Source: Streptacidiphilus sp. P02-A3a (lineage in GTDB: Bacteria > Actinomycetota > Actinomycetes > Streptomycetales > Streptomycetaceae). From it: 64,000 nt of DNA. Numbering within the stretch: position 1 is the first letter of the stretch; the number at the start of each line of letters is the position of its first letter. The DNA is taken from positions 310,001 through 374,000 of the forward strand of contig NZ_CP048289.1 of assembly GCF_014084105.1 (NCBI RefSeq), written 5' to 3'. Positions 1-64,000 of the stretch are shown here, in pieces. The position numbers and the translations under genes were made by a program. The notes below the pieces were generated by a model that was given only the letters and a program-made list of their open reading frames with translations, searched no databases and had not been told where the DNA came from.

Positions 1-2
1 CG

Positions 3-784
3 TCACGCCCACCAGTCCCAGGCGTGGAACTGGTCGAACAGCCCTGGGTCCCCGTCGAGTCGCAGGGAGTCCAGCGGGATGCGCTCGTACAGGAACAGGA
101 CCAGATCACTGGCCGTGCCGTGGATGGAGAGGCCGGCCGCGTCCGGGTCCTCGTCGGGAGCGGGCAGTCGGGTGGTCCGTGCACCATCGCCGTCGACCGT
201 GTGACGCCAGGAGCGGCCCTCGGTGGCGTGGAAGTCGAAGGCGGTGGGCTTGTGCGGCCAGGGGCTTGTCGTGAAGCAGGTGATGAACAGGTTCTCCTCG
301 ACGCCGTCGAGTGCCACTTCGGTCGGCAGCGGCTGCGGGGCGCCCACGGCGACCTGGGCGTCGTAGGTGTGCACCGCGATCTCCTGGACCTGGTGCCGGG
401 CGACGGAACCGCAGGTGTCCGTCAACTGTGTGGCACCCCATCCGGTCCAGCAACTGCCGTCCGGGTCGGCCGCCCGCAGCGCGTCCAGCAGCTCCCGCGT
501 TGTCGCCTGCAACCAGGCCAGCAGCTCTTCGCGGTCCCGGGGGCCGGCGCGCTGCGCTCGGCGACGGCCTCGGCCGGGGGAGCGTCGGCAGGTCCGGCGG
601 CGATGGTGGCGGCTCGGAAGCGACGCCCCTGGCCCAGGTGCTGCGCCAGATCGAACAGCGTCCACTCGGGGCAGGTCGGCACCTGCACGTCGAGGCTGGG
701 CGCCGAGGCGATCACGGCGCGGAAGGCGGTCGCACGGTCGTCGATCAGACGCAGCAGATCGGGAAACTCCAGAGACTTATGCAC
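3..784 (-). pseudogene. Mycothiol-dependent maleylpyruvate isomerase-family protein, frameshifted
   Basis: The N-terminal half, from a GTG at 784, reads as the DinB-like helical region of the TIGR03083/maleylpyruvate isomerase family (VPTCPEWTLFDLAQHLGQ; the conserved CPxW and DLxxHL pattern binds metal). The C-terminal half (REELLAWLQATTRELLDAL to HAWDWWA, stop at 3-5) lies in another frame. The switch falls in a C/G run near 535-545, so one indel breaks an otherwise complete gene of about 260 codons. Known family members are mycothiol-dependent thiol transferases or isomerases in actinobacteria; the substrate here cannot be told. It may be a real pseudogene or an assembly error in a homopolymer. 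No operon partner is visible. Confidence 0.75.
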
Positions 785-1114
785 AGCGGCAGTTCTATCA
801 TCGTGATCCACTTGCCCGACAGCGGTTTTCCCAGCCGGTACGGCAGAGATCCGGCCCAGGCGAGCCCAAGCTCGGGGCCTCCGCCACGCCACAGCCGAGT
901 CCCGCGTCTCAGGCGACAGGCCCGCCGGGGACGCACGACACCACCACCACCGGCCTATCACCACGCCCACTCACAAGTCCGCTCACGAATCAAGCAACCA
1001 GCAGACCCATTCACCGGACAGGGCCTGTCCCCACTCGGACAAATCGGGTCACATATGACCTGCTCACCACTTTGTTGGTGTGATTGTGGGAACGGCGGGG
1101 CGTCCCGATGTCGG
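785..1114. other. Intergenic stretch without a supported gene
   Basis: No frame here gives a protein-like composition that I recognise. The long open frames are antisense or GC-skew shadows. It separates two decaying genes. Confidence 0.5.
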
Positions 1115-1427
1115 TCAATTCCGGCAGGCACCTCGGATGATGTGGTCGATGATGGCTGCGGCCTGTGCCGGGTGCTTGTCCAGCCACCTTCTGAGGTGTT
1201 TCTGGACGGCTTGTGCGACGCAGGCGCGCACGTTGTGGCCACCCAGTACGCTGTGGGCAGCGCCCAGGAACTCTGGATCGTCCAGCTTCACGGATACGAC
1301 CGCGATCAGGCCCTTGCGGATCCGGTCGGGATGGAGTTCGGTATATCCCGGGTCGCCTCCGAATGGCCTCCCGCCCCTCCAGTACCTCGATCTGACCGGC
1401 GTCGTAATTGATGGCTTCGCCGCCCAC
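1115..1427 (-). pseudogene. DNA gyrase subunit B remnant (N- and C-terminal ends joined)
   Basis: From an ATG at 1427 the reading AINYDAGQIEVLEGREAIRRRPGIY matches the extreme N-terminus of GyrB (YDASQIxVLEGLEAVRKRPGMYIG). After a frame change near 1350 the sequence continues KGLIAVVSVKLDDPEFLG and then VRACVAQAVQKHLRRWLDKHP. This resembles the mid-protein transducer segment of GyrB (GLxAVxSVKxxxPxFEGQTKxKLGN). The ATPase core between them is missing, so this is an internally deleted, frameshifted relic of about 100 codons rather than a working topoisomerase. The match is by eye to well-known GyrB motifs. Confidence 0.7.
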
Positions 1428-1833
1428 GATATCCCCTCCGAGAGGGTTCGCCAGAGCTCCCCCAGAATAGGCGAATTCAAGGAAACGACCAGGTCAGAGG
1501 TTATTTCTCGAAGGCGGGGGCGGGCGACTGGCGGCCTGTCGGGAGGTGGTCGGCCCAAGGGTCGCGGACCGCATCCGGAGTACGGCCTCGGGCCAGCCGA
1601 GGTCGGCTACGGCACCGTTCCTGGCAGGTCGGAGGCCCCCAATTCCGTTGCGTCGCAGGCTGGCCCGGCCCGCCATGCCCGCCTGCACGCCGCTGCGCAA
1701 AGGATCTACCTTCCCCTGTCAGCAGGGGCCTTGGCATCAGCGCCTCCGGGTTGGGGTTTGCTGTACCGGCGGGACGGTTGGACATGAGGGAGTCGCCAGC
1801 GGTGTTGCCTTGGCCTGCTTCTGTACGGAGCGT
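1428..1833. other. Intergenic stretch without a supported gene
   Basis: Six-frame reading gives only low-complexity Arg/Pro/Gly-rich frames typical of GC-rich noise. It lies upstream of the small ORF at 1834/1981 and may hold that ORF's promoter, but I could not pick out a convincing -35/-10 pair. Confidence 0.4.
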
Positions 1834-2139
1834 ATGGCGGCGACGGGTGCGGGCAGGTCGGTTGCGTGGCGGATACGCCATAGGAGGACGGCAGCGGGAT
1901 CGGCGGCCGAACCCTACTGGGTGCACCCGTCCATCAGCACCCACCCGTACGCCCTGGAGCCCGAGGAGGGCGTGCCGCACGTGAAGGTGGAGTTCGATGA
2001 GGACGTCCGGACGCCGCCCATGGATCCGGCTGCCTTCGCCGTCTTCATCGACCGACTCGCCGGACATGTCGAGCATCTGCGGGACCTCCATGCTCAGCTC
2101 GTCACTGCCGTAGCCGCCCATCAGAGTGGTGAGCAGTGA
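1834..2139 (+). CDS. Small hypothetical protein
   Basis: An ORF of up to 101 codons from the ATG at 1834. The better-supported part begins at GTG 1981, which has a GAGGAGG ribosome site about 10 nt upstream and encodes a 52-aa acidic helical peptide (VKVEFDEDVRTPPMDP then AFAVFIDRLAGHVEHLRDLH). The C-terminal half looks like an amphipathic helix or short coiled coil. I do not recognise a family. Small proteins with a similar acidic stretch and a helical tail are common in Streptomyces, but I cannot name one. The start is uncertain (1834 or 1981). Confidence 0.45.
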   Translation: MAATGAGRSVAWRIRHRRTAAGSAAEPYWVHPSISTHPYALEPEEGVPHVKVEFDEDVRTPPMDPAAFAVFIDRLAGHVEHLRDLHAQLVTAVAAHQSGEQ

Positions 2140-2409
2140 AGAAGCTCTCCGCATACCCCTGGACCTGTGAGCGGTCCGGCGGCCACGCGGGCAGCTGACG
2201 CTTCCACGTCCAGCCGGAACCCTCTGGATGGTTTCGACTGCCGGGCGGGGATCACCCTCGACTCGCCGCCTGGCCCGCCTCGTACTTCGAAGACCACCTG
2301 GCTAGTGACCTGGAACATCCATGCAGTGAGCCCGATCGCGGATGTTCCCGGCTGTTCCAGTGGATTGGTCGCGCGCAAGGCGTGAGGCGGCAACTGTCAC
2401 CCCCGAACG

Positions 2410-2446
2410 ACGTAGGGCCCGACCGCGATGCGGTCGGGCCCTACGT
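2410..2446 (-). terminator. 16-bp perfect hairpin downstream of the tRNA-Ser 3' end
   Basis: Arms at 2410-2425 and 2431-2446 pair perfectly around a 5-nt loop. Read on the minus strand it lies just after the 3' end of the tRNA-Ser half at 2464-2518, the expected place for the original tRNA terminator. This suggests the sequence left of 2464 is the chromosomal side. Confidence 0.7.
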
Positions 2447-2463
2447 CTGCCCAGACGGGCGGG

Positions 2464-2518
2464 TGCGGAGGATACGAGATTCGAACTCGTGAGGGGTTGC
2501 CCCCAACACGCTTTCCAA
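2464..2518 (-). repeat. Left attachment site: 3' half of tRNA-Ser(GGA)
   Basis: On the minus strand this is the 3' part of a tRNA-Ser. It starts at the anticodon (TTGGAAAG), then has the long variable arm (GTTGGGGGCAACCCC), the T arm with GTTCGAATC and the acceptor end TCCTCCGC. The 5' half of the tRNA does not follow on the right. The 55 bp are identical to 33342-33396 in the same orientation. They therefore form the direct repeat expected when an integrase recombines an element into the 3' end of a tRNA gene. Confidence 0.9.
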
Positions 2519-2614
2519 GTCTGGGGACAGCCGTCCGACGGTGTACGTATGTGTCCTGACCTGCCGGTCTGTGCCGCCGTGTCCGGCCTGCGTATCCCCT
2601 CGGGCGGCAACGAA

Positions 2615-2634
2615 TGAGACCAAAACTGAGACCA
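2615..2634 (+). repeat. Arm-type integrase repeat, left copy
   Basis: The 20 bp TGAGACCAAAACTGAGACCA contain TGAGACCA twice at a 12-bp pitch. The identical 20-mer is at 33276-33295, just inside the other end. Paired short repeats flanking the core on both arms are what tyrosine recombinases bind with their N-terminal domain. The role is inferred. Confidence 0.65.
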
Positions 2635-2731
2635 CGCCTTCAGAGGCCGACGTCGCATGTCGGCAACGGCTGAAAATGGGCCGGTCTGAACGGTTCAATC
2701 GTGGGCCATCGTGTGGTCTCGTTCGTTGGGT

Positions 2732-3574
2732 TCAGTCGTTGCCGGTGGTGGGGGTGCGGCCGAGTTCGCGGCCTCGCATGCGGTAGGACTCGCCTTTGAG
2801 GGAGTGGACCTCGGCGTGGTGGACGAGTCGGTCGATCATGGCGGCGGCGACGGTCTCGTCGCCGAAGGTCTCTCCCCAGCGTCCGAAGGGCTTGTTGCTG
2901 GTGACGATCACGCTGGCCCTTTCGTATCTGTTCGATATGAGCTGGAAGAACAGGTTCGCGGCCTCGGACTCGAAGGGGATGTAGCCGACCTCGTCGATCA
3001 CGATCAGCGGGTAGCGGCCGAGCCGGACCAGCTCGTCCTGGAGGCGGCCGGCCTGGTGGGCGGCGGCGAGGCGGTCGACCCACTGGGCGGCGGTGGCGAA
3101 CGCGACCCGGTGGCCCGCCTGGCAGGCCCTGACCGCGAGGCCGGTGGCCAGGTGTGTCTTCCCGGTCCCGGGCGGCCCCAGAAATACGGCGTTCTCCTTG
3201 GCCGCTATGAAGTCCAATGTTCCCAGGTGGGAGAGTTGTTGGCGGGTCAGGCCGCGCAGATGGGTGACGTCGAGCTCCTCGATGGTCTTGATGGCGGGGA
3301 AACGGGCGGCGCGGATACGGCCCTCGCCGCCGTGGGAGTCGCGGGCGGAGACCTCGCGTTGCAGGCATGCGACCAGGTACTCGGTGTGGGTCCAGGACTC
3401 TGTCTGGGCGCGTTCGGCCAGCCGCTCAGCGGCGTCCAGCAGGGCGGGTGCTTTCATGGCGCGAGAGAGGAAGGCCAGGTCGGCGGCGGTCTGCCGACCA
3501 GTGCGGGTGGTCTGGCTGTTCGTTTTCGCCCTGTCGCCGGTGTTGTTTGCGGTAGTCGTGGTGGTGTGGGCCAT
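2732..3574 (-). CDS. istB: IstB-like helper ATPase of IS21-family element
   Basis: A 280-aa AAA+ ATPase that acts with IstA as target selector and regulator of transposition, in the manner of DnaC/IstB proteins. The order is a variable Ala/Thr-rich N-terminus, a helical region (LAFLSRAMKAPALLDAAERLAER), Walker A GPPGTGKTHLA, Walker B LIVIDEVGYIPFE, and a sensor region IVTSNKPFGRWGETFGDETVAAAMIDRLVHH. Length is normal for the family (250-280 aa). Its start overlaps the istA stop by one base, so the two are translationally coupled. It should be intact. Confidence 0.95.
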   Translation of the reverse strand: MAHTTTTTANNTGDRAKTNSQTTRTGRQTAADLAFLSRAMKAPALLDAAERLAERAQTESWTHTEYLVACLQREVSARDSHGGEGRIRAARFPAIKTIEELDVTHLRGLTRQQLSHLGTLDFIAAKENAVFLGPPGTGKTHLATGLAVRACQAGHRVAFATAAQWVDRLAAAHQAGRLQDELVRLGRYPLIVIDEVGYIPFESEAANLFFQLISNRYERASVIVTSNKPFGRWGETFGDETVAAAMIDRLVHHAEVHSLKGESYRMRGRELGRTPTTGND

Positions 3575-4887
3575 CAGGTGTCCTCCTTGCCCGCGCCGCC
3601 CTCGATGAGGGTGAACATGCGGTCGTAGGTGCCCAGTTCGCGTTGTTCAACGTCGATGCCGAGGCTGTCGGGGGTCAGGGCCGCGGCGCGGGCGGTGGCT
3701 GCTCGGGCGGCCTTTTGGTGGATGACCTCGCCGCGCAGGACGTGGGCCGCGGCGGCGTGGTCGGGGTCGGTGATCGACTGGTGCCTGGCCCAGCAGCGGG
3801 CATGGCGGGCCACCACGTCGTTGCCGGCGATGGCGGTGATCTCCTCGTTGTCGGTGCGGACCATCACCGTCCTGCCGATCGCGCGGGGATGGACGGAGTA
3901 GTCGTTGGTGTCCACGCGGATGTAGTGGTCGCGGCCGATGCGGGTGTGGAAGCGCCACCAGTGCGGTGGGGTGACCGGCGGGATGGTCAGCATCGCGGCC
4001 CGGTCGGCCTCCCAGCGGTCCACCGGGCGGGCGTCGATGGAGCGGTGCCGGCGCCGGTTGGCGATCTGCAGCCACGCGCTCAGCTGGGTGTTGAAGTCGT
4101 CGGGGCCGGTGAAGGTGCGGCCGGGCACGAAGCTCGTCTCCAGGTAGCCGTTCGCGCGCTCCACCAGGCCTTTCGCTTCCGGGTCCCGGGGCCGGCAGAG
4201 GTGGACCTTGACCGCGAGCAGGCCCGCGAACGCAGCGAACTCGCTGGTCAGCTTGCCCTTGCCGACACCGGCCTCGTTGTCCCAGACCAGCATCTTGGGC
4301 ACCGCTGCCCAGCCGTCGGCGAGCAGACGCCAGTGGCCGTCGATCAGGTCACCGGTCTGCCGCGACGGCAGCATCCGGGCGGTGATCACCCGCGAGTAGC
4401 CCGACACGATGACCAGCACCGGCGGGCGGCCCGACTGGCCGTAGCCCAGCGGGATGTCGACGGCGGGGAACCACAAGTCGCACTGCGCGAGCTCACCGGG
4501 CTCGTAGACCGTGCGCGAGACCGGGTCCACCGGCAGGAAGGCCGGCCGCAGCTCACGCACCCGCTCACGCAGGATCGTCAGCCCGCGCTCCCAGCCGATC
4601 CGCTCCGCAATCACGGTCACCGGTATCGTCGGGGTCTGCCTGAGCAGCTCGCGGACTGCGGGCTCGACCGCGTCCACCGCCGAGCCCTTCAGCGGACGCT
4701 GGTACTGCGGGGGCCGGTCCGAGGCCAGTGCCCGCAGCACGGTGCCCCTGGAAATCCCCAGCTGCCGGGCCACCGCCCGGGCCGACAACCCCTCAGCCCG
4801 GTGCAACCGGCGAATCTCAGCCCAGTCCTCCACGTGGATCACCCTCTCTTCCTCCTGACTCCAGCCCAATGAAGTCAGAATGATCAA
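3574..4887 (-). CDS. istA: IstA-like transposase of IS21-family element
   Basis: A 437-aa DDE transposase. An N-terminal HTH (IRRLHRAEGLSARAVARQLGISRGTVLRAL) is followed by the rve integrase core, with a first Asp region (GELAQCDLWFPAVDIPL), a second Asp region (MLVWDNEAGVG) and the Glu helix (PEAKGLVERANGYLETSF). The C-terminal beta domain includes YSVHPRAIGRTVMVR. The start at 4887 lies 42 nt inside the right inverted repeat. The gene is full length for the family and coupled to istB. It differs from the more common Streptomyces IS3/IS5 types and belongs to the istA/istB class. Confidence 0.95.
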   Translation of the reverse strand: MIILTSLGWSQEEERVIHVEDWAEIRRLHRAEGLSARAVARQLGISRGTVLRALASDRPPQYQRPLKGSAVDAVEPAVRELLRQTPTIPVTVIAERIGWERGLTILRERVRELRPAFLPVDPVSRTVYEPGELAQCDLWFPAVDIPLGYGQSGRPPVLVIVSGYSRVITARMLPSRQTGDLIDGHWRLLADGWAAVPKMLVWDNEAGVGKGKLTSEFAAFAGLLAVKVHLCRPRDPEAKGLVERANGYLETSFVPGRTFTGPDDFNTQLSAWLQIANRRRHRSIDARPVDRWEADRAAMLTIPPVTPPHWWRFHTRIGRDHYIRVDTNDYSVHPRAIGRTVMVRTDNEEITAIAGNDVVARHARCWARHQSITDPDHAAAAHVLRGEVIHQKAARAATARAAALTPDSLGIDVEQRELGTYDRMFTLIEGGAGKEDT

Positions 4888-5083
4888 GAGATCACCCAGT
4901 GGCCCGCTTTTGATACGCCGTCCGTGGTCCCCATTTCACCCGTTGCCGACAGTCGCACTGAACATGAGCGGTGTCCTGCTGCTGGGTATGTTCGGAGCCG
5001 TGTCGAAGTCGACTCGATCCCTCCTGCCACTGCCCCCGCGGAGGCTAGCCGGGAGCAGTGGCAGGTCGGCAGTTCTCTTGGGC

Positions 5084-6409
5084 TCATTCGGCCCGGAGGG
5101 TTGATGACCTCGGTTTTCCGATGAGGTCGGCCAGCTCGTTGACCTTCTTCTGCAGCTCGGCAATGCTCCCGCGCAGATCGTCGTCGGCAACTGCTGCCAG
5201 GTCGTCGAGGTCGATGGATTCGATCCCCTTCTTGGTACTGCTGAGAGCCTTGGTGAACCGAGTCCGCTGTTCGCGGATCTGGATCTCCGGATCGGCCTCG
5301 ACGGCCTCGGCAATCAGTCCCTGCACAGCTTCAAATGCCTCGGTGACGGACTCCGGCGTGGCCTTCGCGTCTTCAACAGCAGTGAGAAGCACTGCGGCCC
5401 TGCCCCTGGCCTGCTCGGGAAGCTGGATGACCTGGCCGGCCGCAGTCGTAACTTGGCCTTCTCCCGCAGCCTGACGGACGTACTCGGCGTGCTTCGCGCT
5501 GCGTTCGTTCACGGTGAGATCGGAAATCGCGGCGCGAGCCACCTGCGCGGTCTTCGGGTCTGCGAGGATCGCAGCCCTCAGCGCAGTCGGATTCTCCGCG
5601 ACGTGAAGAGCCATGGTGGGCTTGATACCTTCTCCCGCCGCTGCCTCGGCGATGGCCTGCTGGCGCTCCTCCGAGCTGCCGCTCGTCGCCCTGCTGCGGT
5701 AGTAGAGGCTCCAGTCCTCCACAGGTGGGAGTTCGATCGGTGAATGCCCGGGGTAGAGCAGCTCTGGTCCGATAGACACCGCACCGGAACTGGTTGCCGC
5801 TTCCCAAGCCCGGTAGTAGCGGACCACCCGCTTAGCTGTCGTCCCAGCACGCTCGGCGAACTCTTGGGCGGTGATTTTGGTTGATCCGTCGAGGCCATGA
5901 GTAAGGCGCTGGACGCTGCCGCGACTGCTTCCGTGTCCCTTGCCCATCTCTACTTGGCACGCCACGAAGAAGGCCAACCACCACCCGCCCGAGCGATCGA
6001 GCGCTGCCCAAGCCTTGATGTCCCTGTCTCGCTGGTCCTCGGTGTAGCCAGTGATGCCGTCCTCGGTAAGGAGCCGGCGGACTTCAGCCCGCATCGCGTC
6101 CATGCGGTCACGGATTTCCTCCACACCCTCATGGGGGTGGCGAATCTGGAGCAGGACGAGCACATCCGCGACCTTGGCTCCCAGCCCAAAGGGCGGCTTG
6201 GCCTCGATGAAGTCAGCGAAGCTGGTGAACGGCTCCTCTTTGTTCACGCCAGAGGGGACCTTGCGCCATGTGTCCTCCGCGATGACTGCAGCCAGGACGT
6301 CCAGGAATCCGACAGGCGTTCCCCCATTGCGCTCCAGACTGCTACGCAGCTGGTAGACCCTCTGCTGTTCCTCCGTCAGGTAGCTGTTCGACTCCACTTG
6401 TACGCTCAC
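5084..6409 (-). CDS. Unknown protein with HTH-like segment, partner of the HNH-helicase
   Basis: A 441-aa soluble protein with no family that I recognise. Around residues 175-205 (KITAQEFAERAGTTAKRVVRYYRAWE) it has a helix-turn-helix pattern like those of ParB/KorB-type or plasmid replication regulators. The last 120 residues are strongly helical and charged, with a probable coiled coil (SIAELQKKVNELADLIG). It starts 9 nt after the stop of the HNH-helicase gene on the same strand, so the two form an operon. The partner suggests a nucleic-acid role, possibly substrate recognition for the helicase-nuclease. This is inference only. Confidence 0.75.
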   Translation of the reverse strand: MSVQVESNSYLTEEQQRVYQLRSSLERNGGTPVGFLDVLAAVIAEDTWRKVPSGVNKEEPFTSFADFIEAKPPFGLGAKVADVLVLLQIRHPHEGVEEIRDRMDAMRAEVRRLLTEDGITGYTEDQRDRDIKAWAALDRSGGWWLAFFVACQVEMGKGHGSSRGSVQRLTHGLDGSTKITAQEFAERAGTTAKRVVRYYRAWEAATSSGAVSIGPELLYPGHSPIELPPVEDWSLYYRSRATSGSSEERQQAIAEAAAGEGIKPTMALHVAENPTALRAAILADPKTAQVARAAISDLTVNERSAKHAEYVRQAAGEGQVTTAAGQVIQLPEQARGRAAVLLTAVEDAKATPESVTEAFEAVQGLIAEAVEADPEIQIREQRTRFTKALSSTKKGIESIDLDDLAAVADDDLRGSIAELQKKVNELADLIGKPRSSTLRAE

Positions 6410-6418
6410 GCGGTCCTC

Positions 6419-8707
6419 CTACAGTTTCAGGGCGGCGCGGAGCCGCTTGTTTGCCTTCTCCACCGTATTGGCCTCAGCCGAGGTGAAGCCGGATGCCGTG
6501 TTGACGGTGAACGTTGCCTTGGTCACCGCGTCCTGGTATCCGGGGGCTTCAGGGGTGAGGCCGCAGCGGTAGAGGTATTTCTTGACTGCGTCGGAGACCC
6601 TCGCGTTGGTGTCGGCGATCTGTTGACGTTCGGTTTTGGGGGCCTCGGTCACCACAGGGGTCGGATTGGCCTCTAGACGTTGGGCAGGGACTGCTTCCGG
6701 GATCTTGAGCATGATGCCAGCCAGCTCGATGGCCTGCTTGAGCTTCGTGACCGTCTCGGCAGAGTCGACAGCTCGCTTGATGCTCTCCACCAGCAGCACC
6801 TCGTCTGCCTCCATATCTACTTCGTTGCTCGCCGCGCGCGTGGTCGTCGCGATGGCGGACTCGACGTAGGTCAGAGCCAGCTGGGTGGGCGATGGGGGGT
6901 CCGCACCCTCGTCCGGCTCTCGCTCCTCGATGATCCGCAGCCCTTCGTCCCTCTCCTCACGCAGGAGGGCAAGGAACCCCCGCATCTTCGGGTCGTCCGG
7001 GGCAATGATCACGCACGACTGCTCGCGCGCCTTCTGCCCGTCTTTCCAGACGCGCAGACCTCGACCCACGAGCTGCATGAGGTGGCCGCCGTCGCGGTAG
7101 TGGGTGAGGATACCGACGACCGTGATCTGGGGGCAGTCGTAGCCGATGAACGCCATCCGCACGGTGACGAGGATGTCCATTGGTTTGATCTTGAACTCCG
7201 CGAGGGCCAGCGGGGCATCCGAGTCCGCAGACACGGCAATCCCTACGTTCAGGTCTGGGTGACGGTCCTGGAGGTACTTCTGCACCTTGCGGGCTTCAGC
7301 TTGCCCCATGCAGGAGATCAGTCCGCGGTACGCCGGGTTGAACTTCTGCTTGTCCTTCACCGCGGTTACCACGCGGTCGACGAGCGGTTGCCAGGTCTTG
7401 GTGTCTTTCAGGACCGGGACCAGATCGCTGCCGTCGTCCGAGAGGTTGTACTCCAGCAGGCTGTCCCCACTGTTCCGGTCGTCCGGGTCGCCCATAGTAC
7501 GTCGCGAAACGCGGGCTTCAGTCAGCTGCATCTCGAACTTCCGGAGGTACACCTCGGCGATGCCGTTCGCATAGGTCGCCTCGGCATGCCGCACCAGGGT
7601 GACCTGCCGTGGATTGGTCGGGTCGGCTTCGTAGTCGGCGAGAATCAGCCGCTGATTGTCCGCCCTGTAGGGGGTACCGGTCAGGAGCAGGGTGTGCAGC
7701 GCGAACTCGTGCATGCGTTCAACCAGTGCGCCGGCCTTGGTGCCACCGTCATCCTTGTCCCCGGCTGCGCCACAGAACTGGGCCTCGTCCGCGATCAGCA
7801 GGAAGCGCCCCTCGTGTTGACGAGCCCATCGCAGGAACGTGTTCTCGTTGGTCACAAGGGCGCTGTAGGTCGACACGAAGCCGGTGCCCGGCTGGTGTGG
7901 AAAGGTGAGCGGGGCTTCGTTGACTCGGTGACGAATCTTGCCCAGCCGCTTCGTGGCATCGAACAGCCCGCACAGGCCACTCACGATGTGTCCGGTCGTG
8001 TCCGTGACCATCCAACTGGTCTCGCATTGCTCGGCCAGGGCGACACGCGGCACGAAGACGGCAACGTAGTCGATCAGCCCTTCCCTGATCAGTCGGGTTG
8101 CCAGTGACTGATACGCCAGGGTCTTCCCGGAGCCAGGTGAGGCAAGGACGATTGTGCGATCCAGGTTCGCTCGAATCCGTTCGAGGACCTGGTTGTTCAC
8201 CTCGGCTTGGAAGGGGCGCGGTACGAAGGTGTCGGTGTACTGCATGCCACGTCCCTTGGATAGATTGCAGGCGTCGCACAACGCCTGGCCGTTCTCGACC
8301 TCAGTCCGACCCCCATCCGCCCAGGGGATGCGGTGGTCCGCGTGCCATCCCTCCACCAACGCCGAGCTGCATCGCTGGCAGCGTCCGTCCGCGGCTTCGT
8401 AGAGCATTTGGCGCTGAGTCGAACTAAAGAACCGCTGTGGGTCGGTCTCGGACACGGCGCCTCTGCTTCCCTTGCCGGGTAACACACCTGACGCCTCGGA
8501 GGCTATCGACATGGTCTGACAACAGAGGCAGTAACCGGTGGGTAACCCTCTGCATAGGCGGGGGCAGTTCACGGACGGGTAGAGGTCCAGTGCCTGGATG
8601 GCAGTGGGGTCGATCTTCTCTGGCAGGTCTATGTGGGCGATGCCGAGGGTGCTGAGGAGTTCGCCGGGGCCAACGAATGCCGACCGGTACGCGGCCTTGC
8701 AAGGCAA
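6419..8707 (-). CDS. HNH endonuclease-SF2 helicase fusion protein
   Basis: A 762-aa protein. An HNH nuclease with zinc-type cysteines lies near residues 110-155 (CQRCSSALVEG, then WHADHRIPWADGGRTEVEN, then CDACNLSKG). It is followed by a superfamily 2 helicase with Walker A ASPGSGKT (K195), a DEAQ box near 305 (LLIADEAQFCG), motif III LLTGTPYR and motif VI QLVGRGLRVW. The fusion points to ATP-driven DNA translocation coupled to cutting, as in restriction-like or element-maintenance enzymes. The longest frame starts at 8707. Internal starts at 8512 (ATG) or the GTG before SETDPQRFF are equally possible, because the first 65 residues look unstructured. It is co-transcribed with the 441-aa protein downstream. 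Confidence 0.85.
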   Translation of the reverse strand: MPCKAAYRSAFVGPGELLSTLGIAHIDLPEKIDPTAIQALDLYPSVNCPRLCRGLPTGYCLCCQTMSIASEASGVLPGKGSRGAVSETDPQRFFSSTQRQMLYEAADGRCQRCSSALVEGWHADHRIPWADGGRTEVENGQALCDACNLSKGRGMQYTDTFVPRPFQAEVNNQVLERIRANLDRTIVLASPGSGKTLAYQSLATRLIREGLIDYVAVFVPRVALAEQCETSWMVTDTTGHIVSGLCGLFDATKRLGKIRHRVNEAPLTFPHQPGTGFVSTYSALVTNENTFLRWARQHEGRFLLIADEAQFCGAAGDKDDGGTKAGALVERMHEFALHTLLLTGTPYRADNQRLILADYEADPTNPRQVTLVRHAEATYANGIAEVYLRKFEMQLTEARVSRRTMGDPDDRNSGDSLLEYNLSDDGSDLVPVLKDTKTWQPLVDRVVTAVKDKQKFNPAYRGLISCMGQAEARKVQKYLQDRHPDLNVGIAVSADSDAPLALAEFKIKPMDILVTVRMAFIGYDCPQITVVGILTHYRDGGHLMQLVGRGLRVWKDGQKAREQSCVIIAPDDPKMRGFLALLREERDEGLRIIEEREPDEGADPPSPTQLALTYVESAIATTTRAASNEVDMEADEVLLVESIKRAVDSAETVTKLKQAIELAGIMLKIPEAVPAQRLEANPTPVVTEAPKTERQQIADTNARVSDAVKKYLYRCGLTPEAPGYQDAVTKATFTVNTASGFTSAEANTVEKANKRLRAALKL

Positions 8708-8720
8708 CGGGATGTGCGTA

Positions 8721-9275
8721 TCAGCAGGCAGGAGATTGCTTCAGGGAGCGGATCATGGCTGTGAGACTGGGGGAGTCTGGTGACGGACGCTGCCCGTTGA
8801 AGGGCTCGTATCCCCAGGTGACATAGAGGGCCTGGACCTTGCCGTCGCCTGCCAGGGGGTTGACCGAGAGGGTGACGCGCTCCTCGGTGCGGTTGGACAG
8901 GAGTGCGTCGTGGATGCGGAGGGCTGTTCCCGTGCCGCGCCAGGGAGTCCGGACCATGATCTCCTTCAGAGCTACGGTCGAGATGTCGGTGAAGCCGTGG
9001 GGCAGCGGCTCGGTCATCCGTGACCACCAGCGGTCGTTCTCGATGAGCGTGTTGACGTAGGCGTAGCCCACGGGCTGGGCCTCGTCGTAGCCGATGACCG
9101 CCTCCCAGCCGGATTCGCCAGCATGGCGGTCGAGACGTTCGGCGAAGCGTTCGACGGAGTAGTGCGGCAGGTGCAGCAGCGGAGCACGGGCGTCCGCGTA
9201 CACGTCGATGATGTCCTGCCGGACTGGGGTTATGTCCGTGCAGTGCCGCAGCTCGACGTTGAACGGGTTGCTCAT
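8721..9275 (-). CDS. GNAT-family N-acetyltransferase
   Basis: A 184-aa GNAT-fold protein. The ATG at 9275 follows a GGAGG site by a normal spacing. The central part (AVIGYDEAQPVGYAYV, then LKEIMVRTPWRGTGTALRIHDALL) shows strand 4 and the acetyl-CoA loop RxxGxG/A of the family. Its start overlaps the stop of the XRE-TPR regulator upstream (ATGA), so they form one transcript. The place beside a radical-SAM peptide cluster suggests a role in regulation, self-protection or peptide tailoring. The acceptor is unknown. Confidence 0.8.
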   Translation of the reverse strand: MSNPFNVELRHCTDITPVRQDIIDVYADARAPLLHLPHYSVERFAERLDRHAGESGWEAVIGYDEAQPVGYAYVNTLIENDRWWSRMTEPLPHGFTDISTVALKEIMVRTPWRGTGTALRIHDALLSNRTEERVTLSVNPLAGDGKVQALYVTWGYEPFNGQRPSPDSPSLTAMIRSLKQSPAC

Positions 9276-10534
9276 ACGGTGGTCCTCCGGGTGTCCTGGG
9301 CGTACTGGTCCCACAGCTGGGTGTGGGCGCTGTCGGGGGCGATGGCGTGCAGGCGGCGGCCGAAGGCGTCGAGCATGCCGGTCACTCGCGGGTGGCGTGC
9401 CGGTCCTTGGTTCGGGATGGACATGGCGGTGGTGATCGCCGGTTCCAGGTCGGCCTGGCCGAGCTGGGCGTGGGCCAGACGCGCGGTGGCGATGGCGCGG
9501 CTTCGCTGGAGATGGGGGCGCAGGACGGACAGGGTGCGGTGGGCGCGGGCTTCGGCGTGTTCGTACTGGTGCAGGCTGAGGTAGGCGGCCAGGGCGAGGC
9601 TGTCGAGTTCGGCCTGGTCGTAGAAGGCGGTTATCCACACCGGGCGGTAGGCGTCGGGGTCGGCGCGGTTCAGGGCTTCCTGGGCGTGGCCGATGGCGCG
9701 TTCGACGGCGGCGGTGTCACCGGTGAGCCCGAGGATGGCTGCGTGGCGGGCGTGTCCGAGGGAGGCGAACAGCGGGTCACGGCGGCTGATGGAGCTGTTG
9801 CGGGCGACGTTGTTGGCAGCGAGGCCGTCGGCGGGGCGGCCGAGGTGGCGGTAGAGGGTGCCGGCGTGCGACCAGATCCGGAAGGCGATGCTCGGGTCGC
9901 CGGACATGGCGGCGAGGCTGGAGGCGCGGTCCAGGTGCTGCTGGGCGGCGCCGAACCTACGGCCGTCGATGGCTGCCCACATGGCGCTGGAGGTGAAGGA
10001 AGCGGCGCTGGCGTAGAGGCCGCTGCGGATGCGCTGGCTGGCGGTGCCCTGCTGCTGCAGGGCCAGGGCCTGGTCGGCGAGGGCGACGGCCTGAGTCTCG
10101 ATGGAGGTCGTGCCGCCGTCGCGGTGGTCGCTGGCGATGATGCTGGCGAACTGGGTCTGCAGACGCTGGATGTCGCCGGACCCGATTCTGCGCGACGCCG
10201 AGACGAGGGGGACCGCCGCGACCGCGGTTCCGGTCGTGGCGGTCAGGAAGGTGCGCCGCAGCACATCGTTCTCCGTGGGGGCTGGCGGGTGGTGGCTACC
10301 CGGCTGGGTGAAGCCGAGTTCCTCGGCCGGACATCCGAATACTGCCCGTAATGCAGCCCGTTGCTTGGCGTGCGGCCAACGTGTGCGGGTCAGCAGATCG
10401 TGGATCGTACGCTCGGAGACCGTGCCGTATCGACCCGTCAGGTCCTGGATGGCCAGGTTCATCTGGTGGGCGAGCTCGGTCCGGGTCAGGCCAAGGTGCA
10501 CGATGCGGTCCCTCAGGACGGTGTTGTCCCCCAT
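9272..10534 (-). CDS. XRE-type HTH regulator with TPR-like C-terminal region
   Basis: A 420-aa regulator. The N-terminal HTH (LRDRIVHLGLTRTELAHQMN then GTVSERTIHDLLTRTRWPHAKQRAALRAVFG) is followed by a Tat-like or membrane-like segment RRTFLTATTGTAVAAVPLV (about residues 80-98) and then by repeated helical hairpins of TPR type to the end. Streptomyces has many such HTH-TPR regulators, related to NsdA, that often flank secondary-metabolite or peptide clusters. It is divergent from the small-ORF/radical-SAM operon that begins at 10908, so it is a good candidate to control that operon from the shared 370-bp gap. The start at ATG 10534 is chosen because the HTH begins right after it. Confidence 0.8.
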   Translation of the reverse strand: MGDNTVLRDRIVHLGLTRTELAHQMNLAIQDLTGRYGTVSERTIHDLLTRTRWPHAKQRAALRAVFGCPAEELGFTQPGSHHPPAPTENDVLRRTFLTATTGTAVAAVPLVSASRRIGSGDIQRLQTQFASIIASDHRDGGTTSIETQAVALADQALALQQQGTASQRIRSGLYASAASFTSSAMWAAIDGRRFGAAQQHLDRASSLAAMSGDPSIAFRIWSHAGTLYRHLGRPADGLAANNVARNSSISRRDPLFASLGHARHAAILGLTGDTAAVERAIGHAQEALNRADPDAYRPVWITAFYDQAELDSLALAAYLSLHQYEHAEARAHRTLSVLRPHLQRSRAIATARLAHAQLGQADLEPAITTAMSIPNQGPARHPRVTGMLDAFGRRLHAIAPDSAHTQLWDQYAQDTRRTTV

Positions 10535-10907
10535 CCGGCCACGGTATTGCGGAGCCCGAAATCCCGCACCAGTGCAGGTAATGCTCCGGTCAAAACTTCC
10601 GGTCGGGCTCGATCGCACCCCCGTCGAATCTTCCTGCCGATCCCCAGTCTGCGGCGGTTTCCTTGAGTGACAGGCCGTCACCTCGGCTCACTCAACGCGG
10701 TGATCCACGCTTCTCCGCATCGATTCCGTTGGAGTCCTCCATGGCCACCCCTGAAGAGCAGCCAAGATCCAGTGGTGCGCGACCGCTGCCCATCCGGACT
10801 CGTGGCTGCACCTTGCATCGACCGATCTCCGGCGACCCTGGTGCTGGGAACGACCGTTGGGATGCCTTCACACGGCCCCAGCGCTCGCGGGACGAAGGCA
10901 GGCCGGC
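10535..10907. promoter_or_regulatory. Divergent promoter region of the candidate RiPP cluster
   Basis: A 373-bp gap between the XRE-TPR gene (minus) and the first small ORF (plus). No coding frame is convincing. By position it should hold the promoters for both directions and any operator for the regulator. I did not find a clear long inverted repeat. Confidence 0.4.
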
Positions 10908-11129
10908 ATGAGCCCGCGCCAGCGGCCCGCATGGGTCCGACGGGGAGCAGTAGCCCTGGATCAGGCCAGCGGACAGGTCGGCGAGGTCCAGCATGTCGGC
11001 CCGCTCTACTGCACCGGCCCTACAAAGCCCCAGGACCGTCACCGGGTCTGGCTGCGACCGCGTGCGGGCGGATGCGAATGGGAGACGACCGTGGAAGACC
11101 TCCAACCCGCGCAGGAGGCGGTGCAATGA
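10908..11129 (+). CDS. Small hypothetical protein, first of three coupled ORFs
   Basis: A 73-aa protein (starts MSPRQRPAWVRRGAVALDQA). Its composition is protein-like, with a middle beta-like stretch (GQVGEVQHVGPLYCTGP then HRVWLRPRAGGCEWETTVEDL). It overlaps the next ORF at ATGA (11126-11129), which supports real translation. Two cysteines are present. I know no family. In position it leads the operon that continues to the radical-SAM gene. Confidence 0.65.
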   Translation: MSPRQRPAWVRRGAVALDQASGQVGEVQHVGPLYCTGPTKPQDRHRVWLRPRAGGCEWETTVEDLQPAQEAVQ

Positions 11130-11335
11130 CGGCCGCCAACCCGCCAGCCATCGGGGACCTGGTCCAGGACCCGGAGGGTCGCCAGCTGGTCGTCACCGAC
11201 CTGCGCAGCGGGCAGCTGATCGTCCGCGCCCTGCGCAGCAGCCGTGAGCGGCCCGTCGAGGATCCGACCGTTCTGACGGTCCTCGCGCGGCGCGGGACCT
11301 GGGGCGGCTACCCGGACGGACAGGCCCGGGGATGA
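11126..11335 (+). CDS. Small hypothetical protein, second of three coupled ORFs
   Basis: A 69-aa protein with a strong AGGAGG site before ATG 11126. The fold is probably all-beta (AIGDLVQDPEGRQLVVTDLR then SGQLIVRALRSSRERPVED), resembling the small KOW/SH3-like barrels of Streptomyces hypothetical proteins, though I cannot name it. It overlaps the upstream and downstream genes by 4 nt each, so the three are coupled. Confidence 0.7.
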   Translation: MTAANPPAIGDLVQDPEGRQLVVTDLRSGQLIVRALRSSRERPVEDPTVLTVLARRGTWGGYPDGQARG

Positions 11336-11523
11336 GCGGACGCCATGCTGGTCCCGACCCGCTGACGGTCGCGTTAGGCGTCGCTTGGACAGCAGGAAGC
11401 GCGGCACTCCTCGCTCTCCTCGCCTTCGTGGCCCGTGAGCCGTGCCCATGCTCGCCTTCCGCCTCCAGCCCGGTGCCGGCGAGCGTTCCCGACATCCAGC
11501 CCGAAGCCATGGCCGATGGCTGA
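11332..11523 (+). CDS. Small single-pass membrane protein, third of three coupled ORFs
   Basis: A 63-aa protein with one hydrophobic helix (PLTVALGVAWTAGSAALLALLAF, residues about 10-32) and a short polar tail with a CPC motif. Start ATGA overlaps the previous stop. It may anchor a complex at the membrane, but no function can be read. It lies about 180 bp before the radical-SAM start. Confidence 0.6.
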   Translation: MSGRHAGPDPLTVALGVAWTAGSAALLALLAFVAREPCPCSPSASSPVPASVPDIQPEAMADG

Positions 11524-11615
11524 CTCGATCCCCTTCTCCGGACCGACTCCCGTGAACCGGTCCAGGAGAAGGCACACCCGCTGACGACCCCGTACCGGCC
11601 GTTCTCAGCGGAAGA

Positions 11616-11666
11616 CACGGGGCGGCCCCGCGCCGGGCCCCCTGGCCGGCCATGGGCCGCCCCGTG
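11616..11666 (+). promoter_or_regulatory. 13-bp inverted repeat upstream of the radical-SAM gene
   Basis: Arms at 11616-11628 and 11654-11666 are perfect complements (CACGGGGCGGCCC and its reverse complement) around 25 nt that are themselves GC-rich and partly self-complementary. It lies 38 nt before the GTG at 11704, so it could be an attenuator or terminator separating the small-ORF operon from the radical-SAM operon, or a translation-control hairpin. Confidence 0.5.
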
Positions 11667-11703
11667 TACCGACCTCCATTCCCCGATGTCACCTGGAGCG
11701 CCC

Positions 11704-12810
11704 GTGCACGAGCTGATCGCTTCCCCGTTCCTCGACGGTCATCTGATCCTCCGCCCGGGTCGCGCCCAGGGGCTCCGGGTCGGCTCCGGCCGATACCAGC
11801 AACTCCTCACCGCCTCCTCGAAGTCGGCCGTTCCGCCGTGGCTGGCGGACGCGGCCCGCACCGCCTGGGGAGTCGACCTGCACGGGCGGCAACTGGCGGA
11901 CACAGTCCTGGTCCGCCCGCCGTCCAAGCTCGGCTACGGCCGCGCGTCATGGGAGATCAACAAGGGCTGCGACTACGACTGCGAGCACTGCTACCTGGGG
12001 CTGAAGAACTTCGAGGGCCTCGCCTGGGCCGACAAGGTCAAGCTCCTGGACGTCGTCCGCGACTCCGGGGCGCTGTGGCTGCAGATCACCGGTGGCGAGC
12101 CGCTGATCGACCGCGACTTCCCCGCCGCCTACCAGTACGCCAACGAGCTCGGCCTCATGCTCTCGATCGCCAGCAACGGCAGCCAGCTGAGCAAGCCCCG
12201 CATCCAGGAGCTGTTCACCCGCCACCGGCCCTACCTGATCGCCGTCAGCGTCTACGGCGCCAGCGCCGAGACCTACGACGGCATGACCCGCAACCGTGGC
12301 GCGTTCGCCCGGTTCATCAAGGGCCTGGAGGCGTCACGGGAATCCGGGCTGTCCCTCAAGCTGAACATCGTCGTGTCCGAGCGCAACGCCCACCAGATCC
12401 CCGACATGCAGCACCTGGCCGACAGCTACGGCTTCCCCCACCAGGTCTTCACCACCATGAGCCCGACCATCGAGGGCAGCGGCGAACGCATGGGCACCCA
12501 GGCCGCCGACTACGTCATGCCCCGCAAGCCCTTCCAGGGCTGCAACGCCGGGCACACCTTCTTCCACTCCGACCCCTGGGGCAAAGCCTCCATCTGCAAG
12601 GTCGGCCGCGACCCCCAGTTCGACCTCATCACCGACGGCGTCGACGGGCTGCGCCAGCTCGGCGACGTCGCCGACTCCCTCCAGCTTCGCACCGGCGGAT
12701 GCTCCGGCTGCACGCTGTCCGGCTCCTGCTTCACCTGCCGGCCGCTGGCCAAGCTCTACCAGGAGGCGAAGGCCCCGCTCAACACCTACTGCCAGCACGG
12801 AGGGAGGTGA
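11704..12810 (+). CDS. Radical SAM/SPASM peptide maturase
   Basis: A 368-aa enzyme. The radical SAM cluster motif CxxxCxxC is C89-DYD-C93-EH-C96, followed by the SAM-binding GGEP (LQITGGEPLIDRDF). The C-terminal SPASM/twitch domain has cysteines from C280 on (GCNAG, SICKVGRD, GGCSGCTLSGSCFTC, then YCQHGG), enough for auxiliary Fe-S clusters. SPASM enzymes commonly modify ribosomal peptides through thioether, C-C or similar links. The gene immediately downstream encodes a 44-aa Cys-rich peptide. GTG 11704 is chosen for its GGAG site 6 nt upstream; the ATG at 11686 lacks one. Confidence 0.92.
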   Translation: MHELIASPFLDGHLILRPGRAQGLRVGSGRYQQLLTASSKSAVPPWLADAARTAWGVDLHGRQLADTVLVRPPSKLGYGRASWEINKGCDYDCEHCYLGLKNFEGLAWADKVKLLDVVRDSGALWLQITGGEPLIDRDFPAAYQYANELGLMLSIASNGSQLSKPRIQELFTRHRPYLIAVSVYGASAETYDGMTRNRGAFARFIKGLEASRESGLSLKLNIVVSERNAHQIPDMQHLADSYGFPHQVFTTMSPTIEGSGERMGTQAADYVMPRKPFQGCNAGHTFFHSDPWGKASICKVGRDPQFDLITDGVDGLRQLGDVADSLQLRTGGCSGCTLSGSCFTCRPLAKLYQEAKAPLNTYCQHGGR

Positions 12811-12814
12811 ACCC

Positions 12815-12949
12815 ATGCCGGTACCCGTAGCCATTACGCTCACCGAGCGACCCCTTGAGGACGAGGAGATCGTGTTCGTCGGCGACCTGGACGACGTCCT
12901 GGAGGTCGTCATGTGCTCCTGCTCGTCCAGCGACTCCCAGCCGTACTAG
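12815..12949 (+). CDS. Candidate RiPP precursor peptide (44 aa)
   Basis: It has a very strong ribosome site (GGAGGGAGGTGA) before the ATG at 12815, 5 nt after the radical-SAM stop. The first about 32 residues form an acidic leader (TERPLEDEEIVFVGDLDDV, LEVV). The end is a short core-like tail MCSCSSSDSQPY, with two Cys, four Ser and a terminal Tyr. An acidic leader plus a Cys/Ser-rich tail next to a SPASM enzyme is the usual layout of a sactipeptide/ranthipeptide-like or other radical-SAM RiPP. The exact class is unknown to me. A GNRA-type hairpin follows the stop. Confidence 0.75.
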   Translation: MPVPVAITLTERPLEDEEIVFVGDLDDVLEVVMCSCSSSDSQPY

Positions 12950-12959
12950 CAAGCAGGCC

Positions 12960-12983
12960 GCCCCGGTCCGCGAGGGCCGGGGC
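12960..12983 (+). terminator. Hairpin with GCGA loop just after the precursor gene
   Basis: A 10-bp stem (one G-U pair) closes a GCGA tetraloop, 10 nt after the precursor stop and 30 nt before the kinase start. A partial terminator here would raise precursor mRNA over the downstream genes or stabilise its 3' end, as is common in bacteriocin and lanthipeptide operons. The role is inferred. Confidence 0.6.
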
Positions 12984-13013
12984 AGCCCTGGCACCACCGT
13001 CTGGAGCTTCCTC

Positions 13014-13829
13014 ATGTCGATGTCCCGCCTCGCCTGGCATGACCTCCCCGCTGACACCCGCGCCGCCGTCCACGAGCACACCGGCCCCTTCCTCACCTCG
13101 GCCGACGTGACCACCGGAGCCAACTCCGGTGTAGCGGTCAAGGCGTACACCTCGGCCGGACCGGTGTTCATCAAGGGCATCCCGACCGACCACCGACAGG
13201 TCAAGACCCAGCGCCGCGAAGCCGACGTCAACCCGTACCTTCCCCCCTCCGCACCCAAGCTGCTATGGCATACCCAGGGTGGAGGCTGGGACCTGCTCGG
13301 CTTCGAGCTGATCGACGGATCCATCGCCGACTACACACCCGGCAGTCCCGACCTGCCTCTGGTCGTCGCCGCACTGACGGAACTTGCGGACACCCCCTGC
13401 CCGGACATCCCGCTGCTTGACCTGGCCGACCGGTACGCGTCCTACACCAGCACACCGGAACTGTTCGGCGGCGAGGCCCTCCTGCATACCGACGTGGCGC
13501 CCCACAACGTCCTGGTCGACTCCACGGCCCACCTGATCGACTGGGCTTGGCCCACCCGAGGGCCGGCCTGGGCCGACCCGGCGGTATGGGTCGTCCGGCT
13601 GATCGAGGCCGGACATACCCCCGAGCAGGCCGAGCAATGGGCGGCCAAGGTCCCCGGGTTCAGGACGGCTCACCCGCATGTTCTGGCTGCCTTCGCTGAC
13701 GCCAATGCCCACCAGTGGGAGGAAGTCCGGGCACTGGAACCGCGCTCGCTGTGGAAGCAGCGGATGACCGCCTCCGCAGCCGCGTGGAGGGATCACCAGC
13801 GCGCTCTCGCGCTGCGGACCGACGCCTGA
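13014..13829 (+). CDS. Aminoglycoside phosphotransferase-fold kinase, first copy
   Basis: A 271-aa protein of the APH/choline-kinase fold. The phosphate region reads VFIKGIPTD, with the Lys expected for ATP binding. The catalytic loop is HTDVAPHNVLV (H-x-D-x4-N), followed by the metal-binding ID of LIDWAW. The GGAG site 8 nt before ATG 13014 sets the start. APH-fold enzymes phosphorylate small molecules or peptides. Here, directly after a RiPP precursor, it may modify the peptide or give self-resistance. It is co-directional with the radical-SAM gene and the next kinase. Confidence 0.8.
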   Translation: MSMSRLAWHDLPADTRAAVHEHTGPFLTSADVTTGANSGVAVKAYTSAGPVFIKGIPTDHRQVKTQRREADVNPYLPPSAPKLLWHTQGGGWDLLGFELIDGSIADYTPGSPDLPLVVAALTELADTPCPDIPLLDLADRYASYTSTPELFGGEALLHTDVAPHNVLVDSTAHLIDWAWPTRGPAWADPAVWVVRLIEAGHTPEQAEQWAAKVPGFRTAHPHVLAAFADANAHQWEEVRALEPRSLWKQRMTASAAAWRDHQRALALRTDA

Positions 13830-13852
13830 CCCGACCGCGCTGGAGCCCCACT

Positions 13853-14773
13853 TTGGATCAAGCCCTGATCAGCAGCCTGCTCTGCGACATCAACCGCAGT
13901 ACCGGTCGCCGGGAACCGGAGCGCCTACCACTTCGCGTATGGGCCATGTCCGGCGTCGAGCGCCTCACCTACCCCGATGGTGAGAGCGCGGTCTTCAAGT
14001 ACGCCACCGAGCCACTCACTCACGAGGACCAGATTCTCCGCATCGCCGCACGATGCGGGGTCCCCGTGCCCAGGGTCATCGGGTCTGTCGCTCAGCGCGC
14101 CCTGCTCGGCATGGTGCTGGAAGATCTCGGCGAACCGCTGCACGAACCGCGGGACGCGGAAGCCGTCGTCGCTGCCGTCCACCTTCACCGGCTTGCCATC
14201 GCTCCCTGCCTGCCGGTTCTGGACGCCTCGGCGATGGCTGCGCTGCCGCTCCAGGCGCTCCGCCAACTGCGGCTCCTACGCGAGTCCGGCCGCTGGATCG
14301 AGGGTACCGAGGACCTGACCGTCCATCTGGAGGCACTCGCGCGAGTGGCTCCGATACGAGCGAAGGGGGCTACCACCGAACCCTTCGGCTGGGTGCACTC
14401 CGAGTTCGAACCCGCCAGCCTGCACATCGGCGCGAACGGTTGGAGGCTACTCGACTTCGCCCGAACCTTCACCGGCCCCGGTCTGCTCGACCTCGCCTCC
14501 TGGAAAGGGCTCGCCAAGGCCCAACCCCCGGACCCCACCTCGCTACGAGCGCTGATCAAGGCGTACATTACCGCCGGTGGAAGCCGCGACGTGCTCGCGT
14601 ATCGCGGCGGCCTTCCTCCCGAGGACTGGGCCCTGGGCTGGCACCGCATCTGGGCTGTCACATGGTTCCTCGAACAGGCCCACGTATGGATCAGGAAGCC
14701 GGACCGGGATCCGGGATCCATCAAGGTCGTCCGCCGTCACCTCGCTGACGCGGTGGCCCTGCTGCGAGCGTGA
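13853..14773 (+). CDS. APH-like kinase-fold protein, second copy, degenerate active site
   Basis: A 306-aa protein. The TTG at 13853 follows a GGAG site by 7 nt and a 23-nt gap from the first kinase. The fold is APH-like: SAVFKYAT (beta3 Lys), VPVPRVIGSV, MVLEDLGEPL, then WVHSEFEPASLHIGANGWRLLDFARTF. The loop HSEFEPASL has Ser-Glu where HxD is usual, and the metal Asp is in LLDFART. It may therefore be an altered or inactive kinase working with its neighbour. Two APH-like genes side by side behind the precursor suggest a paired tailoring or immunity step. Confidence 0.7.
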   Translation: MDQALISSLLCDINRSTGRREPERLPLRVWAMSGVERLTYPDGESAVFKYATEPLTHEDQILRIAARCGVPVPRVIGSVAQRALLGMVLEDLGEPLHEPRDAEAVVAAVHLHRLAIAPCLPVLDASAMAALPLQALRQLRLLRESGRWIEGTEDLTVHLEALARVAPIRAKGATTEPFGWVHSEFEPASLHIGANGWRLLDFARTFTGPGLLDLASWKGLAKAQPPDPTSLRALIKAYITAGGSRDVLAYRGGLPPEDWALGWHRIWAVTWFLEQAHVWIRKPDRDPGSIKVVRRHLADAVALLRA

Positions 14774-14851
14774 TCACGTGAAGTCCAGCCAGAAGCGAAG
14801 GGCCTGGGGACCGGAGTCACGGCGCAACGACAGCGGTCCAGTCCCCGGGCG

Positions 14852-15832
14852 TCATGCCGCGACGGGCTGCGCGGAGTGGTCACCTTGGGCAGTGTCGGCC
14901 AGAGCGGCAAGGTGCCGTTCGGCGTCGAGGGCGGCCTGGCAGCCGGAGGCGGCGGCGGTGATGGCCTGGCGGTAGGTGTGATCCACCACGTCTCCGGCAC
15001 CGAAGACGCCGGTGAGGTTGGTCCGGGTAGAGGGTGCCTCGACCCGGAGGTAGCCCTCGTCGTCGAGATCGAGCTGGCCGGCGAACAACTCGGTGCGCGG
15101 GTCGTGGCCGATGGCGATGAACAGTCCCTCGACGGCGAGGTCGCGGGTGGTGCCGGTGGCGGTGTCGCGCAGGACGACGCCGGTGACCCGGTCGGTGCCC
15201 TGGATCTCGGCGATTTCGCTGTTCCAGGCGAAGCTGATCTTTGGGTCGGCTTGGGCGCGGGCCTGCATGACCTTGGAGGCGCGCAGGGTGTCGCGGCGGT
15301 GGACGATCGTGACCGAATTGGCGAAGCGGGTGAGGAAGGTGGCTTCTTCCAAGGCGGTGTCGCCGCCGCCGACGACCACGATGTCCTTGCCGCGGAAGAA
15401 GAAGCCGTCGCAGGTCGCGCACCAGGACACCCCGCGTCCCGAGAGTTCGTCCTCGCGGGGCAGGCCGAGCTTGCGGTAGCCGGAGCCGGTGGCCACGATC
15501 ACGGTCTTGGCGCGGTGGACGGTGCCCTCGGTGTCGGTCAGTTCCTTGATGTCGCCGGTGAGGTCGACGGCCACGATGTCGTCGTCGATCATCACCGCGC
15601 CGAAGCGCTCGGCCTGGGCCCGCATGTTGTTCATCAGGTCGGGGCCCTGGATGCCGTCGGGGAAGCCGGGGAAGTTCTCGACCTCGGTGGTGGTGGTCAG
15701 GGCGCCGCCGACGAAGATGGCGCTGCCGAAGACGAGGGGCTTGAGGTCGGCGCGGGCGGTGTAGAGGGCGGCGGTGTATCCGGCGGGGCCGGACCCGATC
15801 ACGACGACCTCGTGCACTATCGGCTCGGTCAT
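14852..15832 (-). CDS. trxB: Thioredoxin reductase (ArsT-like, arsenic island)
   Basis: A 326-aa NADPH-thioredoxin reductase. It has an FAD-binding GSGPAGYTAALYTARA at the N-terminus, the redox-active CATCDGFF (CxxC), an NADPH site VVGGGDTALEEA, and the C-terminal GVFGAGDVVDHTYRQAITAAASGCQAALDAERHL. Length and motifs are complete. It lies 5 nt downstream of arsC on the same strand. In Streptomyces arsenic clusters a thioredoxin reductase gene (arsT) regenerates thioredoxin for arsenate reduction, which fits here. There is a non-coding gap of only about 80 bp to the converging kinase gene. Confidence 0.95.
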   Translation of the reverse strand: MTEPIVHEVVVIGSGPAGYTAALYTARADLKPLVFGSAIFVGGALTTTTEVENFPGFPDGIQGPDLMNNMRAQAERFGAVMIDDDIVAVDLTGDIKELTDTEGTVHRAKTVIVATGSGYRKLGLPREDELSGRGVSWCATCDGFFFRGKDIVVVGGGDTALEEATFLTRFANSVTIVHRRDTLRASKVMQARAQADPKISFAWNSEIAEIQGTDRVTGVVLRDTATGTTRDLAVEGLFIAIGHDPRTELFAGQLDLDDEGYLRVEAPSTRTNLTGVFGAGDVVDHTYRQAITAAASGCQAALDAERHLAALADTAQGDHSAQPVAA

Positions 15833-15837
15833 CGCGG

Positions 15838-16260
15838 TCAGTTCTCCTGCTGCTTGGCGTCGATCTCGGCGACCAGGCCCTCGATCAGCTTCTTGATCTC
15901 GTCGCGGATCGGGCGTACGGCCTCGACGCCCTGCCCGGCCGGGTCTTCGAGTTCCCAGTTGAGGTACTTCTTGCCGGGGAAGATCGGGCAGGCGTCGCCG
16001 CAGCCCATGGTGATGACGTAGTCCGACGCCTGGACGGCTTCGGTGGTCAGGACCTTGGGGGTCTGGTGGGAGATGTCGACGCCGACGTCGGCCATCGCGG
16101 CGACGGCGGAGGGGTTGACCCGGTCGCCGGGGATCGAGCCGGCCGAGCGGACCTCGACGCGGTCGCCCGCGAGGTGGCTGAGGAATCCGGCGGCCATCTG
16201 GGAGCGGCCGGCGTTGTGGACGCAGACGAACAGGACCGAGGCGGCAGGTGCGGCAGTCAT
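15838..16260 (-). CDS. arsC: Arsenate reductase, thioredoxin-coupled LMW-phosphatase type
   Basis: A 140-aa protein that reduces arsenate to arsenite in the cytosol. The phosphatase-like loop C13-VHNAGR-S20 gives the nucleophile, and GCGDACPIFPGKKYLNWELEDP contains the second cysteine and the conserved DP. It is followed by the trxB gene, the electron donor route. The start at 16260 is set by the loop position typical of the family. It is one of two paralogous arsC genes in tandem. Confidence 0.95.
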   Translation of the reverse strand: MTAAPAASVLFVCVHNAGRSQMAAGFLSHLAGDRVEVRSAGSIPGDRVNPSAVAAMADVGVDISHQTPKVLTTEAVQASDYVITMGCGDACPIFPGKKYLNWELEDPAGQGVEAVRPIRDEIKKLIEGLVAEIDAKQQEN

Positions 16261-16297
16261 CGCAGAGGTGCTTTCTGATCGGGTGGTGACGGGTGGT

Positions 16298-16939
16298 TCA
16301 GGAGGTGGCGGGTGCGAGTTCGGCGACCAGATCCGTGACGCGGTGAGCGATCTCGTCGCGGATCTGCCGGACCGTGTCCAGGCTCGCGCCGTGGGGGTCG
16401 GGGACCGGCCAGTCCATGTACCGGCGCCCGGCGGGGATGGGGCAGGCGTCACCGCAGCCCATGGTGACCACGATGTCGGCGGCGGCCACGACCTCCTCGG
16501 TCAGCGGCTTGGGGAACCCCTCAACCGGCAGATCGGCCCCAACCTCGTCCAGGACCTCGGTGACGAAGTCGTCCAGGACCCCTGCGGGGCGGGTGCCGGC
16601 CGAGGAGACCTGAAGGCGTCCCTTGGCGGCGTGGGCGAGCAGGGCGGCGGCGAGCTGGGAGCGTCCGGCGTTGCCGGTGCACACGAACAGCACCCGCGGT
16701 ATCCCGCCCGGCACGGCCCGGGAGTGGGCCAGTGCGGCAAGGCGCTCGTCGGCCAGGCGTTCGGCCAGCACCACCAGGTGGGTGCGTACGGCGGCGGTCT
16801 CGGCGAGGCGCTGGTAGGAGTCGGCCAGGAGTTGCTGGACGGTCTCGGGGGCGAAGGTGCCGCCGTAGCGCAGGGCCAGGCGGGCGGCCCCGGACAGGAG
16901 TCTGGGGTCGGGCAGGATCGGGAGCGGCGTCGCGGACAT
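16298..16939 (-). CDS. arsC: Arsenate reductase with N-terminal helical domain
   Basis: A 213-aa protein. The first about 80 residues form a helical domain (LLADSYQRLAETAAVRTHLV and LAERLADERLAALAHSRAV), known from actinobacterial three-helix N-terminal extensions of phosphatase-like ArsC. Then follows the catalytic loop C87-TGNAGRS and the GCGDACPIPAGRRYMDWPVPDP segment. A GGAG site precedes ATG 16939. It shares a strand with the short arsC and trxB, so the three are probably one operon, divergent from arsR at 17031. Confidence 0.9.
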   Translation of the reverse strand: MSATPLPILPDPRLLSGAARLALRYGGTFAPETVQQLLADSYQRLAETAAVRTHLVVLAERLADERLAALAHSRAVPGGIPRVLFVCTGNAGRSQLAAALLAHAAKGRLQVSSAGTRPAGVLDDFVTEVLDEVGADLPVEGFPKPLTEEVVAAADIVVTMGCGDACPIPAGRRYMDWPVPDPHGASLDTVRQIRDEIAHRVTDLVAELAPATS

Positions 16940-17030
16940 AGGTGTCTCCAGCGCAGGAAGGGCCACCGGCCAGGACCGGTGGCCGCTCGGGGGTCGCGTG
17001 GCGGCCCCACAACCGGTAACGTATCAGCCC

Positions 17031-17345
17031 ATGGTGACATCAGTCGATACTGAAGCGTTGAAAGTCCTCGCCGATCCGCTGCGGATGCAGATCGTGACGC
17101 TGCTGGCGGCCGAGTCCCTGTGCGTGTGCCACCTGGTCGAGGAGACCGGCGCCAAGCAGACCAACCTGTCCAACCACCTGCGGCTGCTGCGGCAGGCCGG
17201 ACTGGTGGAGACCGAGCCCTGTGGACGCTTCCTCTACTACAAGCTCCGCCCCGCAGCGCTGGAGGCAGTCGCCGCCCACCTGGGCACCCTGGCCGACACC
17301 GCCCGCGCAACCGCCGAGGCCGCCCGCAAGCGCCCCTGCACCTGA
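17031..17345 (+). CDS. arsR: ArsR-family metalloregulator (arsenite-responsive)
   Basis: A 104-aa winged-HTH repressor. The metal motif ESLCVCHLVEET (CxC in the alpha3 helix) is followed by the recognition helix QTNLSNHLRLLRQAGLVETE and the wing GRFLYYKLRP. Its start lies 91 bp from the divergent arsC operon, so both promoters share one regulator site. It is followed by the aquaporin gene. Arsenite binding should release it from DNA. Confidence 0.93.
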   Translation: MVTSVDTEALKVLADPLRMQIVTLLAAESLCVCHLVEETGAKQTNLSNHLRLLRQAGLVETEPCGRFLYYKLRPAALEAVAAHLGTLADTARATAEAARKRPCT

Positions 17346-17394
17346 CCCGCCCGCATCACCCCTCATCCTTCCTGCCCTTCCTGGAGTGTTCTTC

Positions 17395-18147
17395 GTGAGT
17401 GCCATAGACGAGGCCAGACCCACCGATCTGGCCGAGCCGCTCGTCGCCGACCTGGGTCCCGACCCCCTGTTCCGCAAGGTCGCCGCCGAGCTGGTCGGCA
17501 CCGCCGCGCTGGTCGCGGTCGTGGTCGGCTCCGGCATCCAGGCCACCGAACTCACCAAGGACGTGGGCCTGCAACTACTGGCCAACTCCACCGCCACCGT
17601 CTTCGGCCTGGGCGTGCTGATCCTGCTGCTGGGCCCGGTCTCCGGCGCCCACTTCAACCCGATCGTCACCCTGGCCGACTGGTGGACCCGCCGCAGGCAG
17701 CACAACCACCTGCCCGCTCGCGAGGTCATCGCCTACGTCGTCGCGCAGACCGCGGGCGCGATCGGCGGCGCGGTGCTGGCGGACGCCATGTTCGGCAAGG
17801 CCCTGGTGCAGTGGTCCACCCACGACCGCTCCGCCGGCCACCTGCTGATCGGCGAGGTCGTCGCCACCGCGGGCCTGGTCCTGCTGATCTTCGGCTTGGC
17901 GAAGAAGGACCAGCTCCGCTTCGCTCCCGTCGCGGTCGCCTCCTACATCGGCGCCGCCTACTGGTTCACCTCCAGCACGTCCTTCGCCAACCCCGCCGTC
18001 GCGATCGGCCGCGCGTTCACCGACACCTTCGCCGGCATCAAGCCCTCCTCACTGCCCGGCTTCATCGGCATGGAACTCATCGGCGGCATCGTCGGCCTGG
18101 CCCTGGTCGCCCTCATCTTCGGACGCGACCGCACCCCCGGCGACTGA
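17395..18147 (+). CDS. Aquaporin/glycerol-facilitator family channel (AqpS-like)
   Basis: A 250-aa six-helix MIP protein. The second pore motif is canonical, FANPAVAIGRAFTDTF. The first is HFNPIVTL, with NPI instead of NPA. The start GTG 17395 has a GGAG site 9 nt before it. Aquaporins in ars operons (AqpS) let arsenite leave down its gradient after ArsC has made it. Placement between arsR and the rest of the island supports that role. The altered NPI may change selectivity. I see no Acr3 or ArsB pump in the window. Confidence 0.88.
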   Translation: MSAIDEARPTDLAEPLVADLGPDPLFRKVAAELVGTAALVAVVVGSGIQATELTKDVGLQLLANSTATVFGLGVLILLLGPVSGAHFNPIVTLADWWTRRRQHNHLPAREVIAYVVAQTAGAIGGAVLADAMFGKALVQWSTHDRSAGHLLIGEVVATAGLVLLIFGLAKKDQLRFAPVAVASYIGAAYWFTSSTSFANPAVAIGRAFTDTFAGIKPSSLPGFIGMELIGGIVGLALVALIFGRDRTPGD

Positions 18148-18188
18148 TCCGGTGCGCGGGATGATCAGTCGGTGCGAGTGATCCCGGT

Positions 18189-18233
18189 ACGGGAGGGCGC
18201 CCCGCCGTTGTGCGGGTAGGGGCGCCCTCCCGT
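18189..18233. terminator. Bidirectional terminator, 15-bp perfect stem
   Basis: Arms at 18189-18203 and 18219-18233 are perfect complements around a 15-nt loop. It sits between the aquaporin gene (plus) and the converging gene that ends at 18246 (minus), so it can stop both. Confidence 0.75.
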
Positions 18234-18245
18234 TCGGATGGTGTG

Positions 18246-18908
18246 TCAGGAGGCTTGGGCGTGGCCGGGCAGGACTCCGGTCCTGACCAGGTCTGCCCGG
18301 ACCCCCTCGACGGTGGCGGCCTGGCAGTCCAGGGCCTTCTTGAGCGTCAACTTGCCTTCATGCTGGGCCTTGCCGGGGATGGCGAAGGGCAGCAGAAGCA
18401 TGCCCGGGGTGATCTCTGCCTCCCGGCACCGCGCTGCGGTGCGCGGGTCCAGCACGCCGACGGCAAGCCACGCGGTGGTCTCGCGGTCGTCGAAGAACTG
18501 CTCGCCCCAGCTACGGGCATGGAACTGTACGCGCGCGTGCGCGTCCGGCGGCAGTCGGTCGGGGTTGACCCGCTTCCAGGAGACCCTGCTCTCCTCCTCC
18601 ACGTAGCGCCGGGCGAACAACTGCTCCAGTGGCGGGAGTTCGGCGATGCGCACCCACGGAGTGCGGTCACGCGGACGCGGCGGGGAGGGGAGGTACGGGC
18701 GGGGGAAGCCGTCCGGTACCGGACGGGGACGGGGAGTCTTGTCGGCAGGTGGCGACGGGCGGACCGTCGGGGCCTTGCCGGTGACCTTCGCGCGGATCGC
18801 GTCGGCCTTGTCCGAGGGGAGGCGCGAGAAGTGGTCCACGTACCAATCGAACTGGTCGAGAGCGATGTCCTTGACCCTCTGGACAGTGATGCCCAGCTCG
18901 TTCGCCAA
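18246..18908 (-). CDS. Hypothetical protein with IF2-N-like N-terminus
   Basis: A 220-aa protein. The N-terminal text (TNITIRELANELGITVQRVKDIA, part of it upstream of the listed start) resembles the small IF-2 N-terminal helix-turn-helix module (VxxLAxELGV). A Pro/Arg-rich linker and a charged C-terminal half follow (ARVQFHARSWGEQFF, AAWLAVG-like). I do not know the whole family. An AAGGAGG site lies at about 18937-18943, but no ATG, GTG or TTG stands at normal spacing. The first standard codon is TTG 18908, within the domain. A rare start (ATC or ACG) or a point change is possible. Confidence 0.6.
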   Translation of the reverse strand: MANELGITVQRVKDIALDQFDWYVDHFSRLPSDKADAIRAKVTGKAPTVRPSPPADKTPRPRPVPDGFPRPYLPSPPRPRDRTPWVRIAELPPLEQLFARRYVEEESRVSWKRVNPDRLPPDAHARVQFHARSWGEQFFDDRETTAWLAVGVLDPRTAARCREAEITPGMLLLPFAIPGKAQHEGKLTLKKALDCQAATVEGVRADLVRTGVLPGHAQAS

Positions 18909-19090
18909 CTCGCGGATGGTGATGTTCGTTGTAGTCCTCCTTGCGGAAGGGGGTCATGAGTTGACCTTCCGTAAGATGATGCGCTTAGTGACCACCAAAA
19001 GGGAAACGGAGGAGTGCGCCCGACATACCGGCCCCGACTGCTCGCCAAATGTTGCGCACCGTGACCACGTCGCCGACGCGCCTGACAGAC

Positions 19091-19609
19091 TCAGTCGACC
19101 GCGGGGCTGCGGCGCTCTACCAGGAGCACATCGCGCCACACGCCGTGGTGGCGGCCGACGCGTTCGCGGGTGCCAAGCGCGCGGAACCCGGCGCGGGCGT
19201 GGACGGCGAGGCTGGCCGTGTTCTCGGGGAAGATCCCGGACTGGATGGTCCAGATCCCGGCGGCTTCGGTAGCGGCGATCAGCGTGTTCAGCAGTGTGGT
19301 GGCGACCCTGCGGCCCCGCGCTTCGGGGTGGACGTAGACGGAGTGCTCGACCACGCCCGCGTACGCGCTCCGCTCGGAGACCCGGCTCGCGGCTACCCAC
19401 CCCAGAACCTGGCCGTCCTGGTCCAGGGCGACGAAGCGGTGCTCGGGCAGTCGGCCGGAGTCGAACACCTTCCAGGCCGGGGCGCAGGTCTCGAAGGTCG
19501 CGTTGCCCTCGTCGATGCCTGCCTGGTAGATCGCCAGGACGGCCGCCGCGTGGGCCGGGGTCATCGGCACGACGGCAACAGCAGCGGAAGGCCCAGCTTC
19601 GACGGACAC
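19091..19609 (-). CDS. arsN: ArsN/phosphinothricin-type N-acetyltransferase
   Basis: A 172-aa GNAT of the phosphinothricin/arsinothricin acetyltransferase group. Characteristic parts are AIYQAGIDEGNATFETCAPAW, FVALDQDGQVLGWVAASRVS, HSVYVHPEARGRRVATTLLN (acetyl-CoA loop) and SGIFPENTASLAVHARAGFRALGTRE. Start GTG 19609 follows an AGGGAG site. Within ars islands this family (ArsN1) acetylates arsinothricin or related glutamate mimics. Its location 27 nt downstream of an arsR on the same strand supports an arsenic role. Phosphinothricin resistance is the alternative. Confidence 0.85.
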   Translation of the reverse strand: MSVEAGPSAAVAVVPMTPAHAAAVLAIYQAGIDEGNATFETCAPAWKVFDSGRLPEHRFVALDQDGQVLGWVAASRVSERSAYAGVVEHSVYVHPEARGRRVATTLLNTLIAATEAAGIWTIQSGIFPENTASLAVHARAGFRALGTRERVGRHHGVWRDVLLVERRSPAVD

Positions 19610-19635
19610 ACGCGCTCCCTGCGGGGGTCGACGGT

Positions 19636-20001
19636 TCAGGAGGCGGTGCTGCCCAGCAGCATGCTCATCGCGGCCAGCACCGACGGCTCGACACGGTAGT
19701 AGACCCAGGTGCCGCGCCGCTCGGAGGACAACAGCCCGGCCTCGCGCAGCTTCTTCAGATGGTGGCTGACAGTGGGCTGGGAGACCCCCACGTCCTGGAT
19801 GTCGCACACGCACGCCTCGCCACCGGCGTGTGAGGCGACCTTGGAGAACAGCCGCAGCCGCACCGGGTCGCCGAGGGCTTTGAACATCGCGGCCATCCGC
19901 ACGGCGTCCGTCTCGGACAACTCGGCAGAAGTCACCGGCGGGCAGCAGGGCGCGCTCTCGACCTGCAGGACCGGCAACTCCGCGACAGCTAGATTCGACA
20001 T
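19636..20001 (-). CDS. arsR: ArsR-family regulator, second type
   Basis: A 121-aa winged-HTH repressor. An N-terminal extension carries a CC pair (ESAPCCPPV). The core KALGDPVRLRLFSKVASHAGGEACVCDIQDVGVSQPTVSHHLKKLREAGLLSSERRGTW holds an ACVCD metal motif and the recognition helix. It heads a minus-strand pair with arsN and is divergent from the Cys-pair peptide-arsO-MFS operon, with 123 bp between them. It differs in sequence from the arsR at 17031, so the island has two regulatory units. Confidence 0.93.
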   Translation of the reverse strand: MSNLAVAELPVLQVESAPCCPPVTSAELSETDAVRMAAMFKALGDPVRLRLFSKVASHAGGEACVCDIQDVGVSQPTVSHHLKKLREAGLLSSERRGTWVYYRVEPSVLAAMSMLLGSTAS

Positions 20002-20062
20002 GTGTCTATCTTGACATTGGTCGAAGCAGGCGGCAAGCTTCCCTGTATCGACAAGCGTCGAA
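19990..20062. promoter_or_regulatory. Likely ArsR operator region
   Basis: Between arsR and the divergent Cys-pair peptide gene there are several imperfect inverted copies built on TTCGAC/GTCGAA (for example ATTCGACATGTGTCTAT near 19993, and TTGACATTGGTCGAA near 20011). Such 12-2-12 style imperfect repeats fit ArsR sites. No base-level footprint can be claimed. Confidence 0.4.
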
Positions 20063-20124
20063 GCAAGGCGTGGGGCGGAACTGCCCCTCCGAGCCACGGC
20101 ACGACGACCACGAGGAGTACTGCC

Positions 20125-20313
20125 ATGAGCGAGACCATCAGCACCCCGGCCAGTGCCTGTTGCAGCACCACCTCGGCCGAGACCCCCGTCGCACCCGCGC
20201 CCGTCGCGGCGAGCCCATGCTGCGGAAGCGCACAGGCCGCCGAAGCCGCCTCGGCCTGCTGCGACCCCGCCGCGAAGACCGAAGCAGTCACCGCCGGGGC
20301 CAGCTGCTGCTGA
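20125..20313 (+). CDS. Cys-pair peptide of the arsenic island
   Basis: A 62-aa protein with four vicinal CC pairs spaced through an Ala/Pro/Ser-rich chain: ACC at 11-13, PCC near 32, ACC near 45 and a terminal SCC. There is no signal peptide and no other hydrophobic segment. Vicinal cysteines bind arsenite tightly, so the peptide may act as a soluble arsenite buffer or chaperone for the downstream enzymes. It is the first gene of the arsO operon, 66 bp before arsO. It is not an ArsD, which is longer and has a fixed CC-C pattern. I do not know a named family. Confidence 0.7.
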   Translation: MSETISTPASACCSTTSAETPVAPAPVAASPCCGSAQAAEAASACCDPAAKTEAVTAGASCC

Positions 20314-20378
20314 CCCGCCCGCACCACCCCGGTCCCCGGCACCTCGCAGATGATCCGAACCACACGGAGAAGACAGCC

Positions 20379-21755
20379 ATGAGTGAGAACAGCAGTCCGA
20401 CCACCGCAGCCCTGCCGATCGCGGTGGTCGGGGCGGGCCCGATCGGTCTTGCCGCCGCAGCCCACCTGCTGGAACGCGGCCTGGAACCCCTGGTCCTGGA
20501 GGCCGGGCCCTCGGCGGCCTCAGCAGTCCGGGCCTGGGGGCATGTCCGACTTTTCTCCGCGTGGTCCGAGTTGGTCGACCCGGCCGCCGCCCGCCTGCTG
20601 GAGCCGACCGGCTGGACCCGCCCTGAGGCCAAGCGGTACCCCACCGGCGCCGAGTGGGCCGTGCTGTACCTGCAGCCCCTGGCCGACGCCCTGGGTGCGC
20701 ACATGCGTTACAACACCACCGTCACCGGCGCGGCACGCCGGGGCCGGGACCGCATTGTCGACTCCGGCCGCGAGGACCAGCCCTTCACCCTCCACACCAG
20801 CGACGCGGACGGTACCCAGGCGCGTCTGTCGGTCCGGGCGATCATCGACGCCACCGGCACCTTCACCTCGCCCAACCCCCTGGGCAGCGACGGCCTCCCG
20901 GCAGCGGGCGAGCACACCCATCGCGACCGGATCACCTACCTCGCCCCCGACACCGCCGACTCGGCCGTCGCCGCCCGGCACGCGGGCAGGCGGACAGCGG
21001 TCGTGGGCTCCGGCCACTCCGCGCTGACCGCTCTGCTGTCGCTGGCCGAGCTGGCCAAGGACGAGCCCGGCACCCGCGCGGTGTGGGTGCTGCGGCGCGG
21101 CGCTGTCGGCAACGCCTTCGGCGGCGGCGAGTCCGACGAACTCCCCGCCCGCGGAGCCCTCGGCCTGCGGGCGAAGGAGGCGGTGACGGCCGGTCACATC
21201 GAGGTCGTCCAGGGCTTCCGCACCGAACGCGTCGAGGACACCGCCGGCCAGCTGGTGCTGGTGGCCGACGACGGCCGCCGCATCGAGGAACTGGACCACA
21301 TCATCGGCCTGACCGGCTTCCGCCCCGACCACTCCTGGCAGAGCGAACTGCGACTCACCCTGGACGAACGTCTGCAGGCCCCGGTCAAGCTCGCTCCGCT
21401 GATCGACCCCAACCAGCACTCCTGCGGCACCGTCTACCCCCACGGCGCGAACGAGTTGGGCCACCACGAGGAGGGCGTGTACCTGGTCGGCATGAAGAGC
21501 TACGGCCGCGCCCCGACCTTCCTGGCCATGACCGGATACGAGCAGGTCCGCTCGGTCGCCGCCGCCCTGGCCGGCGACCACGAAGCCGCCGCCCGCGTCG
21601 AACTCACCCTTCCCGACACCGGCGTCTGCGGCGGAGCCGGACTCTTCGACGACCCCGACGCCGCCCAGAGCGAAGGCGGCTGCTGCGCGGCCCCCGCACC
21701 GACCCTGCTCAGCATCGGCATCGGTGCCCCCGCACCGGCGTCCGGCGGCTGCTGA
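20379..21755 (+). CDS. arsO: ArsO-type flavin-dependent monooxygenase
   Basis: A 458-aa FAD/NAD(P)H-binding protein. The first Rossmann motif is IAVVGAGPIGLAAAAHLLERG, the second TAVVGSGHSALTALLSLAELA, and between them lies the flavin-monooxygenase-like AIIDATGTF. The C-terminus has an unusual Cys-rich tail (TGVCGGAGL, GGCCAAP, final GGC) fitting arsenic contact. Streptomyces linear-plasmid ars clusters carry arsO in such a context (arsROBCT of pHZ227). The exact reaction remains unclear. The start ATG 20379 is favoured over the in-frame open extension because of its upstream GGAG. Confidence 0.88.
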   Translation: MSENSSPTTAALPIAVVGAGPIGLAAAAHLLERGLEPLVLEAGPSAASAVRAWGHVRLFSAWSELVDPAAARLLEPTGWTRPEAKRYPTGAEWAVLYLQPLADALGAHMRYNTTVTGAARRGRDRIVDSGREDQPFTLHTSDADGTQARLSVRAIIDATGTFTSPNPLGSDGLPAAGEHTHRDRITYLAPDTADSAVAARHAGRRTAVVGSGHSALTALLSLAELAKDEPGTRAVWVLRRGAVGNAFGGGESDELPARGALGLRAKEAVTAGHIEVVQGFRTERVEDTAGQLVLVADDGRRIEELDHIIGLTGFRPDHSWQSELRLTLDERLQAPVKLAPLIDPNQHSCGTVYPHGANELGHHEEGVYLVGMKSYGRAPTFLAMTGYEQVRSVAAALAGDHEAAARVELTLPDTGVCGGAGLFDDPDAAQSEGGCCAAPAPTLLSIGIGAPAPASGGC

Positions 21756-21763
21756 CCCCGGCG

Positions 21764-23002
21764 GTGACGACCCTTCACACCAGTACGGCCGGGCGGGAAG
21801 CACTTCCCGCCCGGCCGCGCGCCGCGCTGCCCGCCCTGTGCGCTACCCAGATCACCGGCTACGGCGTCCTGTACTACGCCTTCCCGGTCCTGACCGGCCA
21901 CATCACCGCCCAGACCGGCTGGCCCACCGGACAGGTCACCGCCGCGTTCACCGCAGCCCTGCTGCTGTCCGCCGCCGTCGGCATCCCCGTCGGCCGCATC
22001 CTGGACCAGCGCGGCCCCCACCTCCTGATGACCGGCGGCTCCATCCTCGGCACCGCCGCGCTGGTGATCATCGCCACCGCGCCCGATCTGCCGGTCTTCG
22101 CCGCAGGATGGCTGCTGGCCGGCACCGCGATGGCCGCAACCCTCTACCAGCCCGCCTTCGCCGCCCTGGCCCGCTGGCACGACACCGACCGTGTGCGGGC
22201 CCTGACCACCCTGACCCTGGCCGCCGGTCTGGCCTCCACCGTCTTCGCACCCCTGACCGCGATCCTCGCCGCCCACCTGACCTGGCGCGACACCTACCTC
22301 ACCCTGGCCGCTGTCCTCGGCGCGATCACCATCCCCGCCCACGCCCTGGCCCTGCGCGGACCCTGGACTCGGGACGAGACCGGCCCACTCCCCGGAATCC
22401 CGCGCCAGCGCCCGCAGGCGCGGATCACGACCAGCCGCCCGTTCCTGCTGCTGGCCGTGGCCATGACGGTGTCCGGCTTCGCCCTGTATGGCGTCATCTT
22501 CGGACTTGTCCCCCTGCTCACCCATCGGGGCATGAGTCCCACCCTCGCCGCGTGGGCACTCGGTCTGGGAGGGCTGGGCCAGACCTTGGGCCGCACCGCC
22601 TACGCCGCGTTCACGCGCCGCACCAGCGTCCGGGCCCGCACCGTCGCACTGATCGCCGCAGGCGGAGCCACAACTCTCCTGCTGGCACTGGTTCCCGGCC
22701 CCACGCCGCTCCTGATCGCGCTCGTGATCCTTGCCGGCGGCGTCCGGGGCAACTTCACCCTGCTCCAGGCCACCGCCGTCATCGACCGCTGGGGCACCAC
22801 CGCCTACGGCCACCTCAGCGGAATCCTCGCCGCTCCTATCGCCATCGCCGAAGCCCTCACCCCCTTCGCCGCCGCCACCCTCGTTCACCCCCTCGGCGGC
22901 TATCCCCAACTGTTCGCGGCCCTCGCCGCAACCTCCGCTGTCGCAGCGCTCCTCGCCAGCGGAACATCCATCGGCGGGGGAGTATCCGGTAGCACCGACT
23001 GA
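21764..23002 (+). CDS. MFS transporter of the arsenic island
   Basis: A 412-aa major facilitator with about 12 hydrophobic helices. The cytoplasmic motif A between TM2 and TM3 reads GIPVGRILDQRGPHLLM. It starts at GTG 21764, 8 nt after arsO. Co-transcription with arsO suggests export of the ArsO product or another arsenical. It is not an ArsB or Acr3. The related MFS ArsJ normally pairs with a GAPDH gene, which is absent here. The 3' end overlaps the converging nucleotidyltransferase by about 100 bp. Confidence 0.82.
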   Translation: MTTLHTSTAGREALPARPRAALPALCATQITGYGVLYYAFPVLTGHITAQTGWPTGQVTAAFTAALLLSAAVGIPVGRILDQRGPHLLMTGGSILGTAALVIIATAPDLPVFAAGWLLAGTAMAATLYQPAFAALARWHDTDRVRALTTLTLAAGLASTVFAPLTAILAAHLTWRDTYLTLAAVLGAITIPAHALALRGPWTRDETGPLPGIPRQRPQARITTSRPFLLLAVAMTVSGFALYGVIFGLVPLLTHRGMSPTLAAWALGLGGLGQTLGRTAYAAFTRRTSVRARTVALIAAGGATTLLLALVPGPTPLLIALVILAGGVRGNFTLLQATAVIDRWGTTAYGHLSGILAAPIAIAEALTPFAAATLVHPLGGYPQLFAALAATSAVAALLASGTSIGGGVSGSTD

Positions 23003-23664
23003 CTTGGCGACAGGCGGTCGTTGACGAGGAAGCGCCGCAGAGTAGCGGAGCCATGCAAGCGCATGGCGGTCTTCCACTGGTCGTAGGCGTGGGGGTCCTC
23101 GCGCTTGTGGAGCAAGTGCTTGATCCAGGTGTTGGCGATGAGGTCCGCTTCGCTCAGCGCTTCGGTGATCTCACGGACGACGGTGACGGCGAGCCGATAG
23201 TCGGTGGCTTCGACGAGGTTGAGGTCGACGTCGATGCCGTCCTGTTGGAAGGCGAACAGGTGGCGAGGGCCGTGCGTGGGTGCCGACCTGGTCTTGCGGT
23301 ATTCGGCATGGCCGCCGAGCAGAGTCCGCAGCGTGTCGAGGTCCGGGCAGGTCGGCGGTATGGGGGCGTACAGGTCGATGTCCGAGTCGTGAAGGACCGT
23401 CCCGTACTGCGAGGAGCCCATGGCGTGCAACTCGGTCAGTCCTTTGGCCTGGCTGGCGGCGATGGCGCGTGCCGTGGTGGTGGCCAGGCCCGTGCGGTAT
23501 CCGGCGAGTGAGGCGTAGAACTGCTGCGCCTGCTTCTGCTCCCGTGGTGCGAATTGGGGCAGCTGGACCCGACCTGCTTTGAGGACGGCTTGCAGGTCGG
23601 CGTCCCTCTCGGACGGGAGGAGAGCGTGTTGACCAGCGGTTTCTTCGATTCGTACGCGGTGCAT
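22900..23664 (-). CDS. Nucleotidyltransferase-fold protein
   Basis: A 254-aa protein of the polymerase-beta/minimal nucleotidyltransferase fold. The motif MGSSQYGTVLHDSDIDLY (GS-x9-DxD) and the third acidic strand GIDVDLNLVEA are present, followed by a helical region. Start ATG 23664 fits. The N-terminal 70 residues are helical. Such enzymes act on RNA, antibiotics or proteins (as in type VII toxin-antitoxin pairs), but no partner HEPN gene is seen. It overlaps the end of the MFS gene in antiparallel fashion, which may mean a shifted C-terminus through a later stop loss. Confidence 0.7.
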   Translation of the reverse strand: MHRVRIEETAGQHALLPSERDADLQAVLKAGRVQLPQFAPREQKQAQQFYASLAGYRTGLATTTARAIAASQAKGLTELHAMGSSQYGTVLHDSDIDLYAPIPPTCPDLDTLRTLLGGHAEYRKTRSAPTHGPRHLFAFQQDGIDVDLNLVEATDYRLAVTVVREITEALSEADLIANTWIKHLLHKREDPHAYDQWKTAMRLHGSATLRRFLVNDRLSPSQSVLPDTPPPMDVPLARSAATAEVAARAANSWG

Positions 23665-23804
23665 TGGGTGAGGGTACGTGAGGGAAACCACGGCTCTCCG
23701 GCTGGGGTCCGGCTGCTTGCGGGGGTCTGCTCGCCGTGCCAGCCCCGAGGGGACCGGGCGACTGCTGGTCCCTTCGGGTGACTTCAGCACGGCGCGGTAC
23801 GCCC

Positions 23805-24173
23805 CTATACCGGCCAGGTGGTCCCGGCCAGGAGTCCGTCGAAGCCGAGGCTGGTGACGACCTCGGGGAAGCTGTCCCAGACGCGGGTGATCTCGCCGAA
23901 GAGGTCGTTGAAGGCGTCGAGGTCGAGGTCGGGCTCGAGCCATTCGTGGGTGCAGCGGCAGCGGACGTAGACCTTGGCGAGGACTTCGACGAGGAGCCAG
24001 TCGCGGGTGGCGTCGCAGTAGGCGCAGGTGATCAGGAAGCCGCGGGGGCGCAGTTCCTCGCTGTGGACGACGGAGCGGGTGAGGACCTGGCCGGGCAGGA
24101 GGTCGGGGATCTCGACGAGGTAGTCGGGGATGCGTGGGGCGGGCTGGTCGTCGGGCTGGTGCGGGTGGGTCAA
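23805..24173 (-). CDS. Small hypothetical protein with CxxC/CxC motif
   Basis: A 122-aa protein. The TTG at 24173 is preceded by GGAGG at good spacing. The middle has ITCAYCDATRDWLLVEVLAK then VRCRCTHEWLEPD, two Cys pairs that could hold zinc, and a helical C-terminus. It lies next to the relaxase and close to the nucleotidyltransferase, all on the minus strand. I do not recognise a family; it may be an accessory protein of the mobilization module. Confidence 0.6.
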   Translation of the reverse strand: MTHPHQPDDQPAPRIPDYLVEIPDLLPGQVLTRSVVHSEELRPRGFLITCAYCDATRDWLLVEVLAKVYVRCRCTHEWLEPDLDLDAFNDLFGEITRVWDSFPEVVTSLGFDGLLAGTTWPV

Positions 24174-24414
24174 GTGGGCCTCCGGTGGCCTTGGCGTTGG
24201 GGCAACGGCACCAAGGACCCCAAGGTCGGCAAATGTTCCCGATCGGCGAAGACGACATCGAACCGACATCGGGCCTCCGTGTGCCTGCGTACTGATTCCG
24301 TCGGCCGCAGGCCGGTACGCGACCTGTTCGGCAGCGCGGGACGGTCAGTGGGGTGGGGTCGCGGCGGAACGGGTGGCCTCGCAGGCGGCCAGCGCTTGGC
24401 GCGGAGGGCGCTCA

Positions 24415-26154
24415 TCAGCGCCTGCGGGTGGTGGGTGGTGCGGGCGCGATGGCTGGTCGCGGAGCCGGTGCCGGGGGCATCGTGGGCTTGCGTTTGGCCG
24501 GCTTCGCTGCGGCGGGGGCGGGGAGGGCGGTGGTGCGGCGGATGCGCCACAGCAGGACGGTGGCGGGGTTGTCGGCGCTGTCCATCTCGCGTGCGCCGAG
24601 GGTCTGCTGGAGCAGCGCGGCAGGGCTGTGTCCCAGGTGCTGTGCCTGGGCGAGGGTGGCAGCGAGCGCCGACCAGTCCTTGCCGCCCAGGACCCGTGCA
24701 GCCAGTTCCGGCGGCAGGGCTTGGTGCACGGCTGCGGTGGCATGGTCGCGGGCGGTCGGGGGCAGGCGTTCGCCCTGCGCCTTCAGGGCGATCAGGGGTC
24801 GGGCAGCGGCCTGGGCGTAGGCGGCGCGGAGCTGGCCGGCGGTGGCCTGGGCGATGAGGGCCTGCTGGGTGTGCCCGGCGGCCCGGTGGCTCCGGTACAG
24901 GGTCACGGCGATCAGGACCAACACGTCTAGGAACGCGGCGATCGCGTCCCCTTCCAGTGCCCCGTGGCTGGGGCCGCCGGCCAGCACGGCACGCGCGGTC
25001 GAACGCAGGGCCCGCATCTCCTTTTCTGCGGCGCGCTCGTGGAGGTAGGCGGCCTGTCCGTAGGCTTTCGCGGCAGCCACGATCTGGGCTCGCTGGGATC
25101 CGCGGTGGGTCTGCGCGAAGGCGTCGAGGACTTCGCCGAACCCCGCCGCCCACACCTGCCACACCTCCCCGTCGGCCTCTTCTGCGCCGGGGCGGGGCGC
25201 GGTGAAGGAGTCCAGGGCCTGGTCGGCCAGGCGCCCGGCCTGCTGGAGGGCGGGACGAGCGCTCCGGGCCTGCGCGATGGCGGGATCGGGCTCGTCGGCG
25301 GTGATCGACAGGCGTGCACGGATCTTGGGCAGGCTCAGGTCCGGGCCCAGGCTGCTGCCGGAGTACCAGAGCGGCTGCCCGTCGGTCTTGCGGTCGCCGG
25401 GCAGGTGGAAGGAGTAGCCCTTCGCGTCGCCCGACGGCAGCCGGTGGACCTTGACCTGGACCCCGTGCCCGGCCAGACGCCCAAGGAACTCGTCCTCCGA
25501 GACCGCCCCGGCCAGCGATTCGCGCACCGCGGTACGCAACACTGCGCGGCTGGGCTCGGGCAGACCCTGGAGCTTGGCTTTGTGGATCTCGGCCCGGGTG
25601 GGCCGCTTGACGGTGGTCCGCGCGGTGCGCCGGCCGCCCGTCTCACGGGGGACCTGCCGTAGGCCGTAGTCCTGCTCGATGAGGGTGAGTTCGTCCATGA
25701 CGCGTTGCCAGTCGTTGTGCAGCCGCGCGCCGGTCAGGTCGGCGCGCACGGTGGTGGCGACGATGTGGATGTGGTCCTCGGCGTGGCGTACCACCACCCA
25801 CCGGCAGCCGTCCGGATCACCGGTGGGGGCGATGCGGGCGGCGTGCATCACGCGGTGGGCGATCTGTTCCCACTCACTGTCGGACAGGTGGCGGTCCTCG
25901 GGTGCTGCGCGCAGCGAGCAGTGCCACACGTGGTCCTTTGGCGCGCCCGCGCCGGCCTGGGCAACGCGTAGGTCCAGGATCTTCGCCAGCCGGGTCAGGG
26001 CGCGCTGGGGGTCTTCGGCAAGGCCGGGGTCGGGCAGCAGGGGCTCGTAGGCGGCGACGGTGTGCTGGTTGGTGTGTTCGTCCTCGTCTCCGGGTCCGTA
26101 GACGTAGGCGAGGATGCCGCGGGTGCGGTCTCCCCGGGTGACGGAGGCGATCAT
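24415..26154 (-). CDS. Relaxase (MobA-like)
   Basis: A 579-aa DNA relaxase that nicks oriT and leads the strand during mobilization. The N-terminal 200 residues carry the catalytic features: MIASVTRGDRTRGILAYVYGPG with the candidate Tyr, HVWHCSLRAAPEDRHLSD, and the metal-binding histidines in VRHAEDHIHIVATTVRAD (HxDxxH-x-H type). The C-terminal part is helical and hydrophilic. Its start overlaps the end of mobC by 4 nt (ATGA). This MobA/MobC pair is common in actinobacterial integrative elements. Confidence 0.9.
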   Translation of the reverse strand: MIASVTRGDRTRGILAYVYGPGDEDEHTNQHTVAAYEPLLPDPGLAEDPQRALTRLAKILDLRVAQAGAGAPKDHVWHCSLRAAPEDRHLSDSEWEQIAHRVMHAARIAPTGDPDGCRWVVVRHAEDHIHIVATTVRADLTGARLHNDWQRVMDELTLIEQDYGLRQVPRETGGRRTARTTVKRPTRAEIHKAKLQGLPEPSRAVLRTAVRESLAGAVSEDEFLGRLAGHGVQVKVHRLPSGDAKGYSFHLPGDRKTDGQPLWYSGSSLGPDLSLPKIRARLSITADEPDPAIAQARSARPALQQAGRLADQALDSFTAPRPGAEEADGEVWQVWAAGFGEVLDAFAQTHRGSQRAQIVAAAKAYGQAAYLHERAAEKEMRALRSTARAVLAGGPSHGALEGDAIAAFLDVLVLIAVTLYRSHRAAGHTQQALIAQATAGQLRAAYAQAAARPLIALKAQGERLPPTARDHATAAVHQALPPELAARVLGGKDWSALAATLAQAQHLGHSPAALLQQTLGAREMDSADNPATVLLWRIRRTTALPAPAAAKPAKRKPTMPPAPAPRPAIAPAPPTTRRR

Positions 26155-26903
26155 GCGCTGCCCCGGCGGCGGGCGATGCGGAACGCTGCCTCGTCCAGGC
26201 GCTCCACTTCGGTCCGCACTTGGTCCAGCAGCGCGGCGGCGGCAGTGAGGAAGTCCCTGGCGGGGCTGGCGAGGAAGGTTCCGTCGGTGTTGAGGCGGCG
26301 TGCGATCTGGTTGAGGTTGTTACCCCAGGCGGCGAGGTCGCTGCGGGTGGCGGCCAGCTCGTCGATCGCCGAGTCCAGCTGTTCGATCCGGGCGTCGGCG
26401 GCCATCGCGGTGCTCGGGTCGGCCAGGGCGCGGCGGGCGATCAGGTGGGCCAGGCTCAGGTCGGTGACCTTGGCTTGAGCTTCCAGGTGCTGTCGCTCGG
26501 TGGCGCTGAAGCGCACGCTGATGGGCTTCTTGGGATCGGCGGCGTCGCGCTTGCGGCGCTTGGGCTTGCGGCGCGCTGCAGCGGTGGCGGACGCGCGCGC
26601 GATGAGCGGCTTGGACGACGCAGCAGCAGCAGCGGCGGCGGCGGGCGGCGTGTCGGTGGGGTGCGGCTCCTCCTGCTGGTCGCGGCTGCCCTCGGCTGCG
26701 CCCCCCTGCTCCGGCGCCCTCGCCGGAGCTCCCCCGCCCCCCTGGGCGGGGGCCTGCGCCTGCGACCCTCCATAGGAGGGTCGCAGGCTATTGCTGGCTC
26801 CGCTGGTCGCGCAGGTGACCTCAACGTCACTGCTGGCCAGTGTAGTTGCGGCGGGGTCGGTGCGGTCGGCGGCGGGCTGTTGGTGGTCGTTCCGGTCGAT
26901 CAC
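26151..26903 (-). CDS. MobC-like relaxosome accessory protein
   Basis: A 250-aa protein. The C-terminal 130 residues match MobC accessory proteins: KKPISVRFSATERQHLEAQA (ribbon-helix-helix-like DNA binding), then LAAWGNNLNQIARRLNTDGT (the NNLNQIARRLN signature). GTG 26903 has an AGGAGG site. The N-terminal 110 residues are low complexity, and their DNA contains three perfect stem-loops (26708-26788), which may be the oriT. It is coupled to the relaxase gene. Confidence 0.88.
   Translation of the reverse strand: MIDRNDHQQPAADRTDPAATTLASSDVEVTCATSGASNSLRPSYGGSQAQAPAQGGGGAPARAPEQGGAAEGSRDQQEEPHPTDTPPAAAAAAAASSKPLIARASATAAARRKPKRRKRDAADPKKPISVRFSATERQHLEAQAKVTDLSLAHLIARRALADPSTAMAADARIEQLDSAIDELAATRSDLAAWGNNLNQIARRLNTDGTFLASPARDFLTAAAALLDQVRTEVERLDEAAFRIARRRGSA
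26708..26788. other. Three tandem perfect stem-loops inside mobC (possible oriT)
   Basis: Three consecutive perfect hairpins: 26708-26729 (9-bp stem, loop CCCT), 26731-26752 (9-bp stem, loop CCCT), and 26758-26788 (14-bp stem, loop ATA). They lie in the low-complexity 5' part of the mobC frame, next to relaxase genes. Relaxases recognise inverted repeats near nic, so this is the best oriT candidate in the element. Confidence 0.55.
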
Positions 26904-27100
26904 GGTGAGCCTCCTGGATCGGTGTTCGGGTGTGGGCGGGTCGGGTGGTGCTCGGTGCTGGTCTTCGTGGCCCAGTGCGGGCGGCTGGTGCGCAGTTCGG
27001 CACTGGGGTGGCGGGGCCGTGCCTAGGGGTGAGCTGGACCTGGCGGGGCTGGTCGCGGACCGGAACAGGTTCCGGTCCGGGCGGCGGCCAGGCGTGGGCA

Positions 27101-28099
27101 TCAATCCTCGGCAGGGTGCTGGCGGCCCTCGGCGGCCTGGCGCGCCAGGGCCATGGCTTCACTCAGTCGCCCGTGGCCCGCTCCCAGGCCGGTGGCGGTG
27201 ATGGCCTTCCGGGCGCTCTCGCGGGTGATCTGGTCAGGATCCGGGTGCGCCGCGCTGATGGCCTCGGCGAGTTCGTTCAGGGTCGCCTTGGGCGGGCGTC
27301 CACCCTGACTCGGCTGTGGGCGCGGTCCAGAACCCTCCTGCAGGACCTGACCTGCGCCGCTGCTGGCAACGGCGGGCTGTGGCGGTTCCTGCGGGCCAGC
27401 AGCGCCGTCGGTGTCCTGTTGAGTCTTCGGGGTTACGGCGGCGGCCTGCGGCGCGGCCTGGTGGCCGCCAGCGAGGGCCTGGCCAGCAGGCTGCTCGCGC
27501 GGTTCTGGCATCGGGCGGTCCAGAACCCCGGCGGGGGTTCCGGTGGCCGGGTCGGATCCGTCCACAACCTGCGGGCGGACTTCGGGCCTCGCGTCCGGAA
27601 CCGTACTGGCCGAGTTCGCGGGTGCGCCTCCGTAGCGGGAGATCAGGACGTGCAGGTGGGTCGCACCGCCCAGGGCGAGTGGCGGTATCGCGGACAGGAC
27701 CACGACGGCGGGGTTGCCGAGGTGGAGGGTGGTGGTGCCGGGCTGGTTCAGGTCCAGGGCGTGCAGGGCGTTGGCCCAGATGCTGGCGCTGGTGGCCGCG
27801 CCGAACAGCATCCAGGCATAGAGGCGGGCGGGCAGGGGTGCGGTGCGCAGGACCAGGACGGCGCGCACGCCGTAGGCGATGAAGCCGTCCACCAGCGGCG
27901 GGTACACGTAGGACAGGGGCTGCAGGATGTGGGCGGCGGTAGCCATCTGCTGCAGCGCGGAGTACGACAGGGCGAAACCGAGCACCCCGAGCAGGCCCAC
28001 CGCGACCCGGTCCCAGCCGTTGGCTCGGTGGGCCGACCCGCTGTACTGCGGAAGGTGGGCGTCGGTATGCGTGGCGGTAGCGGCGGGCGTGGTGGTCAT
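27101..28099 (-). CDS. DUF2637 membrane protein
   Basis: A 332-aa protein. The first about 160 residues carry four hydrophobic segments (VAVGLLGVLGFALSYSAL; YPPLVDGFIAYGVRAVLVL; LYAWMLFGAATSASIWANAL; AVVVLSAIPPLALGGATHL) typical of DUF2637. These occur in actinomycete integrative elements and plasmids, sometimes in Spd/SpdB-like spread genes. The rest is a Pro/Gln-rich cytoplasmic region ending in an HTH-like segment (KATLNELAEAISAAHPDP, ESARKAITATGLGAGHGRLSEAM). It is one of the minus-strand backbone genes, 227 bp from the DnaB-like gene. Confidence 0.85.
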   Translation of the reverse strand: MTTTPAATATHTDAHLPQYSGSAHRANGWDRVAVGLLGVLGFALSYSALQQMATAAHILQPLSYVYPPLVDGFIAYGVRAVLVLRTAPLPARLYAWMLFGAATSASIWANALHALDLNQPGTTTLHLGNPAVVVLSAIPPLALGGATHLHVLISRYGGAPANSASTVPDARPEVRPQVVDGSDPATGTPAGVLDRPMPEPREQPAGQALAGGHQAAPQAAAVTPKTQQDTDGAAGPQEPPQPAVASSGAGQVLQEGSGPRPQPSQGGRPPKATLNELAEAISAAHPDPDQITRESARKAITATGLGAGHGRLSEAMALARQAAEGRQHPAED

Positions 28100-28227
28100 A
28101 TCTGCTCCAGCGGAGAGGAATTGGGGAGGCCGAGGCAGTCAGGGCTGCCGGCCGGCGCGGGTGGGCTATGCAGCGGCTCCCCGGCGCGGTCAGGGGAGCA
28201 AGAAGCTGGATCACGGGGCCCTGGTGG

Positions 28228-28417
28228 ACGTTCACGGGCGGGCATACACGCAATCCCCCCTCTTAAGGGGGGGCTTGCGCGTGAACGCTGGCCGCGTGTA
28301 CGCCGTGTACGGTCGCGTGAACGCTCTACCTGCGGGTTTGCTTCGGACCGTGATCGGTGTGTGCGTTCTGGGCACGGTTCGGGGCATCGGGGCCGCGTGT
28401 ACGGTCCCGTGAACGCT
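28228..28417. repeat. Iteron-like repeats (CGTGAACGCT)
   Basis: The core CGTGAACGCT occurs at 28280-28289, 28316-28325 and 28408-28417, and a near-complement (GTTCACGGG) lies near 28229-28238. The last two are embedded in 22-bp copies at 28304-28325 and 28396-28417 that differ at one base. They straddle the 3' end of the DnaB-like gene. Direct repeats next to a replication ATPase resemble an origin of replication or a regulator-binding array. The role is inferred. Confidence 0.55.
28250..28278 (-). terminator. Poly-C/poly-G hairpin after the DnaB-like gene
   Basis: CCCCCC at 28255-28260 pairs with GGGGGG at 28267-28272 around a 6-nt loop, extended by GCAA/TTGC pairs. It lies 50 nt after the stop of the DnaB-like gene and before the DUF2637 gene. 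Confidence 0.55.
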
Positions 28418-30104
28418 CCGCGCCCGCTGCTGTGGCCGCTCTGGGGCTGCGGTGCATGGCCGCGACGGCACGCTGGTCCTGCTCGACGGGCTCTGGGCGG
28501 GGGCCGGGCACGACGGCGAGGGGAATGACGGGCTGCACGGCCGCCACCACGGGCTCGGCGGTGGGCTGGTGGGTGTTGGGGGTGATGTGGCGCTGGGAGG
28601 GGGCGTAGCGGGTCTGCTGTCCGCCTCCCCGTCCCCCGGCGGCTCCCCCTTCCTCGACGGCGAGGCCGCTGTCCACCAGGTTCTTCAGGTTCCGTCGGGC
28701 CTTCTCGACCGCGCCTCGGGACGGGTTGGTCTCGCCGGTCATGATGCTGGCGAGGTCCTTGACGGTCAGGCTGGTGGGGGCGTTGCGCAGGATGGTGATG
28801 GGTTCGAGGGTGTTCTCGACGTGGCTGGTGCCGCGCACGTGGTCGTGGATCACGGCGAGGGGGCCGACTTCGCCGGTGACGGTCTTGAGGTGGTGGATGG
28901 TGACGGCGGGGTCGCCGGCCTCGCCGTTGACGAACAGGACGCTGCCCACCCCGGAGGTGAGCCAGGTCGAGCCGTAGACCCGGTCGAGGTTGGGGCGCTG
29001 GCCGCGTGTGGCTTCCTGGCCGGACTTGCGCTGGTGGTGCAGGTCCATGATCTGGACGCCCTCGCGCAGGGCGCGGCTGCGGGCGTTGTTGTAGGCCACC
29101 GCGAGGGCGTCGTCGACCATCGTGCTGATGGCGTCCTTGAGGCTGTCGATGACGATTGTGTCGGCGCGGTGGGCGGCGGCGAGTTCGGCCAGCAGGTCCG
29201 GTTCGCGGTCCAGGGTGGCCGGCAGCGGCCCCTCCCAGACGACCAGCCGTTCGCGCATCAGGGCTTCGTCGGCGGGGGTGATGGTGCGGGCCATGGCGCG
29301 GGCGATCTGCATCGGCCGGTCCAGCGCCAGGTACAGGACGCGTTCGACGGGGGCGACGGGCATGCCGAGGGCGGTCTGGTTGATGCCGATGCGGGCCAGC
29401 ACTACCTGGTGGGCGATGGAGGTCTTCCCGACGCCCGGAGGGCCGACGATCATCAGGCTCTCGCCCGGTGCCCAGGCGGTCTGCTCGCGGGTGCCCCAGA
29501 GCGGTTCCTTGTCGGCGCCGGTCTTGGTGACGAAGTCCCAGCCGTTGACGATGTGCCGCGACAGGCGGCTAGAGCCGTGGGAGAGGGCGCGCTCACCCTC
29601 GGCGCGAAGCTCTGCTGTGATCGCGGTGCGGATCTCGTCTGGATCAGCACCAGCCGCCATGGAGCGCTGAACCGTCCGGATGCCGGAGCTGTGCAGGGTG
29701 CGCAACTCGGCGGCTCGTCGCACGATCCCGGCGTAGTACTCGGCGTTGGCAGTCGCGGGCGGCGCTGCAGCTACCAGGGCGTGCAGGTAGTCCTTGCCTC
29801 CGACCCGCGACAGGTTGTCCTGGCGGCCGAGGTAGTCGCCGAGTGCGATGGGGTCGGTGGGTGCGCGGGCTGCCTGGAGAGCCACGATGGCCCGCCAGAT
29901 GGTTTCGTTCGCCGGCCGGTAGAAGTCCTGGGGCTCCAGGATGCTGCGGACTGCCTCCACCGCGCCGTCGTTGATCATGCACGCGCCCAGGACGGCCTGC
30001 TCCGCGCCTGGGTCGTGGGGCGGCTGGCCGACGGCAAGCCCGTCGACCTCGGTCCGACCAGCGCGGTTCGACGCCTCGGGGTCGGGGACCGTAGGCTTGT
30101 GCAC
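28326..30104 (-). CDS. DnaB-like replicative helicase / RecA-fold ATPase
   Basis: A 592-aa protein. The DnaB N-terminal domain is clear (PPHDPGAEQAVLGACMINDGAVEAVRSILEPQDFYRPANETIW), then a RecA-type ATPase with Walker A VGPPGVGKTS (K227), Walker B TIVIDSLKDAIS and HQRKSG. A winged helix follows (LTVKDLASIMTGETNPSRGAVEKARRNLKNLVDSGLAVEEGG). The last 130 residues are Pro/Arg-rich and disordered. In integrative elements such proteins can start replication of the excised circle. It is divergent from the XRE regulator at 30376. It is not a chromosomal DnaB: the linker and C-terminus differ. Confidence 0.8.
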   Translation of the reverse strand: MHKPTVPDPEASNRAGRTEVDGLAVGQPPHDPGAEQAVLGACMINDGAVEAVRSILEPQDFYRPANETIWRAIVALQAARAPTDPIALGDYLGRQDNLSRVGGKDYLHALVAAAPPATANAEYYAGIVRRAAELRTLHSSGIRTVQRSMAAGADPDEIRTAITAELRAEGERALSHGSSRLSRHIVNGWDFVTKTGADKEPLWGTREQTAWAPGESLMIVGPPGVGKTSIAHQVVLARIGINQTALGMPVAPVERVLYLALDRPMQIARAMARTITPADEALMRERLVVWEGPLPATLDREPDLLAELAAAHRADTIVIDSLKDAISTMVDDALAVAYNNARSRALREGVQIMDLHHQRKSGQEATRGQRPNLDRVYGSTWLTSGVGSVLFVNGEAGDPAVTIHHLKTVTGEVGPLAVIHDHVRGTSHVENTLEPITILRNAPTSLTVKDLASIMTGETNPSRGAVEKARRNLKNLVDSGLAVEEGGAAGGRGGGQQTRYAPSQRHITPNTHQPTAEPVVAAVQPVIPLAVVPGPRPEPVEQDQRAVAAMHRSPRAATAAGAERSRDRTRGPDAPNRAQNAHTDHGPKQTRR

Positions 30105-30260
30105 AGCGATGTCCTAACTCGCAGCTTCTGGGTGGCTACCCGGCTTCTGCGACGTCGACTGTTCCAGGGATGGGCGGTTCTCAGGTTTCGCTTCAGCCCT
30201 CGGTGTTCGTGCACCGGGGGCTTCGCTCATTGGGGCACCAGGTGGCTAGCCCTGCACCCG

Positions 30261-30284
30261 CCGTTCCGAATCGACTCGGAACGG
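30261..30284. promoter_or_regulatory. 9-bp inverted repeat between DnaB-like gene and XRE regulator
   Basis: CCGTTCCGA and TCGGAACGG flank a 6-nt spacer (ATCGAC). It lies in the 271-bp divergent gap, 92 nt before the XRE start. It is a plausible operator for that regulator on both promoters. Confidence 0.6.
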
Positions 30285-30375
30285 TGTTTGTGTTTCCTGG
30301 TGCATCAGGGTAGCTTCATGATCAGGCCGATGCAAACAGGGTCGCCGATGGCGATCTGATCCGTGGAGGATTGCC

Positions 30376-30993
30376 GTGGAGGAAGACAACCGCCTGGGGC
30401 GGGCGCTACTGGGCAGCGAGGAATACGCGGCCCAGCGCATCGCAGCTGAGCGGGAGAAACGGGAGTGGAGCACCGCGACCCTGGCCAAGCAGGTGACGGA
30501 AGCCGGATGTCCGATGAACCAGTCGGCGGTCTGGCGTATCGAGAACGGCGATCCGCCGCGCAGGATCAACCTGGACGAGGCCGTCGCCTTCGCACAGGTC
30601 TTCGGTATCTCCCTGGACGACCTCATCTCTCCGCCGCAGATCGTGATCACACCTGAGCTCAGGAGCCACTTCCGCAACCTGTTGGACGCCATGCGAGCCA
30701 GCAAGGAGACCAGCGACGCCGTGTACCGGGTCGCCGAGGACCTCGACGGCTACGCGAGAGCCCACCCCAAGGAACTGGCGGCGATCCGCGACATCAGCAT
30801 CCTTCTGAGCGACGATCCCAACACGACCTTCGGACTCAGCACCCTTGGACGCCCCTTCCTGGAAGCGCTCGGAATCTACGACTACTACCTGGAACAGAGG
30901 GAGCGGGAGTCCCGCAAGGTCTCGGAGCACGTCGAGAAGAGCCTTGAGCTGGACGAACTCCGGGAACGTCTCAACGAGGAATTCCCGCACTGA
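30376..30993 (+). CDS. XRE-family regulator of the integrative element
   Basis: A 205-aa regulator. GTG 30376 has a GGAGG site. The HTH covers residues 16-75 (AAERIAAEREKREWSTATLAKQV-like, MNQSAVWRIENGDPPRRINLDEAVAFAQVFGISLDDLI). The C-terminus is helical and charged (YYLEQRERESRKVSEHVEKSLELDELRERLNEE), likely for dimerization. In element modules such a gene sits before xis-int and controls excision or replication. Confidence 0.88.
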   Translation: MEEDNRLGRALLGSEEYAAQRIAAEREKREWSTATLAKQVTEAGCPMNQSAVWRIENGDPPRRINLDEAVAFAQVFGISLDDLISPPQIVITPELRSHFRNLLDAMRASKETSDAVYRVAEDLDGYARAHPKELAAIRDISILLSDDPNTTFGLSTLGRPFLEALGIYDYYLEQRERESRKVSEHVEKSLELDELRERLNEEFPH

Positions 30994-31153
30994 CCCGGTC
31001 TCCCGCCAGCCACGGGAGCTGAGAGCTAGCAACGCCGGACGACGGGCGCACGAACGCCCAGGCTCCGCATGCGCCACAGCAACTTCACCGCACCGCCCAT
31101 CCCTGGACCACCGACCACGGCCGCGCACAGCCAGCGCGCCGGGAGGACCTGCC

Positions 31154-31462
31154 ATGCTCCAAATCTGCCTGACCGCCGCCGACATAGCCGAGGCCCTCGG
31201 CGTCACCGAGAGCCAGCTGCGCCGGGCGCTCAGCGCTGCCAACGCGGAGAGGGTCGACTCCACCTTGGTCGCCCTCACCGTCGCCGAGGCCGGCCGACGA
31301 CTCGGAATCGGCCGCACGAGCATGTACGGGCTGATCGCGGCCGGGGAGATCCCCACCATCCTGGTCGGCTCCGTACGCCGAGTGCCAGCAGCGGCACTTG
31401 ACCAGTACGTCTCGGCGCGCCTTGGTACCAGTGACGCGCCCGTCCTGCGTGTCGCAGCCTGA
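31154..31462 (+). CDS. Excisionase (HTH, Xis type)
   Basis: A 102-aa protein. The MerR-like/excisionase HTH is ALTVAEAGRRLGIGRTSMYGLIAAGEIPTILVGSVRRVPAAALDQYV. It lies 14 nt before the integrase start on the same strand, so the two are co-expressed. The N-terminal 40 residues hold another short helical HTH-like piece (TAADIAEALGVTESQLRRAL), giving a two-HTH protein. Xis proteins bend att DNA and direct the integrase to excision. Confidence 0.88.
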   Translation: MLQICLTAADIAEALGVTESQLRRALSAANAERVDSTLVALTVAEAGRRLGIGRTSMYGLIAAGEIPTILVGSVRRVPAAALDQYVSARLGTSDAPVLRVAA

Positions 31463-31476
31463 GCGGGGGCGGCAGC

Positions 31477-33234
31477 ATGACCTCGAAGAAGTCCCGCCAG
31501 CCCAACGGCGCCTCCTCCGTCTATCAGGACAAGAACGGGCGCTGGCACGGTCGCGTCACCGTCGGCGTCAAGGACGACGGCAAGCCCGACCGCCGCCACG
31601 TCACCGCGAAGACCCGGCCGGAGGTGATCAAGAAGGTCCGTGAGCTGGAGAAGCTGCGCGACGCCGGAACCATCCGTAAGGCCGGCAGCCAAGCCTGGAC
31701 CGTCGGGGCCTGGCTCACCCACTGGATCACCCAGATCGCTCCGCTCACCGCCACCGAGAACACCCTCGACGGCTACGAGGTCGCGGTGCGCGTCCACCTC
31801 GTCCCCGGTCTCGGTGCACACAAGCTCGTCAAGCTGGAAGCCGAGCACCTGGAGCGCTTCTACGCGAAGATGCAGCGCAACGGCAGCAAGCCCGCCACTG
31901 CCCACCAGGCGCACCGCACACTGCGCGTCGCTCTGGCTGAGGCCGTGCGCCGAGGCCACCTCGTGGTCAACCAGGCCGTCATCGCCAAAGCCCCTCGCCT
32001 CGACGAGGAGGAGGTGGAGCCCTACACAGTCGAAGAGGTCCAGCGGCTGCTCGCGGCGGCGGCCAAGCGACGCAACGCCACACGCTGGGTGTTCGCGCTG
32101 GCCTTGGGTCTTCGACAGGGCGAGGTCCTCGGGTTGCAGTGGAGTGACGTCGATCTGGCCTCCGGCGTGGTGCGCGTCAAGCGAGGCCGACTGCGTCCTC
32201 GCTACGCCCACGGATGCGGTGACACCTGCGGGCGCAAGCCGGGGTACTGCCCCCGGCGCGAGCAGATCCGACGCGAGACCAAGGACACCAAATCCCGCGC
32301 GGGCAAGCGCACCATCGGTCTTCCCGACCAGCTGGTCCATCTCCTGGTCGCGCACAGGGTGGAGCAGGATCGCGAGCGCGGCTTGGCCGGCGACGAGTGG
32401 ACGGACAAGGACTACGTCTTCGCCTCGCCGACCGGCGAACCCCTCATTCCCAACACTGACTACCACCACTGGAAGGAACTGCTGGCGGAGGCCGAGGTCC
32501 GGGACGGTCGCCTCCATGACGCCCGCCACACGGCATCCACGGTGCTTCTACTGCTCGGAGTGCCCGAACGGATCGTGATGGCCATCATGGGCTGGTCCTC
32601 CTCGTCGATGGCCAAGCGCTACCAGCACGTCACCGACCCCCTGCTCGCGGAGACGGCGCAGAAGGTCGACGGGCTCCTGTGGGGTGCGGCCGAAGCCCAG
32701 CCCGCGAGTGCTCAGATCCTCCCTCCCCGTCTCGACGTTGAGGCGGCCGTACCCCTCGTCTTCGTCGCAAGGGTCGGCCAGCACCAGATCCCCTTCGTGT
32801 CCCGTGAACTCGCCCTCGCCGTGGTGGACCAGTGGGGTGCCGACCACGCCGAGGCGACGGCGGCCGTCGAGGAGTGGGAGGTGGAGAAGTGGGAGCTGGA
32901 GAGTCCTCTCGGAAAGGCGGAGGTCTGCGAGTCCGTCCCGACTCGACGGCTTGTCCACCGCGCCAGTGCCGTCTTCCTCCCCGGTGGCTCCGAGTCCGCA
33001 GCAGAACTGCCCGAACAATGGGCCGAGTTCGCGTGGGAGTTCGAGGTGGATGCTTACACCGCTCGGCCGGCCGCCTGGCGCACGCTACGGCGGAGCGGGT
33101 CGGGCCAGGAGGTCGAGGCCCACGTCCGCGGCATCGATGCCGATGCCGTCGCCGAGGCATTCGCCCAGGCGCGAGTCCAGGCCGTCGACCGTGCGAGGAA
33201 CCCGGGAAAGTACGGCGACACGGACGAGTGGTGA
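31477..33234 (+). CDS. int: Tyrosine site-specific integrase
   Basis: A 585-aa tyrosine recombinase. An AP2-like arm-binding region is followed by a SAM-like core-binding domain and a catalytic domain with R213 (GLRQGEVLGL), H347 and R350 (LHDARHTAS), W373 where many have His (MGWSSS) and Y382 (KRYQHV). A Cys-rich insert (CGDTCGRKPGYC) lies near 250. About 200 residues follow the catalytic Tyr, which is unusual: a normal end is 20-30 residues after it. This C-terminal block is acidic/Trp-rich (EEWEVEKWELESP). The gene ends 108 bp from the right att repeat. Confidence 0.95.
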   Translation: MTSKKSRQPNGASSVYQDKNGRWHGRVTVGVKDDGKPDRRHVTAKTRPEVIKKVRELEKLRDAGTIRKAGSQAWTVGAWLTHWITQIAPLTATENTLDGYEVAVRVHLVPGLGAHKLVKLEAEHLERFYAKMQRNGSKPATAHQAHRTLRVALAEAVRRGHLVVNQAVIAKAPRLDEEEVEPYTVEEVQRLLAAAAKRRNATRWVFALALGLRQGEVLGLQWSDVDLASGVVRVKRGRLRPRYAHGCGDTCGRKPGYCPRREQIRRETKDTKSRAGKRTIGLPDQLVHLLVAHRVEQDRERGLAGDEWTDKDYVFASPTGEPLIPNTDYHHWKELLAEAEVRDGRLHDARHTASTVLLLLGVPERIVMAIMGWSSSSMAKRYQHVTDPLLAETAQKVDGLLWGAAEAQPASAQILPPRLDVEAAVPLVFVARVGQHQIPFVSRELALAVVDQWGADHAEATAAVEEWEVEKWELESPLGKAEVCESVPTRRLVHRASAVFLPGGSESAAELPEQWAEFAWEFEVDAYTARPAAWRTLRRSGSGQEVEAHVRGIDADAVAEAFAQARVQAVDRARNPGKYGDTDEW

Positions 33235-33275
33235 CGTTGTTCGCCCAGGTCCGCGTACGTCCGGCCGGGCTCAAC

Positions 33276-33295
33276 TGAGACCAAAACTGAGACCA
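33276..33295 (+). repeat. Arm-type integrase repeat, right copy
   Basis: Identical to 2615-2634. Here it forms part of a perfect tandem of CTGAGACCAAAA (33275-33286 and 33287-33298), between int and the att site. Confidence 0.65.
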
Positions 33296-33301
33296 AAAGC
33301 G

Positions 33302-33338
33302 CAGAGGGCCCGCACCGGTGAACGGTGCGGGCCCTCTG
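33302..33338 (+). terminator. Terminator after the integrase gene
   Basis: A perfect 16-bp stem (33302-33317 with 33323-33338) around a 5-nt loop, placed between int and the att site. It also lies downstream of the tRNA-half 3' end on the minus strand, so it may stop both. Confidence 0.8.
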
Positions 33339-33341
33339 ACC

Positions 33342-33396
33342 TGCGGAGGATACGAGATTCGAACTCGTGAGGGGTTGCCCCCAACACGCTTTCCAA
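33342..33396 (-). repeat. Right attachment site: 3' half of tRNA-Ser(GGA)
   Basis: These 55 bp are identical to 2464-2518 and carry the anticodon-to-acceptor half of tRNA-Ser on the minus strand. No 5' half follows on the right, so this is not the intact tRNA gene. Flanking bases beyond the repeat show weak similarity to those beyond the left copy (shared GTCCTGACCTGC). Confidence 0.9.
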
Positions 33397-33571
33397 CTGT
33401 TCGTCCGGGTGTCCAGCGGGGTACATCCGCGTCCTGACCTGCGCTGAGTGAGGCCATCCACCCTCTGTGGACCCTTGCGAACGAGGCTGAATGCAACCCC
33501 AACTGCAACCCTCGCCGTAGCCTTGGCTCGCGGCGCTGGATGGAGCATTGGCCTGGACATTGCCACCGTGA

Positions 33572-34333
33572 TCAGAACGGTGGGTCTTCTCGGAAGCCGC
33601 CGTTCCACAAGGGTGGCTCCGCGTCCTGCAACGGTGTTCCGGGGGTGCCAGGCCGTCGGTGAGCGTGGCAACCCCAGGCCGTGCAGGCGTCGACGGCCCG
33701 AGAGCGGTGCCAACGGTCCTGGCTGCTCGCCAGGAGCCTGTGGAGCAACGGCATCAGTGCCTCGCGATGCTGGGCGAGTTCCGGGGCTTCGACCATGGGG
33801 ACCACTGCAATCAGTGCGGCCTCCCGTACTTCCTGGTCGGCGTCGGTGAGGAATGGTACTGCCGCGTGAAAGAGCACCTGTCGTAGCGAGCGCAGGGCTT
33901 CCTGGGCTGGGTACGGCTCGAAACCGTGGCGGCGTCCCAGTTCCAAGCACGAGTCGTCAGCGTCATAGGCGACTTCGCCGAGCCAGTCCAGCAACGCCGC
34001 GCGGAACGCCCTCGGCCGCAGTTCCGTCCCCGGATGCGTCCTGAGATGCACCAGAGACACTGCACGCGGATCGGACAGGATGCCGGCGAGGTAGAGGGCC
34101 ACGGGTGCAGTTGCCTCGTAGGTCGAGTTCTGGTGACGCACCGGCTCCAGGTTGTTCAGGGCTTGCGCCTGCACGACCGGGTCGGGATCCAATAGCGCGG
34201 TCAGCTGCGGGCGGGGGTCCCACGGGCCCGGGTACGCGTGCTTCAGCGACTGCCAGTCCGTGTCGCGGAGCAGCACCTGTGGATCAGGTAGGCAGGAAGC
34301 GGCAGCGTCGGCCTCGACGTCGGGAAGGGTCAC
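33572..34333 (-). CDS. HEAT-repeat-like protein
   Basis: A 253-aa alpha-helical repeat protein (LTALLDPDPVVQAQALNNLE, FHAAVPFLTDADQEVREAALIAVVPMVEAPELA). It resembles the HEAT repeat proteins that are common beside SUKH immunity genes in Streptomyces. GTG 34333 is the likeliest start; the longer open frame upstream is not convincing. HEAT repeats bind proteins, and no enzymatic site is seen. Confidence 0.7.
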   Translation of the reverse strand: MTLPDVEADAAASCLPDPQVLLRDTDWQSLKHAYPGPWDPRPQLTALLDPDPVVQAQALNNLEPVRHQNSTYEATAPVALYLAGILSDPRAVSLVHLRTHPGTELRPRAFRAALLDWLGEVAYDADDSCLELGRRHGFEPYPAQEALRSLRQVLFHAAVPFLTDADQEVREAALIAVVPMVEAPELAQHREALMPLLHRLLASSQDRWHRSRAVDACTAWGCHAHRRPGTPGTPLQDAEPPLWNGGFREDPPF

Positions 34334-34410
34334 CCGCAAAGCGTACGAGGGCGCCACTATTGCCGTGACCACCGAAGAAACTATCCAGGGAACGAAGGAG
34401 ATCGACGCTG

Positions 34411-35721
34411 TCACATGCGAAGCGCTCCGTACGGAGCGCCGAGGCGGCGGCCGTATTCGGTGAGGGCCAGCAGGCCGATGCCCCGGGCCGGAGTGCCCGC
34501 GTCGATCGACAGGGGGTCGAGGCTCAGCTCCCCTGCCAGTTTGGTGGCGATTTCGAGCAGTTCCCACATCCACTCGTCGTCGTCCTCGTCAACTTCCAAG
34601 TGCTCCGCTGTCAACGCGGGCAGTCCGAGGGCGGTCCGGCGCTCTTGCTCGTAGGCGAGTGGGATCCCGAGGTCCAGGTGCTGCGTATCGTCGCCCGGGA
34701 TGTATGCGAGGCGGCGCAGGGTCTCGCCGCGCTCGGCGACCAGGACGGCCGAGCCGTCGTTCTGCGCTCCGTACCAGTACGCCTGGGCGCGCCCGTACCG
34801 GGCGCTGAGGCGTTCGCACGCGTCCAGTACGTCAGCCTCGCGCTCAGCTGCGCTGGGGTCGCACCAGGAGCCGACGACCAGGGTCCAGCCAGCGAGTTCG
34901 GGCGTGACGAACACTCTTCGATACCGGTCGTGCGGGTCGTCGTCGAGTCCGCCGTGGCTGTCGCAGTCCGCGGCGTGGACGCCGGTGGAGAACGGCACCG
35001 GATACGCAGCGGTCAGGCCGAGCATTTCCGTGACGCCGGCCTGGTCGCCGGTACTCACCGCGATCCAGGAGAGAAAGCAGCACGCGAGGGGGACCGGTAG
35101 GTCGTCCAGCAGCTTGATCTGGACAAGACGCTCCAACGCTGCTCGGTCAGGCGCACTGATCGCCCCCTCGCCGCCTATCTCCGCCAGACACTCCAGGGCA
35201 CCCCCGCGCGCCGAACCAGGTCCGTTGCGGCGTACCGACTGCAGCAGCGGCACAACGGCTGCTCCCCACGAACAGAAGGCGTGGACAGCGGCCTGCCGCA
35301 CCTCCCTATTGCCGTCGCCCAGCAGCGGAACCAGCCGTTTCGCTACGGGCAGCGCGTCCTCGCCGCAGCCTTTGATGCCGCTGACCGCTGCCCGGCGTAC
35401 GAAGGGATCGTCGTGGGCTAGTGCCCGCAGGTATCCATCCAGCACCGAGGTTCCCAGCCTCGTGAACACCCGCAGCGCCCGCCAGTGCGATCCCGGCACC
35501 GCGTCCTGCAGGGCATCGAGCACCGGTTCGAAGCCCGGGGCGCCGATGCTGCGCAGCGCCGAGAGCAGCGCGGTTTCGGTCACCGGGGAAGCGTCGTCGC
35601 GCAGTGCGTCCATGAGGGCGGGCAGCGCCGCGGGACCGAGCGCGGCCAGGTGGGCTCCAGCAGCGTGCCGTTCCACCTCCTCGCCGGCCGACAGGGCCAG
35701 AACCCACTGCCGCACGGTCAT
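34411..35721 (-). CDS. HEAT-repeat protein, larger paralogue
   Basis: A 436-aa protein. The N-terminal half has at least four HEAT-like helix pairs (LGPAALPALMDALRDDASPV; ALRSIGAPGFEPVLDALQ; PFVRRAAVSGIKGCGEDALP; NREVRQAAVHAFCSWGAAVV). The C-terminal half (GWTLVVGSWCDPSAAEREADVLDACERLSARYGRAQAYWYGAQNDGSAVLVAERGE) resembles a separate mixed domain seen in Streptomyces hypotheticals. ATG 35721 overlaps the stop of the SUKH-like gene, so they are coupled. Confidence 0.78.
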   Translation of the reverse strand: MTVRQWVLALSAGEEVERHAAGAHLAALGPAALPALMDALRDDASPVTETALLSALRSIGAPGFEPVLDALQDAVPGSHWRALRVFTRLGTSVLDGYLRALAHDDPFVRRAAVSGIKGCGEDALPVAKRLVPLLGDGNREVRQAAVHAFCSWGAAVVPLLQSVRRNGPGSARGGALECLAEIGGEGAISAPDRAALERLVQIKLLDDLPVPLACCFLSWIAVSTGDQAGVTEMLGLTAAYPVPFSTGVHAADCDSHGGLDDDPHDRYRRVFVTPELAGWTLVVGSWCDPSAAEREADVLDACERLSARYGRAQAYWYGAQNDGSAVLVAERGETLRRLAYIPGDDTQHLDLGIPLAYEQERRTALGLPALTAEHLEVDEDDDEWMWELLEIATKLAGELSLDPLSIDAGTPARGIGLLALTEYGRRLGAPYGALRM

Positions 35722-36248
35722 GCCAGGTCCTTGAAGAGCGCGTCGTACGGCTCGTCCTCCGGCGTGAAGACCAGAACGAAATCCCTGCCCGTCACGGTGG
35801 CGACCTCCCGCAGCCGGGCCAGCGCGTCGGCCTCCGTCGGGAGGGAGAGACCGAGGGCAGCTGCCGCCCGGTCCCGTCGAGCCCAGAGATCGGGTATGTC
35901 CACCAGGTACCCAGCGGCGAGCTCGCGGCTCCGCTCCACGGTAAACGTCCGGCAGTCCTGCCACCACGGCACCACCAACAGGAACTGCAGCAACTCGGGC
36001 AGTCCGACGGCGACCAGTGACGCACGGCCTTCGGAGTCCGCGAACAGGATCGGCCGCTCCTCGCCGCCCTCACCGCAGAAGAAGTACGTGCCCCCGGCTC
36101 CGTGCCCGGCGAAGCCCTCCAGCGCCGTGCCCGAGGCAAGGTGCACCTCTTCGACGTGGTCGCCCCGGTCCAGGTCGAAGTCACCCGGCCAGGCCAGAAA
36201 GGCAGCGGCATCGTCGTGGGTGCGAACGGCGGTGATCAGCGATTGCAT
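35718..36248 (-). CDS. SUKH/SMI1-KNR4-like protein
   Basis: A 176-aa protein. The central pattern (FAGHGAGGTYFFCGEGGEERPILFADSEGRASLVAVGLPELLQFLLVVPWWQD) resembles SUKH-family immunity proteins of polymorphic toxin systems, where an acidic pocket binds a toxin. No toxin gene is next to it. It is translationally coupled to the larger HEAT protein. The start at ATG 36248 is favoured; GTG 36257 is possible. Confidence 0.65.
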   Translation of the reverse strand: MQSLITAVRTHDDAAAFLAWPGDFDLDRGDHVEEVHLASGTALEGFAGHGAGGTYFFCGEGGEERPILFADSEGRASLVAVGLPELLQFLLVVPWWQDCRTFTVERSRELAAGYLVDIPDLWARRDRAAAALGLSLPTEADALARLREVATVTGRDFVLVFTPEDEPYDALFKDLA

Positions 36249-36549
36249 GCACCGCACCCTAGTGAGTGGGACTGACAGCCCGCTGCGGGTAACTGCAAGC
36301 CTCGCCAGCGCTGGACCCAGGCGCCTCCGCCCGACGTGCGTTCCACTGCCGTACCACTCTCAGGACGGGCGGAGTTCTGCCTGCGGACGCTACGGGTAGT
36401 CAGCCGAGGCGCGCCAACGACGCGGCGTCACCCACCTGGCTCGCTTCCGGATGCTCCAAACCAAGCCCCGGCTTAGTGTGAAGGCAGCACCTGATTAGGT
36501 ACTAACGTGCCCGTCTCGGCTGTGCGAATTAGCAGAGGTTAGGTGTTAA

Positions 36550-37101
36550 TTGGTTACTCCAGTGTTCCGCAAGCCAGTTCCATTGGGATACGGCGCTGCA
36601 TTGACCTCTACAACATACATTGCTTCTCCGCTCCTCGCGGGCTTCAGTGTCACTGCTATAGGCTTGGTCGGTGCGACCCAAGAGAAATTTCGGTGGCCAG
36701 GAACGACCCTACTCCTTTTGACGATCGCCATCATCTTTTTGATCGCTAGCCTCCAGTTCGGAATCATCTGTCAGAAATTCTTCTACTCTCAAGAGGAGTT
36801 GAAGAACTGGTGGACGGATCTAGAGTTCGCTTCTCGGCTTACCCTATTTTCGGAAGAGCAAAAGGCTAACTTTGATTCTTGGCAGAAGTATGGATGGCTG
36901 GCCTTGGCTTGCTATAACACAGGGGTCGCCGTGCTCGCGGCGTCCTTGGCCACCCTGCTCTCACCACTTCCAAGCGAACATGGAGCAGTTGCATACACCA
37001 AGAGCGCCAGTGCCCTACTAATGGCGGCGGGCGCGATCGCCGTTGTCGTATATGGGGTAGTCACGGTCTTCCAGGTTAAAAAGATGGGAAATTCCTCATG
37101 A
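36550..37101 (+). CDS. Four-TM membrane protein of a low-GC module
   Basis: A 183-aa protein with four hydrophobic segments (IASPLLAGFSVTAIGLVGA; GTTLLLLTIAIIFLIASLQFG; YGWLALACYNTGVAVLAASLATLL; SASALLMAAGAIAVVVYGVV), two before and two after a polar helical loop (SQEELKNWWTDLEFASRLTLFSEEQKANFD). The TTG start at 36550 has AGAGG about 11 nt upstream. GC is clearly below the surroundings. It overlaps the small Cys-rich ORF at ATGA. The layout resembles SLATT-type or effector membrane proteins of defence modules, but I do not know the family. Confidence 0.7.
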   Translation: MVTPVFRKPVPLGYGAALTSTTYIASPLLAGFSVTAIGLVGATQEKFRWPGTTLLLLTIAIIFLIASLQFGIICQKFFYSQEELKNWWTDLEFASRLTLFSEEQKANFDSWQKYGWLALACYNTGVAVLAASLATLLSPLPSEHGAVAYTKSASALLMAAGAIAVVVYGVVTVFQVKKMGNSS

Positions 37102-37247
37102 GCTGCTATAGCCAATGCCCTTGCTGTCACATGACAAAGCGACACTACAATGGTTGCCCGCTCAAAGATTTGAGCATGAAGCAAGCGGCAAAAGTTAAGT
37201 GCCCAGACCGGATTGCAGAAGCTCAATCGCCATCCGAGAAGGATTGA
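37098..37247 (+). CDS. Cys-rich 49-aa protein coupled to the 4-TM protein
   Basis: It starts MSCYSQCPCCHMTKRHYNGC at 37098, overlapping the stop of the 4-TM gene (ATGA). A CxxxCPCCH-x8-C arrangement suggests a small zinc-binding knuckle. It is below the length at which ORFs are usually listed. The translation is protein-like to its stop at 37247, and the coupling supports it. Confidence 0.6.
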   Translation: MSCYSQCPCCHMTKRHYNGCPLKDLSMKQAAKVKCPDRIAEAQSPSEKD

Positions 37248-37396
37248 GCGCTCAGACACCTTACGGCTTCTGTCGGGCTGAGCGTTCGCCCCCTGGTTTC
37301 TAGCTGGCAGGCCATAACCGTTACTGCTTCGGCCGGGGCCGCCGGCAGGCTCGCTGTACGAAGGGCGCCGCCGCATCCTAGACGAGGATTTCCGCC

Positions 37397-38287
37397 TTAG
37401 ACCTTCCGAGCCCAGGCATTGACCATTCTGGCTGCCTGGCGAACGCAGCCGGAAGAATCATTTACGATCTCTGCTCCGCTAAAGCGAATGAGTCGCCAAC
37501 CGTGGAATTCTAGATCTCGCTGGCGAGCGCGATCCCGAGTGAATGACTGCGGAGAAGAATGCCAGGCGTAGCCATCCAGCTCGATTGCAATCTTCTTTTC
37601 TGGAATGGCAAAATCCAGCCGATATTTTCCGCCGAGAACGGAGTATTGTGCCCGAAGGTCAGCCAACTCCGCAGGGGTGATCTTCTGGTAGGCATCCCAA
37701 AAGGCCTTCTCGATTGGCGATTCGAGCTCGGGTGTCGCTATTGCTAGCCTATTCAGAGCCTCGATCGGGGTTCTCGCGATAATGGTCTTAGCGCAAGAGA
37801 AGGCGAACCACATATCACCAAGAATCCAGTCTTGGTTGGCTCGCCTTAATTCGCCGGGGTCGTTCGAAAGTCGTGGCTCGACAGGGGAGGCTATAATGAT
37901 TTCCTTGCCGCGCCCGTAAGCATATCCAATTTCCACCAGTGTCCCATATGCCGTACTGTCGTCAAGCCAGGCAAAGAAGATGTCTGCGCGATCTATGGCA
38001 GCTAGGCACAGGTCCCTGATTTTCTCGCGATGTGGGGCAGGATTTGCCCCTCCGCAGATCCCTCCACTGAAGCCACATCCATGTGAGGTTGATCCATGCC
38101 CACATCCATGGTCATCGCTCATAAAGAATGGGCCAATATAGTCAAATTTGCCGAGGATTCCTCGGCTGATAGTCGGCCAATCCGGCTCAGGCTCGCCTCC
38201 GCTCGAACCCCAGGCACCCCTCAGGGGAACCAGGGAGTGCCGCCAGTCGTTCTTGGCGATCTTTCCTGCCAGGTAAATCGATGTCAT
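37397..38287 (-). CDS. Nucleoside 2-deoxyribosyltransferase-like/DUF559 nuclease fusion
   Basis: A 296-aa protein. The N-terminal half has the deoxyribosyltransferase/DUF4406 pattern: IYLAGKI, PHREKIRDLCLAAIDRADIFFAWLDDSTAYGTLVEIGYAYGRGKEIIIAS (catalytic-type Glu in GTLVEIGYA). The C-terminal half is a Vsr/DUF559-like PD-(D/E)XK fold: YRLDFAIPEKKIAIELDGYAWHSS, ARQRDLEFHGWRLIRFSGAEIV (D in LDFAIP, ExD in IELDG). ATG 38287 has GGAG 6 nt upstream. The gene converges on the 4-TM/Cys-rich pair, has lower GC than its flanks, and may be an anti-phage effector that cleaves nucleotides and DNA. Confidence 0.78.
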   Translation of the reverse strand: MTSIYLAGKIAKNDWRHSLVPLRGAWGSSGGEPEPDWPTISRGILGKFDYIGPFFMSDDHGCGHGSTSHGCGFSGGICGGANPAPHREKIRDLCLAAIDRADIFFAWLDDSTAYGTLVEIGYAYGRGKEIIIASPVEPRLSNDPGELRRANQDWILGDMWFAFSCAKTIIARTPIEALNRLAIATPELESPIEKAFWDAYQKITPAELADLRAQYSVLGGKYRLDFAIPEKKIAIELDGYAWHSSPQSFTRDRARQRDLEFHGWRLIRFSGAEIVNDSSGCVRQAARMVNAWARKV

Positions 38288-38299
38288 GCGCTTCTCCAA

Positions 38300-38852
38300 A
38301 TCCTATTTATCGGTAGCTGGTGTACCATCTCGAACCCACCCCTAGGATTCAAGAGGTGGGAGTGAGCCATTAATTGGCCGAATTGCCTCTGCCCCTTGCG
38401 GGTGAAACGGCTCTCGAACGCCGACACCACACCGCTAACATCACGCTCGACGCGTGTCAACCCACCGCGTGTCACGGGCGAAGACCTCTGTTCGAGAGGG
38501 GTGCCCCGCTCTTGTGCTCGACGTCACGCACGAGGCATACGGTAGATCGCGGCCTCGGCCAAAGGGGTCAGTCTGCCGATGTCGACTGACTTGCTCGCCG
38601 ATTCTGGTCCGGACGGGGCCACTCCAGGTGGAAAGGCGACCACCTTTGATCCCGTAGTCCCAGGGTGGATGGCCCGTCGTCGAAGCTTCTTTCGGGGTTC
38701 AACTTCGAAGCGGCCGGCTGGTGTCGGCAACGGCTGTTTTCACCCGTTGCCGACAGCTGGACCGTCTGTACGAACCCCGGCCGTCTGACTGCCAGTCGGC
38801 CGGCGAGCTGGCCTCGCGCGGTGACTAGCCCGCTTGCAGTGGCACTATTGCA
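38300..38852. other. Intergenic region with mini-IS21 footprint
   Basis: 553 bp without a supported gene. It contains the 34-bp IS21-like palindrome at 38722-38755 and, at its right end, the promoter of the double-HTH regulator. A few short frames look like noise. Confidence 0.5.
38722..38755. repeat. 34-bp mini-IS21 (two IS ends joined) with 5-bp target duplication
   Basis: It begins TGTCGGCAACGGCTG, equal to the left end of the IS21 copy at 2658. It ends TTTCACCCGTTGCCGACA, equal to its right end at 4951. Almost nothing lies between. GCTGG flanks both sides (38717-38721 and 38756-38760), as a target duplication would. A terminator-like palindrome arising by chance is the alternative; the match to both ends and the duplication favour an IS relic. 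Confidence 0.8.
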
Positions 38853-38865
38853 ATGAAGTCTTCAT
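38821..38865 (+). promoter_or_regulatory. Likely promoter and palindrome at the double-HTH regulator start
   Basis: A GTGACT (38821-38826) and a CACTAT (38843-38848) spaced by 16 nt would place the transcription start near 38853, making ATG 38853 leaderless. The 15-bp palindrome AATGAAGTCTTCATT (38851-38865) overlaps it and is a good autoregulatory operator candidate. Confidence 0.45.
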
Positions 38866-40142
38866 TCGACTTCTATTGGTTCATGCCTCTCCCGCTGCGC
38901 ACGATCGACCCGTCACGACTGGTGGCTCGGCGTGTCGAGCTGGGACTCACGCGCGCGGCGCTGGCCGCAAGGGCTGGGGTCTCGCCCAGGATGATCTTCT
39001 TCTACGAAGAGGGCAGGCACACCCCTACGCCGCCTCGCCTGGAGCAGTTGGCGGCTGCTCTTGGGTGTGAGGCGGATGCGCTTACCGGGGCGCCGCGTGG
39101 ACAGGAGTCGCTGGTCGATCTGAGGTACGCCGCCGGACTGACTCTTGACCGAGTCGCCGAGCTGCTGCGTGCTTCGTCGGCGGGGCGGGAGCTATGTGTC
39201 TCAGCGCCCAAGATCTCTGCGCTTGAGAACGGACGGCAGGTCAGGGGACGCCACTGGGAGGACCCTGAGGCGACCGGTCGCCTGCTCACCCCTCTGGCCA
39301 AGGCATACGGCGTGCCTGTGCGCATGGTGCTGGACGCGTGGATGCGCACGCGAGTGGACGAGCCCGCACCGGTGCTTGCGGACAGGCGGAAGCGGGAGCC
39401 TTCCCGGGCAGCCCAGGCGACATGGGAGTCTTTGAACGAGCGTCAGCAGGTCTATCTGGGCGAGATCATGCGGGACGACCGTATGACGGCGACGGAGATG
39501 TGGATGAGGAGGGTCCAGCGCCTGGCTGTGCCGCGGGCGGCCGAGTGGCGCAAGCTGCCGTTGACGCTCAAGGCTGGGCCTTCCGCGGTCGGGTACACCC
39601 GGCTTCAGGAGCGGCTTCGTCAGCGCGGAGTGCATGATCCCGGTGCCGGGCAGACGGTGCACGCGTTGGAGCGGCGCGGGTTGCTGGTGATCACCGAGGA
39701 CACGGTCGAGCATCCCGTTGGCGGGGAGGTCGGGCGAGTGCTGGTCGAGATCACCAAGCGTGGCCGCGCGGCGGCTAGGGCCGGACTCGGTGAAGCGAGC
39801 GAACCTGAACCTGGGGCGCACTTGCTCTCGGAGTGGCTCTGGGGGGTCCTGTCCCGCGTCGCAGCTGCCGAACCCACCGGGCTGGACGACGACCGACTGG
39901 CGGGCCGTTCGCTCTTCTTTATCGGCGTGGGCTATGCGGGCAAGCCGGGGGGGCAGCCGAGCCGCGGCCTGGTGGACTCTGTTCCGGTCCTGGCACCTGG
40001 AGGGACACACGTCGCCGAGTACCGATGGCGGCTGACCCAGCTCGGCCGGCGCCACGTAGTGGAATACCTTGACGTCTACCGAGAACTCTATCCGCGCACT
40101 AATACCACAGGCCTCGACGGGCTCATGGGTGGAACGCGGTAG
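38853..40142 (+). CDS. Double-HTH (XRE) regulator with winged C-terminal part, PIWI-RE island
   Basis: A 429-aa protein (or 419 aa from ATG 38883). The first XRE HTH is at residues about 20-75 (LVARRVELGLTRAALAARAGVSPRMIFFYEEGRHTPTPPRLEQLAAALG). The second, longer one is at about 85-155 (LTLDRVAELLRAS, SAPKISALENGRQVRGRHWEDPEATGRLLTPLAKAYGVPVRMVLDAW). The C-terminal 200 residues look like one or two winged helices (PSAVGYTRLQERLRQRGV, VHALERRGLLVITEDTVEH). It lies 61 bp upstream of the REase gene on the same strand and is probably its controller. No SD is seen; it may be leaderless. Confidence 0.8.
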   Translation: MKSSFDFYWFMPLPLRTIDPSRLVARRVELGLTRAALAARAGVSPRMIFFYEEGRHTPTPPRLEQLAAALGCEADALTGAPRGQESLVDLRYAAGLTLDRVAELLRASSAGRELCVSAPKISALENGRQVRGRHWEDPEATGRLLTPLAKAYGVPVRMVLDAWMRTRVDEPAPVLADRRKREPSRAAQATWESLNERQQVYLGEIMRDDRMTATEMWMRRVQRLAVPRAAEWRKLPLTLKAGPSAVGYTRLQERLRQRGVHDPGAGQTVHALERRGLLVITEDTVEHPVGGEVGRVLVEITKRGRAAARAGLGEASEPEPGAHLLSEWLWGVLSRVAAAEPTGLDDDRLAGRSLFFIGVGYAGKPGGQPSRGLVDSVPVLAPGGTHVAEYRWRLTQLGRRHVVEYLDVYRELYPRTNTTGLDGLMGGTR

Positions 40143-40203
40143 AGACGTCCCCTTTCTGCTCAACCGGCCCGATTGTCAGAGGTGCCATTTATGCTCCAGA
40201 GTT

Positions 40204-41448
40204 GTGACAAGTCCCACGGACGAAAACACGCAGACGCTCGATGAGGTCAGGGTCCGCTATCTGGTGACCCGGGCTGCTCTGCGCGCGGCGAAGGCTATGA
40301 CTACGCCAGCGCTGGAACCCCAGCAGCGCCTGGTGACCTTGATGGAGTGCCACGGCACGATGCTGGCGGCTCGCGGCCCTGGTCGCCCTCTGGCGTTCGG
40401 AGAGTTCCGGCGCGCGCTCAGGGGCGACCTGGCCGACTTGCTGCCGGAAGGCGTCAGTTCCCTGGACCTGGAAGGGATCCTGGTTGTGGACCAGGACGGA
40501 CAGGTCACCGAGGATGCCTTCGACTTCGACCTCGAGCAGCAGATGCTGTTGCACACGATGCGCAAACTGGACGCCATAGCGGGCGTTGTCAGCGATCGGG
40601 AACTCCAGTCGGAGATCGACCAGGAGACGGCCTACGCCCTGCTGCGCAAGCAGGGTGACCAAGTCGTTTACGAGGCTGGGCGGAAGGACCTGATCCGACT
40701 TCCCGCTGGTCCGGTTGACGACCTCTGTGAGCTGAAGCTGCCTCCGTTGGTGGCGGACTTCTACAGGGATATCTCGTACGACTCGGTCTACCGGGGGTGG
40801 TGGTTCCCGTGCCCGATCTGTCGTTGGCCGATGCGGATCGTCGTCCGGAAGAACGCGGTCACCCCCGTGGGAGCGGCGCGATGCTGGTACGCGCCGCATG
40901 CGGACCTGGGAGCCTCCTACCTGTTCCGCCTACCGGCGGACTTCAGTGCACCCGAACTGCTGCCCGAACCGTCGCCGCCGCGCCCGGATGGTCGCGAGGC
41001 GGTCCTGTATCCGGAGGTCAGGGAAGTGCCGCAAGCGCTGCTCGCCGAGGGCCACAAGGCCCTCACCCGCGGAATCTGGCGCTACACGACCGTTCCCGGC
41101 CTGCCCGAGCTGGCACTGTACGAACGGCTCGCCGAGCGGGGGCTGAAGGTGACGTTGTGGCCGGGGTTGGACGCCTACGACCTCCTGGTCGAGGTGGGCC
41201 CCAAGCGGGGGAAGAAGACGCCCTTCAAGGTCGACATCAAGGACTACACGTCGGCAGTGACGCTGGCGAACCTCGTCCATGCGCAGGAGGGCGACCGAGG
41301 CGGTGCCGACTGGCTGGTGGTGCCGGACTACCGGGCCCGCCAGGTGCCACTGCTGTCGGGTGTGTGCGCGAAGTACAACATGCAGGTGGCCACCGCATCC
41401 GAGTTCGGCGAAATGGTCTGCGAGAAGGCAGGGGTGAGCTGGACATGA
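40204..41448 (+). CDS. REase-fold protein of the PIWI-RE three-gene island
   Basis: A 414-aa protein. A helical N-terminal domain leads to a central Cys motif (WWFPCPICRWPMRIVVRKNA, then ARCWYAPHA). The C-terminal restriction-endonuclease fold has GLDAYDLLVEVG (D326) and FKVDIKDYTSAV with D344 and K346 as the D-x-K core of a PD-(D/E)XK site, then DWLVVPDYRARQ. In PIWI-RE islands the three genes are an REase, a DinG-type helicase and the PIWI-RE protein, in this order. GTG 40204 is the chosen start. It overlaps the helicase by 4 nt. Confidence 0.88.
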   Translation: MTSPTDENTQTLDEVRVRYLVTRAALRAAKAMTTPALEPQQRLVTLMECHGTMLAARGPGRPLAFGEFRRALRGDLADLLPEGVSSLDLEGILVVDQDGQVTEDAFDFDLEQQMLLHTMRKLDAIAGVVSDRELQSEIDQETAYALLRKQGDQVVYEAGRKDLIRLPAGPVDDLCELKLPPLVADFYRDISYDSVYRGWWFPCPICRWPMRIVVRKNAVTPVGAARCWYAPHADLGASYLFRLPADFSAPELLPEPSPPRPDGREAVLYPEVREVPQALLAEGHKALTRGIWRYTTVPGLPELALYERLAERGLKVTLWPGLDAYDLLVEVGPKRGKKTPFKVDIKDYTSAVTLANLVHAQEGDRGGADWLVVPDYRARQVPLLSGVCAKYNMQVATASEFGEMVCEKAGVSWT

Positions 41449-44400
41449 GCGACATGCCGATCGGGGACACCGCAGTCTGTACGGCGCTGGCGCTCGCAGC
41501 CCACTACTTCCCCATGGCTGTAGAGGGTGATTCCCGCAGTGCTGCCCCGTTCGCCAAGGCGGCGTTCCTGGTCTCGGGGAAGTACCAGGCCTGGGACCGG
41601 TGGGCAGATCTGCCCCACGAGGAGAAACAGCGGATCGCGATGGTCTGCTCCATCGCTCCCGGCGAACTCGCTGACGTTCGGACGTTCTCGGTTGCGGCGC
41701 GCTCCATGCTGACACCGCTGGGCGCCGACGAATCGAGTGACTCGTCGGTCATGGCTTCGTTCGAGCCGGTGGGCGACAACCCCTTCACAGCGCAGGCCGC
41801 ATTCCCCCGGCTCGGGGGCGATCCGCTGGGCTACGTCGACCGTATGACGACCCGCTTCCGGCGTCCTAGTGCCCGCGCCCGGCCTCCTGAGTTCGCGGGG
41901 CCGGGAACGTGGTTCACCGGGGAGATCTTCGTGAAGGACGTGGGCCAGGTCCATGGACGACTAGTGATCCCCACCTATCCCCAGTTCACCGAGGCGCTCA
42001 GCCTCGACAGCCTCCCCCAGGTGTCGACCGTCCCGTATCTGCCCGACCTTCGGATCCCCACGCCCGAGCTGCTGGACCTGGCAGAGAAGATCGACATGCG
42101 GTACCCGGCGGCGAAGCGCTACCTGCGGCACACCCTCGGGCAGCTCTTCGACGTACTGCAGACCTCGGACACGGTGTCTCCGAGCGACCTGCTGACGCTG
42201 ACCTCCGGCGGCATGGAGATCTTCAATGCGCCGACCGGCACCGGCAAAAGCGTCCTGGTCCGCGTCATGGCCGCGTGGTTCGCCGCCAACAACCTGCGCA
42301 TCGCCATCGTGCTGCCGGACATCAAGGCATGCCTGGCCATGACCTGGAACGTGCGCGGGGATCTTGCCCACCTGCACCGCGTCAAGGCCATCGAGCACGA
42401 GCCCACCTGCGCGCACCTGATGTCCGCCTCGGGGATGCATGACCGCGCGCTCAAGCTCGTCTCCCTGATCAACGAGGATCCTGACGCACCAGGTGAGTGG
42501 GGTGAGCGAGCCGAGCGCGATGTGGATCCCCTGGCGTACGGCTGCGCCCAGAAGACGTTCCTCGAAGCCACCGGCGACTATCCGCCGGGGCGCGAGCCGT
42601 GCCTGTCGCTGCACCGACAGGGTGTGGGCTCGGCGGCCTGCCCCTGGATCCCCACATGTGGGAAGTTCGCCCCGGTCTACGAGGCGGCTGCCGCCAGCGT
42701 CGTCATCATGAACCACTACGTGTTCATGCAGGGCAACCTGCGGATCGGTGTCAACCTGGACGGTCGGCCCGTACGCAGCATGACCGCTGCCGAATACGCG
42801 CTGCGGGCCTTCCACGCGGTGGCCATCGACGAAGTCGACCAGTTCCAGTCCCGAGCCATCGACAAGTGCGCCAGCGAGATCGTCCTGCACTCACGGCGCC
42901 ATTGGTCTGCTGCGCCTCAGGAGATGGACAGCGACGCGAAGCGGCTGCGTATCGACGATGAGCACAACCTGCTGCCGGCCGTCAGTCATGCCCGGCTCAT
43001 GGCCGAGTTCCTCTTGTTGAGCATCTGCAAGAGCGCCCTGAGCCTGCACGCCACGGAGGACGATCGGGCCCAGGCCCGCATCCCCGACCAAACCAGCAGT
43101 CGCTGGCACCTGGCACGCGGCCGGGACCGCACTTTGATCCGTTCGTTGTGGCCGGAAGCGGACTCGATGGACGGTGCCGACATCCCAGTCGAGCTGTTCC
43201 AGCGACTCAACGCTCTTATGCCCGCGCGGTACCAGCGCCGCGACCCGCTCACCGGACAGGCAAGCCTGCTCGAACCGGACTGGCACGAGGTGAGGAACGC
43301 GCTCAGCGCACTCGTGGCACCCCGCGGCGAACATCTGCTGGACGCGGTCAAGCTCGAACTTCACGGCCTCCTCGAAGGCACCGTCAAGGACCCGCACCGG
43401 CGCGCTCAGGCGATCAACCTGCTGATCACCCGAACCGCGATGGTCGAACTGGACGAGGCACTGTCAGCCCTTCAGGAGAAGGCCCACGACTACCGCTCCT
43501 CCGGCCTGCGTTCAGCCCAGAAGATCGCGTCGAACCTGCAGGCCACAGCTGTCTCGTCGGTCCTTCCCTTGGGGATGCTCGGGCGCGCAATCACGGGCTA
43601 CCGCGTCACCGGACTCGACGACAAGGAGAGGAACGCTGCCCTGGTCGCCCAGACCATCACCGGCGACCCGCACACCTTCACCGCCGAACTGGGCGGAATC
43701 GTCTCCCTGATCCTGGCAGGCGTTGAGCGACCGGTGATAGGTCTGTCGGCCACCGCCTACTTCCCCCAGGCGGTACGCGAGCACCTTCACGCCCCAGTGC
43801 GCTGGTGGATGACCGACGCCCAGGCCAAGTCCATCCGGGCCAGGAAGCACCGCATCGACTACGGCGAGGGCCACCCACTGTTCGGGGAGCCCATCAAGGT
43901 CTCCGGCACCCATCCCAGCCGCAAGAAGGACGCGCTCATCGAACTGGGCAGCAACCTGTACGACCAGTACATCCACCGCGAGCTCGAACGCACGGCGGCG
44001 AAAGACCCCGACCGGGCACACGTCCTGGTCGTGGCCAACTCCTACGAGCAGTGCGCCTGGCTCGCCCGCGGTATCGCCAGGGCCGGACGCTACGACGGCG
44101 GGCTGTGCCTGGCCGTCCGTGCCGAGGACCGGCACAGCGTCGACTCTGAGCTGCCCAGGGAGAACGTGGCCGTACGCCTGACTGCGGAGGAGTTCGAGGA
44201 CTTCCCGCAGTACGGGAAGATCCTGGTCGTTCCCCTGTCGCTCATCGCCCGGGGGCTCAACATCGTCGTGGGCACCCGTTCGGCGGTCCGATCGGTCTAC
44301 CTGTGCGTACGCCCTCTCGCGCTACTCAACGAACCCGCCGAGATGTACGGCAGCATCAACGCCGCCGGCCTGCGAGCCCTGCCGCCAGGCGGAAGCCCCG

Positions 44401-44759
44401 ACCCGTCGCAGAGCTTGACCGAGGCCCGGGAGGCGGCCTGGGACCGCCTGGCGCTCCTGCTGCGCACAGCCCCCCAGTTCACGGCGATGCACAAGTCGCT
44501 TCAGGAGGAGGTCGTCGCAGGCATGATCGTCGACCTCATCCAGCTCGCCGGCCGCGCCCGTCGCGGCGGCACAGAAGCCGTGCTGCACATGGTGGACTAC
44601 GCCTTTCACGAGGACACCTGGAGCGCCGACCTGGAGACAGTCCTGCGCCGTATCCACTCTCAGTGGACCCCCGAGGTGCGGCAGCAGATGAACCGCCTGT
44701 ATGGGGAGGCCCTCAACGCCTTCCTCTCTTACGCAGGCATCGAGCCCGACGAGCCCTGA
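41445..44759 (+). CDS. DinG-type helicase of the PIWI-RE island
   Basis: A 1104-aa superfamily 2 helicase. An N-terminal region of about 245 residues (perhaps the island-specific accessory domain) precedes Walker A FNAPTGTGKSVLV (residues about 262-274). A Cys-rich segment between motifs (CLSLHRQGVGSAACPWIPTCG) recalls the Fe-S or zinc region of DinG/XPD helicases. The DEAH-like box is VAIDEVDQFQS. Motif VI is LIQLAGRARRGG near the C-terminus. ATG 41445 overlaps the REase stop. It should unwind DNA or R-loops for the PIWI-RE/REase pair. The exact polarity and target are unknown. Confidence 0.9.
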   Translation: MSDMPIGDTAVCTALALAAHYFPMAVEGDSRSAAPFAKAAFLVSGKYQAWDRWADLPHEEKQRIAMVCSIAPGELADVRTFSVAARSMLTPLGADESSDSSVMASFEPVGDNPFTAQAAFPRLGGDPLGYVDRMTTRFRRPSARARPPEFAGPGTWFTGEIFVKDVGQVHGRLVIPTYPQFTEALSLDSLPQVSTVPYLPDLRIPTPELLDLAEKIDMRYPAAKRYLRHTLGQLFDVLQTSDTVSPSDLLTLTSGGMEIFNAPTGTGKSVLVRVMAAWFAANNLRIAIVLPDIKACLAMTWNVRGDLAHLHRVKAIEHEPTCAHLMSASGMHDRALKLVSLINEDPDAPGEWGERAERDVDPLAYGCAQKTFLEATGDYPPGREPCLSLHRQGVGSAACPWIPTCGKFAPVYEAAAASVVIMNHYVFMQGNLRIGVNLDGRPVRSMTAAEYALRAFHAVAIDEVDQFQSRAIDKCASEIVLHSRRHWSAAPQEMDSDAKRLRIDDEHNLLPAVSHARLMAEFLLLSICKSALSLHATEDDRAQARIPDQTSSRWHLARGRDRTLIRSLWPEADSMDGADIPVELFQRLNALMPARYQRRDPLTGQASLLEPDWHEVRNALSALVAPRGEHLLDAVKLELHGLLEGTVKDPHRRAQAINLLITRTAMVELDEALSALQEKAHDYRSSGLRSAQKIASNLQATAVSSVLPLGMLGRAITGYRVTGLDDKERNAALVAQTITGDPHTFTAELGGIVSLILAGVERPVIGLSATAYFPQAVREHLHAPVRWWMTDAQAKSIRARKHRIDYGEGHPLFGEPIKVSGTHPSRKKDALIELGSNLYDQYIHRELERTAAKDPDRAHVLVVANSYEQCAWLARGIARAGRYDGGLCLAVRAEDRHSVDSELPRENVAVRLTAEEFEDFPQYGKILVVPLSLIARGLNIVVGTRSAVRSVYLCVRPLALLNEPAEMYGSINAAGLRALPPGGSPDPSQSLTEAREAAWDRLALLLRTAPQFTAMHKSLQEEVVAGMIVDLIQLAGRARRGGTEAVLHMVDYAFHEDTWSADLETVLRRIHSQWTPEVRQQMNRLYGEALNAFLSYAGIEPDEP

Positions 44760-44799
44760 GTCCCGAGCAACCGGCCAGAAGCGAAGAGAAAGAGGACGC

Positions 44800-47634
44800 A
44801 TGACCCAGCAGGACCGCGAACCCGGCAAGTACCTGAACACGCTCGCCTTCCGCTGCACCCCCGAGCTGGTCGGCGATGCCGCGGTCCACGTGCGGCACCT
44901 CGACGAGGCCACCTGGAAGCTCTGGGACGACTTCGATGGGCAGTGCAAGAAGAAGTTCAAGAACGACGCGGCCCAGGCGCCGTACTCCATCGCCACCACC
45001 GTGCTCGGGATGCTCAGCGGGGGCTACGTCTACTTCGACCCGGACCGCCGCGCGCCATTCCTCGCCTCGCTTCACCCTCTCGACAGCAAGCTGCTCTGCC
45101 GCGTCTTCACCCTGACGTATTGGCTGGCTCTGGGCCAGGAGGTCGGCACCATCGACCTCGCGGTTCCACCGGAACTGGCCAAGCGCATTGCCGACACAAC
45201 GGAGCACAGGTACCTTCTGGCCGAGTGTCTTGAGCCCACTGCCAACGCTCAGCCCGTTGCTCCCAACTGGCTCTACCGGACAGTATCCTGGCAACTCTCC
45301 CGACACCTCGCGGCAACGCCTTGGGCCATCGGGGACGGCAAGACCGTCAAGCTGCGGCCCGACACCACGGGCGGCTTGGTCGCCTTCGACAATCCCTGGC
45401 AGAACGAGCAGGGGGGACGCTTCGCGCTCTCTCGCACTTCGCTGAAGCTCAAGACCCTGCCGAATGTTTCCAGCCCTGTGCTGTTGTTGGACTCCCGGGT
45501 GAGCCGCATCTCCTCCTCGCTGGTCTTCTCCACCACCGCCCTCGCCGAGCACCCCGGCGAAAACCGCCCCCTTCTGGAGGTCAGCCTCAACGGCTTCGGA
45601 GGTGCCCGCACCGTCAACCGCTTGGCCCTTGCGGCCCTTGGCCGGCTGGAAATGGACTACTCCATCCTCCGCACCATCGACGACCGGTCCAAGCGAGAGC
45701 AGAAGCTGCTCGCCGAAGCGAAGAAGGCGAAGGAAAGCGCCTCCTTCCCCCGTGACCACCCCGGTCAGGTCTGGCCCATCCTGGGCAAGAACTTCTCGTT
45801 CCCCATTGGCACCGGCCCTGGCATGGAGCACCTCAGGCTTCTGCACCAGCACTTCACCACGGTGTTCGACACAACCGCCGAGCCGCTGGAGACGCGAGAA
45901 GTACGCATGAACCTCCCGCACCGGCCGACCGACCCAGAGAACATCTCCAAGCAAGAATACGACCGCCGGAAGGCGGAGCGTGTGGAGCATCCCGAGCCGA
46001 AGAAGCTGGGTCCGATCCGCCCGCGCGGCAGCCTGTTCCCCACCGCAGAGTCACTCTTCGCGTCCGTCGAGGCTGCGGGCTTCAAGAAGCTGCGTATTGC
46101 CTGCCTTTGGTACCGGGATGAGACCCGCCTTCGCATGATCGATACGTTCTGCAAGACCTTCGGCCTCTCCCCCGAGGGCTTGGACCCGCACGAGGGCGAA
46201 GAGTTCAGCCTCCACGGCGACCAGATCACCGCCGTGTTCCACCAGGCCGCAGAGTTCCTCAAGCCCGGAGGGCCGGACGGTCGGAGGAACGCGCTGGCAG
46301 ACACGGGGGCGGCGCTACGTTCCCAGGACGGGATCATCGTCGGCGCTTGGTGCGAGACTGAGATTCCCACCACCGCTGACTTTGAGGGGGCCACCAAGGC
46401 AGACCTCGACAACCTCGACGCCAAGCCCCAGAGCAAGCACATCCTCGCGGAACTCGGTGTCCCCACCCAATACGTTCGGGGTATGACTGCGACTGGTGTC
46501 CTCAGGCCCAAGGCCAAGGACCACCCCGCGCAGATGGCTCTTCTCGACCTCTACCGCTCGCTCGGCATCATCGATGACCGCATCGCCAACGCGCTCCGGC
46601 CAGAGAAAGCAGGCTATCCGGTAGACCGGATCGCACACGTCGGTATCCACATCCGGCAGCAGAACCGCCGCAAGGGTGAGTATGGCCAGCCCAAGGTGGT
46701 CATCACCGCATCTGCTCTGGTTCCGCCGCAAGCGGCCGACAGCACTTGGACCATGCTCGGCTGGAGTTCCACCCGGCCTGAGTGGCAGCCCTATCGCTCC
46801 GCCCAGCCGGCATTCCATGCCAGCGCCTATCCGGAGGGAACCGGCGATAAGAAGACCTACCGGCAGCGCTGGGACGACGCGGCAGAGACCGTGGAGGGTG
46901 CCCTTGCTGATCTCGCCGATGAACTGGACGGCACCCCGTACGTCATCACTGTGGACGAGCTCGCCTCGCGGCGGCTGTGGGACGGATTGCAGAACATGCG
47001 GCAGGGCGGCGCGCCGGCAGACGGCGGAAGCCGCTACTGGCTCCCCGGCGCCACTCTGAGCCGCGACGACCGGCCCCAAGCCATCATCCGCATCAACACC
47101 GACGACGAGGAGGTGCCGCAGCCAGTGAGCACCGCTCGTATCGCCAAGGCCAAGGCGGGCGAGCCGGTCGAGGGGGACACCGCGACCACGCTCTACCAGG
47201 TCACCACTGACTTCGGCACGCCGGTGTGGATCCTCCCCAACGTCCCGCGGGCCTTCGACGGGAGCGGGTCGGACCGACTGGGTTCGAAGTACACGCGCTG
47301 GGAGGCCAAGGCTTCGGTCTTCGCCGAGAAGAAGGAAGACCGGCGGAAAGGGGAGATGCCGCAGAACTGGTACGCCATGACAGCTAACGAGATCTATCCG
47401 CTCGCCTGCGCCGCCGGAGTATCCGAGGAGGCCCTTGCCATCACCACGGCGAAGCTCTGCCACCAGAGCCAGTTCTGGGACGGCCGCTCCCGCTTCCCAG
47501 TCCCCCTGCACGCCGCCAAGCAGATGGACCTCGACCACCCGCAGTACCGACGCACCATCGCGCCGGAGGAGACGCCGACCGTGGAGCCCGGCGTGGAAGA
47601 GGAGACCATCGAGGAAGTCGGGCCGCAGAAATAG
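44800..47634 (+). CDS. PIWI-RE family protein (prokaryotic Piwi with RNase H-like domain)
   Basis: A 944-aa protein. The N-terminal 350 residues fit the X-type domain of PIWI-RE proteins, a MID-like region follows (about 420-560), and the RNase H-like PIWI domain covers about 600-920 (AHVGIHIRQQNRRKGEYGQPKVV, TPYVITVDELASRRLWDGLQNM, TPVWILPNVPRAFDGSGSDRLGSKYTRWEAK, PQNWYAMTANEIYPLACAAG). The first RNase H strand reads GIHIRQ, with His (617) where active Piwi has Asp, so its catalytic state is doubtful. The gene closes the REase-DinG-PIWI-RE operon, has GAGG before ATG 44800 and ends 6 nt before a strong hairpin. Confidence 0.9.
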   Translation: MTQQDREPGKYLNTLAFRCTPELVGDAAVHVRHLDEATWKLWDDFDGQCKKKFKNDAAQAPYSIATTVLGMLSGGYVYFDPDRRAPFLASLHPLDSKLLCRVFTLTYWLALGQEVGTIDLAVPPELAKRIADTTEHRYLLAECLEPTANAQPVAPNWLYRTVSWQLSRHLAATPWAIGDGKTVKLRPDTTGGLVAFDNPWQNEQGGRFALSRTSLKLKTLPNVSSPVLLLDSRVSRISSSLVFSTTALAEHPGENRPLLEVSLNGFGGARTVNRLALAALGRLEMDYSILRTIDDRSKREQKLLAEAKKAKESASFPRDHPGQVWPILGKNFSFPIGTGPGMEHLRLLHQHFTTVFDTTAEPLETREVRMNLPHRPTDPENISKQEYDRRKAERVEHPEPKKLGPIRPRGSLFPTAESLFASVEAAGFKKLRIACLWYRDETRLRMIDTFCKTFGLSPEGLDPHEGEEFSLHGDQITAVFHQAAEFLKPGGPDGRRNALADTGAALRSQDGIIVGAWCETEIPTTADFEGATKADLDNLDAKPQSKHILAELGVPTQYVRGMTATGVLRPKAKDHPAQMALLDLYRSLGIIDDRIANALRPEKAGYPVDRIAHVGIHIRQQNRRKGEYGQPKVVITASALVPPQAADSTWTMLGWSSTRPEWQPYRSAQPAFHASAYPEGTGDKKTYRQRWDDAAETVEGALADLADELDGTPYVITVDELASRRLWDGLQNMRQGGAPADGGSRYWLPGATLSRDDRPQAIIRINTDDEEVPQPVSTARIAKAKAGEPVEGDTATTLYQVTTDFGTPVWILPNVPRAFDGSGSDRLGSKYTRWEAKASVFAEKKEDRRKGEMPQNWYAMTANEIYPLACAAGVSEEALAITTAKLCHQSQFWDGRSRFPVPLHAAKQMDLDHPQYRRTIAPEETPTVEPGVEEETIEEVGPQK

Positions 47635-47639
47635 TGAGT

Positions 47640-47679
47640 GGTTGTGGGCGGTGCTGGGTGCCCAGCACCGCCCACAACC
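47640..47679 (+). terminator. 19-bp perfect hairpin after the PIWI-RE gene
   Basis: 47640-47658 and 47661-47679 pair without mismatch around 2 nt (effective tetraloop). No T tract follows, as usual in Streptomyces. It closes the island transcript and also faces the remnant gene on the other strand. Confidence 0.85.
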
Positions 47680-47734
47680 AGTCGTTCAACGTTGCCCCGG
47701 CAATGGCCGCAGGATCCGGGTCTTCGCCTGTTCT

Positions 47735-48131
47735 TCAGTCGACGAGGTAGTGGGCTTCGATGTAGGCGACGGTGGAGTCGTACGGCTCCCCCAGCGGCTT
47801 CAACGTGTACCGGCGGAGAAGTCATCTACCGCATGATCCAGTTCGAGGCGCTCGACCTGTGCCTCGATCAGGTTGTCCGGCACGGCTCGGGCGCAGGCGG
47901 CAGGGTAGTCCAACAGCAGAATTCTGCTCTTGCGGTCGATATTGGGGTAGGCCGCCCACCTGCCGATCCCCGGACTGTGGGGTTGAGGTCGGCGACGATC
48001 TCGTCCCTGAGTGTTGCCGGGTTCGTCAGCTGCAGGTGAAGGGGATCGGCCAACCGGAGCAGATCCGGATCCTCGGGGCGCATGGCCTGCCCGTAGTTCG
48101 TACGAAGCGTGCGCAGATCATCGCTCAGCAT
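47735..48131 (-). pseudogene. Twice-frameshifted hypothetical gene between two defence operons
   Basis: Joined across two frame changes it reads MLSDDLRTLRTNYGQAMRPE, then LRDEIVADLNP, then GIGRWAAYPNIDRKSRILLL (first shift near 47955-47975), AVPDNLIEAQVERLELDHAVDD, then LLRRYTLKPLGEPYDSTVAY to IEAHYLVD (second shift near 47815-47825), stop at 47735-47737. The joined protein of about 130 aa is compact and plausible, so it was once a gene. I do not recognise the family. It is either a decayed accessory gene or two sequencing errors. Confidence 0.55.
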
Positions 48132-48670
48132 GCTGCAGTCGGCTCCTCACCGACAGTCCGTCAGACAACTGAATTCTGACGGTCGCATGCGGGACTGCGG
48201 CTCATCTACGTCAGGTGGTCAACCATGACTGCGCAATCTCCGGTTCGCTACCGGAGGGCCGCCCTCACGGTTGGCCGTTTCCACGTAGGCCAACGACCGC
48301 TCCAAGATGCCGGTCGATCGTTCGTACCTCGCCTGAACGAGACGGATTCATGGCGAAGGTCGGACTGCTCGACGATCCGGGCCGGCGGTGGTCCGTTGAG
48401 GCGAGGGGTGCAGATGAGATCTGAAGCAGCTGTTTGGTGGCAACTGGACTCGAGGTCCGCCGCCACCGTCTGGCGTTCGGCTCCGCAGGTCGTCAGACGA
48501 GGGTGAGTTGAAGAGGCAGTCCAAGGGCTGAGGGCGTCGTGCAGATTGAGAGCAGTTCGAGGGTTTTCGAGACTCCGTGTGCGGGGTCGCCTGTAGGATC
48601 TTGCCCACTCGGTCGCGGCTACTTTGGTTGTAGCGCCGCGTTGTTGAGGAAGACGCAAGGGGAGCGTGGC
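48132..48670. other. Intergenic region upstream of the HerA-NurA-MTase operon
   Basis: 539 bp with no supported gene; the long open frames on both strands have no protein-like pattern. The GC content falls toward the operon. It must contain the operon promoter. No strong operator was identified. Confidence 0.45.
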
Positions 48671-50668
48671 GTGACAGGGATCGCGAAGACAGTTCAGATG
48701 TCTACTGAACTCAGGAAGCCGCTCACAGCGCTGATCAACAGGAGCTGCGTACCCGTCGGTGGCATCTTCCGACTCGACTACGACTCCGCCGTTGTCCTGA
48801 CTGATGACTTCAAGAAGCACGAGGCTGGTGGCGTACCACGTGGCGGCTTCCTGCTCGCGGTCGCTGGGGACAACACCGAAGTCGGGTTTGTCCTGGAAGA
48901 TCAGGAGATCATCCTCCTTCGCGTTCGCGGGACTGCGCCGCTCCCCAACGAGTCGGAACTGATCCAGACTCGCCTTGCCGTTGTCCGAGATGCTGGCGCT
49001 TCGGGCGTCGGCTTCGATGACGTCACCGACGTCCTCACCCGCAACGAGCTCCAACAGTCTGCCTTCGATTGTGAGGTTCTCGGGACCTTCTACACGGAGA
49101 CAGATGCTCGCGACGCTCGGGTTGAGTATGGTGCGGATATCGACAACGTCGTCGTTTCCGCGCGATACCAGGTATTTCTGCCATCGACAGATGTGCTGTC
49201 TTGGCTCGCTTCCTACCCGGCGCCCTTGGAAGCTCAGGACGCACTTGTTATTGGCAAGGTCAGGTTCGCTGCGACTCGCCGTAAGGCGTTGATCGCGGGC
49301 ACCGACCAGGCTGACGTTCGAATTGATGTGTCGGATTTCATTGGTCGGAAGACTGCCGTTTTCGGCATGACCAGGACGGGTAAATCCAACACAATCAAGA
49401 CGCTTGTTACTGCCGTACACCGATATGGCTCAGAGCATCAGCGTTCGATCGGGCAACTGGTCTTCGATCCTCAGGGCGAGTATGCCAACGTCAACCGCCA
49501 GGATGGCACCGGCCTACGTCTGCTCGGCGATGACGACGGCGCCGTGCGGATCTACAAGGTTGATCCTGACCTGTCCGACGCGCGAGAGAAGACCTTGCGC
49601 ATCAACTTCTACGACCGTGACGTACTCGATGCCGCGTGGAGTCTAGTTAGCGATGCGGCCGCTTCGGTCAACACGAACTATGCCAAGAGCTTTCGCGCTG
49701 CAGACTTCACTGAGCCTGATCGCAAAGACTACAGCGCCCATAATCGTTGGGGCTGGGCTCTCGTTGCCTTCTATGGCCTCCTCGCAAAATGCGGGTTCGA
49801 GGCCACCAGTTTCGCGCCACTCCGAATAGCTCTAGCCGAAGCCAACGCAACACCATTCCTTACCGCACACCCAGGTGCAATCATGCCCGCTGGCAAGGGC
49901 TACTATTCGGTGGGCTCCTCGGGTGACGCGCTAGCGCTCGCGACATGGGCCGGTGGGCACGCGGATACCTTCCCTAAGTGGCACGATGAAAACAGTCGAT
50001 TCCCGGATATATTCAACGTGTACAACTATACCGGCGTGACTTCAGCTATTCGCACAATCCGCGCCTTTCATGGGCCACAGTCAACTGGAGATGTCGCTGA
50101 TCTCCTATGGAAGGACATGCTCGCTGGCCGGCTGTCCATTGTTGATCTATCGAGCGGAAATGATCTTGTAGCGAAAGTCATGTCGGAGAGGATTGTTACT
50201 CACCTCCTCAATTGTGCCAGCGAGCGATTCCGATCGGACGCTGATCCAGTGGCGATGCAGGTCGTTGTCGAAGAGGCGCACAACCTGTTTGAGCGCGGTG
50301 GTCGAGAGGTTGCTGACGACCCCTGGGTTCGGCTGTCGAAAGAGGCCGCCAAGTATCGAATGGGTCTTATCTACGCCACTCAGGAGGTGACATCAGTTGA
50401 TAAGCGAATCCTCTCGAACACTTCAAACTGGCTGATTGCACATCTGAATTCCGATAATGAGACCCGAGAGCTGGCCCACTACTATGACTTCAAGGTCTGG
50501 GTGCCGAGCATTCTGCGCGCTGAGGACGTTGGATTTGTTCGCATGAAGACCTATTCAGGCAAGTATATCGTTCCTGTGCAGATCGCCAAATTTGATCATT
50601 CGATGGTCAATGAAGCACGCAAGGCTGCTGGTCTCGCAGCTGTTGACTTCACAGACGGCGGCGAGTGA
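48671..50668 (+). CDS. HerA-like (FtsK-HerA) hexameric DNA translocase
   Basis: A 665-aa ATPase of the HerA/DUF87 group. A beta-rich HAS-barrel-type N-terminal region leads to Walker A GMTRTGKSNTIK (K238). IGQLVFDPQGEYAN follows, then Walker B QVVVEEAHNLF (about 530-540) and RLSKEAAKYRMGLIYATQEVTSVDKRILSNTSNWLIAHLNS with the Arg finger region. GTG 48671 has GGAG 6 nt upstream. HerA pumps DNA into its partner nuclease NurA, which is encoded 3 nt downstream. GC is lower than in the surrounding genes, a sign of transfer. Confidence 0.92.
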   Translation: MTGIAKTVQMSTELRKPLTALINRSCVPVGGIFRLDYDSAVVLTDDFKKHEAGGVPRGGFLLAVAGDNTEVGFVLEDQEIILLRVRGTAPLPNESELIQTRLAVVRDAGASGVGFDDVTDVLTRNELQQSAFDCEVLGTFYTETDARDARVEYGADIDNVVVSARYQVFLPSTDVLSWLASYPAPLEAQDALVIGKVRFAATRRKALIAGTDQADVRIDVSDFIGRKTAVFGMTRTGKSNTIKTLVTAVHRYGSEHQRSIGQLVFDPQGEYANVNRQDGTGLRLLGDDDGAVRIYKVDPDLSDAREKTLRINFYDRDVLDAAWSLVSDAAASVNTNYAKSFRAADFTEPDRKDYSAHNRWGWALVAFYGLLAKCGFEATSFAPLRIALAEANATPFLTAHPGAIMPAGKGYYSVGSSGDALALATWAGGHADTFPKWHDENSRFPDIFNVYNYTGVTSAIRTIRAFHGPQSTGDVADLLWKDMLAGRLSIVDLSSGNDLVAKVMSERIVTHLLNCASERFRSDADPVAMQVVVEEAHNLFERGGREVADDPWVRLSKEAAKYRMGLIYATQEVTSVDKRILSNTSNWLIAHLNSDNETRELAHYYDFKVWVPSILRAEDVGFVRMKTYSGKYIVPVQIAKFDHSMVNEARKAAGLAAVDFTDGGE

Positions 50669-50671
50669 GTC

Positions 50672-52081
50672 ATGCCATATGCCGGAGAGAAGGCATCCCG
50701 CCTTGGTCACGTCGATACCGTCCGAAATGAGGCGGTCAAGGATGCACTTCAGCGCTGGGAAATTACGAACTCCAAGCCCAGTAGCAGGGAGGAAATCGAC
50801 GGGCTGTGTCGGTCGCTGAATGACCTACCCATTGCTGGCGATCATCAAGAAGTTGACTTCTCGATCACGGTAGACGGATCCGACACAGAAGTTGAGGCGA
50901 CGCGCGAGCATCCGACCGTCAAGGTGGGGTATTTGAGGGTTGCTGGTTCGATGGTTCAACTCGATGTCTTTCGTCGCCTGGCGCACGTTCGGTATATCGA
51001 CCCGCGCGATGTTCGCCAGTCACAGACAGAGTACGCCTTCGACGTCGCGCTGCCAGGTTCTGGACTTGCCCTGCCAGGTATGACCGGGGTCGATACTTGG
51101 AGAAGTGAACTCGATTCCTTCCTTTTGAGCTCGAGATTCGACTCGAGCACAACTATGACCCTGGCCGACGGACTCCTGGCGCTGCACGGTAAGCGCGCTA
51201 GCCCGGCGACGCAGATTGCGCTTCGTGTTTGCCCAGGCTGTGGGATAAAAGCGTCAGGTTCGATTGCCATATCTGTTGGCATAATTGGTGGAACTTGCCC
51301 ATCCTGCGACGAACGACTCTACTTGGCCGATGTACTCCGAACCCATGAGGAGTATAACGTCGAGGGTTCGAATTTTACGCCTATGGGCCGGGTCATGACC
51401 GCTGCCGAGCGCCTGATGTCTCTGTGTTACCTTAACTTCTTCGCAGACACTGCACCCGAGGTTCTTCGACACACGATTTTCATCACCGATGGTCCTCTCG
51501 CAATGTTCGGTCCACTTGCACCGCTTAAGCGGCGATTCCAGGAGCACTTGAGCGACCTGAGCGGTTGGTGCGGAGATCGGGGCTTGGTGGGACCTCTGGT
51601 TGTTGGTATCGAGAAGTCTGGTGCTTTTGTTGAGCATGCGGAGCAGATCAGGGACCTGATACCTGTCGGCCATGTGATGCGCCTGACCAATAGCTATATC
51701 AATCGAATCTCAGGTCGATCGGTAGATAATCACTATGGTGTCGACGAATTCTATGGCCGACGGTTCATCTATCGCACCAGTTCAGGGGATCCTCTGGTCA
51801 TCACCGTTCTCCCAGCCGCTGGGGTCGCCCCCTATGGCGGCACTGAGGAGAGCGAGGGGTGGGAGGCATACCCAACACTTCGTCTGATTTGCGAGGTGCT
51901 CGACTCATTGCGGACCCGCATGTATCAACACGCCGTCGTTCCAGTGGCTCTCGCGCACTCGGCGGCAGCGCTTCCACTCGGCGTCGGACGCTCGGTCCTG
52001 ACTATGATGGCCCAGCAGAACATCTCCGGGCTGAAGCTGGACATCCAGGCGGTGCGGCCACCGACGTATTTTAAGAGGTAG
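50672..52081 (+). CDS. NurA-domain nuclease
   Basis: A 469-aa protein. The C-terminal part has the NurA signature: HTIFITDGPLAMFGPLAPLKRRFQEHLSDL (D273 is the first metal ligand), VGIEKSGAFVEHAEQI, and GRRFIYRTSSGDPLVITVLP. Before it are two CxxC pairs (RVCPGCGIKASG and GGTCPSCDERLYL) forming a zinc ribbon, which is not usual in archaeal NurA. NurA is a Mn-dependent 5'-3' exo/endonuclease regulated by HerA. It starts 3 nt after the HerA stop. Confidence 0.85.
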   Translation: MPYAGEKASRLGHVDTVRNEAVKDALQRWEITNSKPSSREEIDGLCRSLNDLPIAGDHQEVDFSITVDGSDTEVEATREHPTVKVGYLRVAGSMVQLDVFRRLAHVRYIDPRDVRQSQTEYAFDVALPGSGLALPGMTGVDTWRSELDSFLLSSRFDSSTTMTLADGLLALHGKRASPATQIALRVCPGCGIKASGSIAISVGIIGGTCPSCDERLYLADVLRTHEEYNVEGSNFTPMGRVMTAAERLMSLCYLNFFADTAPEVLRHTIFITDGPLAMFGPLAPLKRRFQEHLSDLSGWCGDRGLVGPLVVGIEKSGAFVEHAEQIRDLIPVGHVMRLTNSYINRISGRSVDNHYGVDEFYGRRFIYRTSSGDPLVITVLPAAGVAPYGGTEESEGWEAYPTLRLICEVLDSLRTRMYQHAVVPVALAHSAAALPLGVGRSVLTMMAQQNISGLKLDIQAVRPPTYFKR

Positions 52082-52126
52082 ACGGATCATGTATCGCGGG
52101 CCTTCCCCGTCCGGCAAGATACGATC

Positions 52127-53359
52127 ATGCCTCCCCTGACCCCACCCGCCACGACGACCGTAACTATGGAGCTCGCCCGTCTTGCTGAGCTCCTGGGCAC
52201 TGGCGATGCAATAGACAGCCAGGCAAGGCCACTTTCCAGTGACTTGATGGCCATCTCGCACGAACTGGCGCACGGCCGCTACCAGTCACCCCTTCGCTAT
52301 CCCGGTGCCAAGTCGTCACTCGCCCCTGTGATCGCACGAGTCATCACGTCAGCGAAGCAGTCGAGCGTGGTTCCCGAGATCAACCTGCTCGTGGAGCCGT
52401 TCGCCGGCGGCGCTTCGGCATCCCTGCGCATGGTCGGCGAGGGTGTGGTCGACCGGATTTTGCTGGCGGACGCTGATCCACTTGTGACCGCCTTCTGGCA
52501 GACCGCAGCTGAAGACACAGAACGTCTAGTGGATCGAATGTACGATGAGTGGAAGCGTTTTGTGCGTGAAGGCGGAGCCACGGCTGTAGGCCGGTGGGAC
52601 TATTGGCAAAGCTGGACGCCTCCGGTTAACATGACGGCACGGAATCGCCGTTTGGGGGCTGCCATTAAGTGCCTATTCCTTAACCGAACGACCTTTTCTG
52701 GAATTTTGCATGGAAAAGCAGGTCCTATCGGCGGCAGGGCGCAGGCGAGCAAGTACCCAATTGGATGCCGCTGGAACCCGGAGGCAATCGCTGAACGTCT
52801 CCGATACGTTGGTCACCTCTATGACGTTGGGCGCATTGTAGATGTGTGGCGTAAGGACTGGCGCCAGACTCTCGATGATGTGCCTGAGTACTATCCGCAC
52901 CTCCTTCCCTCTCGGGTGGTTGCCTACCTGGATCCTCCATATGTTGAGAAATCATCACTTCTCTATCGAACTTCGTTTGACCCGCGAGGTGGTTATGGCG
53001 GCGACGGACTTGGTGCTTCTCGCCCTGCCGATGACTCGCTTCATCTTAGCCTTGCCGATTACCTGCGCACCAAGGCGCAATTCAGATGGTTGCTCAGCTA
53101 CGACAATCACCCGATGCTAACTCAAAGCACGTGGCTTTATGCACATGATCGCATGAATCCGTCGGTGCTCGACCGCGAGGTTCTCGGTGTGCGCAGCTGG
53201 CGAATCAGTAAGCGCCTAGTAACCACACGCTACACAGCGGCAGGTCGTGTTGGTAAGAGATCGGCTGACGAACTTCTGATCACAACTCTTCCGCCGGCCA
53301 CCATTCCGACTGATTCCCAACTGCGCTCTTTTGACGGGTTTGATGCGACTAGTTTGTGA
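52127..53359 (+). CDS. Dam-type (D12 class) N6-adenine DNA methyltransferase
   Basis: A 410-aa methyltransferase. N-terminal RYPGAKSSLAPVIARVI is the class-typical start motif (RYPGGKSRL). SAM motif I is LVEPFAGGASASL (residues 88-100), and catalytic motif IV is YLDPPY (267-272). FRWLLSYDNHP lies after it. It is 45 nt downstream of nurA on the same strand, so it is the third gene of the operon. It could protect host DNA from the HerA-NurA nuclease. The target sequence is unknown. Confidence 0.93.
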   Translation: MPPLTPPATTTVTMELARLAELLGTGDAIDSQARPLSSDLMAISHELAHGRYQSPLRYPGAKSSLAPVIARVITSAKQSSVVPEINLLVEPFAGGASASLRMVGEGVVDRILLADADPLVTAFWQTAAEDTERLVDRMYDEWKRFVREGGATAVGRWDYWQSWTPPVNMTARNRRLGAAIKCLFLNRTTFSGILHGKAGPIGGRAQASKYPIGCRWNPEAIAERLRYVGHLYDVGRIVDVWRKDWRQTLDDVPEYYPHLLPSRVVAYLDPPYVEKSSLLYRTSFDPRGGYGGDGLGASRPADDSLHLSLADYLRTKAQFRWLLSYDNHPMLTQSTWLYAHDRMNPSVLDREVLGVRSWRISKRLVTTRYTAAGRVGKRSADELLITTLPPATIPTDSQLRSFDGFDATSL

Positions 53360-53608
53360 CGGGCTCCACGTGTGGCGCGGGGGAGTAAGGGCCACCTAGT
53401 GAAGGATATTTCTCGCCGGAATTACCGTGCGTGGCGGACCTGCATATAGCCATGGCGTCGTTTACGTTCCTGGGCCAATGGGCTGGCGTGACCAGCAGGT
53501 GGCGGAAGCGGGCGACTGCAGCAGTGTGGAATAGTGCTCCGCATTTGCAGAGTAGCCTAGCGTTTCGGTGGAGGGTGGAGATGCTGTCCGGGAACGACGA
53601 CCACTTGG

Positions 53609-54061
53609 GTGGACGAAGGTGGGGCGGGACGGGAGGAGGATCTGTACCCCGATGTCCGTCCGACGCTGGCGAAGCTGTGCGGCGCAGGACTGTGGGTGGG
53701 CATCGCCGGGAACCAGACGGTGCGGGCCGGCGGACTACTGCGAGAGCTGTTCACCGGTGATGTCGACCTGATCGGCACCTCTGACGACTGGGGTGCGAGC
53801 AAGCCGGACGTGGCGTTCTTCGAACGGGTGGCCGAGGTCACTCCGACTGCGGTCGGTGAGATTCTGTACGTCGGTGACCGTCTCGACAACGACATCCTGC
53901 CTGCCTTCGCAGCCGGGATGCGCACCGCGCTGATCCGGCGCGGCCCATGGGCGCACATCCAGTGGAACACCCACGATGCGGTGCAGGCTCCGACGTTCCG
54001 GATCACCAACCTTGGCGAGCTACCCACCTTGGTGGCCGAGTTCAACGCTGGGACGCACTGA
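53609..54061 (+). pseudogene. HAD-like hydrolase, N-terminally truncated
   Basis: The remaining 150 codons cover the cap and motifs II-IV of a HAD hydrolase (EEDLYPDVRPTLAKLCGAGLWVGIAGNQTVRA; SDDWGASKPDVAFFERV with the motif III Lys; ILYVGDRLDNDILPAFAAGMRTALIRRGPW). Motif I (DxDxT), which carries the nucleophile, is absent and no in-frame start lies upstream. The break coincides with the right edge of the low-GC island, so the insertion probably removed the 5' part. Confidence 0.75.
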
Positions 54062-54424
54062 CTGTCACGCTCCACCCAGCCGGTGGTCGAGGCGACGGAC
54101 GCGCTCCTCCTATGCCAAGGGCTGCAGTCCGCGGCACTCCGGGCTGCTCCCGACTGGCCGCGAGTTGATCGAGTGCGGTGACGGCCCAGGCAGATGCTTC
54201 GTCCGTCGGGGGCTGGTCGGCAGCGGCGAGGGTGCAGAGAACGATCTCCTCGCGTTTGGCATTGTCCGCCTTACGGGAGGATGGCATCGGTATGACCGGA
54301 CCGCCACGGGCACGTTGACCTGGTGGTCGCGATTCACCGGTGCGTGCACGGAGTTCGGTACTACGGTGATGGTGCGACAGGTCACAGGTGTGACTGACGC
54401 GTAGGGACCGGGGAGGGGGCGCTG
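54062..54424. other. Intergenic region before the XRE-TPR regulator
   Basis: 363 bp. A minus-strand frame (54042-54287) has a helical-looking text, but I could not support it as a gene. It probably contains the promoter of the regulator at 54425. Confidence 0.4.
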
Positions 54425-55771
54425 ATGCCGTTCAAGGCACGAGAGATCGACCCGGCTGGGTCGGCCCGGGCGCGACTGGGCGCCCGATTGCGTCGCCAGC
54501 GGACGGAGCAGGGAATGAGCCAGGCTCGGCTCGGCCTGCTGATTCACTCCAGTGCGGATCAGGTGCGCCGGGTCGAGGCTACGGAGAGGATGCCGTCGTG
54601 GGAATTCGTGGTGGCTTGTGATCGGGCGCTGTGTGCCGACGGGGCGTTGACCTCATTGTGGCCGGCGGTCGCTGCGGAGCGAGAACGTACGAAGACGAGG
54701 ACGAAGGGCAATCGTGCGGCGACCCCTCGTCCGGCGCGGTTCAGCCCCGGGGCGTCCGAGATGCTGATCGACATATGGGCTGCCTCCGCGTCCGGCTCCG
54801 ATCCAGGTAGCGGGACGGCGACCGCTGGCGCTGGCCTGTTGTGGGTGACGGAGCAGGATCTCGTCGTGGCCCAGGACACGTTGGGTATGTTTCGGCAGCT
54901 CGATCATGCCCATGGGGCCGGGCGGTTCGCGGGTCATCTGGCTGCCTATATCGACGATGAACTGGCCCAGTTGCTTGCTCGGCCGGCCGCCAGTGATCTC
55001 GTTTCTCGGTCGCGGGGCTTGGTAGCGGCGGAGTTCTTGGAATTAGCGGGCTACCAGGCTGTGGACGCCGGTCAGCCTGGTGGAGCCCAGCACTATTACC
55101 AACAGGCGTTGAATCTGTCGGCCCGGTCCGGCGACCGATGCTACGGCGCGTATCTCGTGGCCGTGAACCTGGGTCATCTGGCTTTGCACTGCGAGCATCC
55201 GGACATCGCGCTGCGGTGGGCGCGAGCAGCCGGGGACGGGGTGGGAACGGCAGCGAGCCCGGCGACGCGGGCGGCGATCATCGCCGTGGAGGCGCGGGCT
55301 CAGGCCCGTATGGGAGAGGAGACCGCGACGACACGCTTGCTGCTCCAAGCGGAGAATCTGCTGAACTCGGCGGTTCCTCAGGACGAGCCTGCGTGGATCG
55401 GGTACTTCACCCGGGCGTATCTGGCGGACGAAATCGCTCACTGCCTGCACGATCTGGGCCGGGCGCCGGCCGCGCGGATGGAGGTGGCGGATGCGCTGGA
55501 GGGTGTGGGCGCTTCGCATGTCCGGCGGCTGGCCATCGACGCGGCCCTGTTGGCTTCGACGTGGCTGCGCTCGGGTGAGGTGGAGCAAGCCTGCACGGTG
55601 GCGCGAGAAGCGGTCGGCTACGCGGCTCGTACCTCGTCCGGGCGGTGTGTGCAGCGTATTGCCGAGTTCATGAGCGAACTCGCTCCCTATGCGGAACTGC
55701 CTGCTGCACTCGACCTGGATGCCTATGTGCGCGAGGTTCTTCCGGCCGCGATCGCGATCGTTCCGGGTTGA
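54425..55771 (+). CDS. XRE-family regulator with TPR-like region
   Basis: A 448-aa regulator of the Streptomyces HTH-TPR type. The HTH is at residues about 15-75 (LGARLRRQRTEQGMSQARLGLLIHSSADQVRRVEATERMPSWEFVVACDRAL). TPR-like helix pairs follow from about 180 (AAEFLELAGYQAVDAGQPGGAQHYYQQALNLSARSGDRCYGAYLVAVNLGHLALH). GGGAGG precedes ATG 54425. It converges on the S9 peptidase gene. The signal is unknown. Confidence 0.88.
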   Translation: MPFKAREIDPAGSARARLGARLRRQRTEQGMSQARLGLLIHSSADQVRRVEATERMPSWEFVVACDRALCADGALTSLWPAVAAERERTKTRTKGNRAATPRPARFSPGASEMLIDIWAASASGSDPGSGTATAGAGLLWVTEQDLVVAQDTLGMFRQLDHAHGAGRFAGHLAAYIDDELAQLLARPAASDLVSRSRGLVAAEFLELAGYQAVDAGQPGGAQHYYQQALNLSARSGDRCYGAYLVAVNLGHLALHCEHPDIALRWARAAGDGVGTAASPATRAAIIAVEARAQARMGEETATTRLLLQAENLLNSAVPQDEPAWIGYFTRAYLADEIAHCLHDLGRAPAARMEVADALEGVGASHVRRLAIDAALLASTWLRSGEVEQACTVAREAVGYAARTSSGRCVQRIAEFMSELAPYAELPAALDLDAYVREVLPAAIAIVPG

Positions 55772-55798
55772 CGGCGTCTCGTGACCCGCGCCTGCTGG

Positions 55799-57628
55799 TC
55801 ATTGCCTGCGCACGTCGGTGAAGTGGGAGTAGAAGTCCGCTTCGGCATCCAGCGCGCGGCGGAGGCTTTCCGGTGCAGAGAGGTAGTGGCCGACGCCGTC
55901 GAGGAAGAGTGCTTGGTGGCTGGCATCACGCTCGTGCAGGGCCGCGGCGAGGTCGCGGGCTTCCTGGACGGGGGCGACGGTGTCGGCGGTGCCGTGGATG
56001 AGTAGGACGGGTAGGCGGATCTCCTCAGCGCGGACTGCCCCGGCGGGTCCGGCGAGGATCTTGGCGTGGGGGCGTTGGAAGCGCGGTGCTGTGGTGGTCC
56101 AGCGGGCGGGGTCGATGATCGCGGAGGTGGCGGTGACGGCGGTGAACGGAGACTCGGCCCCGCAGGCGGCCTGGAGCGCGGTGTAGCCGCCGGCACTGGC
56201 ACCGGTGAGGAAGACCGCGCCGGGCCGGGCGGTGTCGTTGGCCACGAGATGGGCGGCGACGTCGGCGCAGTCCTGTACGTCGTAGCTGCCCCAGTGGCCG
56301 TGGAGTGCCTGGCGAAAGGCGCGACCCTGTCCGGTGCTGCCGCGGTAGGCCACGTCGGCGACAGCGAAGCCCCGGCTGGTGAAGAACTGCACAGTCCAGT
56401 CGAGGCGTTGCGGGACGTCGTCGGTCGGTCCCGGATGGGCACGTACCAGTAGCGGAAGCGGAACGGTTTGGGACTCCTGCGGTTGCTGCGGCGATTGGGG
56501 TGGGCGGGCTACTTGGGGCATATGGAGTAGGTAGCGGATCTGTTGCCCATCGCGTTCCAGGGTCTGGAACTGGGGTGGGGAGACCGGAGGACTTGGGGTC
56601 GGGTTACTTGAGAGTCGAACGGCCTCGGTGTTCGTGACGGGGTCGGCCAGCAACACTGCGGGGGCGGTCACGGGCGTGCTAGCGATCACGGCCAGGTGCT
56701 GTCCGAGGGTAGCGAGATAGGGCTTGACTGAGGTGAGGCGAGGCCAGGGCCGGGTGATTCGGCTGTCGCACTCCAGAACGACGACCTCGCTGCGCAGGCC
56801 GTGGTGGATCGTCATCGCGATCCCTCCACCGGGCAGGAAGGCGTAGGACTGGTACCCGCCCTCCCACGGTGCGGATGCGCAATCCTGCGGCATCGGCGCG
56901 AGGGCGGTCGGTTGTTCGTCGTACCAATGGTAGAGGTTCCACCAACCGGTCCGGTCAGAGAGGAAGTGGAGCGTCCCGTCCGGTCCCCATGCGGGTTCGA
57001 CGACGGACTCGCTTGGGCCGCCGGCGAGGACTTTGCCGGGGCCGAGTTCGCCGTCGGAGTGGTATTCGGTGAGGAGCAGTCGACTGACGTCCCAGGGCAT
57101 GCGGTCAGCGTCCCACTCCAGGTAGGCCAGGCCGCGGCCGTGCAGGCGGGGTGCGGCGAGGGAACCCGGGGAACGAACCAGGGTGCGAACGCTGTGGTCG
57201 TGCGGGTTGATCTCGATGATTTCGTCGCCGTTGTCATTCCCGCGCACTGCCAGCAATCGACCATCGACGGCATGCAGGTCGCCGTAGAGGTAGTCGTCCT
57301 CGGCTGCGGGAACGCGGGTGTGGCCGGATACCTGATCAAGGTGGTGGATCTTGCTGTCCGCGGCTCCGACGACCCAGATGCCCTGGGCGTCCACTGCGTA
57401 GTTCCCACCGCCGTAGGCGTGCAGCCAGCCGCCCACCGGCAACGATGGCGGAGTTGCCGCGTGGGCACCGGTGGCGGAGGTCCAGCGCATGAGGCGCGTG
57501 ACGCCTGCATGAGCCGAATCGCTCTGCAGCCACCACAACGCACCTTCTGCTGAGTCGAGTTCGTCGACCGAGATCCGCTTGTCCGCGACCCACGCCGCAT
57601 CCAGCGGGCCCTGCTCCAGGTCAGTCAT
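55799..57628 (-). CDS. S9 family (prolyl oligopeptidase-like) serine peptidase
   Basis: A 609-aa protein. The N-terminal 380 residues are a beta-propeller (repeats such as HAVDGRLLAVRGNDNGDEIIEI and DGTLHFLSDRTGWWNLYHW). The C-terminal alpha/beta-hydrolase domain has GASAGGY (S478), the Asp in LLIHGTADTVAPVQEA and the His in DGVGHYLSAPES. No signal peptide is visible, so it is cytosolic. ATG 57628 is set by MTDLEQG; the longer open frame upstream is not protein-like. A near-perfect inverted repeat lies 61-83 nt upstream. It cleaves acylaminoacyl or dipeptide bonds in short peptides by family analogy. Confidence 0.92.
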   Translation of the reverse strand: MTDLEQGPLDAAWVADKRISVDELDSAEGALWWLQSDSAHAGVTRLMRWTSATGAHAATPPSLPVGGWLHAYGGGNYAVDAQGIWVVGAADSKIHHLDQVSGHTRVPAAEDDYLYGDLHAVDGRLLAVRGNDNGDEIIEINPHDHSVRTLVRSPGSLAAPRLHGRGLAYLEWDADRMPWDVSRLLLTEYHSDGELGPGKVLAGGPSESVVEPAWGPDGTLHFLSDRTGWWNLYHWYDEQPTALAPMPQDCASAPWEGGYQSYAFLPGGGIAMTIHHGLRSEVVVLECDSRITRPWPRLTSVKPYLATLGQHLAVIASTPVTAPAVLLADPVTNTEAVRLSSNPTPSPPVSPPQFQTLERDGQQIRYLLHMPQVARPPQSPQQPQESQTVPLPLLVRAHPGPTDDVPQRLDWTVQFFTSRGFAVADVAYRGSTGQGRAFRQALHGHWGSYDVQDCADVAAHLVANDTARPGAVFLTGASAGGYTALQAACGAESPFTAVTATSAIIDPARWTTTAPRFQRPHAKILAGPAGAVRAEEIRLPVLLIHGTADTVAPVQEARDLAAALHERDASHQALFLDGVGHYLSAPESLRRALDAEADFYSHFTDVRRQ

Positions 57629-57688
57629 CCGGTCTCTGCCTCCTGCGAAGAGCGTCCCGGCACCGACCGTACCGCGCGAGTGCCGACG

Positions 57689-57711
57689 TGCGGACAACGA
57701 TGTTGTCCGCA
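57689..57711. promoter_or_regulatory. 10-bp perfect inverted repeat upstream of the peptidase
   Basis: TGCGGACAAC and GTTGTCCGCA flank GAT. It is 61-83 nt upstream of the peptidase ATG (minus strand) and about 113 nt before the HATPase start on the plus strand. A dimeric repressor (XRE, TetR or GntR type) could bind here. The neighbouring XRE-TPR protein is a candidate. Confidence 0.6.
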
Positions 57712-57823
57712 GGCAGCTGCTGGCTGGATATGAGCGGTCGAATCCAACCTGGATAAAGCCGGGCCGTCCGTGCGTCCGTGCGTCCGCTGATCTGGCGGGG
57801 AGTGGGCGAGAGGAGCAGGGTTG

Positions 57824-58279
57824 ATGTCACGGGAGACGACGATGGGCTCGGGGGTGGTGATCACCTATGCCTCTGTATGCCAGCACTTCCTGGACCCACC
57901 GAGCTTTCGCTGTCAGCTGGCGGTCGGTCTGAGCGCCGCGCCGACTGCACGAAGCCTGTTGCGGGAGCGGCTCACTGGATACGTGCCACCGGACACACTC
58001 GCGGACGCTGATTTGGTGCTCACGGAGCTGATCGCCAACGCTGTCAATGCCTCCCCGGTCTCGGCATTGGTCGGGCTGCTCGTCCACCTCGTCGAACCGA
58101 GCCTGCTGATCAGCGTGTTCGACGAGTCCACCGGTGCGCCCCGCCCGAGGTGTCCTGACCCGCTGGAGCTGGATGAGGGCGGTCGCGGACTGCTCTTGGT
58201 CGCGGAGTTGTCGCAGACATGGGGATGGCATGCGATTGCTACCGGCAAGGTCGTCTGGGCGGTGCTCTCTCTACTGTGA
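57824..58279 (+). CDS. HATPase_c ATP-binding protein (anti-sigma/RsbW-like)
   Basis: A 151-aa GHKL-type ATP-binding protein. The N box is [20 protein letters not shown], followed by the D box [12 protein letters not shown] and the G box [34 protein letters not shown]. It is the single-domain type that Streptomyces has in large numbers, often acting as an anti-sigma or anti-anti-sigma partner kinase. GAGGAG precedes ATG 57824. It is 148 bp from valS, and no direct partner is visible. Confidence 0.9.
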
Positions 58280-58427
58280 GCCAACTGGAACTGTCCGTCT
58301 GCCATTTGCTCGTGGCATACATACCTATTACCCCTTTTGCCCGGTTGATCTGTCTGCCTGCGGGCCGAATACGCGGAGCGACGTCGAGATCACGGCGCGC
58401 GCAGGCGTGGGTAGCGAGCGCCGTAGA

Positions 58428-61073
58428 ATGACGGCTGTGACCGACAACACTCAGAAGCACCCCGCCTCCGGCCCGGAACGAGGCGGCATTGACCTGCCCA
58501 CCCAGTACGCGCCGACCGAGGTAGAGGGGAAGCTCTATGAGAGTTGGGTAGAACGCGGCTACTTCGAGGCCGACGCAGGGAGCGAGAAGCCCCCGTACGT
58601 CGTGGTCATCCCACCGCCTAACGTCACCGGATCCCTGCACCTGGGCCATGCCTTCGAGCACACGCTGATCGACGCGCTCACCCGCCGCAAGCGCATGCAG
58701 GGATTCGAGACCCTGTGGCAGCCCGGCATGGACCACGCCGGCATCGCCACCCAGAACGTCGTCGAGCGGGAGCTGGCGAAGGAGGGGAAGTCGCGTCACG
58801 ACCTGGGCCGGGAGGCATTCGTCGAGCGCGTCTGGCAGTGGAAGGCGGAGTCCGGTGGCCAGATCGCCGGCCAGATGCGACGCCTGGGTGACGGTGTGGC
58901 CTGGAACCGGGACCGCTTCACCATGGACGAGGGTCTCTCTGCCGCCGTCCAGACCATCTTCAAGAAGCTCTACGACGACGAGCTCATCTACCGGGCCGAG
59001 CGGATCATCAACTGGTGCCCGCGCTGCCTGACGGCCATCTCCGACATCGAGGTGGACTACCAGGAAGACGACGGAGAGCTCGTCTCCATCCGCTACGGCG
59101 ACGGCGAGGAGTCCGCGGTCGTGGCCACCACCCGTGCCGAGACCCTGCTCGGGGACACCGCCGTCGCAGTCCACCCGGACGACGAGCGTTACGCCGGTCT
59201 CATCGGCAAGCAGATCAGGCTGCCGCTAACCGACCGCAGCATCCCCGTAGTCGCCGACGAGCACGTCGACCCGCAGTTCGGAACCGGGGCAGTGAAGGTC
59301 ACTCCGGCCCACGACCCCAACGACTTCGCGATCGGCCAACGCCACGACCTGCCGATGCTCTCGGTCCTGGACGAGCGTGGTGTCATCACCGCTCACGGCC
59401 CTTTCGAGGGCCTGGACCGTTTTGAGGCCCGCTCCGCGATTGTGGCCGCGTTGCGCGCCGACGGCCGTATCGTCGCGGAGAAGCGCCCCTACGTGCACTC
59501 CGTCGGCCACTGCTCGCGCTGCAAGACCACGCTGGAGCCGCGACTGTCCATGCAGTGGTGGGTCAAGGTGGAGCCGCTGGCCAAGGCCGCCGGTGACGCG
59601 GTGCGCGACGGAAGCGTCAGCATCCACCCGCGGGAGATGGAGAAGCGGTACTTCGACTGGGTCGACAACCTCCACGACTGGTGCATCTCGCGCCAGCTCT
59701 GGTGGGGACACCGGATTCCGGTCTGGTACGGGCCGCAGGGCGAGACCGTCTGCGTGGGCCCCGGTGAGGAGCCGCCCACGGGCGAGGGCTGGACCCAGGA
59801 CACCGACGTGCTCGACACCTGGTTCTCCTCCGGGCTGTGGCCGTTCTCCACCATGGGCTGGCCCGAGACGACCGAGGACCTCAGCCGGTTTTACCCGAAC
59901 TCGGTCCTGGTCACCGGGTACGACCTGCTGTTCTTCTGGATCGCTCGGATGATGATGTTCGGCCTGTACGCCATGGACGGGCAGCCGCCGTTCCGCGAGA
60001 TCGTCCTGCACGGGATGGTCCGCGACGAGCACGGCAAGAAGATGTCGAAGTCGTTCGGCAACACAGTCAATCCGCTGGACTGGATGGATAAGTACGGCTC
60101 GGACGCGGTGCGCTTCACCCTCGCCAAGGGCGCCAACCCAGGCACCGACGTCCCCATCGGCGAGGACTGGGTCCAGGCATCCCGCAACTTCGCCAACAAG
60201 ATCTGGAACGCGACGCGGTTCGCGCTCATGAACGGCGCGACGACCGAGGGCGACATGCCGTCCCCCGACCGCCTGTCGGCAACCGACCGTTGGATCCTGT
60301 CCCGGCTGAACACGGTCCTCGCCGAGACCGACGCCTTCTACGACGACTACCAGTTCGCGAAGCTCTCCGACGTCCTCTACCACTTCGCCTGGGACGAGGT
60401 CTTCGACTGGTACGTGGAGCTCTCCAAGACCGCCTTCTTCGCCGGCGGCGACCAGGCCGCAGTCTCCGGCCGGGTGCTGGGCGAGGTCCTGGACGTGACA
60501 CTCCGCCTGCTGCACCCGATCATGCCGTTCGTCACCGAGACCCTGTGGACCACGCTGACGGGAGGGGAGTCTGTCGTCATCGCGGACTGGCCGATCGACA
60601 GCGGATTCCGCGACCTGGCCGCCGAGCAGGAGATCGCCGTCCTGCAACAGGTGATCACCGAGGTCCGCCGCTTCCGTGCCGACCAGGGCCTCCAGCCCGC
60701 CCAGAAGGTCCCCGCCCAGCTCGACCTGGCCGGCACGGCCCTGGCTCCGCACGAGGCCGCCATTCGACAGTTGCTGCGACTGCTGCCGCCCGGCGATGTG
60801 TTCAGTGCCACCGCCACGCTCCCGGTCGCGGGCGCCACAGTGGCCCTGGACCTGTCCGGCGTCATCGACCTCGACGCAGAGCGCCGACGCCTCACCAAGG
60901 ACCTCACGGCTGCGGAGAGCGAGAAGCGTCAGGCGCTGGCGAAGCTCGGCAATGAGGCGTTCCTCGCCAAGGCCCCCGACGCAGTGGTGGACAAGATCCG
61001 AGGCCGCCTGGCCAAGGCCGAGCAGGACATCACGCGTCTGCAGGGACAACTGGAGAACCTCCCGCCGGCGTAG
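58428..61073 (+). CDS. valS: Valyl-tRNA synthetase
   Basis: An 881-aa class I aminoacyl-tRNA synthetase that attaches valine to tRNA-Val in the cytosol. The HIGH-type motif is [19 protein letters not shown] (HLGH 71-74), the editing domain includes [22 protein letters not shown], and the KMSKS loop is [10 protein letters not shown] (538-542). A C-terminal coiled-coil tRNA-binding arm ends the protein ([47 protein letters not shown]). The ATG at 58428 is chosen; GTG 58437 is an alternative. It is a normal full-length chromosomal gene followed by two hairpins. Confidence 0.98.
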
Positions 61074-61086
61074 TCGGCGGCGGATG

Positions 61087-61122
61087 TCGGTGGGATCCGT
61101 GACCGATCACGGACCCCACCGA
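61087..61122 (+). terminator. valS terminator hairpin
   Basis: A 16-bp stem with one mismatch around a 4-nt loop, 14 nt after the valS stop. Confidence 0.75.
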
Positions 61123-61156
61123 GCCGCTGGTACGGGTGGAGCTGTCCCGCACGAAA

Positions 61157-61184
61157 TGAGGCGGCCACTGTTGTGGCCGCCTCA
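61157..61184. terminator. Second terminator hairpin after valS
   Basis: A perfect 12-bp stem (TGAGGCGGCCAC and complement) around TGTT, between valS and the converging glycosyltransferase gene. It can serve both directions. Confidence 0.75.
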
Positions 61185-61286
61185 CCCATATCGGTTTTGC
61201 GGTGGGCCGGTTCAGGTGCGGTACGGCACCTGCCAACCTGCTCCGTGTGTCGAGCGCTGTCCTTCCTGCCTGGTCCCCTGCATCGT

Positions 61287-62225
61287 CTACGGGATGCCGA
61301 GGTGCTCATACGGGCTCGGGAGCCCGAACTGCCGCTGGCGGGCGACTTCGAGAGCCTGCTCCAGGTCGAACTGGGCCATGTGCAGCAGGTCTTCGAGTCG
61401 GGACGGTTTGCGTGCCAGCACCTGGCGCGCGATGTCCTGCGCCGTGTCGGTGGTGCAGAGGCGGTCTTGGAACAGATCGAGATTCCGCTCCACGACCAGG
61501 GCGGTCATGGCGAGCTCGGACACCTCGGCGCTGGAGACGCGGTAGCTGGATGTGTGCATCCGGTAGTGGTGGAACGGCCCCGGTATGCAGGCGATGCTGT
61601 TGCTCCGGCCGCGCCGGAACCTGCCACCGAGGATGTTGACCGCGAACCCCCAGTCACCCCACTTCAGGACCCTTGGGTCGTATAGGCCCCCGGCTACCGC
61701 GTCCTGCCGGCGACAGACGATCGATGTGGGGACGTGGTGCTTGCTCATCACCAGGTCTTCCCGGCAGGGGTAGGAGGAAATGGTGTAGCCGTTGAATCCG
61801 TCGATCATCCACGACATCGTGTGCACGAACGCCAGATTCTCATCGGCGCGGAGGAGATCGATGGCCCTGTCCGGGTACGAGCCGCTTGCGAGTAGCTCTC
61901 GGTCGGTCGCCAGACGGTCATCGGCGTCGAGTTGCATGACGAACGCGTACTGTGCGGCCTCGATGCCGGCGTTCCGTGCACTGTGGTGCCCGCGGCGCGT
62001 CAGCGACCGCAACACCCGCACTCCGGGCATGGCGCGGGACGCCTGGATCGCGCGGAGGGTGTCCGCGTCGTCGGAGCCGTCGTCCACGACCAGGATCTCG
62101 CTCGGGCCGTTCAGGGGCTGGGCCAGGAGCGACAGCACGGCGTCGCGCAGGTAGCCACCGGAGTTGAAGCAGGGTACGACGAAGGTGATCCCCTCGGGCA
62201 CGGAGGGTTGGACAGCCGGTGTCAT
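61287..62225 (-). CDS. Family 2 glycosyltransferase
   Basis: A 312-aa GT-A glycosyltransferase. It has VVPCFNSGGYLRDAVLSLL, EILVVDDGSDDADT and AFVMQLDADDRL (DxD-type metal and nucleotide-sugar site). The rest contains LIVCRRQDAV-like loops and a helical C-terminus. Its start overlaps the methyltransferase stop by 4 nt. It probably adds a sugar to a surface polysaccharide or natural product, with the neighbouring methyltransferase and Gfo/Idh/MocA-like gene. Confidence 0.92.
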   Translation of the reverse strand: MTPAVQPSVPEGITFVVPCFNSGGYLRDAVLSLLAQPLNGPSEILVVDDGSDDADTLRAIQASRAMPGVRVLRSLTRRGHHSARNAGIEAAQYAFVMQLDADDRLATDRELLASGSYPDRAIDLLRADENLAFVHTMSWMIDGFNGYTISSYPCREDLVMSKHHVPTSIVCRRQDAVAGGLYDPRVLKWGDWGFAVNILGGRFRRGRSNSIACIPGPFHHYRMHTSSYRVSSAEVSELAMTALVVERNLDLFQDRLCTTDTAQDIARQVLARKPSRLEDLLHMAQFDLEQALEVARQRQFGLPSPYEHLGIP

Positions 62226-62926
62226 CGTGTGGATCCTTCCGGTTCAGACGTATTCCGTACAGCGACAGCGACGACACGCGTGGCCTCGAAGCAGTTCTGC
62301 CCGGTCAGGTCGTCCTGCTCGGTGTGCTCTTCGAGGGACACCGAGAGATCCCAGTCTTCGTACACCTCCAGCAGTAACTGCCGGAGGGCATCCGTTGAGT
62401 AGCCAGCCTCCCCTTCGATCTCCACGGGTTCACCGGTGCGGCTGGTGCGTCGTATGTCGGTGAACACCTCCAAGTAGTGGATGTTGCGAGAGCGGGATGC
62501 GGCGACAGCACGGATCAGGAGATCTGCGACCTGCTGTTTGGCGAGGTAGTGCAGGACGTCCTTGGCGACCAGTACGCCGAACTCCTGCTCGAATGCAAAG
62601 TGCTCGACCAGCCCCTGTCGGACGTCCACGAGTCCGGCAGCGCGGCCCAGGCCGCGTATGCGGCCCCGAAGCCCGGTGCACGGGATCTGGTCGACAGCCA
62701 GAACATCGAAGCCCGACTGCGCCAGGACGATGGTGTGCGTGCCGGCGCCGTAGCCGAGGTCGACCGCCGAGCGTGGAGTGCCCCGCCCGGCGGAGGCGAG
62801 GACTCTCCGGAATGCCTCGGATACCGGGGCCTGCAGGTGTTCGACGGTGTCCTTGCTGCTCTCGATGGCTTCGGTGTAGAAGGCGCGGACAGACTCGCGG
62901 GAACGAATGATCGTCACATGAACCAT
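62222..62926 (-). CDS. SAM-dependent methyltransferase
   Basis: A 234-aa class I methyltransferase. Motif I is SAVDLGYGAGTHTIVLA (residues about 50-66), then DVLAVDQIP (acidic post-I residue) and FGVLVAKDVLHYLAKQQVADLL. ATG 62926. It is coupled to the glycosyltransferase. The acceptor may be a sugar or a small molecule. Confidence 0.9.
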   Translation of the reverse strand: MVHVTIIRSRESVRAFYTEAIESSKDTVEHLQAPVSEAFRRVLASAGRGTPRSAVDLGYGAGTHTIVLAQSGFDVLAVDQIPCTGLRGRIRGLGRAAGLVDVRQGLVEHFAFEQEFGVLVAKDVLHYLAKQQVADLLIRAVAASRSRNIHYLEVFTDIRRTSRTGEPVEIEGEAGYSTDALRQLLLEVYEDWDLSVSLEEHTEQDDLTGQNCFEATRVVAVAVRNTSEPEGSTR

Positions 62927-63010
62927 CCCAGGGGTGATTTCGTGGCTGCGTCCGGCTCCGGACCGACGTCTTCGGAGGAACGCTCTGGGTTGCGCTGCAG
63001 GGCGGGGGCG

Positions 63011-64000
63011 CTATGCCTGCGGGAGGAAGTCGATGCTCACCGGCCAGCCGGGGTTACGGAGGGATCGCGCCAGCGCCTCCGTGAGCTTCATCGGCATCAC
63101 GTGATCGGTCAGCGGGCTCCTGGTCTCGGTTCCCTGCAGCCAGTTCTCCATCAGGCGCCGGTTGCTGTCGCTGTGGAAGACGCCGTTGAAGGTCTCGGTG
63201 GACACGTAGCGCTCGCCTGGCAGCAGTGAGGCGTTGGCACGGGTCGTGATCCGGGCGAATGCGTCGACCTTGTCGGGGTTTGCGTCCTGGGGCACATCGA
63301 AGCAGTGCACATGAGCGGAGAAGAGAGTCGACAGCTGGGCCTCGATCTCCACGCTCGACGTGCGGCCGTTCTTGTTGTAGAGGTCCGGGGGCAGGTCCTT
63401 CCAGCTTCGGACCGAAGGGGTGGTCTGCTCGAAGGACAGCGTTCCGAGCGTCAGCGTCCGGGCGGAATCGGCGTCCACGAGCCGGAAGGTTGACGTGATG
63501 TCGGTCTCGCCGAACCGCTGGTTCTCCGATGCGCCGACTGACCACCGCGGCGAGTCGTCATCGAACTCCTTGGCGCTGGGTGCCGGGATCCTCGCGTGCT
63601 GGTCGACTGGGAACGCGCCGAACGAGCTGACCTCCAGCTTGAACCGACGGTCGGGGAACACCAGCGAGTTCAGGGAGAGAAACTGCACCGCGAGGTCGAC
63701 GTAGTGGTAGGCGCCGTGCATCATCATCCCGTAGCCGTACTTGTAGGGGTGATCGTCGCGCGTCTCGTACTCGCGCTGCAGGTTCCAGACGCCGCCGGCC
63801 GCGCGGAGGTGGAAGGAGGTGAGTGGCGCCTTCCACTGGGTCATACGCTCACGCAGCGCGTCGACCGCCTTCTCGTTGTAGATGGGGTGATACCTGCTCA
63901 GGCTCATCACGGAATGCCTGGCCGGGCTGCCGTAGGACGCGCCGACCAGGTCCTCCATGATCTTGCTGATGTGGGAGGGGGCGAACCGTCCGTTCGCCAT
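63011..64000 (-). CDS. Gfo/Idh/MocA-like oxidoreductase-related protein, partial
   Basis: The 329 visible codons lack the N-terminal Rossmann part expected of Gfo/Idh/MocA enzymes. They contain MMMHGAYHYVDLAVQFLSLNS, with a His/Asp pattern of the C-terminal beta-sheet domain, and long beta-rich text (VSTETFNGVFHSDSNRRLMENWL). The frame is open to the end of the window (ATG at 63998-64000 may be internal), so the gene probably continues beyond. By family it would act on a sugar or sugar nucleotide in the same cluster. The end at 63011 is firm. Confidence 0.6.
   Translation of the reverse strand: MANGRFAPSHISKIMEDLVGASYGSPARHSVMSLSRYHPIYNEKAVDALRERMTQWKAPLTSFHLRAAGGVWNLQREYETRDDHPYKYGYGMMMHGAYHYVDLAVQFLSLNSLVFPDRRFKLEVSSFGAFPVDQHARIPAPSAKEFDDDSPRWSVGASENQRFGETDITSTFRLVDADSARTLTLGTLSFEQTTPSVRSWKDLPPDLYNKNGRTSSVEIEAQLSTLFSAHVHCFDVPQDANPDKVDAFARITTRANASLLPGERYVSTETFNGVFHSDSNRRLMENWLQGTETRSPLTDHVMPMKLTEALARSLRNPGWPVSIDFLPQA

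Follow-up and report, generated by a model that had tools for sequence, protein, structure and literature searches.

TdpABC is a phosphorothioate-based defence system of thermophiles, in which a modification gene accompanies the TdpAB pair. The structures 8wet, 8wfd and 8y1k are taken here to be those of TdpABC, and tdpC to be a phosphorothioation gene of the PAPS-reductase family. The three-gene locus of Streptacidiphilus sp. P02-A3a analyzed here resembles this system in two components, as TdpA was the best solved match of the profile of its HerA-type motor and TdpB the best fold match predicted for its nuclease. By contrast, the third gene of the locus and its relatives encodes a D12 or beta-class DNA methyltransferase (MTase) instead of a protein of the TdpC kind, and the nuclease exceeds the TdpB chain by 94 aa and contains a zinc ribbon. 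Because the nearest solved relatives are TdpA and TdpB, a known system already joins such a motor and nuclease to a self-mark, albeit a different one.

A comparable gene set has been described in Thermus, where, according to the accessible part of the report, an ICETh1 operon encodes the type IIG enzyme TthHB27I, a NurA-like protein, the HerA/FtsK-like protein TdtA and a pfam01555 methylase. There, tdtA mutants lost DNA donation, nurA-like mutants were down by 4–5 orders of magnitude and the methylase had only a minor effect. By that description, a NurA-like protein, a HerA/FtsK motor and a DNA methylase in one operon of a mobile element are shared with the present locus, whereas the type IIG enzyme, the shorter NurA-like protein (377 aa), the pfam01555 family of the methylase and the donation phenotype set ICETh1 apart; no type IIG gene was found among 19 scanned ORFs of the window, that is, the whole stretch of 64,000 nucleotides under analysis. 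The original prediction knew of no named system with this exact gene set; a similar set, plus the type IIG enzyme, is thus in print.

HerA–NurA of archaea and Deinococcus are described, in the excerpts available, as end-resection repair pairs; they match the present HerA more weakly, and none of the Pfam-NurA ORFs examined had a zinc-ribbon pair. According to the accessible text of a 2026 study that doubted a repair role for HerA–NurA (PMC12977600), a complex of six HerA and two NurA subunits from T. kodakarensis digests dsDNA exonucleolytically, from ends and independently of end structure, and may serve antiviral defence. In SIR2-HerA (Nezha) and HerA-DUF4297, a HerA ring likewise joins a partner effector in phage defence, although the effector is SIR2 or DUF4297 and the components listed in a review table include no modification enzyme. 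The motor of DndFGH (DndH) or 'HerA/FtsK capture' has been proposed to pump invader DNA into a nuclease, but with other nucleases and a multi-domain architecture, and the accessible part of that paper does not mention NurA.

Organization of the locus

The three genes lie on the forward strand of the window and encode a TdpA-like DNA translocase of the HerA/FtsK superfamily (665 aa, 48671..50668), recognized by Pfam DUF87 and a profile match to TdpA, a NurA/TdpB-like nuclease with a predicted RNase H-like fold (469 aa, 50672..52081) and a D12 (Dam-like) DNA adenine MTase (410 aa, 52127..53359), identified by Pfam MethyltransfD12, PADLOC and its DPPY motif. Gene herA starts with GTG at 48671, preceded by GGGGAG, and the nuclease ORF begins 3 nt past its stop. 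Both the presence of the trio and the three names given in the original prediction (HerA, NurA and a Dam-type MTase) were confirmed, that of NurA through the predicted fold. The trio also lies, as predicted, in low-GC DNA: its GC content was 57–58% and its GC3 0.59–0.63, versus 0.75–0.88 in five other window genes measured. The right edge of a variable region was placed at 54247, from where the window aligned at 89–92% to the single comparator, a genome of the same genus (G013); window DNA to the left did not align to the 14 kb fetched from G013. Gene order was identical in nine of nine near relatives, one of them cut within nurA, and comparison with three relatives gave dN values of 0.10–0.17 with dS above 2 or undefined. 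Low dN relative to dS and the conserved gene order argue that the trio is more than a chance arrangement. Scans for promoter-like (3 found versus 2.1, s.d. 1.5, in shuffles) and terminator-like signals (2 versus 5.0) showed no excess.

Several affiliations of the locus were rejected. A PIWI-RE island is indeed its neighbour, as originally noted, but is separate from the trio, on the evidence of a terminal inverted repeat, a different codon composition and the lack of DinG/pPIWI matches in nine near relatives, seven of which were covered for some 8 kb upstream of herA. The repeat (47636..47683; 23 bp, 2-nt spacing), just past the pPIWI-RE stop (47634) and outside the HerA–NurA–MTase system, is possibly the end of the neighbouring transcription unit; it was not among the results of a terminator scan requiring a T run. 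PglZ, BrxC and PglX were absent from 19 window ORFs searched with Pfam and 10 searched with PADLOC, so that of the original proposal of a restriction-modification (R-M) or BREX-like unit the latter part fell; the former stood, as a conserved R-M-like unit. SIR2-HerA and HerA-DUF4297 have the wrong effector, the partner here being NurA/TdpB-like. Phosphorothioation supplied from elsewhere in the genome was discarded as well: the trio is at 359–363 kb and the PAPS-reductase-family matches of the genome are at 457 kb and 2.40 Mb, the nearer of them among large ORFs unlike a dnd cluster, as judged by eye only.

Motor and nuclease

HerA matched Pfam DUF87/HerA (E = 3.7e-14). In an alignment of 14 sequences, residues G232, M233, T234, R235, G237, K238 and S239 of the Walker A motif GMTRTGKSN were invariant (GMTRTGKS, residues 232–239, 49364..49387, forward strand), including the predicted K238, and so were EEAH (534–537) and YATQEV (568–573). 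With its central ATPase domain, Walker A, EEAH and conserved catalytic core, the protein belongs to the HerA/FtsK superfamily. A profile of 14 homologues compared with solved chains matched TdpA best (8wet_A, E = 1.4e-29), 50 bits ahead of all other solved matches (runner-up, 1.6e-14). Repair-type HerA proteins scored more weakly: 4d2i, which we take to be the S. solfataricus HerA structure, gave 4e-14 and T. kodakarensis HerA 3e-8.

Pfam, NCBIfam and PADLOC all gave no match for the nuclease itself. The Pfam NurA profile (PF09376) matched neither the window protein nor anything in its own genome, a Nostoc relative scored 21.0 bits, at the cut-off, and profile–profile comparison (hhalign) with Pfam-NurA ORFs was not significant. 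Hence, the link to NurA is drawn from the predicted fold, which is NurA/TdpB-like and RNase H-like, with TdpB as the best match. An initial AlphaFold model was of low quality (pLDDT 47.6), and a BFVD search returned no match at E ≤ 0.001. The predicted addition of a CxxC/CxxC zinc ribbon (residues 187–212, 51230..51307, forward strand) was borne out by cysteine conservation: C187, C190, C209 and C212 were invariant in 14 aligned sequences, and in a wider alignment of 20 three of them were invariant and C187 was conserved in at least 90%. Each Pfam-NurA ORF used for comparison (n = 20) contained 0–1 CxxC, and therefore no such pair. No PADLOC-DB 2.0.0 model matched the nuclease at E ≤ 0.01, so PADLOC probably misses loci of this kind.

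Conservation and distribution of the three-gene unit

In 28 of 33 HerA+NurA loci the MTase profile matched no more than 300 bp from the pair, the association of MTase with nuclease expected of R-M; without the loci found by the MTase query (L040–L043), the proportion was 24 of 29. The genes are thus not mostly apart, and the MTase was located on either side of HerA–NurA. The 33-locus count leaves out L039 and L015, which duplicate L011 and L007, as well as L028 and L065, which have NurA without HerA. Four further loci (L014, L046, L047 and L092, with L046 and L047 near-identical) have the MTase too, on contigs that end before HerA or NurA is reached, and the weak matches G058 (E = 7.6e-4) and G348 (4.6e-4) showed no trio. 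Across 26 loci, L039 being kept in this comparison, no fourth gene family occupied a constant place, the one exception being three close loci that share an ORF upstream of herA; no specificity or target-recognition subunit was recognized in the unit. In two Nostocales plasmid loci (L003 and L004), no MTase accompanied HerA–NurA over 5.9 kb of upstream and 8 kb of downstream sequence, an AbiTii gene follows the pair in one Nostocales plasmid, and in L093 there was just a Dam-like gene 2.2 kb away. The matches listed also include a Tolypothrix plasmid, the third from Nostocales, and another Vibrio phage. Taken as a whole, the neighbourhoods support one conserved R-M-like unit.

The trio is a mobile, patchily occurring unit of bacteria, archaea and phages. 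Within the family, the MTase query matched 9 of 394 genomes, seven of which held the trio, and the NurA query, own genome included, matched 9 of 150 relatives and 9 of 396 genomes of the phylum. In a temperate Vibrio phage the trio adjoins the phage integrase, and it is found in other viral contigs. Flanks of four of five relatives scanned contained type I or III MTases, FtsK/SpoIIIE-family genes or a transposase, and FtsK/SpoIIIE-family genes lie 4–5 kb off in L006 and L007. All that a Halorubrum megaplasmid retains is an N-terminal piece of HerA next to a transposase.

Methyltransferases of the unit

The MTase matched Pfam MethyltransfD12 (E = 4.1e-10) and contains YLDPPY at residues 267–272, of which the catalytic motif DPPY (269–272, 52931..52942, forward strand) was invariant across 12 sequences; profile and motif identify it as a D12 N6-adenine MTase. 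Its best PADLOC match was PD-Lambda-5_B (7.9e-48), a component of what the accessible text describes as a compacted prophage RM+Abi system; the A model of that system, by contrast, was unmatched by HerA or the nuclease. Speaking for the unit, D12 MTases are uncommon in related genomes: one scored above the cut-off in only 8 of 61, at the trio in five of the eight, although a full HerA–NurA pair was present in only 6 of the 61. Speaking against it, the MTase families extend more widely than the unit. D12 relatives were found on 43 plasmid records, none of the 40 listed being one of the six HerA plasmids. Three viral relatives (L048–L050) and two plasmid beta-class relatives occur without HerA–NurA, as does a relative in G433 (38% identity, with stops inside the match).

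Identities of HerA and NurA correlated at 0.956 over 153 pairs, and those of either with the MTase at 0.38–0.40. HerA and NurA co-evolve, and more than one MTase class occupies the slot, which in Halorarius, Deferribacter, G103 and G580 holds beta-class N6/N4 enzymes. In all 150 A-B-C triplets, which are not independent of each other, group A was closer to B by HerA and NurA, and closer to C by MTase. The HerA+NurA tree rejected an A+C grouping (AU p = 4e-9), and the MTase tree gave p = 0.023 against A+B, or 0.073 with other outgroups; it did not reject group A (p = 0.178) or group C (0.097) as a single clade. Outgroup-rooted trees covered 15 of 18 loci, with three group A rows omitted. Support for MTase swapping was therefore weaker than hoped.

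Discussion

Gene identities and intact motifs, together with the conserved three-gene unit, make it probable that the trio is an R-M-like defence unit in which HerA–NurA destroys DNA lacking the MTase mark; the original prediction is thereby partly supported. We infer complex formation, DNA degradation, its blocking by methylation and defence. One machine would be built from HerA, which probably forms a hexameric ring, and the nuclease, which probably sits on that ring as a dimer; like the solved HerA–NurA complexes, it would load on dsDNA, feed the DNA to the nuclease and so break it down. The MTase would mark host DNA and the mark would halt the machine on self DNA, so that unmarked phage or plasmid DNA would be destroyed: in short, a Tdp-like system with base methylation in place of phosphorothioate as the mark. 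HerA–NurA without an MTase, as in L003 and L004, would then be expected to damage its host, barring protection by some other MTase. A more tentative extension, to which we give rather less than even chances, is that the destroying half reads no sequence and that a TdpAB-like motor-nuclease stalls at methylated bases anywhere, so that a window-type D12, a canonical Dam-type D12 or a beta-class N6/N4 enzyme, indeed any MTase, could be plugged in. TdpABC would presumably be a machine of this kind in which TdpC supplies phosphorothioate marks.

A variant overlapping this explanation, somewhat unlikely in our judgement, would have HerA–NurA attack free ends, such as those of linear phage DNA, and be halted at methylated sites. 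It is favoured by the reported digestion from ends whatever their structure (accessible text of PMC12977600), by the lack of a recognized site-recognition subunit and by the varying MTase class. Such a degrader may be likened to Chi modulating RecBCD, and would not need site-specific cutting. That the MTase is instead an anti-restriction or regulatory gene of a mobile element, and HerA–NurA a modification-independent effector triggered by infection, agrees with the Nostocales plasmids, one with AbiTii next to the pair; with an MTase in 28 of 33 loci, on either side of HerA–NurA, this is improbable.

Functions outside defence were considered as well. HerA might pump chromosomal DNA out for export or conjugal donation, with NurA trimming it and the MTase protecting or labelling it, a role already suggested for some of the ICETh1 operon. 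That operon, in its accessible description, serves donation, and FtsK/SpoIIIE-family genes lie near L006 and L007. However, integrase, relaxase and type IIG genes were absent among 19 window ORFs (Pfam), donating host DNA would be of little use to the temperate Vibrio phage and other viral contigs that carry the trio, and the minor role described for the ICETh1 methylase contrasts with the frequency of the MTase here; export is thus hardly likely. Resection of chromosome ends in DNA repair, with the MTase as a passenger or strand label, would follow the description of archaeal and Deinococcus pairs, and has equally little probability given the patchy distribution, the absence of the low-GC region at the matching place of G013, homes on plasmids and phages, partner MTases of different classes and the greater closeness of both HerA and nuclease to TdpAB than to repair HerA–NurA.

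Discussion of HerA–NurA has for years centred on repair in thermophiles. If true, an R-M-like role of the trio would place HerA–NurA in immunity and carry the Tdp principle over from sulphur in the DNA backbone to methylated bases. With homes in soil bacteria, on a plasmid of a haloarchaeon and in a temperate phage, the compact mobile trio would be a simple test system, and may show a form of restriction where the machine reads the mark and not the sequence.

The gene trio and its surroundings

Three plus-strand genes (48671-53359) encode a motor, a NurA-like protein and a methyltransferase (MTase). The first (48671-50668) specifies a HerA/FtsK-superfamily ATPase (Pfam DUF87) with GMTRTGKSN at residues 232-240, bearing out the HerA DNA pump with a Walker A motif of the original prediction, and the third (52127-53359) is a D12 methyltransferase with motifs EPFAGG and YLDPPY, in agreement with the proposed adenine methyltransferase. 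The NurA-like gene between them (50672-52081) starts 3 nt past the HerA stop; its product, described earlier as NurA with a zinc ribbon, has the four ribbon cysteines and a DGS motif (residues 68-70), although no Pfam, NCBIfam or PADLOC model matches the protein itself. GC3 was 0.59-0.63 in all trio genes versus 0.81-0.85 in the adjoining pPIWI-RE genes, as expected of lower-GC DNA beside a PIWI-RE island. Against three relatives, dN was 0.10-0.17 in the trio genes and dS either exceeded 2 or was undefined, pointing to purifying selection across the trio.

The pPIWI-RE operon (40069-47634) comprises pPIWI_RE_REase (6e-28), a DinG-type helicase (PADLOC PprDinG) and the pPIWI-RE protein. Beside this island, a minus-strand gene in lower-GC DNA (37397-38299) fuses a nucleoside 2-deoxyribosyltransferase-like domain to an MTES_1575/DUF559 REase domain and is possibly a further defence gene. 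A second valyl-tRNA synthetase gene (valS, 58134-61073) is possibly a resistance or duplicate copy; another copy, 76% identical, lies at C1:1697854 of the same genome, and the same-genus genome G013 likewise has two and carries about 1.2 kb (L108 18212-19395) that window 58288-58360 lacks, shortly after the start of the valS copy.

Conservation and mobile context

Conservation of the three-gene order, anticipated by the original prediction, was observed: HerA-NurA-MTase in 9/9 relatives in one scan of genome contigs (one, L014, cut inside NurA), and MTase-HerA-NurA in three genomes of another family. Across 26 loci, one a duplicate, the three gene families kept a constant place; beyond them, three close loci shared an ORF upstream of HerA, and four loci had a regulator-like gene whose position varied. 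In a final tally with profiles of HerA, NurA, D12 and beta-class MTases on 39 loci, HerA and NurA were both present in 33; in 28 of these an MTase (D12 in 24, beta-class in 4) matched no more than 300 bp from the pair. L040-L043, four of those 28, came from an MTase query and thus could not have been MTase-free; excluding them, the count was 24/29, so that the genes are not found mostly apart. The five remaining loci were two Nostocales plasmids (L003 and L004), L093, with a Dam-like gene 2.2 kb off, and two cut contigs (L064 and L090). Contigs were cut before HerA or NurA in L014, L046, L047 and L092, yet the MTase was seen, and L028 and L065 had NurA without HerA.

Counting the own genome, NurA matches occurred in 9/150 relatives and 9/396 genomes of the phylum. 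The MTase matched in 9/394 family genomes; seven matches were at least 57% identical, all adjoined by HerA-NurA. Among 61 related genomes, D12 exceeded the cut-off in eight: 5/6 with a full HerA-NurA pair versus 3/55 others, the sixth full-pair genome (G103) having a beta-class MTase. G013, the sole genome of the genus whose copy of the nearby valS is 94% identical, lacks the DNA left of window 54247 at the corresponding position. The loci include a haloarchaeal plasmid, a Deferribacter megaplasmid whose HerA is disrupted by an IS, viral contigs and a Vibrio phage with the trio genes between an integrase and an excisionase/repressor-type region; a second Vibrio phage, H16, was among the matches listed. 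In the Vibrio phage locus L066 (1309-3502), HerA appears as two overlapping ORFs, the first carrying Walker A and the second EEAH, representing split subunits, a frameshift or a sequencing error. When the two larger flanking ORFs were scanned in each of five relatives, a type III MTase and a transposase (L012), a type I MTase (L013) and FtsK/SpoIIIE-family genes (L006 and L007) were found, and nothing recognisable in L009.

The methyltransferase slot

Over 18 actinobacterial loci (153 pairs), HerA and NurA identities correlated at 0.956, and either with the MTase at only 0.38-0.40. Identity to group A of these loci was 33-38% (HerA), 31-34% (NurA) and 52-68% (MTase) for group C, and 45-51%, 39-47% and 43-47% for group B; L026 and L041 shared 67-68% with the window in the MTase, 36-37% in HerA and 31% in NurA. 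Rooted HerA+NurA trees rejected an A+C grouping (p=4e-9). Since MTase trees rejected A+B only at p=0.023 or 0.073, depending on the outgroup, MTase exchange between groups is suggested by these comparisons, not proven. Independently of the tree tests, canonical Dam-type D12 genes (5e-43, 2.5e-41) and beta-class N6/N4 genes fill the slot beside more distant HerA-NurA pairs, which is use of another enzyme type. The MTase families are broader than the trio: viral and plasmid relatives without HerA-NurA exist, and D12 relatives occur on 43 plasmid records, none of the 40 listed being any of the six HerA plasmids. In L044 (5842-8084), from a genome of the same family, a D12 relative adjoins a 449-aa gene matching no Pfam family, without HerA-NurA.

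Relation to TdpAB and proposed mechanism

Of all chains with solved structures, TdpA was the top match (106 bits, E=1.4e-29) to a profile of 14 HerAs; further HerA-domain proteins, presumably SIR2-HerA and S. solfataricus HerA among them, scored about 55-57 bits, and the HerA of T. kodakarensis 36 bits. The motor half and, by predicted fold, the nuclease half each independently point to TdpAB. TdpAB reportedly degrades phage DNA lacking phosphorothioate, and sulphur on self DNA is said to block its movement. TdpABC and the trio are alike in motor and nuclease; the trio differs in its proposed methyl mark, and filing it as TdpABC was ruled out because the TdpC feature, when tested for, was not found.

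Against a reading in which methylation marks self and HerA-NurA destroys unmarked DNA, L003 and L004 keep HerA-NurA without an adjoining MTase, none being found within 5.9 kb before the pair or 8 kb after it. An XRE-type regulator precedes the pair in both, and an AbiTii gene follows it in L004. Also against it, the Thermus ICETh1 operon, like the trio in having a NurA-like protein, a HerA/FtsK-superfamily motor (TdtA) and a methylase, differs in its IIG enzyme and is reported to be needed for DNA donation, the methylase having only a minor effect. For HerA-NurA itself, PMC12977600 describes a T. kodakarensis complex of six HerA and two NurA that digests double-stranded DNA, its authors doubting end resection and suggesting antiviral defence.

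Within the open literature, no title, abstract opening or passage covered names a HerA-NurA-methyltransferase defence system, and no PADLOC-DB 2.0.0 model matched the nuclease from the window, L002 or L004; most subscription papers, among them those on TdpABC and the FtsK-HerA survey of 2004, fell outside that scope, so an earlier description is possible. The trio is filed as a candidate motor-nuclease of Tdp-like type that would use a methyl mark. On the simplest reading, it would be a TdpAB-like machine for which base methylation serves as the mark. Since HerA-NurA persists through changes of MTase type, the proposed restriction half probably has no fixed site of its own; that half may instead read the mark, or act together with the MTase.
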